Part shown: piece after piece, positions 1-43,050 of the stretch
Layout: every line of letters begins with the position of its first letter
Numbering within the stretch: the first letter of the stretch is position 1
Source: Clostridium sp.
Lineage (GTDB): Bacteria; Bacillota; Clostridia; Clostridiales; Clostridiaceae
DNA length: 43,050 nt
Direction of reading: 5' to 3'
Assembly: GCF_021372645.1 (NCBI RefSeq)
Contig: NZ_JAJFUC010000003.1
Span: 1-43,050 of the forward strand
Translations under genes and position numbers: made by a program
The notes under the pieces: generated by a model
Database searches by the model: none
What the model saw: the letters and a program-made list of their open reading frames with translations, nothing else
What the model was told of the DNA's origin: nothing

Positions 1-14
1 AATTATATCTGTAA

Positions 15-400
15 TATGGCCAGTTAGAATTTACAGTTTATTTAGATCCAGAGTCAAATAGTTTAAGAGATGTTATTATTCTTGTAGAAGTGGTTATTAT
101 TTAAAATTTTGCTTCACACTCTATGAAAGTTAATGCTTAAAATTTACATTGACAAGATACATTGCCATAACTGAAAGAATATAATTACATTTAATCCCAT
201 TTATAATATAATGTTACATTTTATAAAAACAAATAAAACCATAATAAGTTAAATTAGTAGATATTATGGTTTAATTTAAATTTATACAAAACAACTGTAC
301 GTAGGTCAGTGATGCTCCTATATCTTACACATTTCAGGATAAAATTAAAGTTGATATTTATGACAATCTTGAAATAGACTTTAATTCCATTGATATATAA
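15..400 (+). pseudogene. Two short coding relics, family unknown
   Basis: No intact gene lies in positions 1-643. Two stretches read like protein C-termini. The first, 15-104, ends in a hydrophobic Val/Ile-rich tail before TAA and follows an in-frame stop at 12-14. The second, 305-400, is an acidic peptide ending DFNSIDI before TAA and follows an in-frame stop at 302-304. Neither has a start codon or ribosome binding site, so both look like decayed ends of larger genes. A hairpin (11-bp arms 236-246 and 262-272) and one copy of a 17-bp dispersed repeat (293-309) lie between and within them. I do not recognise the families. Confidence 0.3.
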
Positions 401-566
401 AGATTATCAGACACTTAATATTTTATTTCGAAATACACTTTATTTCTCCTTATATCTAGACATTTATGATATTGCAACACCCCCTTCAATTTATTTTATA
501 ATGGAGCAACATTGATGAGAGACACATTAACTAAATAAAATCACTTAGATATTTTCTTTATTCTTG

Positions 567-597
567 AGCAACAAAAACTGGAATAGTTTTTGTTGCT
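567..597. terminator. Hairpin downstream of the P-type ATPase gene
   Basis: Perfect 13-bp inverted repeat (567-579 and 585-597) with a 5-nt loop, 46 bases beyond the stop codon of the minus-strand ATPase gene. The flanks are AT-rich but there is no long T run on the minus strand, so it may act as a weak terminator or an RNA 3'-end stabiliser. Confidence 0.55.
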
Positions 598-643
598 ATT
601 TAAAGTTTTTGCACGTATAACATTACCTTTTACCTTAAATCCA

Positions 644-3160
644 TTATTTTCTAATATATTTCACTATCTTTATAACTTCATACCAACTAACTGAGACTAC
701 TGCTATTGAAGCTGCTATAATTAATTGATTCAAAGATAAAGGTGAAAGCTTCAGAAAGCCACATAGAGGTGTATATAGTATTACTATCAATCCTATAATT
801 GTTCCTAAATTAACTGTCCACATTATCTTGTCCTTTATAAGTTTAATAAATGATTGAACTGCAAATTCAGAATCTGAGCTATTTACTTGAACTAATAGAA
901 CATTAGCTAGTAATACAATAGCAATTCCCATTGTTCTTGCAAGAGGTGCATTATCTGGATACTGATTTAAAAATAAAAAATACGTTCCAAAGGATGCTCC
1001 AAATATCAAAAAACCTTGCATCACACTTTTGAAAAGATTTTTTGCAGTTAGTAGTTTTTCATTAGGATCACGAGGTGATCGGTCCATAATATCTTGTTCA
1101 GCCGGCTGACGTTCTAATACAATTGAACAAGTCGGGTCAATTACAAGTTCAAGTAAAACAACATGTATTGGAAGTAATAAAAGACTTGAAGGATTTATTC
1201 CAAGCATTGGAGCAAATAATGCCCCAAAGGCAATAGGAATATGAATAGTGAATACATATCCAACTGCTTTTCTGATGTTATCATAAATTCTTCTACCATC
1301 CTTTATAGTGTCTACAATTGTAGAAAAGTTATCATCAAGTAAAATTAAATCTGCCGCTTCTCTTGAAACTTCAGATCCACGTTTTCCCATTGCAATACCG
1401 ATGTCTGCATATTTAAGAGCAGGAGCATCATTAACACCATCACCAGTCATTGCAACTATTTCCCCATTTTCTTTGAAAGCTTTAACTATTCTCATTTTAT
1501 GTTCTGGGACAACTCTAGAGAAAATATTAACATCTTTAACTCTTTCACGAAGTTCTTCATCAGTCATCAAATTAAGCTCATCGCCAGTAATAATCTTGTC
1601 ACTATTTGGCATATTAATTTGTTTTGCAATAGAGCTGGCAGTTATTCCATTATCTCCTGTTATCATCACCACCCGAACCCCAGCTTTAGTACAGGTTTTA
1701 ATATCTTGTTTTACTGATTCTCTTGGAGGATCAGCAAGGCCAACCATTCCACAAAGCTGCAAACTACATTCCATAAGTGTATCAGGTATATCATTTGCGC
1801 TATTTAATACAATTTGTCCAATAGCAATAACTCGAAGCCCTTTACTAGACATTTCTATTATTTTGTTTTCTGCTATTTTTCTTTCATCATCCATTAATTT
1901 GCATATTGTTAAAATACGTTCAGGTGAACCTTTTGCTGCAACTACAATATTATCGCCATTTCCCCAAACATGCCCCATCATTTTTGTCTCATCAGTAAAT
2001 GCATATTCTTTTATAAGTTGTCCACCAAAAAGAATGTCTCTTGTGATTCCTTGTTCTTCACTATAAGATATCATAGCCTTTTCCATTGGGTCATAAGCAT
2101 CTGATTTGCAACCCATTCCCATTATTTGTGTCAATCTTTTTGTGTCATTTTTTATACTCCAAATGTCTCTAACTGTCATTTTGTTCATTGTTATTGTTCC
2201 TGTTTTATCAACGCAAAGAACCGAAACAGCACCTAAAGTTTCCACTGATGGTAATTTCCTAACGAGGGAGTATTTTTTAGCAAGTCTCCACGCACCCATT
2301 GATAAAAATACGGTTAGAATAACTGGAAACTCTTCTGGTATCATAGCCATAGCAAGGGTTACTCCTGATAAAATACTTTCTATAACTCTATCTCTAAGGA
2401 CATGATCTGGTATATTAAAATACGTAACAACACCAACAAAAATAAATAGAACAGCTGCAATTCCCGCACATAGTTTTACTAACTTCCCAGTTTGTTTTTG
2501 AAGTGGCGTTGGATTATCAGGAGCAGACACAACATTTTGTCCAATTTTTCCATATTCAGTTGTTGCTCCTATTTTGTCTACTAATATAGTGCCTGTCCCT
2601 TGTGTAACAAGAGTTCCTGCATAACAATAATCACGACGCCAATAATCAGCACTAGCTTCATTACTATTATCTTTAGCAACCTTCCATACACCCTCTGCCT
2701 CTCCTGTAAGAGATGATTCATCAACACAAAGAGTGCTTGATTTTAAAACTATACCATCGGCTGGCACCTTAACACCTTCAGCAATATACATAATGTCGCC
2801 AGGTACTAAATCTACACTATTAATTACCTTTTCAATTCCATCTCGAAGTACTGTAATATGGGGAGCTGATAAATCCTTTAATGCATTTAAAGTTTTGTCA
2901 GTTTTCCATTCCTGAATTACCTCAATGCTAATAATTCCAACAACGAAAACAAGCATAATAGCACCATCTTTAGGTTCTCCTAAAATAAAATAGATTACAG
3001 CTGCAACAATTAGCAATAAAAACATTGGCTCGCTAATAACGTGAAAAATCTTGTGTAAAAAACTTTCCTTTTCTTTACCCACAATTTCATTCTTTCCGAA
3101 TTTTTCTTGGAGTTGTTTTGTCTCTAAAGTAGTAAGCCCTTTGATTTGTTGTTCAATCAT
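644..3160 (-). CDS. P-type cation-transporting ATPase (P2-like)
   Basis: An 838-residue ATP-driven cation pump of the inner membrane. Visible motifs are an N-terminal cation-ATPase domain, the actuator TGEA at 152-155, PEEFP in TM4 at 275-279, the phosphorylation motif DKTGT at 318-322, the nucleotide-binding KGSPE at 410-414, TGD at 501-503 and the hinge GDGVND at 573-578. TM5-6 carries a Pro/Asp pattern, and about four further TM segments follow. PEEFP in place of the SERCA-type PEGLP means the ion cannot be read off as calcium. A strong AGGTGG/GGAGG site sits 8 bases before the ATG. A NiCo-type riboswitch in the leader points to export of Ni2+, Co2+ or Fe2+. Family assignment is firm; substrate is inferred from the leader. 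Confidence 0.93.
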   Translation of the reverse strand: MIEQQIKGLTTLETKQLQEKFGKNEIVGKEKESFLHKIFHVISEPMFLLLIVAAVIYFILGEPKDGAIMLVFVVGIISIEVIQEWKTDKTLNALKDLSAPHITVLRDGIEKVINSVDLVPGDIMYIAEGVKVPADGIVLKSSTLCVDESSLTGEAEGVWKVAKDNSNEASADYWRRDYCYAGTLVTQGTGTILVDKIGATTEYGKIGQNVVSAPDNPTPLQKQTGKLVKLCAGIAAVLFIFVGVVTYFNIPDHVLRDRVIESILSGVTLAMAMIPEEFPVILTVFLSMGAWRLAKKYSLVRKLPSVETLGAVSVLCVDKTGTITMNKMTVRDIWSIKNDTKRLTQIMGMGCKSDAYDPMEKAMISYSEEQGITRDILFGGQLIKEYAFTDETKMMGHVWGNGDNIVVAAKGSPERILTICKLMDDERKIAENKIIEMSSKGLRVIAIGQIVLNSANDIPDTLMECSLQLCGMVGLADPPRESVKQDIKTCTKAGVRVVMITGDNGITASSIAKQINMPNSDKIITGDELNLMTDEELRERVKDVNIFSRVVPEHKMRIVKAFKENGEIVAMTGDGVNDAPALKYADIGIAMGKRGSEVSREAADLILLDDNFSTIVDTIKDGRRIYDNIRKAVGYVFTIHIPIAFGALFAPMLGINPSSLLLLPIHVVLLELVIDPTCSIVLERQPAEQDIMDRSPRDPNEKLLTAKNLFKSVMQGFLIFGASFGTYFLFLNQYPDNAPLARTMGIAIVLLANVLLVQVNSSDSEFAVQSFIKLIKDKIMWTVNLGTIIGLIVILYTPLCGFLKLSPLSLNQLIIAASIAVVSVSWYEVIKIVKYIRK

Positions 3161-3249
3161 AAATAATTACCTCCATCTTGCTTATTTTAAGCATATTTAA
3201 GATAGTTCTATGGCATTGAAATCTTCAGAAATGTTCTAGAAATGAGTAT

Positions 3250-3354
3250 AAAAAAACCTATAGAACATATTACTGTCCCACAGGTGCAAAATTATCCTGC
3301 TGCCAATGAAGGCCCGGCACAAAGAACTTATATAAGTTCATCGCCTGCTCAGTT
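3250..3354 (-). promoter_or_regulatory. NiCo (czcD) riboswitch with terminator platform
   Basis: Read on the minus strand, 3354 to 3271 carries the conserved blocks of the NiCo aptamer in order: CTGAGCAGGC, a variable hairpin (GAACTT/AAGTTC), GCCGGGC, GGCAGCAG, and finally CCTGTGGGACAGT. The P1 arms ACTG and CAGT are at 3350-3353 and 3272-3275. Immediately downstream, 3284-3275 can pair with 3266-3257 in a 10-bp helix (three G-U pairs) followed by seven U (3256-3250). That terminator uses the 3' strand of the aptamer, so metal binding should block it: a transcriptional ON switch. The ATPase ATG is about 90 bases further on. Known members respond to Ni2+/Co2+, and Fe2+ has also been proposed. 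Assignment is by remembered consensus. Confidence 0.85.
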
Positions 3355-3488
3355 TATACTGTAGATTTATATGTAGTGCAAAGATTTTTATTAGATATAA
3401 TCACTTATACCATTAATAGTGATTTTTTATCTTTCTAAGGTTGTCTCTTATCCCCTACTTTCAATTAGTAAAGTTTATTGTACTCATC

Positions 3489-4214
3489 TTATAACTTTCC
3501 TATTTCTAATTTTAAGAAATCCTTTTCTACATCATATATACTTTGATATATATCATCTAAACCTAACAACCTTTTCAGAAGATTCATTTCACCTAAGGAT
3601 AATTCAAGTTCATTATACCAAGGTTCTGATTTTTTATTAGTTTTTTTGAAAGAAGAATAATATAAATGAAGAAGTAAGTGACCTAAATATGCAAAGTCTA
3701 CAGAAGGCGTATACCTTTCGTTATTTATTAATCTTGCAAGACCAAAATCAATAAGATAAACTTCTTCCTCTTCAATAATTACATTTGGTACTCTTATATC
3801 TCTATGCACAATACTTCTTTCATGTAGATACTTTATTATGCCTATAACCTTAATTCCTACTTTATAAATTTCAGAAGAGGTAAATATATGATTATCGCCG
3901 AAAAGAATGTCTTCTATTGTCTTTCCACTTTTGTATTCTAAAATATAAGCATATGTATTATGATTTTTTATTGTATCAATTATTTTAGGAATTGATGGAT
4001 GGTCAATAGATGAAAGTATTTCCTGTTCAAATATGATTTTGTTACCACTTTTCTTAATAGCTTTAGGCTTAATCTCTTTTAGGACATATTGTTTGCCATC
4101 TAAATCAACCAAATAGCATACACCAAACCGTCCTTCACCTATTAATTTTATAACCTTGTATTCACCAATTAAATAACCTGGTGAATATATCTTTTTTCTA
4201 AAAATTGATATCAT
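3489..4214 (-). CDS. Serine/threonine protein kinase (Hanks type, soluble)
   Basis: About 241 residues, just one catalytic domain. From the ATG at 4214 the motifs are a Gly-rich loop GEGRFG (26-31), the lysine in VLKE (46), HRD (137-139), the catalytic-loop Asn (144) and DFG (156-158). The catalytic loop has Arg where Lys is usual (HRDIRVPN). There is no transmembrane helix or PASTA domain, unlike PrkC/PknB, and the C-lobe is short. I chose the ATG at 4214 because it overlaps the stop of the upstream His-rich gene as ATGA, a translational-coupling arrangement; a GTG at 4220 is also possible. Likely cytoplasmic; substrate unknown, the coupled small protein being an obvious candidate. Confidence 0.85.
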   Translation of the reverse strand: MISIFRKKIYSPGYLIGEYKVIKLIGEGRFGVCYLVDLDGKQYVLKEIKPKAIKKSGNKIIFEQEILSSIDHPSIPKIIDTIKNHNTYAYILEYKSGKTIEDILFGDNHIFTSSEIYKVGIKVIGIIKYLHERSIVHRDIRVPNVIIEEEEVYLIDFGLARLINNERYTPSVDFAYLGHLLLHLYYSSFKKTNKKSEPWYNELELSLGEMNLLKRLLGLDDIYQSIYDVEKDFLKLEIGKL

Positions 4215-4471
4215 GACCACGAACTTTTATATCTTCTTCTATGATGGTTTTGATTTGAATAATGTCTTTGGTCAGAATAATGATTTTGATGCAAATGATG
4301 AGAATCATGGGAATGATGGGAATGATGGTTATTATATCTCCTGTCTGAATTTGAAAATGAGCCAAACATTTTTAATATACGACTTAAAAATCCTTCTCTT
4401 TTATAATGATTGCTACCTTGATGCTTATCTCCATAGTGTCTTTTTCCTGATGATCTTGAGAAAAAACCCAT
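4211..4471 (-). CDS. Small His-rich protein coupled to the kinase
   Basis: An 86-residue basic protein of no recognised family. The N-terminal half is Gly/Ser/Lys-rich. The C-terminal half is packed with His in pairs (HH, SHH, DSHH, NHH), about 12 His in some 30 residues, interspersed with Asn, Ser and Tyr and ending in an Arg/Ser-rich tail. No Cys and no signal peptide. The ATG at 4471 is preferred because AGAGG lies 8 bases upstream; a GTG at 4480 would sit on that site. The gene ends inside the kinase start (ATGA overlap), so both are probably made from one message. The His content suggests binding of Ni, Zn or Co, and the Ser-rich tail could be phosphorylated; both are inferences. Confidence 0.6.
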   Translation of the reverse strand: MGFFSRSSGKRHYGDKHQGSNHYKREGFLSRILKMFGSFSNSDRRYNNHHSHHSHDSHHLHQNHYSDQRHYSNQNHHRRRYKSSWS

Positions 4472-4518
4472 TAAATACACCTCTTTTCAAAATATACTTT
4501 ATTAAATATATGCTAATC

Positions 4519-4643
4519 TATTATCAATTAGTAATACATCTTATATTTTTATAATATGCTACAAACCAATATGTGTCAACACTTTTGTAAAAACATTTTT
4601 AGCAAAACTTATTATCAATTGATAATATAATATAGTTGATAAT
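4519..4643. promoter_or_regulatory. Repeated palindromic operator-like sites
   Basis: 4611-4626 is a perfect 16-bp palindrome, ATTATCAATTGATAAT. A near-copy (ATTATCAATTAGTAAT) is at 4519-4534 and a half-site TTGATAATAT at about 4634-4643. They lie upstream of the minus-strand His-rich/kinase unit (ATG at 4471), so they are good candidates for a repressor operator. The core resembles sites of MarR- or Fur-like dimers, but no regulator is identifiable. Confidence 0.45.
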
Positions 4644-4740
4644 ATCTCCCAACTTATGTTTAAAGAAGATAAAAATGAAAATTAAATAATATTTGTTAAT
4701 TATACACATATTAAATGCATTTTATTCTTTTAACCATAGT

Positions 4741-4775
4741 AAAGAGTATCCACAAATTCATTGTGGATACTCTTT
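4741..4775. terminator. Strong hairpin, probable bidirectional terminator
   Basis: Perfect 15-bp stem (4741-4755 and 4761-4775) with a 5-nt loop, in the gap downstream of the CDF efflux gene and upstream of the His-rich/kinase unit. Flanking T/A tracts are short on both sides. Confidence 0.65.
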
Positions 4776-4818
4776 ATATAAATTAACTTAAATCATTTAA
4801 TCTAAAATTATTCATGTT

Positions 4819-4850
4819 AAGGCACTATCAAAAAATAACAAGTCAGTATG
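4819..4850 (+). repeat. Solo terminus of a dispersed MITE-like repeat
   Basis: This 32-base stretch (AAGGCAC, then TCAAAAAATAACAAGTCA, then ATG) closely matches the left terminus of the 275-bp element at 31239-31513 and another solo copy at 10044-10075. It lies 6 bases beyond the CDF stop codon, with no second end nearby. Confidence 0.5.
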
Positions 4851-4855
4851 CTTTT

Positions 4856-5734
4856 CTAATTTTGTTCTTTTTTATAGGGGTCTATATGAATATTTATCCG
4901 AGTATTTTTAAATTTTTCATTCATATCTTTTTTCAAATTTCCAATAATATCATGTGTTTCTTCGACTGTAAGATTAGGATCAACGGTAATATGAAAATCA
5001 ATATGCTTAACATTTCCTGATTTTCTTGTTTTTAGCTTGTGGTAATCTATAAATTGATGACTGTGTTCTCTTATAGCTTTTTCTATCTCAGCTTCTTCTT
5101 CATCAGATAACCTTGCATCAAGAAGATGATCAAAGGCGCTTTTGGAAAGTTCCCATGCCTCCTTAATTATTAGTAGTGCTACAAGTATTGCAACAATTGA
5201 ATCAAGTATAAGTAGTCCTGTAACCTTGATAAGAAAAATTCCAACACCTACTCCCAATGATGTGTATATATCAGTTTTTAAGTGAAGAGCATCTGCTTCA
5301 AGAGCCATCGAATCTTCTTCCTGAGAAACCTTGTATAACTTTCTTGACACAACAAAATTTATAAATGCCGAAACAATCATAACCACAATTGCTATAGTTG
5401 CTTGCTCTATTTCAACAGGCTCAAATATTTTCTTAAAAGCTTCAATAATGATCATTCCAGCAGCTATAAAAATCAAAATTCCTTCAACCATACCGGATAT
5501 ATTCTCTATTTTTCCATGTCCGTAGGGATGTTTCTTGTCAGCAGGCTTTGAAGACTGTCTAACAGAGAAAAATGCAACCACTGATGCTACCAAATCCATC
5601 CCTGAATGTATTGCTTCAGAAACAATACTTACTGAACCACTTAAAGTACCGGCTATAATCTTAAAAATTATGAGTGTTGTATTTGATACAATTGACAAAA
5701 GAGCAACTTTAACTTTCCTATCAGAAGTAAGCAT
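4856..5734 (-). CDS. Cation diffusion facilitator (CDF) metal efflux pump
   Basis: About 292 residues with six predicted TM helices and a cytoplasmic C-terminal domain. With the ATG at 5734, TM2 carries HxxxD (His43, Asp47) and TM5 carries HxxxD (His151, Asp155), aligned with the transport-site residues Asp45/Asp49/His153/Asp157 of FieF. HxxxD in both helices is usual for Zn-type CDFs but does not rule out Fe, Co or Ni. A His-rich cytosolic loop (KKHPYGHGKIEN) follows TM2. The C-terminal domain has the HIDFHI/VDPNLT pattern typical of the family. The ATG is favoured by GAGGAGGG upstream; a TTG two codons earlier is possible. Proton-coupled metal export is the expected role. Confidence 0.9.
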   Translation of the reverse strand: MLTSDRKVKVALLSIVSNTTLIIFKIIAGTLSGSVSIVSEAIHSGMDLVASVVAFFSVRQSSKPADKKHPYGHGKIENISGMVEGILIFIAAGMIIIEAFKKIFEPVEIEQATIAIVVMIVSAFINFVVSRKLYKVSQEEDSMALEADALHLKTDIYTSLGVGVGIFLIKVTGLLILDSIVAILVALLIIKEAWELSKSAFDHLLDARLSDEEEAEIEKAIREHSHQFIDYHKLKTRKSGNVKHIDFHITVDPNLTVEETHDIIGNLKKDMNEKFKNTRINIHIDPYKKEQN

Positions 5735-5769
5735 AAACAAATCCCTCCTCCAAATTCAAAAAAGCTGAA

Positions 5770-5794
5770 GAATTATAATCAAAGATTATAATTC
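5770..5794 (-). promoter_or_regulatory. Inverted repeat in the CDF leader
   Basis: A perfect 10-bp inverted repeat (5770-5779 and 5785-5794, loop CAAAG) sits about 35 bases before the CDF start. On the minus strand six T follow after a 6-base gap. It could be an operator (the core is TTATAATC-type) or a weak attenuator. The rest of the gap up to 5940 shows nothing I can name. Confidence 0.35.
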
Positions 5795-5939
5795 CAATGG
5801 ATGATATTTCCTGCTACCACTCAAAATCCAGCCTATATACTCTACATATTATGTGTTATCTTATCTATCTATATACATACTTACTAGCAAACAAATACAC
5901 CTAAGGCGTTCAAATACCCCAGATACCTAGTGGCAATCA

Positions 5940-6065
5940 CTAGTTTCTATATTTTTTAATTAAATACTTTCCCCCATTTATTTCCTCTTTTGCTAAAACC
6001 ACATCATCTTTAACATTAAAGGTAGAGATGCTTAGAAATTTCTTTGTAGGCGTAGGCTGTTTAAT
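5940..6065 (-). pseudogene. C-terminal coding relic
   Basis: An open stretch of 41 codons without a start, ending in TAG at 5940-5942. The peptide is protein-like and rich in Lys, Val and Glu (it includes FLSISTFNVKDD and GGKYLIKKYRN). It lies just downstream of the peptidoglycan-binding fragment in another frame, so both may come from one decayed cell-wall gene. Family not recognised. Confidence 0.35.
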
Positions 6066-6080
6066 TTATATGTATGTATT

Positions 6081-6296
6081 TTAATCTACTAATGCTATTC
6101 CAAGTTTTTGATAAAATTTATAATTGATATTATGGTTAATTATAAGATCATTGTCTTTTTTAAATTTAATTACATACTGTTTCATTCCCTCTCCATATAT
6201 TCCATCTAATTTTCCTGAATAGTATCCTTTTTCTTTCATTTTTCTTTGTACCTCTAAAACATCTGCTCCATTGTCACCCTCCTTAAATAATTGCAT
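6081..6296 (-). CDS. Peptidoglycan-binding domain fragment
   Basis: A 71-residue stand-alone PG_binding_1-type domain. The pattern LFKEGDNGADVLEVQRKM, then GYYSGKLDGIYGEGM, then an aromatic/Lys helix, is that of domains that hold hydrolases on the cell wall. It has no signal peptide and no catalytic domain, and no convincing ribosome binding site before the ATG. It abuts, head to head, a truncated plus-strand gene whose frame begins at about 6297. It is therefore probably a piece left by a rearrangement rather than a working gene. Confidence 0.55.
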   Translation of the reverse strand: MQLFKEGDNGADVLEVQRKMKEKGYYSGKLDGIYGEGMKQYVIKFKKDNDLIINHNINYKFYQKLGIALVD

Positions 6297-7461
6297 TGCA
6301 GTTAATGAATCTATCGAAGATAAAGTAAAAATCCATGGTATAACAAAGATTAAAGGTGATTGTAGAAATACAGATAATAACTGGGCTTACAATAATTTAT
6401 GGAATTCTGGCTTGAATCATTCCTTAATAATAGAGTTATCCCCTGATAAAGACACAGCTTTAAGAGACTATGGTATAATGAGCAAATCCCTAGTGTTTTA
6501 TGAAGATAGTATAAAGGACACTTCTCTTAGAGATAAAATATTTTCATCCATGGAAAGTGACTCCACCTGCTTAGGTTGGGGACCAGATGAGTTTATTAAT
6601 GTAAGTACAGCTTCAAAATATGGTATAAGTATGGTTGCTGCAGATTGGTCTTATAATTTAACTTTATTAAGTTCATTTCCATCATTACCCATATCTCAAA
6701 AGGCTTCAATGAACATTCCTAAAGAAAAAAATGTTCATTATGTAACATTAATTATGTCTGATGGAGATAATCAACAGTGGAATCTTGGAACTAATTATGG
6801 TTCTCCTAAATGGTTTGGTTCTTCTTATAGAGGTAAATTTAATTTAGGTTGGTCCTTAAGCCCATCTTTATATTATCTAGCTCCTACTGTTTTTAACTTA
6901 TATTATAAAAGTACAGCTCATAGCCCTGCTAATGATTATTTTATAGTATCACCTTCTGGAAATGGCTATATGTACCCAAGCAAATTTGATAAGAATACCT
7001 TAGGAATTTATATTAATAGATTAAATGATTATATGAAAAAAGTAGATGAGAAATATATAGCAATTATCGATGACTCCTCTTTTCATAATGATAATCTTTG
7101 GGATAAATTCACTATTAAGCCTAATATACATGGATTATTTTATCTTGATTATCATAGACATGACAACTATCACGGAGAAATTATTTGGTCTAATAATAAA
7201 CCCATAGTGTCCTGTAGAGATTTGCTTTGGAATAATTTAGAAAGTGAAGATGAGTTAGTTGAAAATATTAATCATCGAATTGACTCCGGACAAGTAGATA
7301 TTCATAATTCTAATAGTTACACCTTTGTTTATGTTCATTCTTGGAGCAAAAGCTTGAGTAATATTGAAAAAGTTGTAAATAAGCTAAATGAAAACCCTAA
7401 AGTGAAAATAGTCATCCCAGAAACATTTATGGAATTAATCAAGAAGAATGTTACACACTAA
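6297..7461 (+). pseudogene. 5'-truncated GxGYxYP-type glycoside-hydrolase-like gene
   Basis: About 388 codons remain of a gene whose family usually has a signal peptide, an N-terminal domain and then this C-terminal domain. The name motif is present as GNGYMYP, followed by a long conserved region with SDGDNQQW, a Trp-rich GWSLSP stretch and IIDDSSF. The frame stays open to 6271, but codons before about 6297 are antisense to the peptidoglycan-binding fragment, and no start with a ribosome binding site exists at the junction. The family is annotated as putative glycoside hydrolase; activity is not established here. A shorter protein from an internal ATG cannot be excluded. Confidence 0.6.
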
Positions 7462-7488
7462 TATCATTTGATTATAAAAAAATACTGA

Positions 7489-7527
7489 AAAAGTCGCTAA
7501 ATTCTTCAAATTAATTTAGCAACTTTT
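7489..7527 (+). terminator. Terminator after the GxGYxYP gene
   Basis: 15-base arms (7489-7503 and 7513-7527) pair with one C/A mismatch, and the 3' arm ends in TTTT. It begins 27 bases after the stop codon. Confidence 0.6.
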
Positions 7528-7535
7528 CCAATGGC

Positions 7536-7634
7536 CTAAATTTTAATTACACCTGGTGCACCATATGCTCCACCACAAACTGCTGAACATATTACATGGT
7601 CCACACCAGATGCAGAATATAGGTTACATCTTTG
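7536..7634 (-). pseudogene. Cys/Gly-rich C-terminal relic
   Basis: A short reading frame ending in TAG at 7536-7538. It encodes about 33 residues with three Cys and a Gly/Ala-rich tail (VICSAVCGGAYGAPGVIKI). No start with a ribosome binding site is seen: extending upstream runs into the hyp-operon terminator and then a stop. Either a fragment of a lost gene or a tiny peptide; family unknown. Confidence 0.25.
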
Positions 7635-7646
7635 AATTGTTATTAT

Positions 7647-7672
7647 AAAAAAAGATGTGTTCACTCACATCC
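7647..7672 (-). terminator. Terminator of the hydrogenase/hyp operon
   Basis: On the minus strand: GATGTG, loop AGTGAA, CACATC, then seven T (7653-7647). It lies about 43 bases after the hypE stop codon. A classic intrinsic terminator closing the operon. Confidence 0.85.
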
Positions 7673-7714
7673 TTTATTTTAGGTACTCAATTAGATTCAC
7701 ATTTTTCACGTGCC

Positions 7715-8716
7715 TTAACATATTCTAGGTAACATATTTCCCTCTAAAGGTGCTAATATTCTCTTTCCACAAAAACCATTTTCTATAAATATATTCCGAG
7801 TAACCCCCTCAACAAATTTGCCTATAATTCTTGCCCCTTTCCCTTGATCAATTGATTGAATTATCTTTAGTACGTTTTGTGCTTCGAACTCTTTAACAAC
7901 TAATACCATTCTTCCTTCACATGCCATATATAATGGATCCAATCCTAAAAGCTTATTGATAGTCTTAACACTTTCACTAATAGGAATTTCCTCTTCAATC
8001 AGGTGTATTCCAAGCTTGCAAAGTGAAGAAAACTCATGCAATACAGTAACTAATCCCCCGCGAGTCGGATCTCTCATTATCTTTATAGAAGTAAAATGTT
8101 CTTTAAGTTTTTCTATCAAAGGATATAATGCTGCACAATCACTTTTAAAATCACCTTTTACTTTGATGTTATATCTCTCTACAGCAATTGTTGTTCCGTG
8201 TTCACCAATTCCCCCTGTTACTATAATTCTATCTCCTGCTTCGATGGGTTTCACTTCATATCCATTTGTTATATATCCAATTCCACTAGTATTAATAAAG
8301 ACTCCATCTACACTCCCTTTTTCCACTACCTTTGTATCCCCTGTTACAATCTTAGCCCCACATTCTAGGCAGGTATGCCCCATAGATTTCACAATTTTTT
8401 CAAGCATTTGCATTGAAAATCCTTCTTCAATTATAAAACTCGCACTTAAATAAAGTGGTTTTGCTCCAGATACAGCTAAATCATTAACAGTTCCACAAAC
8501 TGCAAGCTTGCCTATGTTTCCTCCAGAAAAAAACAGTGGCTTTACCACAAAAGAATCTGTGGTAAAAGCCATTTTTCCTTGTATTGTTGTAAATGTTGCT
8601 GAATCCTGCTCTTGTAAAAGAATATTATTATTAAAATATTTGTAGAACAGTTGCTCAATTAATATTTTTGTATGTTTTCCCCCATCACCATGAATAAGCT
8701 TAATCACTTCATTCAT
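7715..8716 (-). CDS. hypE: Hydrogenase maturation protein HypE
   Basis: 333 residues, the usual HypE length. HypE dehydrates the carbamoyl group delivered by HypF onto its C-terminal Cys to a thiocyanate, the source of the CN ligands of the [NiFe] site. The chain ends in PRIC, the obligatory C-terminal Cys (Cys333). The N-terminal LIHGDGGKHT and the central GDTKVV and RDPTRGG motifs belong to the AIR-synthase/PurM-like fold that binds ATP. The ATG follows the hypD stop directly (TAGATG), with GGGAGTGG upstream. Last gene of the operon. Confidence 0.97.
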   Translation of the reverse strand: MNEVIKLIHGDGGKHTKILIEQLFYKYFNNNILLQEQDSATFTTIQGKMAFTTDSFVVKPLFFSGGNIGKLAVCGTVNDLAVSGAKPLYLSASFIIEEGFSMQMLEKIVKSMGHTCLECGAKIVTGDTKVVEKGSVDGVFINTSGIGYITNGYEVKPIEAGDRIIVTGGIGEHGTTIAVERYNIKVKGDFKSDCAALYPLIEKLKEHFTSIKIMRDPTRGGLVTVLHEFSSLCKLGIHLIEEEIPISESVKTINKLLGLDPLYMACEGRMVLVVKEFEAQNVLKIIQSIDQGKGARIIGKFVEGVTRNIFIENGFCGKRILAPLEGNMLPRIC

Positions 8717-9796
8717 CTATTCCACTCCCTTATACTTATGAAAAATAGAGCATGATCCCTCAGAGGATACCATACAAGGTCCTATTGGATGCTCTGGTGT
8801 ACAACTTTTTCCAAAAAGTTCACATTTGTTTGGCAATTTCTTTCCTAATAAAATTTCACTGCATATACAAGTTTTAATTTTACTTTTTTTTAAAGTTTTT
8901 TCTAAATTTATTCCAAATTTTTCAGTAGCATCATAATTTCTATATTTTTCTCTTAAAGAAAATCCCGAATCGTTAATAGTTCCTATTCCTCTCCATTCTT
9001 CATCACAATATGTGAATACTTCTTCCATTAGTTTATTTGCTCTTTTGTTTCCTTCTAGGGTTACACAAGTTTTATATAAATTTTTAAAATTCTTTTTAAC
9101 TTCGCCTTGTTGTTTCATTAAAAAATATAAAGCTCCAACAATATCTAAACCTTCAAAACCTGCTACTACTGCTGGAATATTATATTTATCTACAATAAAT
9201 TTAAAATAGTCTGCTCCTTTTACTGCTGCGACATGTCCTGGACAAATTAATCCCTGTATATTGTGATTAGGATCTTTAAGTATATGATGCAAGATTGGCT
9301 CCATTCTCTTCATTCCTATTAAAAAGGAAATATTTTTTATACCCTTTTCCTGTGCCATCTTTATGGCTAGAGCAATTAGAGGAGTTGTGGTTTCAAATCC
9401 TACCCCAAGAAAAATTATCTGTTTATCTTTATTTTGTTCTGCAAGTGTTATTGAATCTAAAGGAGAATATAACACTTTAATGTCTTTTCCCTTTTCTCTT
9501 TGCTCAATTAAATTTTCTCTGCTTCCATTTACTTTCATCATGTCTCCAAAGGTACTCAAAATAACATTTTGATGTTTAGAAAGCTCTATAACTGCATCTA
9601 TATAACTTTCTGAAGTAACACAAACTGGACATCCTGGCCCAGATAGTAAGTGTATTTTGGGTTCAACTAATTGTCTGATTCCTAATTTTGAGAGAGCTTG
9701 GGTATGAGTTCCGCAAACCTCCATAACATTAAAACCTCTAATTGGAGATTGCTGAATTTTTTTAATCATACCTTTAATCAAGGTTTGTTTATTCAT
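8717..9796 (-). CDS. hypD: Hydrogenase maturation protein HypD
   Basis: About 359 residues. HypD is the Fe-S scaffold that, with HypC, assembles the Fe(CN)2CO unit. Hallmarks visible are EVCGTHT near residue 30, SGPGCPVC near 60, CPGHVAAV in the middle and a C-terminal Cys cluster ending in FGKSCTPEHPIGPCMV, which together supply the [4Fe-4S] ligands and redox thiols. The ATG at 9796 is preferred (TGAGGA just upstream) over a GTG at 9808. It overlaps the hypC stop by 8 bases, consistent with coupled translation of the HypC-HypD pair. Confidence 0.97.
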   Translation of the reverse strand: MNKQTLIKGMIKKIQQSPIRGFNVMEVCGTHTQALSKLGIRQLVEPKIHLLSGPGCPVCVTSESYIDAVIELSKHQNVILSTFGDMMKVNGSRENLIEQREKGKDIKVLYSPLDSITLAEQNKDKQIIFLGVGFETTTPLIALAIKMAQEKGIKNISFLIGMKRMEPILHHILKDPNHNIQGLICPGHVAAVKGADYFKFIVDKYNIPAVVAGFEGLDIVGALYFLMKQQGEVKKNFKNLYKTCVTLEGNKRANKLMEEVFTYCDEEWRGIGTINDSGFSLREKYRNYDATEKFGINLEKTLKKSKIKTCICSEILLGKKLPNKCELFGKSCTPEHPIGPCMVSSEGSCSIFHKYKGVE

Positions 9797-10019
9797 CTTT
9801 TTCCTCACTATCTAGTATTGATTGAAATATTTTCTGTAATTCTTCAAAATAATCCTTATCAATCTTTTGAATAGCACATCCTGCATGAACTAAAACATAA
9901 TCTCCTACTTTTAGGTCTTCAATAAGTTGAACATTAACTTTACTCTCTAATCCCATAATATCTATTATTGCACTATAATTATTTACATCTATAATCTGAG
10001 CTGGCACTGCAAGGCACAT
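9789..10019 (-). CDS. hypC: Hydrogenase maturation chaperone HypC
   Basis: A 76-residue chaperone that carries the Fe(CN)2CO precursor with HypD and delivers it to the large subunit. The start is fixed by biology and sequence: HypC needs Cys as residue 2, and the ATG at 10019 gives MCLAVPAQ with GGGAGA 7 bases upstream. Longer frames from 10052 would bury this motif. The C-terminal VHAGCAIQKID is the second family signature. Overlaps hypD. Confidence 0.96.
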   Translation of the reverse strand: MCLAVPAQIIDVNNYSAIIDIMGLESKVNVQLIEDLKVGDYVLVHAGCAIQKIDKDYFEELQKIFQSILDSEEKDE

Positions 10020-10043
10020 ATATCTCCCTTCCTTCTCTATAAT

Positions 10044-10075
10044 TAGGCACATTCAAAAAAATAACAAGTCCATCT
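10044..10075 (+). repeat. Solo MITE-like terminus between hypC and hypF
   Basis: Matches the repeats at 4819-4850 and 31239-31272 (AGGCAC, ATTCAAAAAA, ATAACAAGTC). It fills most of the 59-bp gap between the hypF stop and the hypC start, so it is carried inside the operon transcript. Confidence 0.55.
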
Positions 10076-10078
10076 GCC

Positions 10079-12364
10079 TTACACTGTAAATTGTTCATTG
10101 TTTTCCATAATTGCACTTGCAACATGAAGTTGTCCAAAAGAAATTCCTCCATCATTAGTAGGAATTTGTTCATTATAAAAGACTTTAAATCCATACTTAA
10201 TTAAATTTTTATATATTTTTTTTAAAAGATATTCATTTTCAAAAACACCACCACTAAGAACAACCTTATTTATATATTCTTTTTCTCTTAACTTACATAC
10301 TAGGGCGCATGAAGATTCAATAAGTGAGTTGTGAAACTTCGAAGATATTTTAGATATTAACTCTTTTCTTTCAACGTCTTTCAATATTCCCTCTATAATT
10401 CCTTTATATTGAATATTAAAAATACCATTATCCTCTTTAATATTCCATAAATAACTTTCTTCAACTTCATCGTCAATAACATGCTCTAATTCTATTGCTG
10501 CTTGCCCATCATAAGATATATTACTTCTAATTCCGCATAGTGCTGCTACTGCATCAAACAATCTTCCAACACTAGAAGATAAAAAACAATTTACATTGGA
10601 ATTTAAGGCTTGTTTAATTACTTCAATTTTTTCATTTTTTACATTTCCAATTATTCCTAATGGATCATAACCCAAAGCATATAAATAACTTGCAGCACAT
10701 CTCCAAGGCTCTTTTATAGCTTGTTCTCCTCCTTGAATATTTACATATTCTAATTGTCCTACTCTTTTAAAAAAGCTTCTATTTCCAATAAAAAATTCTC
10801 CACCCCATACTGCTCCATCAAGTCCAAATCCAGTACCATCAAATATAATTCCAATTACAGTATCATAAATAGAGTGCTCAGCCATGCAACTAACCATATG
10901 AGCATGATGATGCTGAACTTCCACTTTTCTTATTTTCTGCTCCTTTGCATATTTAGTACTTAAATATGATGGATGCATGTCATGTACTAATAGTTCTACA
11001 TTAATATCAAATAAATTATTAAAATGTCTAATCATATATTTAAAATTCTCATAACAATCAAGTTCTCCTAAATCACCTAAATACTGACTTGAATATGCAT
11101 ATCCATTTTTAGAAATGCATATTGTATTCTTCTGTTGACCTCCAACAGCTATAATTTGTCTATTTGTATTAATTTTTATTGTATATGGAGTATACCCTCT
11201 ACCTCTTCGAATAACCCTTTCTGATTCATTTATAACTTTTACAACAGAGTCATCTTCTGGAACATAAATTTCTCTATCATGTATTAAAAAGTAATCTGCA
11301 ACTTTATTTAAATGTTTTACTACTTCTTCATTCTTATATTCCATTATCATCCCACTTATATTTCCGCTAGTCATAATTAAAAGATTTAGATTTTCATTAA
11401 ACAGGAAATGATGAAGTGGTGTATAAGGCAACATCACTCCTAAATTATTTTGCCTTGGTGCTATAATCTCTGGCAATGAAGAAGGATATTTCTTTTTTAA
11501 TATTACAATAGGTCTCTTATTACTACTTAACACCTCCTCTTCTGTATCAGATATATAGCAAATTTCTTTAACAATTCCAATATCTTTTACCATCAAAGTT
11601 AATGGTTTATCTTTTCTGTGTTTTCTACTTCTAAGGAGATTAATAGCTTGTTCATTCCTTCCATCACAAACTAGATGAAATCCCCCAATTCCCTTAATTG
11701 CTAATATTTTTCCTTCTTCAATAAGTTTAATAGTTTCTTTAATAGGATCTTCACACTGAATTTGCTCACCTTTATTATTTGTCAGAAAAAGTTTAGGACC
11801 ACATTTTTCACAGCAGTTTGGCTGCGCATGGAATCTCCTGCTTAGTGGATTATCATATTCTTTTTTACAATCTTCACACATAGAGAAATCCTCCATGGTG
11901 GTATTTTGTCTATCATATGGCAAAGCTGTAATAATCGAATACCTTGGACCACACTGAGTACAATTTGTAAAAGCATATCGAAAGCGAGATGTTCCTTTCT
12001 TTTTAATATCCTCTAAACACTTAGGACAAGTCGCTATATCAGGTGAAATAAATTTTACTTCATTTTTCTGATTAACACTTTCCTTAATCACAAATTTGCC
12101 TTTATTAATATATTTACCAATGAATAAATCATTTTTAATAGGGATACACTGAACCTTTTCTATCTTTGCAAGGTTAGGCGGCTTTTTTATAACATCTGAT
12201 ATAAAATGTTTTATATTCTCCCTCTTACCTGAACAATCAATTAATACAGCACCACCTACATTTTTAACATATCCATAGACTTTGAAATCATTTGCTTTTT
12301 TATATACAAAGGGGCGAAATCCAACCCCTTGTACAATCCCATAAATTTTTACTATATATCTCAT
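10079..12364 (-). CDS. hypF: Carbamoyltransferase HypF
   Basis: 761 residues, full length. HypF makes the CN precursor from carbamoyl phosphate and ATP and passes it to HypE. Domains in order: acylphosphatase (1-90, GIVQGVGFRPF at 9-19); two zinc-finger-like units (Cys113/116 with 135/138, and Cys163/166 with 184 or 185/188); a YrdC-like nucleotide-binding domain (about 205-390, KGIGGFHL); and a Kae1-like domain with HHHAHMVSCMAEH and DGTGFGLDG. All catalytic motifs look intact. It lies between the HypA-like gene and hypC on the same strand. Confidence 0.97.
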   Translation of the reverse strand: MRYIVKIYGIVQGVGFRPFVYKKANDFKVYGYVKNVGGAVLIDCSGKRENIKHFISDVIKKPPNLAKIEKVQCIPIKNDLFIGKYINKGKFVIKESVNQKNEVKFISPDIATCPKCLEDIKKKGTSRFRYAFTNCTQCGPRYSIITALPYDRQNTTMEDFSMCEDCKKEYDNPLSRRFHAQPNCCEKCGPKLFLTNNKGEQIQCEDPIKETIKLIEEGKILAIKGIGGFHLVCDGRNEQAINLLRSRKHRKDKPLTLMVKDIGIVKEICYISDTEEEVLSSNKRPIVILKKKYPSSLPEIIAPRQNNLGVMLPYTPLHHFLFNENLNLLIMTSGNISGMIMEYKNEEVVKHLNKVADYFLIHDREIYVPEDDSVVKVINESERVIRRGRGYTPYTIKINTNRQIIAVGGQQKNTICISKNGYAYSSQYLGDLGELDCYENFKYMIRHFNNLFDINVELLVHDMHPSYLSTKYAKEQKIRKVEVQHHHAHMVSCMAEHSIYDTVIGIIFDGTGFGLDGAVWGGEFFIGNRSFFKRVGQLEYVNIQGGEQAIKEPWRCAASYLYALGYDPLGIIGNVKNEKIEVIKQALNSNVNCFLSSSVGRLFDAVAALCGIRSNISYDGQAAIELEHVIDDEVEESYLWNIKEDNGIFNIQYKGIIEGILKDVERKELISKISSKFHNSLIESSCALVCKLREKEYINKVVLSGGVFENEYLLKKIYKNLIKYGFKVFYNEQIPTNDGGISFGQLHVASAIMENNEQFTV

Positions 12365-12391
12365 ATTTTAAAGACCTTCTTCTATGTTATT

Positions 12392-12652
12392 CTAATTTTC
12401 ACTTTGTTCTCCTTGAATGCTTCTAAGAATAGCAGTTTGATCCTGTATATCTTCCCTCTGTACATTAATCTTTGTCCATTCTCCAACTAAATTTCCATAA
12501 GCATGTTGAAGATGGTCATAAAGATTGTCCGAATGTACATGACTTCTATGGTTTACAATAACAGTAAATGTATTAACTTTATTAATATTATTAGCTGTAC
12601 ATATTTCCTTTAATTCCTCAGAAATCTTACTTAATAAAATAGTATCATGCAT
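12392..12652 (-). CDS. HypA-like protein lacking the zinc domain
   Basis: An 86-residue protein in the position hypA often holds. It starts MHD, keeping the His2 used by HypA for nickel with Asp in place of Glu3, and shows a HypA-like alternating pattern (ISEELKEI, then VNTFTVIVNH, then LYDHLQHAYG). HypA is normally about 115 residues with four Cys for zinc. Here there is only one Cys (near residue 18) and the C-terminal part is polar and short. It may be a reduced nickel chaperone or an unrelated operon protein. Upstream AAGGGA is 12 bases from the ATG. Confidence 0.5.
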   Translation of the reverse strand: MHDTILLSKISEELKEICTANNINKVNTFTVIVNHRSHVHSDNLYDHLQHAYGNLVGEWTKINVQREDIQDQTAILRSIQGEQSEN

Positions 12653-12669
12653 ATTTTTTCACTATCCCT

Positions 12670-13137
12670 TCATTTATTTTTTATCATAGATTTTTTTATT
12701 TTATCTAAAATCTCTTTAGAGATGACTTCTAATTTTTCTTGTAACACAGAACTTAATCCAAAACCAAATTCAACTTCTTTAACCTCAATTGCATAAATTT
12801 CTCCTTTAACACTAGGATAATAAAGTTTTAATAAATCTATAAAACTATAATTATGCTGTGAATTTCCTTTTTTCTTAGAAACAAAAGTATTCAATGGCAA
12901 GCAAGTAATTTCACCTGACTCCTTTCCATAATATGCTGCATCTAAAACAAAAATATAATCACCTTCTTGTATATTAGAAATTCCATATTGAACATCAGTT
13001 TCAGCGTAAATAACTTCAATTCCTCTTTCTAAAAGTCTTTCTTCTATACCTTTTGCTACTTCAATTCCTATAGCATCATCTTTCATTAAAACATTTCCCA
13101 TCGCTATAACCTTAATATTAGAGTTTCTATTTATCAT
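12670..13137 (-). CDS. hyaD: [NiFe] hydrogenase maturation endopeptidase (HyaD/HybD family)
   Basis: 155 residues, standard length. The protease clips the C-terminal tail of the large subunit once nickel is in place. Metal-sensing residues match HybD: Asp21 in the GNVLMKDDAIG motif (Glu16 in HybD), Asp66 in VLDA (Asp62) and His95 (His93). The target tail of 15 residues is visible in the large subunit immediately upstream in the operon. The gap of 144 bases after the large-subunit gene holds no other gene. Confidence 0.92.
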   Translation of the reverse strand: MINRNSNIKVIAMGNVLMKDDAIGIEVAKGIEERLLERGIEVIYAETDVQYGISNIQEGDYIFVLDAAYYGKESGEITCLPLNTFVSKKKGNSQHNYSFIDLLKLYYPSVKGEIYAIEVKEVEFGFGLSSVLQEKLEVISKEILDKIKKSMIKNK

Positions 13138-13281
13138 AATATCTATTTCTCCACTTTCTATAGATACACCAATTATAAGTTTAATTTGTACTTCGAAATA
13201 TATACCACTACAGAGTATTCCTTCTTTCGGCGAGTTATCACATAAGTATGATTTTCAACTTGTTTATCTATACATATGTTT

Positions 13282-14673
13282 TCAAACTAAAACCTCTACT
13301 ATTTCTGTATCACCTGTGCTTCCAATTAAATGAGTTGCACAAGATACACAAGGATCAAATGATCTTACAATCCGTCCAATTTCTATGGGTTCTTTAATAT
13401 TATTTAATTTAGTTCTAATTAAAGCTCTTTCAATAGTTCCAGGAAGATTTGATTGATCTTTAGGCGATAAATTCCATACAGTAGGTGTTATGATATTGTA
13501 ATGATTAATAACCTTATTTTCAATTGCAATCCAATGTCCAAGGGCACCTCTAGTAGTATCTATGAGACCTATCCCATAAGCCTTTTCTGGAATATCATAG
13601 ACCTTTTGATTATTGGGTTTTAGCTCTATTCTCTCAGTAAGATTCTTCATTATTTCTAGTATCTTTCCTGTTTCTAACACCCTTGCAATATTTCTATCCA
13701 TACAGGAATGTCCATTTGTGTATTCTCCACTGATGATTAACCGCGCTAAAGGACCAACCTCCATAGGCATACCTAAATAACGAGGAGCTTTTATAAAAGT
13801 ATATGCATCTAATTTAGATAAATCCACTTCCTCTAGTTCTTCATCTTTCTTATACCATGAATAATGAATTTGTTCTGTAATTTTATCTGGTTCTAAAGGA
13901 TATTTAACATTATCCTTGATTACTCCTGGTTTAACATAAGTAATCTCTGGATCTTCATATTTATCAAAAACACCATAGCTCATGAAATATGGATAAGATA
14001 TTCCCTTTTTAAAATAATCAGGATAATATTTAGAGATGATTTCTACATCTTCTTTCATTGTAGTTGTTACAAAAGATTGTATATTTTTAATGATGCTTTT
14101 TACCTTTTCTAATTTATATGCATCTATATTTACTGTAACTCCCCCTACAAAAATGCCATGACTGTGAGGAGCTTTTCCGCCAAGAATTGCAAGTCCTTCA
14201 TGAGCTAATCTACTAAGCTCAATACTTTTAACATAATGTTCTTCTATTTTTTTATTTATTTTTTCTGAAAGTCTATAATCACTATACTGCTCTGCTCCTA
14301 CCAATTTTACATTAGAAATTTTCACATAACTTGGCATAGAAAGTAGATAAAAATGTCTTAAGTGATTTTGTACGAATTCAAAACCATGCATAATATCTCG
14401 AATGTAACTATCATTTAAACTAACTGTTATTTTTAATGCATCTTCTAATGCTAAGGTGGAAGCCATGGCATGAGCTGTAGAGCATATTCCACAAATTCTC
14501 TCTGTAAAATATACAGCATCTAAAGGTGATCTTCCTTTTAACATTTTTTCAAATCCTCTAAAAAGCAATCCACTTGCATTTGCTTCTACAATTGTATTCT
14601 TCTTTACTTTTGCTTTTATTTCTAAAAACCCACTAATTCTTGTAACTGGATCAATAGTAATTGTTTTACTCAT
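13282..14673 (-). CDS. [NiFe] hydrogenase large subunit
   Basis: 463 residues carrying the Ni-Fe active site that splits or makes H2. The four nickel Cys are in RICGIC (Cys61, Cys64) and DPCVSC (Cys442, Cys445), and CATH with His448 follows, so the protease should cut after His448 and release 15 residues. IDPVTRISG at 7-15 is the N-terminal signature. The ATG at 14673 is chosen because GGAGGA lies 4 bases upstream and it overlaps the small-subunit stop as ATGA; the frame is open to 14733 but that part is inside the small-subunit gene. Shorter than Tat-exported group 1 enzymes (about 550-600). Confidence 0.97.
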   Translation of the reverse strand: MSKTITIDPVTRISGFLEIKAKVKKNTIVEANASGLLFRGFEKMLKGRSPLDAVYFTERICGICSTAHAMASTLALEDALKITVSLNDSYIRDIMHGFEFVQNHLRHFYLLSMPSYVKISNVKLVGAEQYSDYRLSEKINKKIEEHYVKSIELSRLAHEGLAILGGKAPHSHGIFVGGVTVNIDAYKLEKVKSIIKNIQSFVTTTMKEDVEIISKYYPDYFKKGISYPYFMSYGVFDKYEDPEITYVKPGVIKDNVKYPLEPDKITEQIHYSWYKKDEELEEVDLSKLDAYTFIKAPRYLGMPMEVGPLARLIISGEYTNGHSCMDRNIARVLETGKILEIMKNLTERIELKPNNQKVYDIPEKAYGIGLIDTTRGALGHWIAIENKVINHYNIITPTVWNLSPKDQSNLPGTIERALIRTKLNNIKEPIEIGRIVRSFDPCVSCATHLIGSTGDTEIVEVLV

Positions 14674-15557
14674 GAGTCCTCCTTGTACCTTACAAAAGGT
14701 TCCATTCCATCTGGAAAATGTGATTGTGCGCAACCAATACAGTTAGTATTATCTCCAATAGGCCAATTCACATAGCCATTCCACTTTCGTCTAGGACAAT
14801 CAGTTTTTGTAACTGGCCCTCTACAACCTATTTTAAACATACATCCTTCTTCTCCAAACTTTTGTGCAAAAATACCTTTATCAAAAAATCCTCTTCTTGT
14901 ACAATTGTCATGAATTGTAACTCCATAAAAAAGCAATGGTCTTCCTTCCTCATCTAATTCAGGAATACCATAGCCAACCAAATGCGATAAAGTACCAACT
15001 ACCCAATCTGGATGACAAGGACACCCTGGTAATTTAATTACTTGCCTATTTAATACTTCTTGCACACTCTTACTTTCTGAAGGGTTTGGCTTTGCCGCTG
15101 AAATTCCACCATGGGAAGCACAAGTTCCTACTGCAACCACATATTTTGCTTTTCCTCCAGCCAATTGTACTGCTTCTAAAGCTGTAATCTTTTTCCCCTT
15201 ATAATTTGCTACAATGTTATAACGTCCATTTTCTTCTGTTGAAACTGCACCATCAATAAGTAATATAAATTCTGTATCTAATGTATCTAAAAACTTTTCA
15301 AAAGCAAAATCTCCTTCTCCCCCCATAAGTGTATTATTAAAAGTAAAATTCACAATATCGGTTAAAATGCCATAAAGTCCAGGATTTTGACTATTGAGTA
15401 AAGAAATTATATTTCCCGAGCAGCCTGTTACTTCTAGCCATATAGCATTCATCTTTTTAGTGTTTTTATTTTTAACCATTCCAACAACATCATCCGCAAT
15501 TCTCTTTGAGGTATGAATTTTAACTTCTGTAAGTGGACATCCTTCCTCACTAGTCAA
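14670..15557 (-). CDS. [NiFe] hydrogenase small subunit with atypical proximal-cluster motif
   Basis: 295 residues with Fe-S clusters that relay electrons from the Ni-Fe site. Starts with TTG, GGAGGA 6 bases upstream. There is no Tat signal (no RRxFxK) and no C-terminal anchor, so the enzyme should be cytoplasmic. Distal cluster: His216, Cys219, Cys239, Cys245. Medial: Cys254, Cys273, Cys276. Proximal: Cys46, Cys146, Cys179, but the expected second Cys of CxxC is Asn49 (CSGN), while an extra Cys181 appears in PGCPCHPDW. In the related high-affinity actinobacterial-type enzymes Asp replaces that Cys. First gene of the operon. No cytochrome or diaphorase partner is nearby, so its electron acceptor is unknown. 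Confidence 0.95.
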   Translation of the reverse strand: MTSEEGCPLTEVKIHTSKRIADDVVGMVKNKNTKKMNAIWLEVTGCSGNIISLLNSQNPGLYGILTDIVNFTFNNTLMGGEGDFAFEKFLDTLDTEFILLIDGAVSTEENGRYNIVANYKGKKITALEAVQLAGGKAKYVVAVGTCASHGGISAAKPNPSESKSVQEVLNRQVIKLPGCPCHPDWVVGTLSHLVGYGIPELDEEGRPLLFYGVTIHDNCTRRGFFDKGIFAQKFGEEGCMFKIGCRGPVTKTDCPRRKWNGYVNWPIGDNTNCIGCAQSHFPDGMEPFVRYKEDS

Positions 15558-15625
15558 CTTAATTCCTCCAATAGATATTACTTTACTGCAAGTATTGCAA
15601 CTTATTAATAATTAAGCTCTTTTGG

Positions 15626-15688
15626 CTACCTATAATAATTATCGCCTATAAGTTCTGTAATAGCTTTAAAGTCAAAATAAATAGACAT
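15626..15688 (-). pseudogene. Truncated copy of the b5-domain gene start
   Basis: Twenty codons from an ATG at 15688 to TAG at 15626 encode MSIYFDFKAITELIGDNYYR, which aligns with the first 20 residues of the protein at 20519-21079. The similarity continues upstream through the ribosome-binding region and about 40 bases of promoter. The remainder of the gene is missing, so this is a relic of a duplication, placed just ahead of the hydrogenase operon. Confidence 0.75.
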
Positions 15689-15715
15689 AACCCCCTCGAA
15701 TATTTCTATGTATAA

Positions 15716-15723
15716 AGTGTATG
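15716..15723 (-). promoter_or_regulatory. Sporulation-type -10 element (CATACACT)
   Basis: On the minus strand CATACACT lies 28-35 bases before the relic ATG and matches the sigma-E -10 consensus CATACAnT. The same element at the same distance precedes the intact paralogue (21108-21115). The -35 region is poor. With its gene lost, this promoter could read into the hydrogenase operon. Confidence 0.4.
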
Positions 15724-15769
15724 ATTATAATAGTATAAAAATGCTTTAATATATAATCTAATAATATTG

Positions 15770-15818
15770 ATTAATATCTATTTTTCCTATTTCCTTTATT
15801 ATAGATTAATCTTTTGCA
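15770..15818 (+). repeat. 49-bp direct repeat, copy 1
   Basis: Identical to 16687-16735 except for one A/G difference. The two copies flank the ferritin-like gene at 16034-16564 at about 900 bp spacing. The rest of the 15689-16033 gap holds the sigma-E-like element and AT-rich DNA with no gene. Confidence 0.75.
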
Positions 15819-16033
15819 TTTATTACCATAGATACCTCTTAATCATTTGCACGTATAAAATATATAAAATTGCTCTTCGAAAAAGTTCCTTAAAGTATAT
15901 TTATGATTTGCAGACTTAAATAAAATAAGTTGTAGAAACATAAATTATCCTTGTACTATCATTATTATTTTGGCTGCATATTTATATATATAATAAATAT
16001 AATATTGTGTATTAAATTATTTAGGAGATAAAT

Positions 16034-16564
16034 ATGCACAGTGATATATCAAAACATAATAAATACTCCATAAATTTACCATATCCAGAACCAATGATAG
16101 AGATGCAAAATATAGAGTACGCTAACCTTCTTTTAAAGGACTATGCTGGAGCAGTTAGTGAATTTACTGCTATTAGTTTATATGTGTATCAACATTTTGT
16201 TAGCGAAGGCCAATATAAGGATTATGCAGAACTTATCGGTGGAGTCTCTGTTACAGAAATGAAACATTTGGAACTTCTAGGTAAGACTATTAAATTAGAA
16301 GGAATTAAACCGATGTATATTGATAATGCTTCACCTCATGGAAAGCTTTGGAGTCCTATGTATGTTAACTATACTACTTATATAATGGCAATGCTTAAGG
16401 AAGATATTAAAGCTGAAAAGAATGCAATAGAAAATTACAGATATCATATTACTTTGATACAAGATAGACATATCATTAGATTACTTGAAAGAATAATTCT
16501 TGATGAAGAACTTCATCTTAAATTATTTACTCAGGAGTACGAAAAATATAACAATTTATGTTAG
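16034..16564 (+). CDS. Ferritin-like four-helix di-iron protein
   Basis: 176 residues with the spacing of a ferritin/rubrerythrin-like bundle: Glu43 on helix A, ExxH at 75-78 on helix B, Glu128 on helix C and ExxH at 158-161 on helix D. There is no rubredoxin Cys motif. Such proteins bind a di-iron or di-manganese centre and act in iron storage or peroxide handling; the exact reaction cannot be read. AGGAG lies 7 bases before the ATG. It is a single-gene unit with its own terminator, between the two 49-bp repeats. Not homologous along its length to the ferritin-like protein at 21899-22642 beyond the fold. Confidence 0.75.
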   Translation: MHSDISKHNKYSINLPYPEPMIEMQNIEYANLLLKDYAGAVSEFTAISLYVYQHFVSEGQYKDYAELIGGVSVTEMKHLELLGKTIKLEGIKPMYIDNASPHGKLWSPMYVNYTTYIMAMLKEDIKAEKNAIENYRYHITLIQDRHIIRLLERIILDEELHLKLFTQEYEKYNNLC

Positions 16565-16577
16565 CATAATAATAAAA

Positions 16578-16647
16578 AACAGCAATTTAAAATTTGTTCT
16601 GTTAAGTGCCTATGTACACGTTAAAATAATATAAAAAATGGGCACTT
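16578..16647 (+). terminator. Two tandem hairpins after the ferritin-like gene
   Basis: First hairpin: AACAG (16578-16582) with CTGTT (16599-16603), extended by an inner CAA/TTG helix. Second: 7-bp arms 16604-16610 and 16641-16647 (AAGTGCC/GGCACTT). Neither has a long T run. Confidence 0.4.
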
Positions 16648-16686
16648 ACTAAAAATTCATTCTATTTTTAATATGAGATTATTCAA

Positions 16687-16735
16687 ATTAATATCTATTT
16701 TTCCTGTTTCCTTTATTATAGATTAATCTTTTGCA
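16687..16735 (+). repeat. 49-bp direct repeat, copy 2
   Basis: Partner of 15770-15818 (48 of 49 bases identical). Contains an imperfect inverted pair (ATTAATATCTA and TAGATTAAT), so it may be a small mobile or regulatory repeat. Confidence 0.75.
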
Positions 16736-16775
16736 AAGTTATGCGACTTAGTTACATATGCATATAATATAACAA

Positions 16776-16812
16776 AAAGAGAGGGTAAACTATTTTCTAA
16801 TCTCCTCTCTTT
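16776..16812 (-). terminator. Terminator of the NapH-like gene
   Basis: 9-bp arms 16776-16784 and 16804-16812. On the minus strand the hairpin runs into TTTTT. A related hairpin with the same loop sequence lies at 21721-21761, showing that the 3' flanks of the two loci are duplicated. Confidence 0.65.
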
Positions 16813-16825
16813 CAACTAATCATAA

Positions 16826-17482
16826 CTATTTTATAGTGATTTTATTATATCCTATTGCTTTTTTAGGACATGCAGTTACGCATTTACCACATTGTATACA
16901 ATCTGGATGGCTTAATATATTACCTTTGTAATCATAAGGAACTAATCCTAATGGACACTTCTTTTCACAAACTTTACATGAAATACATGAAGATGATACT
17001 TGTAATACATCTTTATTTTTTCTAAATTTTGATATAACTGATGCCATAGTTCCCATAGGACAGAAATTACACCAAGTTCTATGATTATAGAATAAAGATA
17101 ATACTATACCAATTATAGTTGTTACAACAATTAATCTATAAAATACCATTCCTATACCATAAAGATTACCCCAGTTTTTACTTACTCCTGAAATAAATAC
17201 TGTCATCATAATTGTTAGTATTATAGCTCTAAAATAATAGGACTTAAAAAACTTAGGTGGTATTCTTTTATTACTAAATTTAGAAACTACATTATCATAA
17301 AAATTTCCTCTTGGACATAGATTTCCACACCAAAATCTCCCCTTAAAGATAGATACAATTACTGGTGCTATCATACAAATAGCTGCTACCACTGCAAATC
17401 TTAAATCAAACATACCTAATACTATAAAAGCGATTAATAGTGTAAATGAATACTTCTTCCATAATTTCAAAACTTTTTCCAT
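16826..17482 (-). CDS. NapH-type membrane polyferredoxin
   Basis: 218 residues with about four TM helices and two cytoplasmic [4Fe-4S] ferredoxin motifs. The NapH/NosR/CcoG signature CxxxCP occurs as WCGNLCP (Cys52, Cys56), with a CxxCP version WCNFCP (Cys138, Cys141) after TM4. The C-terminal ferredoxin domain has Cys166/169/172/176 and Cys195/198/201/205. Proteins of this type pass electrons at the membrane to reductases or metal cofactors. No nitrate or N2O reductase genes are in the window, so the partner is unknown. Preceded by AGGGGGA. Single-gene unit. Confidence 0.85.
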   Translation of the reverse strand: MEKVLKLWKKYSFTLLIAFIVLGMFDLRFAVVAAICMIAPVIVSIFKGRFWCGNLCPRGNFYDNVVSKFSNKRIPPKFFKSYYFRAIILTIMMTVFISGVSKNWGNLYGIGMVFYRLIVVTTIIGIVLSLFYNHRTWCNFCPMGTMASVISKFRKNKDVLQVSSSCISCKVCEKKCPLGLVPYDYKGNILSHPDCIQCGKCVTACPKKAIGYNKITIK

Positions 17483-17632
17483 TATTATCCCCCTGAATTT
17501 ACTATAATTATTTCATATAAATTTTATATTGTTCGAACACTTCTTCTTTATTCTATTAAATTATTCTATAATTCTCTGTAACTTTATCACGAACTATCAT
17601 AAATTTTAAATATAAAAAATTATAAATTTATA

Positions 17633-17671
17633 GATGGTAGAACTTGAGATTTATACTCATTTTCTACCATC
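17633..17671 (-). terminator. Hairpin downstream of the cupin gene
   Basis: Perfect 10-bp arms (17633-17642 and 17662-17671) with a structured loop, about 85 bases after the cupin stop. On the minus strand an AT-rich tract with six T follows after some 15 bases. Confidence 0.5.
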
Positions 17672-17675
17672 ATAT

Positions 17676-17759
17676 CTAATCTGCTTGTATTGTGATATCT
17701 CTAAGCTTTGTATTTGTTGATTTAATAATATCTGTGCCTAATTTTCCAACCCTTTTATT
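17676..17759 (-). pseudogene. C-terminal coding relic behind the cupin gene
   Basis: A start-less frame ending in TAG at 17676-17678 encodes a protein-like peptide (KRVGKLGTDIIKSTNTKL, then RDITIQAD). It begins inside the last codons of the cupin gene in another frame. A relic of an unrecognised gene. Confidence 0.3.
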
Positions 17760-18081
17760 TACCTGTAAAATACCTTGGATTTGGTGCCTTTACCACAAAA
17801 AACTCTAATATTTCATCATCAAAATTATTAACATTCATTTTTATATTGTATTGAATATTTAAAGTCTGACCTTCTTTATATTTTTGAGGCTCTTGTTCTC
17901 CTAATTTTATTGTCATTGTTCCTCTAACTATAATCATATATACATTTGAATTTGAATAATGTTCAGGAAGTCCTGTTCCCTTAGTAAGAATCATGTGATT
18001 TAAAGCCAAATTATCGTTATCTACTACTTTCTCAATTAGTTTTTCATTTGTTTTGTTAAATTTATAAGTCTTTTCAATCAT
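17755..18081 (-). CDS. Small cupin-domain protein
   Basis: 108 residues forming a single cupin barrel: LPEHYSNSNVYMIIVRGTMTIKLG is cupin motif 1 and the segment ending in FFVVKAPNP is motif 2. Only one His (in LPEHYS) is kept of the usual metal ligands, so binding may be weak or serve a sensing role. The ATG at 18081 has AAAGGA 9 bases upstream; a TTG at 18099 lies in that site. It is 89 bases downstream of the ACR3-like permease gene on the same strand and probably co-transcribed. Confidence 0.7.
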   Translation of the reverse strand: MIEKTYKFNKTNEKLIEKVVDNDNLALNHMILTKGTGLPEHYSNSNVYMIIVRGTMTIKLGEQEPQKYKEGQTLNIQYNIKMNVNNFDDEILEFFVVKAPNPRYFTGK

Positions 18082-18170
18082 ATATAAAATTCCTTTCAAT
18101 ATTAATTTGGGTTATATTATAATTTGTTTAATACTAATTAACAGTAAATATGGTTACTAATTTATTTGAT

Positions 18171-19166
18171 TTATACTGTAGCATTCTTATAAAAAAATTT
18201 ATATTTTTCATTTAACTTAACAAACCATGCTGCTGCTTGAGGTTGTATAATAAATGCTAAAGAAACCATCAGAGCTGCATTTGGCCCAAATGCAGTAGCT
18301 GCTAGTCCCATAGCAATTGCAAGGTTACGTAAAGCCGTACCAAATACAAAGGCTATAGCATCTTGAGGTTTAAATAAAACACCACCAACGAATGCTGAAA
18401 TTATGTAATTAATGAAGAAAAAAGATACTTGAACCAATAGAGCAACTGCAAAAACATCCAAGTGGGAAGCTATACGTGAAGCATTCATACTAATACTACT
18501 AAAAACTATAAAGACCATCCCCCATGAACTTACAGCTGGCAGATAAGGTTTTATATTTTTTTGAAATTCTTCTGCAGAATACTTTTTTAACAAAAATTTA
18601 TAAGATAGTATCCCTAAAATTAGCGGAATTAAAATTACTTGTGATATTGTTACTAATGTACCTAAAATATCTACAGGTAAGTACTTTCCTATTAATGCTG
18701 AAAGATATACTGGTGTCAGCAAAGATCCTAAAATCAATCCTATGGTAGTAAGTTTAACAGCTCCTGGCACATTACCTTTAGCTAACATTGTGAAAGCAAT
18801 TGTAAGGTTACTAGTAGGAAGCAGCGAGGTAATAATTAAACCAGCAAAAAATTGAGGATTATTCATTAAAAAGGTTTTTCCTAATATATAGGCTATTAAA
18901 GGTATTATTATAAAATTTATAAATTCTGATGTTAAAAGAAGCTTTCCATGACTAAGATTAAAAACTTCATTTAGCTTAAAGCCAATCATTGTTGGATAAA
19001 TCATAAGTACTGTCACTGGAAGAATAAAGTTCTTCAAACCAGAAGTATCTAATATCAAACCTGTTATAAATCCTACGATTAAGACTATTGGTATAACTGA
19101 AGCAGTATTCCGAGAAGGCATAAATAATATTTTCTTAAAAAAAGATTCTTTCTTTATAGTATTCAT
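18171..19166 (-). CDS. ACR3/bile-acid-symporter-family permease
   Basis: 331 residues with about ten TM helices of the BASS/ACR3 fold. It resembles arsenite exporters in layout, but the TM4 segment where ACR3 has its essential Cys reads SLLPTSNLTIAF with no Cys, and the chain appears free of Cys throughout. It is therefore unlikely to export arsenite by the known mechanism; an organic anion or other solute is more likely. It lies in a unit with a 40-residue membrane peptide upstream and a cupin downstream, facing a Crp/Fnr regulator that may control it. Confidence 0.75.
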   Translation of the reverse strand: MNTIKKESFFKKILFMPSRNTASVIPIVLIVGFITGLILDTSGLKNFILPVTVLMIYPTMIGFKLNEVFNLSHGKLLLTSEFINFIIIPLIAYILGKTFLMNNPQFFAGLIITSLLPTSNLTIAFTMLAKGNVPGAVKLTTIGLILGSLLTPVYLSALIGKYLPVDILGTLVTISQVILIPLILGILSYKFLLKKYSAEEFQKNIKPYLPAVSSWGMVFIVFSSISMNASRIASHLDVFAVALLVQVSFFFINYIISAFVGGVLFKPQDAIAFVFGTALRNLAIAMGLAATAFGPNAALMVSLAFIIQPQAAAWFVKLNEKYKFFYKNATV

Positions 19167-19213
19167 CTGTCTATCATTCCTTATCTTATTTAATTCCTAT
19201 ATAATTTCTTCTA

Positions 19214-19336
19214 TCATATCTCTAATGATGTGCTTGACATTTTAATAGCATTATAGATTTTCTTTCTATTTTTAACTATAGATATCACAAAACAAATTAT
19301 TGTGATCATCCAAATACTTAGAATAAAAATATTCAT
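19214..19336 (-). CDS. 40-residue single-TM peptide upstream of the permease
   Basis: ATG at 19336 to TGA at 19214 encodes 40 residues: a hydrophobic helix (FILSIWMITIICFVISIV) followed by a basic stretch KNRKK and a polar tail. A good ribosome binding site (AAAGGAG) lies 9 bases upstream. It ends 47 bases before the ACR3-like permease start on the same strand. The N-out/C-in topology expected from the positive residues and the position suggest a small subunit or regulator of the permease. No homologue is known to me. Confidence 0.55.
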   Translation of the reverse strand: MNIFILSIWMITIICFVISIVKNRKKIYNAIKMSSTSLEI

Positions 19337-19437
19337 ATCATTTTCTCCTTTCAGTATCTTTACTTGAATTATAATTGGTTTTAATATTATAATAAGTTAC
19401 CTAGGTTACTAATTTTCAAAAAGGAGATACATTATAT

Positions 19438-20112
19438 ATGCCTAATTTCATTCCTCTTCTAAAAAGTATCGATTTGTTTAAAGAATTTACTACAGAAGAT
19501 ATTGATACTGTACTTAAGAAAGATTCTTATGAAATAAAAAATTATAAGAAAAACTCTGTAATATACTTTCCAAATGAGAAGTGCGTAACATTAGATATAG
19601 TAATTCGCGGAGTTATTACTGTACACGGAATTGATGACAAGGGAAATTATATTTCTATAAGTGATTTCAATATTGGCGATATCATTGGTGGCAACCTGAT
19701 ATTTTCCCGCAATAACTTCTATCCAATGATGATTTTATCTAAAACTAATGTGACTGTATTAAAACTAAAAAAAGACCTAGTTCTAAAACTATGCCAATAT
19801 AATGCTAATTTCCTCTTTAGATTTCTTCAGGAAATTTCAGATAAAACTCTAATCCTAACAGATAAAATAAAAACATTATCCTTAAAATCCATTAGACAGT
19901 GCATTGTTGATTTTTTATTATACGAAAAATATATTCAAAAAAGTAATGTTATAAAATTAACCTTAACTAAAAAACAATTGGCAGAAAAATTTGGAGTACA
20001 AAGACCTTCTCTATCTCGTGAATTAAATAAAATGCGTAAAGATGAATTAATAGAATATGATGCATATTCTATTACAATAGTAGATGAGAATTCATTAAGG
20101 AATTCTAAGTAA
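19438..20112 (+). CDS. Crp/Fnr-family transcription regulator
   Basis: 224 residues: an N-terminal cyclic-nucleotide-type beta barrel (about 15-120, with FNIGDIIGG), a dimer helix and a C-terminal winged HTH (about 172-203, LTKKQLAEKFGVQRPSLSRE). There is no Cys cluster of the FNR type, only scattered Cys. AAGGAG lies 11 bases before the ATG. It is divergent from the peptide/permease/cupin unit with about 100 bases between, the usual place for a local regulator. The shared gap contains GTTAC-CTAG-GTTAC (about 19396-19409), and GGTTACTAATTT recurs near 18152, so these are candidate sites. Confidence 0.88.
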   Translation: MPNFIPLLKSIDLFKEFTTEDIDTVLKKDSYEIKNYKKNSVIYFPNEKCVTLDIVIRGVITVHGIDDKGNYISISDFNIGDIIGGNLIFSRNNFYPMMILSKTNVTVLKLKKDLVLKLCQYNANFLFRFLQEISDKTLILTDKIKTLSLKSIRQCIVDFLLYEKYIQKSNVIKLTLTKKQLAEKFGVQRPSLSRELNKMRKDELIEYDAYSITIVDENSLRNSK

Positions 20113-20345
20113 TAAGTTTATTTGCTTTTGGTAACACAGTCAATTCTCCATCACTCTCTATAATTGCAACTGCTACATCATCAAAACTAAATATATCTTT
20201 TTCTCTTAATTGCGCCATTAATTTATTTATAATGCTATTCTTACTGCAATAGATCCCATGGTAATTCCTACTATAAAATCAAAAAATATTATCCTTGATA
20301 TCAATTTTCTCATATAGGCAATCCTTAACATAAAGTAGCTACAAG
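20105..20345 (-). pseudogene. DUF421 (YetF-like) pseudogene, copy 1
   Basis: Minus-strand remains of a DUF421 membrane protein. The N-terminal part encodes MRKLISRIIFFDFIVGITMG and ends at a TAA. After a gap comes the C-terminal domain piece (AQLREKDIFSFDDVAVAIIE, then DGELTVLPKANK), ending in TAG. The middle helices and the end of the C-terminal domain are deleted, and the true N-terminus is cut at the 17-bp repeat at 20348. The second copy at 21244-21620 keeps different parts. Confidence 0.65.
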
Positions 20346-20347
20346 AC

Positions 20348-20536
20348 CTGACCTACGGACAGTTAATAACCATATAATTTTCAAAATCAATTCTAAGGAA
20401 AAATTCGATTTAAAAATAATGAAAAACCACCATTTCTAGTGTAAAATTGATTTGCAAAGCCAATCTACATAAGAAAGGTGGTTTATTTATGATCAATTAT
20501 GTTGATAATAATCTTAATTTACCTACTCTCATTTAA
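20348..20536 (+). mobile_element. Left-end fragment of an insertion sequence
   Basis: Begins with the 17-bp motif CTGACCTACGGACAGTT (20348-20364), then an imperfect hairpin whose arms (ACCACC/GGTGGT core) bracket about 45 bases. It ends in a ribosome-binding-like AAAGGTGG and an ATG at 20489 that opens only 15 codons (MINYVDNNLNLPTLI). The layout fits the 5' end of a transposase gene cut off by a deletion. IS family not determined. The fragment supplies the stop codon region of the b5-domain gene. Confidence 0.45.
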
Positions 20537-21079
20537 TAACTGAGATATACCAGTCCTTTCCCAATCTTCCACTTGACTAGTAGCTTCCTGAAAAGTTCTT
20601 CCCTGCCCTACAAATATACTTATTAAAATAAATTTCTGAAATACATGTTGTAATTTTATTCCAGAATTAACTTCTTCTAATGCACTATTAACTAATGGAG
20701 TAATATACTGAATCCAATCATCAGGACTAAAATCATATGTATCTACTAACGCAACTCTAGTTACAGATGCAATATTCTTATCTTTAGTTACTGTAAGTAT
20801 TCCAACTTTTGGTATACTACTGAGTTTTTTAATCACTCCATGATGGGAATTAAATTCATTTGTTAAATCTTTACCCGCTTTAAGATCAAAGTGAGTTCCT
20901 CCAGACCAAGCTGCTACTTTACTCAAATCATAAACTATACCTTCAACTGCCACATAAGCAGGTTTTCCATTACTTCCATCATATTGTGATAATTCCTCTA
21001 ATGTAAATTGCTTTTCTTGTCTGCAATAATTATCTCCTATAACTTCACTAATAGTTTTGAATTCAAAACGCATGGACAT
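20519..21079 (-). CDS. Cytochrome-b5-like domain protein with a shared C-terminal module
   Basis: 186 residues. Residues 25-95 form a cytochrome-b5-like heme/steroid-binding domain: FTLEELSQYDG, PAYVAVEGIVYDLS, WSGGTHFDLKAGKDLT and a His pair at 79-80, with His63 and His79/80 as possible heme ligands. Residues 117-182 (FSPDDWIQYITPLVNSAL to QLL) are homologous to the C-terminus of the ferritin-like protein at 21899-22642. The ATG follows AAGGGG and a sigma-E-like -10 (CATACACT), so expression in sporulating mother cells is possible. The last four residues and the stop fall in an IS fragment, so the C-terminus may be altered. No signal peptide. Confidence 0.75.
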   Translation of the reverse strand: MSMRFEFKTISEVIGDNYCRQEKQFTLEELSQYDGSNGKPAYVAVEGIVYDLSKVAAWSGGTHFDLKAGKDLTNEFNSHHGVIKKLSSIPKVGILTVTKDKNIASVTRVALVDTYDFSPDDWIQYITPLVNSALEEVNSGIKLQHVFQKFILISIFVGQGRTFQEATSQVEDWERTGISQLLNESR

Positions 21080-21107
21080 AAATACCCCTTAATATTTCTA
21101 TCTATAA

Positions 21108-21115
21108 AGTGTATG
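21108..21115 (-). promoter_or_regulatory. Sigma-E-like -10 element before the b5-domain gene
   Basis: CATACACT on the minus strand, 29-36 bases before the ATG at 21079, fits CATACAnT. It is conserved with the flanking TATAxATAGAAATATT stretch in the truncated copy at 15716-15723. The -35 box is weak. Confidence 0.45.
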
Positions 21116-21243
21116 ACTATATTAATAAAAAAATGTTCAACTATTTACTTTTCTTCAAATTAGAAATGTTACCTATTTATAAATATATAGCATTGTTAGT
21201 TTAAAGAATTTTATTATATCTTCATGATAATTTGTTGTAATAC

Positions 21244-21620
21244 TCAATCTTTCTTTTTTGTTTTTTTTGAGACATAAAAAACATCTGCCGAATTTAAACC
21301 AGCATAGAAAACTTCCTTTGCATCAGAAACATTATGAGTATTGAGTTGCTTTTTAACCCATTGCTCATCATGATTTGTATTTTGTAAATTATCATACATT
21401 ATTTTGCCATCAATAATTATGTCTGTTATTAATCCATTATATTTTGCTGCAATATTTAAGTCGCCAGTTGTAACTGGTTGTTTATTTACTTTGGGTAATA
21501 CAGTCAATCAAAAAAAGTTATCCTTGATATTAGTTTTCTTCCAATTAATCGTCCTAATATTAATAGAATAATGTAAGTAGAAGTACTTCTAAGAACTATT
21601 TCAATTATTTTTCCTATCAT
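21244..21620 (-). pseudogene. DUF421 (YetF-like) pseudogene, copy 2
   Basis: ATG at 21620 opens the DUF421 N-terminus (EIVLRSTSTYIILLILGRLI, then SRITFFD) and hits TGA at 21504. The frame then shifts into the C-terminal cytoplasmic domain (TVLPKVNKQPVTTGDLNIAA to FYVSKKTKKKD, stop 21244). Compared with intact DUF421 proteins (about 200-230 residues), the middle is deleted at a junction near 21505. The 87-codon C-terminal frame from a TTG at 21507 could be called as a gene but has no ribosome binding site. Confidence 0.7.
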
Positions 21621-21720
21621 TTCATTATATACTCCCTATGTTAATATTTTCATATATATATTTACCTCAACGTTAATATATATTCAATTTCTCGTTGAAA
21701 ACTTCTCATATGATTCAACC

Positions 21721-21761
21721 AAAAAGAGGAGATAAACTACTTTCTAGTCTCCCCTCTTTTT
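21721..21761 (-). terminator. Terminator of the ferritin-like/module gene
   Basis: Arms AAAAAGAGG-AGA and TCT-CCCTCTTTTT pair across a loop that resembles that of the 16776-16812 terminator. On the minus strand the stem runs into TTTTT. Confidence 0.55.
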
Positions 21762-21898
21762 CAACTAATCACAACTATTTAGCATATACTTATCTTATAT
21801 TATTCAAATCATTGTCAGCATAATTATTAGCTTTTAGTATTTTAAATAATATCTCTTATTTTTTATTATCTATAACCTCAAGTTATTTTACTATTATC

Positions 21899-22642
21899 TT
21901 AATAATTAAAATACCTACTCATTTTACTCATAGCGAGCAGCTTAGAAGTTCCATTTTGCTCCCATTCTTCAACTTGTTCAATGGCTTCTTGAGGTTTTTT
22001 TCCCAAGCCAACAAGTACACCTGAAAGTATAAATTCTTGATATAAATGTTCAGGATTAATACCTACTTTAGCTTCCGCCAAAGCACGATTAACTAGTGGT
22101 GCAATATATTTAACCCAATCGTCTGGAGTAAATTTACTTGTATCAGTTGTAGTTGTTGCATTTTGTCTCATTAAACTTCCATTTATAGATGAATTTTTCA
22201 TGGTACTATTTAATGTAAATAGATAATTATATTTTGAAGCATGTCTTAATTCATCAGTAATTATATCAAATAATACGTCTCTATATGGACCAGGAAGCAT
22301 TCTTCTAATAGTTCTATACCTTTCTACTGCTGCTAATTCTCCAAATAAAGCTCTTTTAATACCATCTAAATATGATTCAGGTTTTTCAAAAGCTTCTTCT
22401 TCACCTGCTGGAAGATTCTCTCCTGTCAAATCTTCATAAATCATTCTAAATATTCTATTATGCCTACGCTCATCATCTCTTATAGATGATATTATTGTCT
22501 TTTCATCAGTAGTAGGTGCCTGCCTAATAAGGTAATCATAAAACAATTCATCTTCTCGTTCTCCTTGAACTGCTTTTCTAATGTCATTAAGCGCAATCTG
22601 TAACTGCTCGTCATTAATCATTGGCTTATTTTTTTGTTCCAT
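21899..22642 (-). CDS. Ferritin-like (rubrerythrin-fold) protein with a shared C-terminal module
   Basis: 247 residues. Residues 10-145 are a ferritin-like bundle with two ExxH motifs (58-61 DERRH, 131-134 ELRH) and Glu on the partner helices (Glu28 or Glu32, Glu102), enough for a di-metal site. There is no rubredoxin domain. After a Ser/Thr/Asn linker (146-170), residues 171-237 repeat the module found at the end of the b5-domain protein: FTPDDWVKYIAPLVNRALAE, then EHLYQEFIL, VGLGKKPQEA, EQVEEWEQNG. AGGAG lies close before the ATG. Neighbour of sleC, so a spore-related role is plausible but inferred. Confidence 0.75.
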   Translation of the reverse strand: MEQKNKPMINDEQLQIALNDIRKAVQGEREDELFYDYLIRQAPTTDEKTIISSIRDDERRHNRIFRMIYEDLTGENLPAGEEEAFEKPESYLDGIKRALFGELAAVERYRTIRRMLPGPYRDVLFDIITDELRHASKYNYLFTLNSTMKNSSINGSLMRQNATTTTDTSKFTPDDWVKYIAPLVNRALAEAKVGINPEHLYQEFILSGVLVGLGKKPQEAIEQVEEWEQNGTSKLLAMSKMSRYFNY

Positions 22643-22889
22643 AACTCCTATTGATTCTCCTAAAAATAATTAACTCACTTATATTATATTAATTTAATAT
22701 TTTTATGTTCATTTTTCTATTTTAAAAATATAACACAAAACATATATATTCTAAATTTAAATATATTAAACTTACTGCATAAACTAGTCCTTAAAACGAT
22801 GATACTGAATTCTTTCCACATGTTTTCAAAATAAATATGTGAACAAAAATAGCAGCTCATTCTAATCGAACTACTATTTTTAAAACTAT

Positions 22890-24257
22890 CTAATAATAAA
22901 ACTTTGGAATATTCCTTTTATCATCTAATCCTTGTATAATTGGCGGTATAAATTCACGTCTTCCTTTAGCCCTACTTGATTCAGTAGTTTTAAGTTCTGC
23001 GAGTTTAGTTACTCCAACATAAACATCTGATATCTTATACCATGTTGCATAGTCAACTATGCCTGTTTGTGGCAATGTGAATATTTGCTGAAATGTTTTT
23101 ACTGCCTTTTCTGTCTTTGGTCCATATATTCCGTCTTCAACAACTTTAGGGATTAATGGATAATTTCTTGCAATCCTATTTAATTGACCTTGAATTGCCC
23201 TTACTGCTGGTCCAGATGATCCAATAATTAGCTCTTCTCCGGGATATGACATTGGACTTCCAGCAACTTTTTCAGCTGTAGTTAATTCAATGTCATTTCC
23301 ATAATAATGTGTTAATATATCATATGGTCCCAAACCTTGAGTTCCTAATTGTTGACTTCCCCATTGACTTAACCATTCCGGGCAGGTAACACTCTTTCCA
23401 TCACAGTATTGAGAAAAAAGCGGTTGTTTCTTCCCAATTCTTCTTATATAAGTAGAAAAAATTTCATCTACAATTTGACTTATATTATCATAAATGTTTC
23501 TACCATAACTAAATGCCTGATCATAAGCAGTAGAGCTCGTAACATCAAAGTTTTTACCTTTTCCTCTGTACCATTCAGTAAAAATTCTATTTAATGTAAA
23601 AGATACAATGCAAAAAATATTTGCCCTCAATGCTGAATTATTCCAAGTTGAATATATTTCGCATGAAGCAACATTTTTAATATAATCTTTAAATGGTACT
23701 TTATAGTTTGGCGCTGATGGATCATTTGGTCCGCCTTGATGCACAATAATATATTCTGGAACTATAGGCGTAGGCAATACAACACCTGAAGTTGGCGGTG
23801 GTAATGGTTTATCTACCTCTTCTGGTATTTTAGGTGGAAAATTTCCGTATAGCGTATTCTGCTGTATATCTATAACTTCCTGCCTCATATCTCCTCTTCC
23901 TAGGCTAACCTCCAAATTACATATTTGATATGCAGTTTGTGTAGGAAGCACTTGACATCCCCTTATTAATATTGGTTTAAATCCATTCCTTTCAACAGTT
24001 ATATCATATAAACTATACGGCATCTTATCGTTATATATATTTAAGGAATACTCCAATGGTGGTGTTGCTAACTCTATTTCCTGTGTTAATCCTACCGAAT
24101 CAGTAACTAAGTCAATGATTCTTAAACTTTCAGCTCCTTCTGTTGCCTTTACAGTTATCTTGGCTCTATCAATTGGAATATAATCACTACCTCTAAAGCA
24201 TTGAATTTTTAATCTACCTGTTCTGTTCATGAGATTTACATTACTTTCATTCTCCAT
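22890..24257 (-). CDS. sleC: Spore cortex-lytic enzyme SleC
   Basis: 455 residues from the ATG at 24257 (GAGGG 5 bases upstream; the frame is open to 24365). SleC is made as a proenzyme, activated by Csp proteases at germination, and degrades cortex peptidoglycan. Seen here: an N-terminal pro-region of beta type (1-140); a Pro-rich linker (140-168), where processing is expected by analogy; an SpoIID-like lytic domain (188-322) with NVASCEIYSTW (candidate catalytic Glu200) and AYDQAFSYGRNIYD; and a PG_binding_1 domain (about 345-410, SSGPAVRAIQGQLN, DGIYGPKT). A C-terminal tail of about 40 residues follows. The csp protease genes are not in the window. Confidence 0.88.
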   Translation of the reverse strand: MENESNVNLMNRTGRLKIQCFRGSDYIPIDRAKITVKATEGAESLRIIDLVTDSVGLTQEIELATPPLEYSLNIYNDKMPYSLYDITVERNGFKPILIRGCQVLPTQTAYQICNLEVSLGRGDMRQEVIDIQQNTLYGNFPPKIPEEVDKPLPPPTSGVVLPTPIVPEYIIVHQGGPNDPSAPNYKVPFKDYIKNVASCEIYSTWNNSALRANIFCIVSFTLNRIFTEWYRGKGKNFDVTSSTAYDQAFSYGRNIYDNISQIVDEIFSTYIRRIGKKQPLFSQYCDGKSVTCPEWLSQWGSQQLGTQGLGPYDILTHYYGNDIELTTAEKVAGSPMSYPGEELIIGSSGPAVRAIQGQLNRIARNYPLIPKVVEDGIYGPKTEKAVKTFQQIFTLPQTGIVDYATWYKISDVYVGVTKLAELKTTESSRAKGRREFIPPIIQGLDDKRNIPKFYY

Positions 24258-24380
24258 ATTTTCCCTCTTTATATTTTTTCTTAAGATATTATATTTATTT
24301 GATATAACATTTGCTACTGACGTACTTTGGCAATTTATACTTCCTCTAGTTAAAATAGAACTCAAATCACTTTCATAAAA

Positions 24381-24450
24381 TCAAAAATCCTCCTACAAAA
24401 GTAGGCGGATTGATATAAAAGAGTTTTGAGGAAAGCCTTGAAACTCAAAC
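24381..24450. promoter_or_regulatory. Two hairpins between sleC and the permease relic
   Basis: First, ATCC-CCTAC arms around a 4-base loop at about 24387-24406, which on the minus strand runs into TTTTTGATTTT like a terminator. Second, GAGTTTTGAGG with CCTTGAAACTC (11 bp, loop AAAG) at about 24420-24446, which lies in the leader of the plus-strand permease. I cannot match the second to a known riboswitch. Confidence 0.35.
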
Positions 24451-24495
24451 CTTGACGATTGCTGAGAGATGATTTTGTACTTAGGAGGGATTTAT

Positions 24496-25638
24496 TTGAA
24501 ACAAAAAAATTGCATAAATGATACTAAAAATGCATCTAAAAATCATTTAAATGCATATAGTTTGGCAGGCATTGGTATTGGAGGGATAATTGGAGCAGGT
24601 TTTTTTCTTGGTTCAAGCTTGGCAATTAATCAAGCAGGTCCTTCGGTAATATTGGCATTTTTATTTGGTGGTTTGATTATGTCTCAGGTACTTGGTGCAA
24701 TGACAAGTATAAGTATAAATAGACCTGTGAAAGGTTCTTTTCGTGTATACACAGAACAATATCTTGGTAAATTCATGGGATTCTTACTAGGATGGGCATT
24801 ATTTACTTCTGGAATTTTATCATTAGGCTCTGAAGCAATTGCAACAGGGATATTTTTAAAATACTGGATTCCTAATATTTCATTATCTTTATTTGCCTTA
24901 ATTTCTTTAATTATAGTAATAGGAATAAATAGACTTGGTACTAAGCATTTTGGATACATAGAATCTGTAATATCTGTTATAAAAATTATTATTCTAATTA
25001 TTTTTATAGCTTTAGGAATTTATATAATTACTAAAACTAATATTTCTATAAAACAAAATCCCTTTAGTAGTTTTGCTTCATTTTTTCCAAATAAAATTTC
25101 AAGTTTCTTGCAGTCAATGTTAATAGTAATCTTTACCTATGGCGGAATTAGCACAGTTGCTATGGCCACCTCTGAAGTAAGACGGCCTTGCCTTGAAATA
25201 CCTAAAGCAACAATACTTATGACACTTGGAATTGTATCCTTATATGTACTTTCTATGTTTGTTATTATTTGTACAGTTGATTGGAATTCAATCAATACTG
25301 GTGTATCCCCTTTTGTTCAAAGTTTTAATAATATAGGCTACAGCTGGGCTTCCTCTTTAATAAATGTAGCCATATTAATATCTACCTTTTCTGTTATGAT
25401 AGGAACTTATTACGGGTGCGTTCAGATGCTAACATCCCTAGCTCAAGCAAAAAAAGCCCCTGACATTTTGAATTATTTTAATTTTTCTCTAGCTCCTTCA
25501 ACATCAAAATCAGGAATGGTATTATTGATCTCTTTTAATTTAGTTTCTTTTGGAATAGATGTAGGTAAATCAAGTTTTTTATACACTTCATTTAAATCCA
25601 TTTTTAAGCCTATTGATAATTCCTCTAAAGTCATATAA
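24496..25638 (+). pseudogene. 3'-truncated APC-family amino acid permease
   Basis: Starts at a TTG with GGAGGG 6 bases upstream. The first approximately 325 residues are a typical APC transporter: GIGGIIGAGFFLGSS in TM1, YTEQYLGKFMGFLLGW, GINRLGTKHFG, and TYGGISTVAMATSEVRRP in the TM6 region. After about 25470 the frame runs on as the antisense of the neighbouring minus-strand gene, losing the normal last two to four TM helices. The two genes overlap by about 166 bases tail to tail, which marks a deletion junction. Probably non-functional; substrate unknown. Confidence 0.65.
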
Positions 25639-26588
25639 CCTTTTATTTCTTCCGTTGTAATTTTTGTTTCAGAAGTTATAGGTGGTGGTGTAAGCTCATA
25701 TATTCCCATAAGTTTTGTAATTCCTATTCCTCCAAAGAATATTACAAATACAAATAGTGCAATAAATACTGGTTTTATTGATTTACTTTTAACCTTAAAT
25801 TCTAATGTATTATTTTTAGGACAAGAAAGTATACAACTTTGACAATTAATGCATTCAGCAGATTTTATTTCTTTAAGCTCTGAAACTTTAATGTTAACAG
25901 GACAGTTTTTATTACATAAACCACAATTAATACACGTATTTTCATTTCTTGTGATCTTTGATGGACTTAATTTTGAAATCATCCCATAAAATGCTCCCAT
26001 AGGACAAAGATATTTACAAAAAAATCTATCATATAACAAAGATCCAACTATAGTAACTATTAGTATAATAAGTGCAATTGAATATTCTTCAATAAGTGAT
26101 TCCATTCCTGCAGACATATGCCCATATGCAGCCCAAGGATCATATGGATTCACCCATAATCCAGCAGTCTTCCAAGCCAAAAATATTGTAAGTATAAATA
26201 TAACGTATTTGAGATATCTCAATAGCTTGTCCACACTTATCGGTACAGTAAATCTTTTCTTAAATAATTTTATCCCTATAAGTCCAAAGAATTCTTGAAG
26301 AGCTCCGAAAGGACAAATAAGTCCACAAAAACTTCTTTTAAAAATTAATGCTATTATCAATGTTATGATAAGAATAATGAGAGTTCCTGAAAATATCTTT
26401 TGTATAAATGTTCCTCCAAATATTAAGCCATATAATGATTCCAAGCCTCCATAAGGACATAATGCATGTATGGATGGAACTTTTCCGCCTCCTAGAAGCT
26501 GATGAAGATATGCTTCTACAGTACTATGTATCAAAAATATTGCTAGTAAAACATAACGTATATTTTTTAATAATTTATTATTTTTCAT
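25473..26588 (-). CDS. NapH/NosR-like membrane polyferredoxin
   Basis: 371 residues with five or six TM helices. An N-terminal HALCPYGG (Cys44), CGLICP (Cys88, Cys92) and CKYLCP (Cys191, Cys195) are the membrane Cys motifs, followed by two [4Fe-4S] sites (Cys219/222/225/229 and Cys246/249/252/256). After a further TM (about 272-292), a C-terminal domain of about 75 residues with TLEELSIGLKMDLNEVYKKL reads like the small helical domain often attached to such proteins. GGGGGAAG lies just before the ATG. Different from the NapH-like protein at 16826. Electron partner unknown. Confidence 0.85.
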   Translation of the reverse strand: MKNNKLLKNIRYVLLAIFLIHSTVEAYLHQLLGGGKVPSIHALCPYGGLESLYGLIFGGTFIQKIFSGTLIILIITLIIALIFKRSFCGLICPFGALQEFFGLIGIKLFKKRFTVPISVDKLLRYLKYVIFILTIFLAWKTAGLWVNPYDPWAAYGHMSAGMESLIEEYSIALIILIVTIVGSLLYDRFFCKYLCPMGAFYGMISKLSPSKITRNENTCINCGLCNKNCPVNIKVSELKEIKSAECINCQSCILSCPKNNTLEFKVKSKSIKPVFIALFVFVIFFGGIGITKLMGIYELTPPPITSETKITTEEIKGYMTLEELSIGLKMDLNEVYKKLDLPTSIPKETKLKEINNTIPDFDVEGAREKLK

Positions 26589-26656
26589 GTATCTTCCCCC
26601 TAATACTTTTTAATTTATTTCAATTTATCTGTTTTTATAACTTTATAGGCTCTCTA

Positions 26657-27088
26657 TTATATTTTGCTACCCATTCTAGATTTAAATTCATCATAGGATA
26701 GTTCTCCCTTTGCAAGTTTTTCTTGCAATGAATTGTTAATATTATTACTTTCAATTTCATTTTTAATATTTAAAAATTCCTTGGTGCCTATGGAACACTT
26801 AGCATATCTTTTAAGAAGTATAGTTGTATAAGTATTGGAGTATTCTGTATCTTCAATAATAGCTTTTCTTTCTATATACTCATCAGCATTAATTATACCT
26901 ACAGCATATTTTTCTTTAAGAATATCAATTAAACTTATTACAAATGGATTTTCTCTTTTCTTATTTCTTATTAATATAAATACTAAGGCAACAAAAATTA
27001 TTAAAATAAATATTAAGATATCTGAACCATAAAATCCATATCTATTATTGTAACCATACCCATTTCCCATATGATATCCATGTCTCAC
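26657..27088 (-). CDS. Membrane-anchored SHOCT-domain protein
   Basis: About 143 residues: a Gly/Tyr/Asn-rich N-terminus, one TM helix (ILIFILIIFVALVFILI), a basic KKR, then two short SHOCT-like helices (LKEKYAVGIINADEYIERK and LQEKLAKGELSYDEFKSRM). A GTG at 27088 with GGAGGTG 6 bases upstream is the likely start; an ATG a few codons on is possible. It follows the histidine kinase gene by 15 bases on the same strand, so it is probably part of the two-component operon. Confidence 0.65.
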   Translation of the reverse strand: MRHGYHMGNGYGYNNRYGFYGSDILIFILIIFVALVFILIRNKKRENPFVISLIDILKEKYAVGIINADEYIERKAIIEDTEYSNTYTTILLKRYAKCSIGTKEFLNIKNEIESNNINNSLQEKLAKGELSYDEFKSRMGSKI

Positions 27089-27103
27089 TAAAATCACCTC
27101 CGC

Positions 27104-28882
27104 TTATATAATTAAAAATGAAATAGTTATTGTTGTGCCTTTTCCTAAATCACTTTCTATTGAGACATTTCCATTTAAAACTTTTACTAACCTTTTTGCT
27201 ATCGAAAGTCCAAGTCCAGTTCCACCTACATTGGAAACTCTTGCTTTATCTGCCTTATAGAATCTTTCACCTAAATACTGAATTTCATCTTTAAGTATAC
27301 CTATTCCATTATCTTTTATAGCTATATAAATATTTTTGTTATCCGTATATGTTGTTACCTCTAAAACACCTTTATTTTCAGAAAACTTAATTGCATTATC
27401 TAAAAATATGATGATTAGCTGTTTTAATTTATCATAATCACTTAATATGGTAGGTAAATTACTTTCCAAAGATAATTGCAAATCTATAGCCTTACCACGT
27501 ATTAAAGGTTTAAGGCTTCTAGTAGTATCATTAATGAGCATATTAACATCCATTTTATTAAACTCAACCTCTAATTTTCCTGATTCCAATTTACTTAAAT
27601 TAAGCAAATCTTTAATCATTCTTTCAAGTCTATTTGTTTCTTTAATAAGTGTAGTACAGGTATCAGGTATATACTCTGGCTTTGTCATTCCATCCAAAAT
27701 TGACTCTAAATTACCTTTTATAATTGTTAAAGGAGTTCTAAACTCATGAGAAACATTTGAAATAAAGTCTTTTCTCATTTGCTCAAGTTTTTCTTTTTCA
27801 CTTATATCTTGAATAAGAATTACACCACCTATAATCTCATTTAAGTTACTCTTTATGGGAGACACTGAGAATTCCAATATTTTTCCTTCATGCTCCCTTA
27901 TAATTAATTTTTTATCATTGATGGATATAGCAGAATTAAATTCTTGAATTATATTTAATTCTGATAATATTTTAATTATTTCCATATTATCTTTTACCCT
28001 TTTATTTGAAAGAAGATTTATAGCCGCTTCGTTTATATTTATAATTTCAGAACTTCTATCCAAAGCTAAAATTCCCTCGCTCATACTCGTTATAATATTA
28101 CTTAATTTATTTTTTTCTTCAAAAAGCTCACTAATAATATACTTAAGCTTTAAAGATAATAAATCAAAAGAGCTTGATAATTCTCCTATTTCATCTTTTT
28201 GATATATGTTTGTTTTTATTCCATAGTGACCTCTTGCTAATTCCAAGGCAGATGAATTAATTTTCTTTATTGGTCTAGAAATATTCCTAGAAAAATAATA
28301 TCCTAATAATCCTACAATAATTATTTCACCTAAAACAGCTAAAATTAAACTTATAAAGAATTTGTTCATAGAATTTAATAAATCAGTCATTGAAGAATTA
28401 AGAATTACAGCTCCTATTATGATTTTATTCTCTTTTATCGGCACTGCTATTGTCATCATGTCCTCATTATAATAAGGATTATAGCCTTCATCATATGCTT
28501 CTGTTCCCTCTAATACTTTGCTATTAACATCATTATATAAATCCTTTACCTCTACATTATTAACGTAACTAATGTTATCATTAGTATCTGATGCAGTTAT
28601 AATACTTTTATCTGGATTAAGTATCCAAAGTTTTGCATTATCAATATCATTTAATAAGTGTACAATTTTCACAAACTCTATATTATTTGAACTATTACCT
28701 ACATATGGTTTAATCGTTTCTGAAATTGCTAAAGCATGTTTCTTCATATTATTCTTTTTAACTTCATAAATATTATTTCTAAATATATTTAAGGCAATAA
28801 TTCCTATAAAAAGTGTTGAAACTACAACAATAGCTAAAAAGCCAAGTGTTAATTTAAAAGTAATATTTTTCTTAATCTTCAT
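27104..28882 (-). CDS. Membrane sensor histidine kinase
   Basis: 592 residues. TM1 about 9-32, an extracytoplasmic sensor domain of about 135 residues, TM2 about 174-196, HAMP 197-250, a PAS-like domain about 255-365 (LALDRSSEI, GGVILIQDISE), HisKA with SHEFRTP (phospho-His379), and an HATPase domain with FLDNAIKF (N box, Asn495), DNGIG and GGTGLGLS. The PhoR/WalK-like layout suggests sensing of an envelope signal. The ATG at 28882 overlaps the end of the response-regulator gene, a coupled arrangement. Confidence 0.93.
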   Translation of the reverse strand: MKIKKNITFKLTLGFLAIVVVSTLFIGIIALNIFRNNIYEVKKNNMKKHALAISETIKPYVGNSSNNIEFVKIVHLLNDIDNAKLWILNPDKSIITASDTNDNISYVNNVEVKDLYNDVNSKVLEGTEAYDEGYNPYYNEDMMTIAVPIKENKIIIGAVILNSSMTDLLNSMNKFFISLILAVLGEIIIVGLLGYYFSRNISRPIKKINSSALELARGHYGIKTNIYQKDEIGELSSSFDLLSLKLKYIISELFEEKNKLSNIITSMSEGILALDRSSEIININEAAINLLSNKRVKDNMEIIKILSELNIIQEFNSAISINDKKLIIREHEGKILEFSVSPIKSNLNEIIGGVILIQDISEKEKLEQMRKDFISNVSHEFRTPLTIIKGNLESILDGMTKPEYIPDTCTTLIKETNRLERMIKDLLNLSKLESGKLEVEFNKMDVNMLINDTTRSLKPLIRGKAIDLQLSLESNLPTILSDYDKLKQLIIIFLDNAIKFSENKGVLEVTTYTDNKNIYIAIKDNGIGILKDEIQYLGERFYKADKARVSNVGGTGLGLSIAKRLVKVLNGNVSIESDLGKGTTITISFLII

Positions 28883-29567
28883 CTTCCACCTCGAATTTAT
28901 ACCCCATGCCCCAAACAGTTTTAATATCCCAGTTATACTGACCCTCAAGGTCAAGTTTAGCTCTTATCCTTTTTATGTGAGTATCTACTGTTCTAGGATC
29001 TCCAAAGTAATCTATTCCCCATACATTATCTAGAAGATCATCACGCTTAATAATATTATTAGGAGAGCTTGCAAGCATCCATAAAACTTCAATTTCCTTT
29101 TTGGTAAGATTCATAGATACTCCATCTAACTTAACAGAGTAATTATTAATATCTAATTCAAGTGTTGAATATTTAATTATTGACAACTTATTATTTAGAA
29201 CTGGAGTAATACGTCTAAGGACTGCATTTATCCTTGCTACTACTTCCCCAGGGCTAAAAGGTTTTATAATATAATCATCAGCACCAGAATTTAATCCTAG
29301 TATCTTATCTGCATCCTCACTTTTAGCAGTTATCATTATAATAGGAGTATTTGATTCCTTTCTGATTCTATTGCAGACTTCAATTCCATCCATTAATGGC
29401 ATCATAATATCAAGTAGAATTAACTCCGGCTTATAATGTTTAAATTTTAATAGTGCTTCTTCTCCATCTAGAGCAAAAATCACATTAAAACCTTCCTTTT
29501 CTATATAAGGTTTTAAAATTTTAATTATTTCCATATTATCATCAGCAATCAGAATATTTTTACTCAT
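28872..29567 (-). CDS. OmpR/PhoB-family response regulator
   Basis: About 231 residues: a receiver domain (acidic pair Asp9-Asp10, phospho-acceptor Asp53, conserved Lys in IIKPF) and a C-terminal winged-helix DNA-binding domain (LTKKEIEVLWML, VDTHIKRIRAKL, TVWGMGYKF). The ATG at 29567 is spaced 8 bases from GAGGTG. First gene of the regulator-kinase-SHOCT operon. The divergent DUF2680 gene upstream is a likely target. Confidence 0.93.
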   Translation of the reverse strand: MSKNILIADDNMEIIKILKPYIEKEGFNVIFALDGEEALLKFKHYKPELILLDIMMPLMDGIEVCNRIRKESNTPIIMITAKSEDADKILGLNSGADDYIIKPFSPGEVVARINAVLRRITPVLNNKLSIIKYSTLELDINNYSVKLDGVSMNLTKKEIEVLWMLASSPNNIIKRDDLLDNVWGIDYFGDPRTVDTHIKRIRAKLDLEGQYNWDIKTVWGMGYKFEVEDED

Positions 29568-29672
29568 TTTCATCACCTCGCATCTTTTATTGATGTGCCC
29601 ATGGCAAAATTATATCATTAACTGTAGCTAAAATTGTGTCCTATTTGTGTACTTTTATTTCACAATTAAGAC

Positions 29673-29752
29673 ACTTTTACATATTAGAAATGATTTATTA
29701 TTAGGGTGTAGACAACATCAAACTAAAAAAACAGTCTAACAAACTTTTACAT
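29673..29752 (+). promoter_or_regulatory. Direct repeats ACTTTTACAT in the divergent promoter region
   Basis: ACTTTTACAT at 29673-29682 and again at 29743-29752, upstream of the DUF2680 gene and divergent from the response regulator. OmpR-type regulators bind direct repeats, but 70-bp spacing is wide, so this is tentative. Confidence 0.25.
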
Positions 29753-29780
29753 TAACTTAAAATTCAAGGAGGAATATATA

Positions 29781-30329
29781 ATGAAATCAAAGAAATTAAT
29801 ATTAGGACTTACTATGGCTATTACAATGGGATTAGGTGTGACTGCCTATGCAGCTAGTACAGAAATAACAACAACATCATCAACTGCTACTCACCAAAGA
29901 GCTGGACTTGGAAGAATTACAGGAGTAAGAGGTTATGATTATGTAGAATCAATATTAAAGAATAACCTTGGTATGACAGATGCAGAAATAACAGCGGGGC
30001 TTAATTCTGGAAAAACAATGTATACTTTAGCAGAAGAAAAAGGAATGACAGAAGATCAATTTAAAGCAGCTCTACTTGAAGAAAGAAATAAAGCTGTTGA
30101 TAAGGCAGTTGCAGATGGAACTATAACAAATGAAGAAGGTGTTTCACTAAAAGAAACTTTAAAAAATAATCTTGATAATTGCACAGGAATACCAAGACAA
30201 GGAAGAAGTATAGTAGGAACTGACCACGGTGCTGGAAGAGGTAATGGACAAGGTGCTGGGAAAGGACATATGTCAACTACTGGTTCTAGAGGCTTAGGTA
30301 ACTGCTATTTTGATTATACTTTAGAATAA
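29781..30329 (+). CDS. Secreted DUF2680-family protein
   Basis: 182 residues with a clear signal peptide (MKSKK, hydrophobic core, AYA-A cleavage near residue 24). The mature part has a helical repeat region (VESILKNNLGMTDAEIT, GKTMYTLAEEKGM, then AVADGTITNEEGVSLKETL) typical of DUF2680, and a Gly-rich tail (GAGRGNGQGAGKG). The function of the family is unknown. Strong AGGAGG 8 bases before the ATG and its own terminator. Divergent from the two-component operon. Confidence 0.75.
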   Translation: MKSKKLILGLTMAITMGLGVTAYAASTEITTTSSTATHQRAGLGRITGVRGYDYVESILKNNLGMTDAEITAGLNSGKTMYTLAEEKGMTEDQFKAALLEERNKAVDKAVADGTITNEEGVSLKETLKNNLDNCTGIPRQGRSIVGTDHGAGRGNGQGAGKGHMSTTGSRGLGNCYFDYTLE

Positions 30330-30351
30330 ATACTATAGAATGATAATATCA

Positions 30352-30397
30352 AAGGGGCTGTCGCACTAAACAATTAGTGCACAGCTCATTTTTGTGC
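30352..30397 (+). terminator. Terminator of the DUF2680 gene (repeat family)
   Basis: GCTGT-C-GCACTAA (30357-30369) pairs with TTAGTGC-A-CAGC (30374-30385) and is followed by CATTTTTG. The flanking GGGGCTGT and ACAGCTC are shared with the terminator at 40783-40839. Confidence 0.7.
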
Positions 30398-30520
30398 AAA
30401 AAAATAGATCCCAGATTCTATAAATCTGAGATTTATGATAAAATATTTTTTATGCAAACCAAAAATATTTTATAAAAAGATTATATAATGAATCAGAAGT
30501 TTTATCAATTAAAGCTTCCA

Positions 30521-31219
30521 TTATCCTAACGACTCAAGTATAAATTTGTTTAATTCATCTCTAACAATTCTCCAATTAGGATAATATTTATCCATTAGTT
30601 CTTTAAACTTTTCATTGTGTGTTCTTTCAATTAAGTGTATCATCTCGTGAACAATAACATATTCCAAGCAGTTAGGTGGTCTTTTTACAAGTTGTAGATT
30701 TAACCAAATCCTACTATCTTCTTGGTTACAGGTTCCCCATTTAGTTCGCATGATTCGTACACCCCATGCTTTAACTTCTACACCTATTATTGGCTCCCAT
30801 TTTTTTATTAATTCTGGAATCCTGTTTTTTATTTGATTTCTATACCACCTATTTAATATTCTTTCTCTTTGTTCTAATGTAGTTTCTTTTTTTACATGGA
30901 GATTTATATATCTTTTATTTTCTATTTCTACTTTGGAATATCCATTGTGTTCTATTATTCTAAGCAAATATCTTTCTCCCCATAAATAGTAACTTTCACC
31001 AGAAACATATTCACGTTTCGATTGTCGTTCTTGGGAAATAAATTTTTCTTTTTGTTTTTTTATCCAACTAAGCTTAGACACAATTAGTAAACGAATATTT
31101 TCATCTGTAGTATGAATAGGTGCTGCCACCCTTACTCTTCCATCAGGAGGATATACTCCTAGATGGATATTCTTAATATGTTTTTTTAAAACCTGTATCT
31201 CTATACCATTTACTATCAT
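30521..31219 (-). CDS. YgjP-like (DUF45) metallohydrolase
   Basis: 232 residues of the YgjP/SprT-like zinc metallopeptidase family. The site is HEMIHL (HExxH) in the C-terminal third, followed by RTHNEKFKELMDKYYP. WGVRIMRTKWGTC and INLHV are further family signatures. Genes of this family are commonly found next to type I restriction systems, as here (hsdR lies upstream on the same strand beyond a MITE-like element). Role in that setting unknown. Confidence 0.85.
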   Translation of the reverse strand: MIVNGIEIQVLKKHIKNIHLGVYPPDGRVRVAAPIHTTDENIRLLIVSKLSWIKKQKEKFISQERQSKREYVSGESYYLWGERYLLRIIEHNGYSKVEIENKRYINLHVKKETTLEQRERILNRWYRNQIKNRIPELIKKWEPIIGVEVKAWGVRIMRTKWGTCNQEDSRIWLNLQLVKRPPNCLEYVIVHEMIHLIERTHNEKFKELMDKYYPNWRIVRDELNKFILESLG

Positions 31220-31238
31220 AAAGTTATGCCTTTCTATT

Positions 31239-31513
31239 AAGGTATATTCAAAAAATAATAAGTCAGCATGATAGTCTATTTCCCGTCATGGAAGCTCGAC
31301 TCGCATACACTTCCTGAGTAAGCGATTCACTCAGAATCACAGATTGCACTGTGTGAAAGTTCGAGAAGCCAAATATAAAATTTGGACTCTCACTTTTGGC
31401 TCTCTGCTTATCAGCATTTTTACCTAATAGACTCGCTATGAGGCAAAAATACTTCCTTGTCTGACAGGAAATATACATCACATCATAGACTTATTATTTT
31501 CCTTCATATGCCT
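31239..31513. mobile_element. MITE-like element with terminal inverted repeats
   Basis: About 275 bp. The left end AAGGTATATTC and AAAATAATAAGTC is inverted at the right end (AGGCATATGAAGG and AAAATAATAAGTC read on the minus strand). The interior has a very different composition from its surroundings, several local stems (for example CTGAGT/ACTCAG near 31310-31335), and no transposase. A 72-codon minus-strand frame inside it (31263-31481) is not convincing as a gene. Its right end meets the hsdR stop codon and its left end lies 20 bases from the YgjP gene start. Solo ends occur at 4819-4850 and 10044-10075. Confidence 0.65.
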
Positions 31514-34500
31514 AATACTCATTTTGCTGTACTATAATTTCATAAATCTTTTCAAATAGTTCATCATCTTCTATGTGTTTTTTTATTAACTTTTTAACTT
31601 TTCTTTCTTTCATTGTATTGCCTCTCCAACTATCAGGACTATATGAAACAATATCTTCATGTAAGTTTTCGGCAATTTCTTCATCTCCAATATTATCAAA
31701 AAGTGCTCTTAGTGCAGGAGATTTTTTCATTGATTCAGAATACTGTGATGAATTTTCAGGATGCTTAGACTTCTTAGTAAGATCAGCTATTTTATCAAGG
31801 TATTCTTTATAGTTAATTACAGCTTCTTTTCTTTCTCTTATTATTTCATCTAATAACTCCGACATTTTTTCGAAATATTTTGGATTAGTTGGTGTTTCAT
31901 CTATAATTAATTTTCTAACGTTATTTTCAATTGTTTCTGCAACTGTTTCCTTATTTTTCTTTATATCATTTGGTAAGCTATCAACAAACTCTGCACCTTT
32001 ACTAACAACAATATCTATAAGCGACATATCATCAAAAGCTGATATAACTTCACTTTCCTTTGCATCAATATAAGTATCGATTAAATGTCTCATAGCTGGC
32101 TCATATGCTTTTAAATCTATATAATCACCACTTGCTAATTTGACTTCAGAACGTATTTTTTCATAATAGGTAACTTGAGTTTTTATCATCCTAGCTTCAT
32201 CTGGTGTATATCCTGCCTTAATCATTTCATTAGCTATATTGGAATATGCTCTTATAAGTGAAGATACCATTTTATATAATGCAACCCTTTTAGATTCATT
32301 TTCTTTTAAGTCTTCCCTATTTTCAGTATTTCTAGCACAGAAATATTTAATAAACTGTTGTGTTTCCCTTGGATATTCAACTGGTTCACAAAGAGCTTGT
32401 ACACTTTCTAATGCTTCATCTAGTTTTTCTTTTGCGAGTGTTAATCTATTTTTAAGTAATCCTTCTACATCTGACTTTTCATACTTATCAAATGCATCTG
32501 TAGTATAATCACCCATTGCACTTTCAAGGCTATTAAATAAGTCTTTATAATCTATAATATATCCAAATTCCTTATCTTCTCCATCTAATCTGTTTACTCT
32601 ACATATAGCTTGGAATAATCCATGATCTCGCATACTTTTATCAATGTATAAGTAAGTTGCTGGAGGTGCATCAAATCCTGTTAATAGTTTGTCTACTACT
32701 ATTAATAGTTTCATTTGAGCAGGCTCTTTAATAAACTTTTCTTTTACTTCCTTTTCGAACTCTTCTGTTTTTTTACCATTGAGCATTTTATTATATATAT
32801 CATATTTTTTTAGTTTTTCTGTTGCACCTTCATCTCCAGTAGTTTCACCTTTTATGTCATTAATATTTGGTGTATATGAAGTTACTATTGCGCATTTTTT
32901 AAATCCATGGCTTAAAAATATTTCATAGTATTTACATGCTTCATAAATACTACCTGCTACAAGCATTGCATTTCCTCTTCCATTTTGCAAACGATCTTTT
33001 GTTGCCATGTCAAAAATTATATCTGCTGCAATTTTTTCAAGTCGTGATTTAGAACTAAAAACACTCTGTAATGTACCCCAACGTTTTTTAAGCTGGGCAA
33101 GCGCAACATCTGTAAGTCCACTAGTTTTAGAATCGAACCATTGGTCAATTTTAGCTTGTGATGTTATATTTTGATCTACATCTCTTGCTTCATATCTTAA
33201 ATCTAATACTACTTTATCTTTAACTGCCTCATCAAATTTATACTTATGGATATAATCTCCAAATACTTCTCTGCTGCTTTGCTTATCTTCTTTTAAAAGA
33301 GGAGTACCAGTAAAACCAATAAATAATGCATTAGGTAATATCTTTTTCATAGCTTCATGCAATTTTCCTGATTGGGTTCTATGACATTCATCTACAAAAA
33401 CATATAAATCTCCTTTAGCTGAAAAGTCTTTAGGTAAATTTAATTTCATTTCTTCTAAGAAATCATCATAAGCCTTGTCTTCTTTTTTACCAAACTTGTG
33501 TATTAAGGAGCATATTAATCTTGGTGTTGTAGCATTCAATTTTTCAATTAAGTCTGCACCACTTATGGTTCTATAAATATCTTCTTCTACACCTTTATAT
33601 ACTTTTTCTATTTGCTCATCCAATTCTTCTCTATCTGTAATAACAAGAACTCTGGCATTATTCTTATTTTCCATTATCCATTTTGTAAGCCAAACCATAG
33701 TTAAACTCTTACCACTACCTTGAGTATGCCAAATGATACCACCTTCACGTTTTTTAACATTAGCTTGAGCTGCCCTTACACCAAAATATTGATTAGGTCT
33801 ACATGCTTTTTTTATACCTCTATCAAAAACAATGAAATCATGAATTATTTCTAGAAGCCTTTCTTTATTGCACAATCCAATTAAATGTTTGTGTAATAAA
33901 TTTTCGGTATTCTCGCAAAGTTTTTTCACGTGAACAGAAACATTATCTTCAGCTTCTTTATCTTCTTTCCAGGTAAGGAAATACTTTTCAGAAGTTTTTA
34001 TAACTCCATATTTTACCCCTTGAGTATCATTCCCCGCCATAACTAACTGAATAGTATTAAAAAATGATTTTATAAAAGTATCTTTTTGATTATCAAGATT
34101 TTGACGGATACCTTCAGATATAGAAACTGTACTGCGCTTTAGCTCAATGATTCCTAAAGCTATTCCATTAACATATAAAACTAAATCAGGTCTTTTAATA
34201 TTATTTCCTTTTACAGTAACCTCTTCTGCTATATAAAAATCATTGTTAAGCGGTTCATCAAAATCAATAAACTCAACTGTTTTAGGCTTATCACTACTAC
34301 TAAGTTTTTTTCTAACTCCATACCTAAGCAATGTGTAAACTTCTTTATTAACTTCATACAAAGTTTTAGATTGATTTCCCGCTGTTTTTATTAATTCAGC
34401 TATAGCTAAAGTTATAAGTTCAGTATCATAACCTTTTTTATTTAAATATAATCTCAATAACTTTTCATTAATATTAGTATTTTCAAACTCTTTCAAGTTA

Positions 34501-34586
34501 CCTAAATAACTATATCCTAGCTTTTCAACAAACAAGTTAATAACATTATTTTGAGTAACACGTTCTCTTTCCCCTACCCCACTCAT
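31512..34586 (-). CDS. hsdR: Type I restriction endonuclease subunit R (HsdR)
   Basis: About 1024 residues. An N-terminal PD-(D/E)xK nuclease site is visible at Asp134, Glu148 and Lys150 (RPDLVLYV, IIELK). The helicase motor has Walker A HTQGSGKS (287-294), DECH (399-402), TGTPL and later SF2 motifs. A C-terminal helical region binds the methylase core. Start at ATG 34586, giving MSGVGERERVTQ as in relatives; a TTG at 34604 is the outer limit. The stop codon TAG overlaps the edge of the MITE-like element. HsdR cuts unmethylated DNA after ATP-driven translocation. Confidence 0.95.
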   Translation of the reverse strand: MSGVGERERVTQNNVINLFVEKLGYSYLGNLKEFENTNINEKLLRLYLNKKGYDTELITLAIAELIKTAGNQSKTLYEVNKEVYTLLRYGVRKKLSSSDKPKTVEFIDFDEPLNNDFYIAEEVTVKGNNIKRPDLVLYVNGIALGIIELKRSTVSISEGIRQNLDNQKDTFIKSFFNTIQLVMAGNDTQGVKYGVIKTSEKYFLTWKEDKEAEDNVSVHVKKLCENTENLLHKHLIGLCNKERLLEIIHDFIVFDRGIKKACRPNQYFGVRAAQANVKKREGGIIWHTQGSGKSLTMVWLTKWIMENKNNARVLVITDREELDEQIEKVYKGVEEDIYRTISGADLIEKLNATTPRLICSLIHKFGKKEDKAYDDFLEEMKLNLPKDFSAKGDLYVFVDECHRTQSGKLHEAMKKILPNALFIGFTGTPLLKEDKQSSREVFGDYIHKYKFDEAVKDKVVLDLRYEARDVDQNITSQAKIDQWFDSKTSGLTDVALAQLKKRWGTLQSVFSSKSRLEKIAADIIFDMATKDRLQNGRGNAMLVAGSIYEACKYYEIFLSHGFKKCAIVTSYTPNINDIKGETTGDEGATEKLKKYDIYNKMLNGKKTEEFEKEVKEKFIKEPAQMKLLIVVDKLLTGFDAPPATYLYIDKSMRDHGLFQAICRVNRLDGEDKEFGYIIDYKDLFNSLESAMGDYTTDAFDKYEKSDVEGLLKNRLTLAKEKLDEALESVQALCEPVEYPRETQQFIKYFCARNTENREDLKENESKRVALYKMVSSLIRAYSNIANEMIKAGYTPDEARMIKTQVTYYEKIRSEVKLASGDYIDLKAYEPAMRHLIDTYIDAKESEVISAFDDMSLIDIVVSKGAEFVDSLPNDIKKNKETVAETIENNVRKLIIDETPTNPKYFEKMSELLDEIIRERKEAVINYKEYLDKIADLTKKSKHPENSSQYSESMKKSPALRALFDNIGDEEIAENLHEDIVSYSPDSWRGNTMKERKVKKLIKKHIEDDELFEKIYEIIVQQNEY

Positions 34587-34605
34587 ATTCATCGCTTCTT
34601 TCAAC

Positions 34606-35115
34606 TTATATTTCGTCTATATTGATTTCTTTAAATCTTTCTTTCCATTCATCAATACTAAGCACTTCAAATTTTGAAAGCATTTCTCTAACAATACTAT
34701 CCTCTTTTAAATTCAATGGTAATTGCTTTCCTATTTTTATTCTTAATTGTTTTCTTATTTTAGCATCCATAATTGGTGCTTCTATTAATAGCACATATAT
34801 TATTGGAAATTCATCTTTATTTCCACCAGTTGCCCAAAGCATCATTAAGCTATCATAATATTTCTTTGCGATATTTTTATAAAACTTCTCTGGATCTCTC
34901 TTTATTTTATCAACAAATGCATTAGGATTAACTGCATCTTTAATATTAGCATTCTTATATTCTAAAAAAATTATGTTATTATTGTATTCTGTTATAAAGT
35001 CTACGTCATTTAATTTCATTTTATTAGCCAAATCATGTAATTCCATAACATATTTGCAATTAGTAAAATCAAACTTAAATTGATTATTTTCATCAGTTAC
35101 TATTTTTGATTCCAT
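34606..35115 (-). CDS. Small PD-(D/E)xK nuclease-like protein in the hsd operon
   Basis: 169 residues, family not recognised. The pattern NDVDFITEYNNNIIFLEYKN (Asp37 or Asp39, then Glu52-x-Lys54) with predicted strand-turn-strand is a minimal PD-(D/E)xK nuclease core. The rest is helical, Lys-rich, and ends with SIDEWKERF. It follows the AAA ATPase gene by 5 bases and precedes hsdR by about 19, so ATPase and nuclease are almost certainly co-translated. No toxin-antitoxin signature. A small effector nuclease of the neighbouring ATPase is the simplest reading; a restriction accessory is the alternative. Confidence 0.6.
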   Translation of the reverse strand: MESKIVTDENNQFKFDFTNCKYVMELHDLANKMKLNDVDFITEYNNNIIFLEYKNANIKDAVNPNAFVDKIKRDPEKFYKNIAKKYYDSLMMLWATGGNKDEFPIIYVLLIEAPIMDAKIRKQLRIKIGKQLPLNLKEDSIVREMLSKFEVLSIDEWKERFKEINIDEI

Positions 35116-35120
35116 AAAAT

Positions 35121-36131
35121 TTACTCCTCAAAGTTTCCCTCAATTACCTCATCTAATAGCTTTGCATCAGCTTCAATAATTGAGTTGTTTTTAAGCTCAC
35201 CAAAATTCTCTTCACTTTGACACTTAACACCTTGTTCTGTTTTATATAAACTATGGAATAAAACTTTATCATTGGAATTTCTCTTTATTTCAAAATATTT
35301 AGCAAAATTATAACTATGGGTTGCCAAAAAGATTTGTACGCCACATCTCTGCAATTCTATCAATATATCAACTAATATTGGCATTAATTCTGGATTAATA
35401 TTAGCCTCCGGTTCATCCCAAAATAAAATTGTCTCATTATCAATTAATCCATTTCGTATAAGCTTCCACAAAAGAGCAAACTTACGAATACCTTCAGCTT
35501 CAATTGAAAAATCTATTTTACTGCCATCGTTCTTAACTACATAAAAATTATCATATTCACAAACTACTTCCCCATCAATTACTTTTGAAAGTATTTTTAA
35601 AATTTTCTTATTAATTTCAGATACATCCTTAGCTTCTGGCAATTCAGCATTTGTAATAATATCTACATAAGTTTTATCAAATGGCATATCGTATTTATTA
35701 TTTAATGCTAAAAATCCGTTTGAATGAGATAGTATTTCTTTTGCTGGTATAAAAATATCATTAATAGCAAAATCAATGTCCTTATATCCTGAACCATCAC
35801 CGGCTAATTTCATACCTTCATGTTTTATAATCACATATTTTGCATAACTATCTTTTAAATAATTTACTGTTATCGATGTTTCTTTATCTATACTGCTTTT
35901 ATCTCTAACTAAATCCATTGAATTTACTTTGAAATAAGGCTGAGATATATCATATGCTCCATTACTTTTATTCACATTATTTGCACTTTCACAAACTCCA
36001 TATACCCCCTTTAATAAATGAGTTTTTCCAGTACCATTATTTCCAATTATGATATTAATGCCTAAAGATACATCTAATTCAAAATCATCAAATACAGTAA
36101 AATTCTTTATATTAACACTTTTAATATTCAT
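35121..36131 (-). CDS. AAA/SMC-type ATPase in the hsd operon
   Basis: 336 residues of the AAA_21/OLD-like ABC ATPase class. Walker A GNNGTGKT at 30-37, a signature-like AEGIRKFALLWKL near 212-224, Walker B with WDEPEAN (238-244) and switch His272 (LATHSYNF). No Toprim domain follows, unlike OLD nucleases. It lies between hsdS (26-bp gap) and the small nuclease-like gene (5-bp gap). ATPases in this position are called RloA-like in Campylobacter type I loci, and ATPase-nuclease pairs act in Septu- and PARIS-type defence. Here the partner differs from both. Confidence 0.8.
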   Translation of the reverse strand: MNIKSVNIKNFTVFDDFELDVSLGINIIIGNNGTGKTHLLKGVYGVCESANNVNKSNGAYDISQPYFKVNSMDLVRDKSSIDKETSITVNYLKDSYAKYVIIKHEGMKLAGDGSGYKDIDFAINDIFIPAKEILSHSNGFLALNNKYDMPFDKTYVDIITNAELPEAKDVSEINKKILKILSKVIDGEVVCEYDNFYVVKNDGSKIDFSIEAEGIRKFALLWKLIRNGLIDNETILFWDEPEANINPELMPILVDILIELQRCGVQIFLATHSYNFAKYFEIKRNSNDKVLFHSLYKTEQGVKCQSEENFGELKNNSIIEADAKLLDEVIEGNFEE

Positions 36132-36157
36132 AAAGTCTTCTCCTTCTATTTCTTTAT

Positions 36158-37444
36158 CTAAACTAATCTCCTCTTTCCTGTTAATAATTCTTCCATCATT
36201 CCTCTTTTGATATTCTTGTATTTATCAAGCTTTGTTTCTAGTTTTTCTATTTCATTATCCATATCTGATAAGATGTTTGCTATTGCTTTTTGTTCTTCTA
36301 TCGTTGGAATTGGTATTAGTGTATTTTTAAATACATCCATTCCAACTAAGTTTTTCATTGCCCCACCTTGTGTACTATCTATTATTCTATTTTGAAATTT
36401 GTACCAACTGAAATAAGAATTAAAATAAGAATCATCTACTATAGTACTATCAATTTTAATTTTTAGTAATGCTTGATTAATAACACCTTTTGGCGCATTA
36501 TTAGGAATTTTATATATCTTGCCTATTGTTCCTGAACAGCTAACAATAAACTCACCTACATTCACTTCAAATCTAATAAGTTCATTATATTTTTCTTGGT
36601 TAATATAGTAATTTCCTATATTTAAATCCTTATATATAGCATTTCTTTGTTCATACACCTTATATCCCTTTTTTACAAAAAACTCCTTCTTTAAGCTACC
36701 ACCAAATGGTCCTCTTACAAGACCATTTGGAACACATATAGAACTTAAACTCATTAAATTCCAATCTTCAGGAATAATTCCCACCTCTGTTTTTTTGTAT
36801 CCTTCAGTATTTTTATTTTCTTTATATCTTCTTCCTGATTTTTCACTAAATCCATCTAATCTCTTTTTCCCTGTTAAAAGTTCTTGCATAGCGCCTTGTT
36901 TTATTAACTTCTTTTTATTTATTAGTTTTTCAAGAGATAAAATCAAATCGTCTATATCGCTAAGTGCTGTTGCTATAGCTTTTTGCTCCTTTTCTAATGG
37001 TATAGGAATTTTCATTTTAGAAATCATTTCAAGTCTAACAGAATCTACTGATGATTTTGCTGTATATTTTGATACTTGGTTTAAAAAATTATTCTTAAAA
37101 TATTCATAAAAATACCTACCATTAACATTTTTAAAGTTACTTATTTTATATACTCTTTGATGGTAGTCAAATTTTCCACTAATGTAATGAAATACCTTCC
37201 CAACACCTACACCATCTCCTGCTGTTAATACCGCCTCACCATCAAAAGAATATGAATTTATTTTCTCGATTTGCTTGGATCTTACAAAAAAATCATATTT
37301 TCCACTATCTTCTTTGTCTTCAGTGTTTCTCTTACCTGTATCTATTTCAGCAAACTGATCCACATTTCTAATATCCCAATCACTTGGTATGATCCCTACT
37401 TCTGTTTCCTTATATCCATCCGGAATTTTCTTTTCTCTTACCAT
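36158..37444 (-). CDS. hsdS: Type I restriction specificity subunit S (HsdS)
   Basis: 428 residues with two target-recognition domains and two conserved helical repeats. Each half starts with the same signature (GYKETEVGIIPSDW near 10; GYKKTEVGIIPEDW near 215) and ends with EQKAIA, then LSDID or LSDMD, then a coiled coil and LLTGKKRL or LLTGKRRL. The complex should recognise a bipartite site set by the two variable regions. It overlaps the hsdM stop by 7 bases. The near-repeat of both halves makes recombination and specificity switching possible. Confidence 0.95.
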   Translation of the reverse strand: MVREKKIPDGYKETEVGIIPSDWDIRNVDQFAEIDTGKRNTEDKEDSGKYDFFVRSKQIEKINSYSFDGEAVLTAGDGVGVGKVFHYISGKFDYHQRVYKISNFKNVNGRYFYEYFKNNFLNQVSKYTAKSSVDSVRLEMISKMKIPIPLEKEQKAIATALSDIDDLILSLEKLINKKKLIKQGAMQELLTGKKRLDGFSEKSGRRYKENKNTEGYKKTEVGIIPEDWNLMSLSSICVPNGLVRGPFGGSLKKEFFVKKGYKVYEQRNAIYKDLNIGNYYINQEKYNELIRFEVNVGEFIVSCSGTIGKIYKIPNNAPKGVINQALLKIKIDSTIVDDSYFNSYFSWYKFQNRIIDSTQGGAMKNLVGMDVFKNTLIPIPTIEEQKAIANILSDMDNEIEKLETKLDKYKNIKRGMMEELLTGKRRLV

Positions 37445-39885
37445 TGAAATCCCATCCTTTTTAAATGTTCATCTACCTTGCTTGTTAATTCTTCTACTTC
37501 TGCTTCTATTTGTGACATTGGCTCATCATATCTTTCAGCAAGTTCAACAATTCTTCCTGTTAAAGATTGTGATATGCCATCTAATAATTCTTCAATAGCT
37601 TCTGATAATACTTTCATCCACTTATCTTGTATAACAATCTCTTTTATTTCCTCTTCAGATAACTCCTTATATTTAATCATAACTTTTTTATCTAATGCTT
37701 CTTTTAATTCCTTAATTTTTTTATCTTTTCCTGAAATTTCTTCTACAAACTTTAAATATTTGTTTAAAACTTCAAGCTCGTCTTCGTAACCATGTAACTT
37801 TTTAATTTCTTTAATTCTTTTTGTAAGATTAGCCTTTGAAATTTTGTTATCATTAATTACTTCAGAAAGTAACCCTTCATCTCCGCCATGTTCTTCTATC
37901 ATTTCTTCTTGATTTCTGACTAATTCATCTTTTTCTGCTTCTAAGCAATTTATTTTTTCTTGTTCATCATCAAAATATCTATTTATAATTAAATTCTTTA
38001 GAATTAATTTACCTTCATAATCCTTTGGTTTGTCTGAACGTTTTATAGTTCCATCTTTCTTTTTGGTCTCTGTATAAATTAACTCAAATTCATTTCCAGC
38101 TTTCCAACCATCTGAAACAATTAAATAAATATCATCATGCATAGTTTCATTCCAATATGACATTAATGCTTGATATACATCATATTCATTTATCAATTTA
38201 ACACTCTTAAAGTTTTCTAATATATCTTCTGAAATAGCCTTTATAACTTCTCTTGGTTTACTATCATCGCAAATGTTATTTAATATATGAGTATTATTTG
38301 TTTTCCAATTATTAAAAACATCATTAACTTTTTCCTGATGTTCTATAAATTCATTATGTGTAAATATACTTTCTTTTATATCATCTTCTAAAACATTCAA
38401 TTTTGAATAATTTTCTCTATTGCCTTGAGAAAATAAAACTTTCCTTAAGGTCGGATATACTTCCCAATAATCATTTAACTTATCAATGTCTCTATTAGGT
38501 ATTCCTCCTAATAAATGTGATGAAATATCTTGAAGATCTTCTTCTTCACTTGAATCTATATATCTTGGGATATTAAGATTATATTCATTATCCTCTGCTA
38601 TTTCTTGAATAGTTACCATACGACTATACTTAGGAATCTCCAATTGTTTTTCAAATACATCTACAATCTTATGAATATCTTGATCTCTTAATCTATTTTT
38701 ATTTCCATCTTTAACAAATCCTTTACTAGCATCTATCATAAAAATGCCCTTACGTGATTCTGCATTTTCTTTATCAATTACAATTATGCATGCTGGTATA
38801 CCTGTTCCATAAAAAAGGTTGGCAGGTAATCCTATGATTCCTTTTATTAAACCCTTTTTAATTATATTAGTTCTTATAGCTTCCTCTGCATTACCTCTAA
38901 AAAGTACACCATGAGGCAATATAACAGCAGCCTTTCCATCAGCTTTCAATGATTTAATTATGTGTAATAAAAATGCATAATCACCATTTTTATCTGGTGG
39001 TGCTCCAAATTCTTTAAATCTCTCATATGTTTCCCCACCAACATCTACTCCATTACTCCATGATTTGGTAGAAAATGGAGGATTGGCCACAGCAAAATTA
39101 AATCTTCTTAATTTACTTGAATCATTTTCATCTTTAAAATATGGAGTTGATAATGTGTTATCTTGCCATATTTCAGCTGTTTCCTTACTATGCATAATCA
39201 TATTCATTTTAGCTAAAGCTGCAGTTGCATTATCCATTTCTTGACCATAGATTGTAACATTACAATTAGCTTCATCTGCTACTTTTACAAGTAATGAACC
39301 ACTTCCACAAGTTGGATCATATACTGTAATTGAACCTTCTTTTAAATTTCCAATTCCAATTACTTTTGAGAGTACTCTTGAAACCTCGGCAGGAGTGTAA
39401 AATTGTCCCTTACTCTTACCTGATTCAGTAGCAAAGTTACGCATTAAATATTCATAAGCATCACCTAATAAATCATCACCTTCTGCTTTATTGCTACTAA
39501 AATTCATTTTATCATCTTGAAATATAGCAATAAGATTAGTCAATTTATCAACCATTTCTTTTCCTTTTCCAATCTTATCACTATCATTAAATGAAGCTAA
39601 ATCAATTACTCCTCTTAAATCATTAGCTTCAGCAAGTTTTGCAACAATCTTATCCATTTCTTCTCCGATATTGCTCTTTCCTTTTGCAGAAATCATATCA
39701 TCAAAGCTACCACCTTCAGGTACTTCTATTAAAAAATCTTCATCTACTTTGCTTTTATCTGAAACATACTTTACGAAAAGTAAAGTCAATATGTAATCTT
39801 TATATTGTGAGGCATCCATTCCACCTCTTAATTCATCACAACTTTTCCATAGCGAACTATATAATTCACTCTTTTTAATAGCCAT
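37438..39885 (-). CDS. hsdM: Type I DNA methyltransferase subunit M (HsdM)
   Basis: 815 residues from the ATG at 39885 (GGAGG 7 bases upstream). An N-terminal HsdM bundle (SLWKSCDELRGGMDASQYKD), SAM-binding DPTCGSG at 190-196 and catalytic NPPF at 268-271 define an N6-adenine methylase. The C-terminal approximately 350 residues add a long charged, coiled-coil-rich region that makes it larger than classical HsdM (about 500-530). First gene of the M-S-ATPase-nuclease-R operon. A 234-bp AT-rich gap to the HNH fragment holds its promoter; no clear -35/-10 pair is called. Confidence 0.95.
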   Translation of the reverse strand: MAIKKSELYSSLWKSCDELRGGMDASQYKDYILTLLFVKYVSDKSKVDEDFLIEVPEGGSFDDMISAKGKSNIGEEMDKIVAKLAEANDLRGVIDLASFNDSDKIGKGKEMVDKLTNLIAIFQDDKMNFSSNKAEGDDLLGDAYEYLMRNFATESGKSKGQFYTPAEVSRVLSKVIGIGNLKEGSITVYDPTCGSGSLLVKVADEANCNVTIYGQEMDNATAALAKMNMIMHSKETAEIWQDNTLSTPYFKDENDSSKLRRFNFAVANPPFSTKSWSNGVDVGGETYERFKEFGAPPDKNGDYAFLLHIIKSLKADGKAAVILPHGVLFRGNAEEAIRTNIIKKGLIKGIIGLPANLFYGTGIPACIIVIDKENAESRKGIFMIDASKGFVKDGNKNRLRDQDIHKIVDVFEKQLEIPKYSRMVTIQEIAEDNEYNLNIPRYIDSSEEEDLQDISSHLLGGIPNRDIDKLNDYWEVYPTLRKVLFSQGNRENYSKLNVLEDDIKESIFTHNEFIEHQEKVNDVFNNWKTNNTHILNNICDDSKPREVIKAISEDILENFKSVKLINEYDVYQALMSYWNETMHDDIYLIVSDGWKAGNEFELIYTETKKKDGTIKRSDKPKDYEGKLILKNLIINRYFDDEQEKINCLEAEKDELVRNQEEMIEEHGGDEGLLSEVINDNKISKANLTKRIKEIKKLHGYEDELEVLNKYLKFVEEISGKDKKIKELKEALDKKVMIKYKELSEEEIKEIVIQDKWMKVLSEAIEELLDGISQSLTGRIVELAERYDEPMSQIEAEVEELTSKVDEHLKRMGFQW

Positions 39886-40013
39886 TTTGTTTCCTCCACT
39901 CATACATTATGTATAACTTTTGTATTTATCTACTATATATTTTATTATAATTATAACATTTATTTTTACATAATCTAACTTTAACTTAATTACATATAGA
40001 TTTTTCATATTCT

Positions 40014-40044
40014 GAATGCTTTATCTGTATGAGAAAAAGCATTC
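40014..40044. terminator. Hairpin between hsdM and the HNH fragment
   Basis: 9-bp arms GAATGCTTT (40014-40022) and AAAGCATTC (40036-40044), followed on the plus strand by ATCTATTTTTC. About 75 bases downstream of the minus-strand HNH stop. Confidence 0.45.
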
Positions 40045-40119
40045 ATCTATTTTTCATATTAAATGATCTTTGTTATTAGTGTAACATTTAAATAATCTAT
40101 TAATTTAGCCCTTGTTTAC

Positions 40120-40416
40120 TTATCTTTTAATTACTTCTATCAATTTTTCAACTGATAAATCATCATTTTTACTATGAATTACAGTATGACAATTGGAACA
40201 TAAAGGAATTAAACCATTTATTGGATCAATCTTATAATTTTCTCTTATCTCACTTAAGGCCTTTTTATGATGCACTTCAATTATTCCTTTTCCTAATTCA
40301 CCATAAGCCTTCTCAAAATCAAATCCACAAACTGCACATTTATATCCATAATGATCTAAACATATTTTTCTTGCTTTTCTGCTTCTTTCATATTTATTTA
40401 CATTCACCTTTAGCAT
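40120..40416 (-). pseudogene. 5'-truncated HNH endonuclease
   Basis: 98 codons forming just the C-terminal HNH domain: YERSRKARKICLDHYGYKC, CGFDF, a YGELG loop, EVHHKKALSEI and LCSNCHTVIHS, with four Cys for zinc and the catalytic HH. In larger relatives (McrA-like) the YERN/S-KAR segment is preceded by a DNA-recognition domain. Here the ATG abuts a 17-bp dispersed repeat (40417-40433) with no ribosome binding site, so the 5' part was lost at a repeat-mediated junction. A working mini-HNH cannot be excluded. Confidence 0.6.
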
Positions 40417-40433
40417 CTGACTTACGGACAGTT
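40417..40433 (+). repeat. 17-bp dispersed repeat CTGACYTACGKACAGTT
   Basis: Copies at 40417-40433 (plus), 20348-20364 (plus, at the start of an IS fragment) and 293-309 (minus). At least two sit exactly at gene truncations, so it is probably the terminal repeat of one IS family. The rest of 40434-40780 is AT-rich with no gene recognised. Confidence 0.55.
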
Positions 40434-40782
40434 AAATTCAATATATTAAAAAATATAACTAAAGATGTATTTTTTTCAATAATAAGGAGATATAGAATTG
40501 AATAACATTCATTTATGTTGAAATTTTAGATAAAAATGGATTAATGAGTGCATAAAAATCGAAATGTATATTGTCAATGTATATATTATCCTATTATTTA
40601 TACTTCATAAAGTGTAAATGCTATTTTTAAATAATAATCATTTCTAAGAGTCTGCTTATTTTCTTTAGCAATAATTTTTGTTAATAATTTATTCATATTT
40701 AAAATTGCTTTACTAATCATGTATTTATACTACTTTCAAAAGTTATTCACAGATTTGACTTGATTATAATTTTCTAAAGAAT

Positions 40783-40839
40783 AAAAAAAGTGAGCTGTCC
40801 AAAATAAAATTTATATTTCTATTTTGCAACAGCCCCTTT
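40783..40839 (-). terminator. Terminator of the GntP permease gene (repeat family)
   Basis: On the minus strand GGGGCTGT pairs with ACAGCTC across an inner AAAATA/TATTTT stem, followed by ACTTTTTTT. Shares its outer arms with 30352-30397. Confidence 0.65.
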
Positions 40840-40939
40840 CAAATTTTTCTTCTATTGTCAAGTGTTTTTTTCAAAATTCTCTTTTTTTACTTATTTCTTA
40901 AGTTCACGACGTTGGGTACGCAGTTTTTGGGTATACTTT

Positions 40940-42229
40940 TTATCTTAAAAATCCATAAATGATTGTTGCAACTATGGTCATAGTAAGTCCAACAATGCTT
41001 TCGAATGGAATCATCTTCATACTCTCTTTTATATTCATTTTAACTGCCTCCCTTGTTGAGTGGAAAAAACCTCCATGAGGCAAATGATCAAGTACAGTTG
41101 CACCTGTATTCACCATAACTGCTGCACCTAATGGTGATATCCCCATTGAAAGGATCGCTTTTCCAAAAGTACCTGATGCTACAACAACTCCAGTCGATGT
41201 TGCCGCCATAGCCCCACCCATAAATATACCTGCTATAGGTGCAAGGAATGTTCCCGAGATACCTGCAGCTTTTATGCTCGCTACAATAATATTACCCAGG
41301 TCTGATTTTGATACAATACCAGCTATTGCTCCACCTCCAATTAATAGCATTACAGTATCTGTCATTTTGTTTAAGCCTGATGTTGTATATGCAATAATTT
41401 TATTCGCTTTTCCCATTGCCAATAATCCTACTATACCTGCCACAGGAAGAATAATCATTGAATCTATATTAAATGCCATAAGTGCTTTTACATGAAGGAT
41501 ATTACTAACAGGGTTTATTCCCAATAATACAATTGCAACAATTGGAGCAACTATAGCTTTTGAAAGGCTTGGTCTTTCCTTTGTAGATGTTGCAGCCACT
41601 TCTGAATATATTTCCTTTAGCTGAACACCTTTATTACTTAATAAACTTGCAAGTATAAAAGTTACTATCAATCCCGCAACAGCAGGTATAAATCCAGCAA
41701 TCATTACACTAGCCAAATCTATATTAAATCCTTTTGCAGCTGAAATTGTATTCGCGTTTGGAGAAATCATATTTCCAGCCTTACCCCCACCTACCATGGC
41801 AATGAAAATGGCAGTTTTAGAAACTCCTACTTTCCTACCTACAGATATAGCAATTGGTGCAACTATTATAACAGAAACTGTAATGAATACACCTACTGCA
41901 GTTATAATCATAGTTGCCAAAGCAATTGCTATAAGAGCTTTCTTTTCTCCCAAACTCTCAACAATAGTTTCAGCAATTTTTTCAGCAGCTCCCGATTCGA
42001 TCAAGATACCGGCAAGTACACCTGCTGCTATTACACGAACTACTGCCCCCATAACACTATTAGTACCATCAATAATAATATCTACTGTCTGTCCAACCGA
42101 TGCACCTCCAACAACTCCTCCTAAAATTGCTCCGACAAAAAGCGCATATACAGGGTTTACTTTTTTAAAAATTAATACTATCGCAATTATAAGTCCAATT
42201 ACCGCTCCAATCCAATGAATTACTGGCAT
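40940..42229 (-). CDS. GntP-family gluconate/organic-acid:H+ symporter
   Basis: 429 residues with 12-14 TM helices. Family features include the N-terminal WIGAVIGLIIAIVLIF, GGVVGG, the conserved ISPNANT in the middle and the C-terminal LDHLPHGGFFHSTREAVKM. It imports gluconate or a related hydroxy-acid (D-serine, fructuronate or citrate-like substrates occur in the family), so the substrate is open. AGGAGG lies 6 bases before the ATG. Single-gene unit with its own terminator; no sugar-acid catabolic gene is adjacent in the window. Confidence 0.85.
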   Translation of the reverse strand: MPVIHWIGAVIGLIIAIVLIFKKVNPVYALFVGAILGGVVGGASVGQTVDIIIDGTNSVMGAVVRVIAAGVLAGILIESGAAEKIAETIVESLGEKKALIAIALATMIITAVGVFITVSVIIVAPIAISVGRKVGVSKTAIFIAMVGGGKAGNMISPNANTISAAKGFNIDLASVMIAGFIPAVAGLIVTFILASLLSNKGVQLKEIYSEVAATSTKERPSLSKAIVAPIVAIVLLGINPVSNILHVKALMAFNIDSMIILPVAGIVGLLAMGKANKIIAYTTSGLNKMTDTVMLLIGGGAIAGIVSKSDLGNIIVASIKAAGISGTFLAPIAGIFMGGAMAATSTGVVVASGTFGKAILSMGISPLGAAVMVNTGATVLDHLPHGGFFHSTREAVKMNIKESMKMIPFESIVGLTMTIVATIIYGFLR

Positions 42230-42324
42230 TTCTATTCCTCCTCATTAAATAATTTTGTTAACCTTTGATTATGTAACGCTAACATTTTCCACCTACGAGT
42301 TAAATTATACTCCTCTTTTCTACA

Positions 42325-42338
42325 AAACAACATTGTTT
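42325..42338. promoter_or_regulatory. Palindrome upstream of the GntP gene
   Basis: AAACAA-CA-TTGTTT, perfect 6-bp half-sites with a 2-base centre, about 96 bases before the ATG. A possible operator for a local repressor; none is encoded in the window. Confidence 0.3.
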
Positions 42339-42395
42339 ATTTGATATTTTTTTATTCAGTTGCACAATCTAAATTGCTGTTAATGTTTCATACTT

Positions 42396-42650
42396 TCATT
42401 TCTTTCTTATAACTTTATAGTAAATATATGGCATGCTTATCAAGTTTTGATCTTTTATTAATCCACCTTCTGTCATAACATATGAACATGCATATTTGTT
42501 TTTAAATCTCTTCCAAACGGATGCAGAACCATTATTATCCTAGACTCTGCCTCTTTATTCTTAACGTTATACTCTACAAAAAGCTTAATCAAAGTTTTCT
42601 TATCTTTCTTATCTTTTACATTGAGGATAATTGCTTGAGTTATAACAACA
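42396..42650 (-). pseudogene. IS91/IS801-like transposase relic
   Basis: Start-less minus-strand coding remains with a frameshift. One frame reads VLHPFGRDLKTNMHVHML, and the next frame continues TEGGLIKDQNLISMPYIYYK and ends at TGA 42396-42398. This matches the HTFGR-x-LK-x-NPH-x-H and VTEGG motifs of Y2-type (IS91-family) transposases. The catalytic Tyr region is absent. Confidence 0.55.
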
Positions 42651-42690
42651 ACAAAATCTTATAAGTTACACCTCTTACGAAAATTACGTA

Positions 42691-42760
42691 GAAAAAAATA
42701 TCGCAAATTCACTTTGAACTGCACCCTGTCAAGTAGACAGTGAAAATAATGCGATATTTT
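42691..42760 (-). terminator. Terminator with an inserted IS-end-like palindrome
   Basis: 11-bp arms 42695-42705 and 42750-42760; on the minus strand the stem is followed by seven T. The 44-base loop contains CTGTC-AAGTA-GACAG, a motif I associate with ends of IS3-type elements in Firmicutes, so a small insertion may sit in the loop. Probably ends the partial gene at 42805. Confidence 0.45.
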
Positions 42761-42804
42761 ATACTTATTATTTATTTTACTACTTCAATAATGAAACAAA
42801 ATCA

Positions 42805-43050
42805 CTATTTAGGTTCCTGCGGATAAAAATACATTTGTCCTTTACCAAATAATATAACTCTGTAATTAGGAAGGACAGGTACTGTAGTGTGTTTTTCTGA
42901 ATTTGGTTGTAGTATTATAGAATGATGTATAGTTTTATTTTCATCCATAATAATCATGTAGATATCATCTGTTGCAGAAACGTTTGAAAATACATAAATA
43001 TCATTTTTTGAAGGAATAAAATCAGATATTGTATAAATACCTTCGGTAAA
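42805..43050 (-). CDS. C-terminal part of an unknown protein (runs off the window)
   Basis: 82 codons without a start, open to the window edge and ending in TAG at 42805-42807. The peptide is mostly beta-type with aromatic and Asp/Ser residues (IYTISDFIPSKNDIYVFSN, TTVPVLPNYRVILFGKGQ, MYFYPQEPK). There is no Cys and no TM segment. Family not recognised. A terminator follows at 42691-42760, supporting a real gene. Confidence 0.6.
   Translation of the reverse strand, partial: FTEGIYTISDFIPSKNDIYVFSNVSATDDIYMIIMDENKTIHHSIILQPNSEKHTTVPVLPNYRVILFGKGQMYFYPQEPK

Follow-up and report, generated by a model that had tools for sequence, protein, structure and literature searches.

Why should a type I restriction operon carry an ATPase gene and a second, small gene for a candidate nuclease between its specificity and restriction subunits? 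The question is raised by a stretch of 43,050 nucleotides from Clostridium sp. (contig NZ_JAJFUC010000003.1, positions 1 to 43,050; hereafter the window). The genes concerned all lie on the minus strand. The methyltransferase gene hsdM (37438..39903; N6_Mtase, E-value 5.5e-103; HsdM_N, 2e-14) is followed by the specificity gene hsdS (36158..37444; Methylase_S, 1.7e-31), which forms the upstream border of the cassette. Then come the gene of a HEC-02A-type ABC/AAA_21 ATPase of 336 residues (35121..36131; ORF, Pfam, PADLOC, alignment and AF2 evidence), that of a small HEC-02B-type protein of 169 residues, a predicted PD-(D/E)xK nuclease (34606..35115; ORF, PADLOC, alignment and AF2 evidence), the restriction subunit gene hsdR (31512..34592; HSDR_N, 7.4e-36; TIGR00348, 2.2e-164) and, 3′ of hsdR, the gene of a YgjP-like metallopeptidase (30521..31219; PF01863, 8.1e-62). 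YgjP-type ORFs were also found 3′ of hsdR in 15 related operons (L149 to L163).

The two inner ORFs, both started by ATG, are located exactly where the preliminary description had placed them, and their tight packing between hsdS and hsdR agrees with it as well. The distances are 26 bases from hsdS to the ATPase gene, 5 bases from the ATPase gene to the small gene, and 13 bases from the stop of the small gene to the first ATG of hsdR. Read by eye, the junction places this ATG at 34592, while the hsdR stop is at 31512; the ATG is favoured as the start of hsdR, and the TTG at 34604, the first start given by the ORF tool, appears less likely. By sequence, the cassette is set cleanly into the gap that separates the hsdS stop from the start of hsdR. 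No convincing flanking repeats were found when mobile-element ends were sought around it, and the junction pattern occurred 8 times in the window for 3.9 expected, with 5 of 100 shuffles reaching 8. Directly upstream of hsdM, a 98-residue HNH protein is encoded (40120-40416, minus strand; PF01844, 2.6e-6).

The 336-residue protein matched AAA_21 (5.2e-18) and AAA_15 (2.7e-14) in Pfam, the PADLOC HEC-02A model PDLC04213 over residues 1-334 (2.6e-114), and the PADLOC AriA model (2.4e-19). We take GNNGTGKT (30-37) to be its Walker A motif, EAEGIRK (211-217) a signature-like motif and D239/E240 the Walker B residues, and count H272 among the motifs. The assignment is backed by the invariant columns of a 46-sequence alignment, in which the Walker B pair already named in the preliminary description is unchanged in 46/46 ATPases. 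This alignment and the tree derived from it cover 46 of the 56 places described below; L114 was removed by hand, and short or split matches (L047, L052, L108, L109, L110, L123, L124, L125 and L126) stand outside the alignment. The AF2 model (pLDDT 68.6, pTM 0.74) matched the heads of Rad50, PtuA and SMC proteins, and the Pfam scan gave no Toprim match in the protein. These data indicate an intact ABC ATPase of the Rad50/PtuA/AriA-like kind that is also OLD-like, consistent with the OLD/AAA_21-like ATPase first proposed.

The small protein matched the PADLOC HEC-02B model PDLC04217 over residues 1-169 (2.2e-77). Its conservation was followed in 41 aligned sequences, a set from which L029 and L105 were left out because their matches are too short. 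At position 52, 40 of them have E and one has D; K54 and K85 are each K in 41/41; position 39 carries D in 25, E in 15 and a gap in one. Two different alignments gave the same result at all four positions. W157 was dropped as a conserved residue, being present in 41/41 sequences of one alignment but in 23/41 of the other. The AF2 model (pLDDT 78.3, pTM 0.78) has strands at 40-44 and 47-55, and the alignments and modelled strands together place a conserved D...(D/E)xK motif on a beta hairpin. The predicted fold resembles PD-(D/E)xK nucleases, the match being moderate: the best PDB E-value was 0.016 with Foldseek, and the VIA Z score was below 8, a range that the tool calls common. The Asp...Glu-x-Lys core that had been noticed at the outset thus stands, and no non-nuclease fold was found for the protein. 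Lassa-type cap-snatching endonucleases, which cut RNA, are also among the Foldseek matches, so that DNA is not the sole conceivable substrate. Our inference is that this protein belongs to the PD-(D/E)xK nucleases, with activity and substrate both putative.

Other identities were sought for this protein. Neither it (E-values up to 1) nor the 41 members (up to 0.1) matched an HNH effector, and a Pfam scan of both found no Toprim or DUF4435 effector; the contention that the effector is unlike those of Septu (HNH) and PARIS (Toprim) therefore holds. The small protein itself matched no Pfam family. DUF6661 was matched by 4 of its 41 relatives, and no mention of DUF6661 was found in the literature searched. 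Sequence searches gave no convincing solved relative (best E-value 0.46), and a profile search for solved relatives gave at best 8bao, a DUF1887 family protein (0.033). No relative was found in phage records, one weak relative was found in plasmid records, and the viral structure library yielded no match better than an E-value of 0.007. Viral contigs gave no nuclease relative with the close alignments A3-A5 and one 18-residue match with the single small protein. Searched with the ATPase alignment, viral contigs gave eight loci, some of them weak, and five of the eight have an adjacent match to the small-protein HMM.

The pair is an already catalogued kind, namely the candidate defence system HEC-02 of PADLOC-DB v2, as judged by its matches to HEC-02A and HEC-02B and by the adjacency of the two genes; this identity is a point that the preliminary description had not foreseen. 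Because the two HEC-02 matches are so strong (2.6e-114 and 2.2e-77), the ORFs are not chance ones. Each window gene matches its model over nearly the full length; what differs is the setting, a type I restriction operon instead of an Hma locus. The name HEC abbreviates 'Hma-embedded candidate', a term that goes back to a guilt-by-embedding study by Payne and colleagues, as cited in the available parts of three papers (PMC12988326, PMC10855318, PMC11411939), and the first of these, in the part available, reports antiviral activity for several HECs, including HEC-06 (PMC12988326). Within the main texts covered by a partial search, we found no published experimental test of HEC-02, and general mentions of HECs at most. 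The PADLOC labels of two further models seem to be swapped: PDLC04145, named HEC-02A, matches small proteins and PDLC04146, named HEC-02B, matches the ATPase.

Several known systems resemble the pair. In Septu and in PtuAB of retron Ec78, an ATPase is paired with a small effector gene; their related ABC ATPase is among the best solved-structure matches of our ATPase profile, whereas the window effector is a D-ExK protein without an HNH match. PARIS (AriA-AriB) likewise pairs an AriA-like ATPase with an effector, in the window a predicted nuclease, but the window protein lacks a Toprim or DUF4435 match. OLD and Gabija GajA differ in that the window ATPase has no fused Toprim domain. PrrC is a single protein, unlike the two-gene pair. 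Like the pair, it is encoded by an extra gene within a type I locus, that of EcoprrI, and it is described as a tRNA anticodon nuclease in the part of the source available (PMC12707154). RloA and RloB also belong to extra genes in type I loci; the available part of PMC2928727 names them as genes of an RM region of C. jejuni, and their likeness to the pair is one of position.

On these grounds we consider it probable that the pair is an autonomous two-gene HEC-02 defence cassette docked between hsdS and hsdR, in which an ATPase would control a nuclease triggered by infection. The ATPase-effector pairs PtuAB and AriAB serve as the model. The ATPase would oligomerise, hold the small nuclease inactive and serve as the infection sensor; the trigger might be altered nucleotides, DNA ends or a phage protein. 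Once triggered, the ATPase would license or release the nuclease, and cleavage of tRNA, or of DNA from the phage or the host, would stop the infection. Within the hsd operon, the pair would gain co-expression and a docking site that is often used; position alone is no proof of a functional link to restriction.

How firmly the two genes belong together was evaluated by searches with the ATPase models (E-values up to 1e-30), the overlapping results of which were merged into 56 distinct places, the window included. Matches were present in 9/398 genomes of the phylum sample, in 23/206 of the window's family, and in 4/9 and 22/151 genomes of two other families. Both genes are intact and abutting in 38 of the 56 places, again with the window; the script had counted 39, and L104 was recast by hand as broken (stop in the nuclease frame). 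In the 37 intact places outside the window, the nuclease match starts 8-43 bases past the ATPase stop. The pair thus co-occurs in other genomes, as the original proposal required, and does so with and without nearby hsd genes. Neither gene is intact in 7/56 places, and a contig end falls in 1/56. A nuclease-first search matched 10/194 genomes, one of which (G174) gave no ATPase match; a second search with a nuclease model (9/194 genomes) added no place and was left out of the counts. In G174, a genome of the same genus, the small protein is 93% identical and matches only from residue 43 (L020, 10001-10381; L025). Next to this fragment, L025 yielded no intact ATPase gene: the copy is a decayed one. 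Elsewhere, in L043, L044 and L045, the HEC-02 genes lie among apparent surface-sugar and flagellin genes, as judged by eye; L044 has an in-frame TAG inside the ATPase match, and no nuclease gene was found there.

The broken copies bear on the idea that the pair is an addiction module of the toxin-antitoxin type, with a toxic nuclease, the ATPase as its antitoxin and defence as a secondary effect. The ATPase is intact beside a broken or missing nuclease in 9/56 places and the reverse holds in one (L047), or 8 against 1 without L044, which is what such a module would leave behind; the count is, however, biased, because the 56 places were picked by their ATPase match. The intact small gene of L047, whose neighbouring ATPase gene is interrupted, argues against a nuclease that strictly depends on the ATPase for an antitoxin, and the nuclease that G174 holds without an ATPase is a fragment. 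We therefore regard an addiction module as very improbable.

We then compared the surroundings of the pair. At 17/56 places, hsd genes or fragments on the same strand are found at most 2 kb away, 14/23 in the window's family and 3/33 outside it; these are lower bounds because several contigs end near the pair. The nearest two-gene relative, L021 (71% identity for the ATPase, 57% for the nuclease), follows immediately on the hsdS gene of a type I operon, and four other genes come between the pair and hsdR. Its host operon is unrelated to that of the window, the aligned parts being 28% (HsdM) and 24% (HsdR) identical. Closest to the window's hsdR are those of L149 (65%) and L150 (64%), operons which also share hsdM (62% and 60%) and YgjP; there the slot is empty and hsdR begins one base past the hsdS stop. 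In L151 to L154, too, there is no ATPase or nuclease between hsdS and hsdR. Since the L021 operon is unrelated while the nearest hsd operons lack the pair, the pair is a cassette that moves independently of its host operon. The ATPase tree groups the window with L021 and L099 in a single clade (SH-aLRT 99), and on this quick tree the hsd context changes at least five times.

The manner of insertion varies. L125 has the alternative order hsdM, pair, hsdS. In L101 and L102, hsdS is followed by the pair, by a gene that by eye is tyrosine-recombinase-like (integrase-like), and by a second hsdS; L104, L105 and L107 have the same arrangement with the nuclease broken or lost. These five loci resemble a specificity-switching locus. 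Taken together, the sequence comparisons show that the two genes travel together and that the cassette moves among type I operons unrelated to one another and occurs outside such operons too.

Alternatively, the hsdS-hsdR junction would be a recombination slot for any defence module, with the pair co-transcribed there but bound to restriction by no functional tie; this is the docking part of the autonomous-cassette reading alone, with no mechanism claimed. The contents of the slot in more distant hsdR relatives of the window operon (L155 to L159) fit this idea. Between hsdS and hsdR, L157 carries a TIR protein gene on the opposite strand (4972-5832; PDC-S66, 5.6e-101), L159 has an ORF similar to it by eye, also on the opposite strand, and L158 encodes a DUF3800 protein (8129-8842; PDC-M04A). 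The slot of L155 holds an ORF of 130 residues (9890-10282) and that of L156 one of 600 residues (5088-6890), both without a Pfam or PADLOC match. L101 contains a 600-residue ORF (5932-7734) that by eye is like that of L156, again without a Pfam or PADLOC match. The window's genome itself has a second type I operon (L172, G000:C36:5000-22000; 3333-13400) with the order hsdM, hsdS, a 655-residue AAA_15 ATPase, hsdR, a 225-residue ORF and a YgjP metallopeptidase gene, and its slot ATPase has a weak OLD-like Toprim match (E-value 0.0088, below the cut-off).

Cargo in comparable positions has also been described in other bacteria, in the parts of two papers available. In the type I island of EPEC, DarTG2 lies in the same slot, between hsdS and hsdR, with an M48-family metallopeptidase gene downstream where the window has a YgjP-like one; it differs in being an ADP-ribosylating toxin-antitoxin pair preceded by the regulator RptR (PMC12255303). 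TgvAB of V. cholerae is, like our pair, a defence system of two genes that lies inside a type I operon (that of VPI-2) and is common outside too, but it is GmrSD-like (DUF262/DUF1524) and of another family (PMC11411939). According to the same part of that paper, protection was obtained with TgvAB alone, and also with the whole cluster after inactivation of HsdR; against several phages, tgvAB alone gives 10- to 100-fold less protection than the whole cluster, so that embedding can matter, if only via expression, a point against the autonomous-cassette reading (PMC11411939). The 14/23 rate in one family may also reflect selection for co-expression, and we find it unlikely that the pair is passive cargo and nothing else.

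The converse reading gives the position a meaning: as a second line similar to PARIS and PrrC, the pair would sense inhibition of the type I enzyme (by an anti-restriction protein such as Ocr or Stp) and its nuclease would kill or arrest the cell. The AriA-like character of the ATPase and the 17/56 hsd-linked places, 14 of them in the window's family, are in its favour, and the part of the source available presents both PrrC and PARIS as guardians of RM systems (PMC12707154). If this reading were correct, carriers should have a type I system even where the pair stands alone, and this was assessed with HsdM_N as the marker. In the window's family, 6/9 stand-alone carriers and 104/182 non-carriers have HsdM_N (p 0.74), which does not favour guarding; in the second family the numbers are 18/19 and 92/129 (p 0.027). 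Pooled, they are 24/28 versus 196/311 (p 0.021), uncorrected for kinship, genome quality and general defence richness. G600, a carrier with HsdM_N, lies outside the sample and was not counted. Four of the 28 stand-alone carriers (G039, G132, G067 and G610) gave no HsdM_N match genome-wide, which was confirmed on a second search.

The association weakly favours guarding, and lends some weak support to the PrrC-like back-up, after the manner of EcoprrI, that had been suggested at first. As a general rule, that suggestion is not supported: 39/56 places, some near contig ends, showed no same-strand hsd gene inside 2 kb, outside the window's family hsd genes accompany the pair in 3/33, the hsd families that harbour it are unrelated, and the four carriers just named have no HsdM_N match. 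A guard of the type I enzyme is, on balance, an improbable role for the pair. A broader version, in which the junction would be a dedicated dock and HEC-02 and other ATPase-nuclease cassettes, such as the AAA_15/OLD-like gene of L172, would be swapped there because they keep watch on the type I enzyme or on inhibitors of it, strikes us as quite improbable; if it were true, HEC-02 would, to our knowledge, be without precedent as a guard that uses a PD-(D/E)xK effector.

For HEC-02 as a probable autonomous defence cassette, these data single out D39/E52/K54/K85 as a concrete candidate catalytic core and assign the ATPase to a class. Since the cassette hops between unrelated type I operons at the hsdS-hsdR junction, guarding versus docking becomes directly testable.
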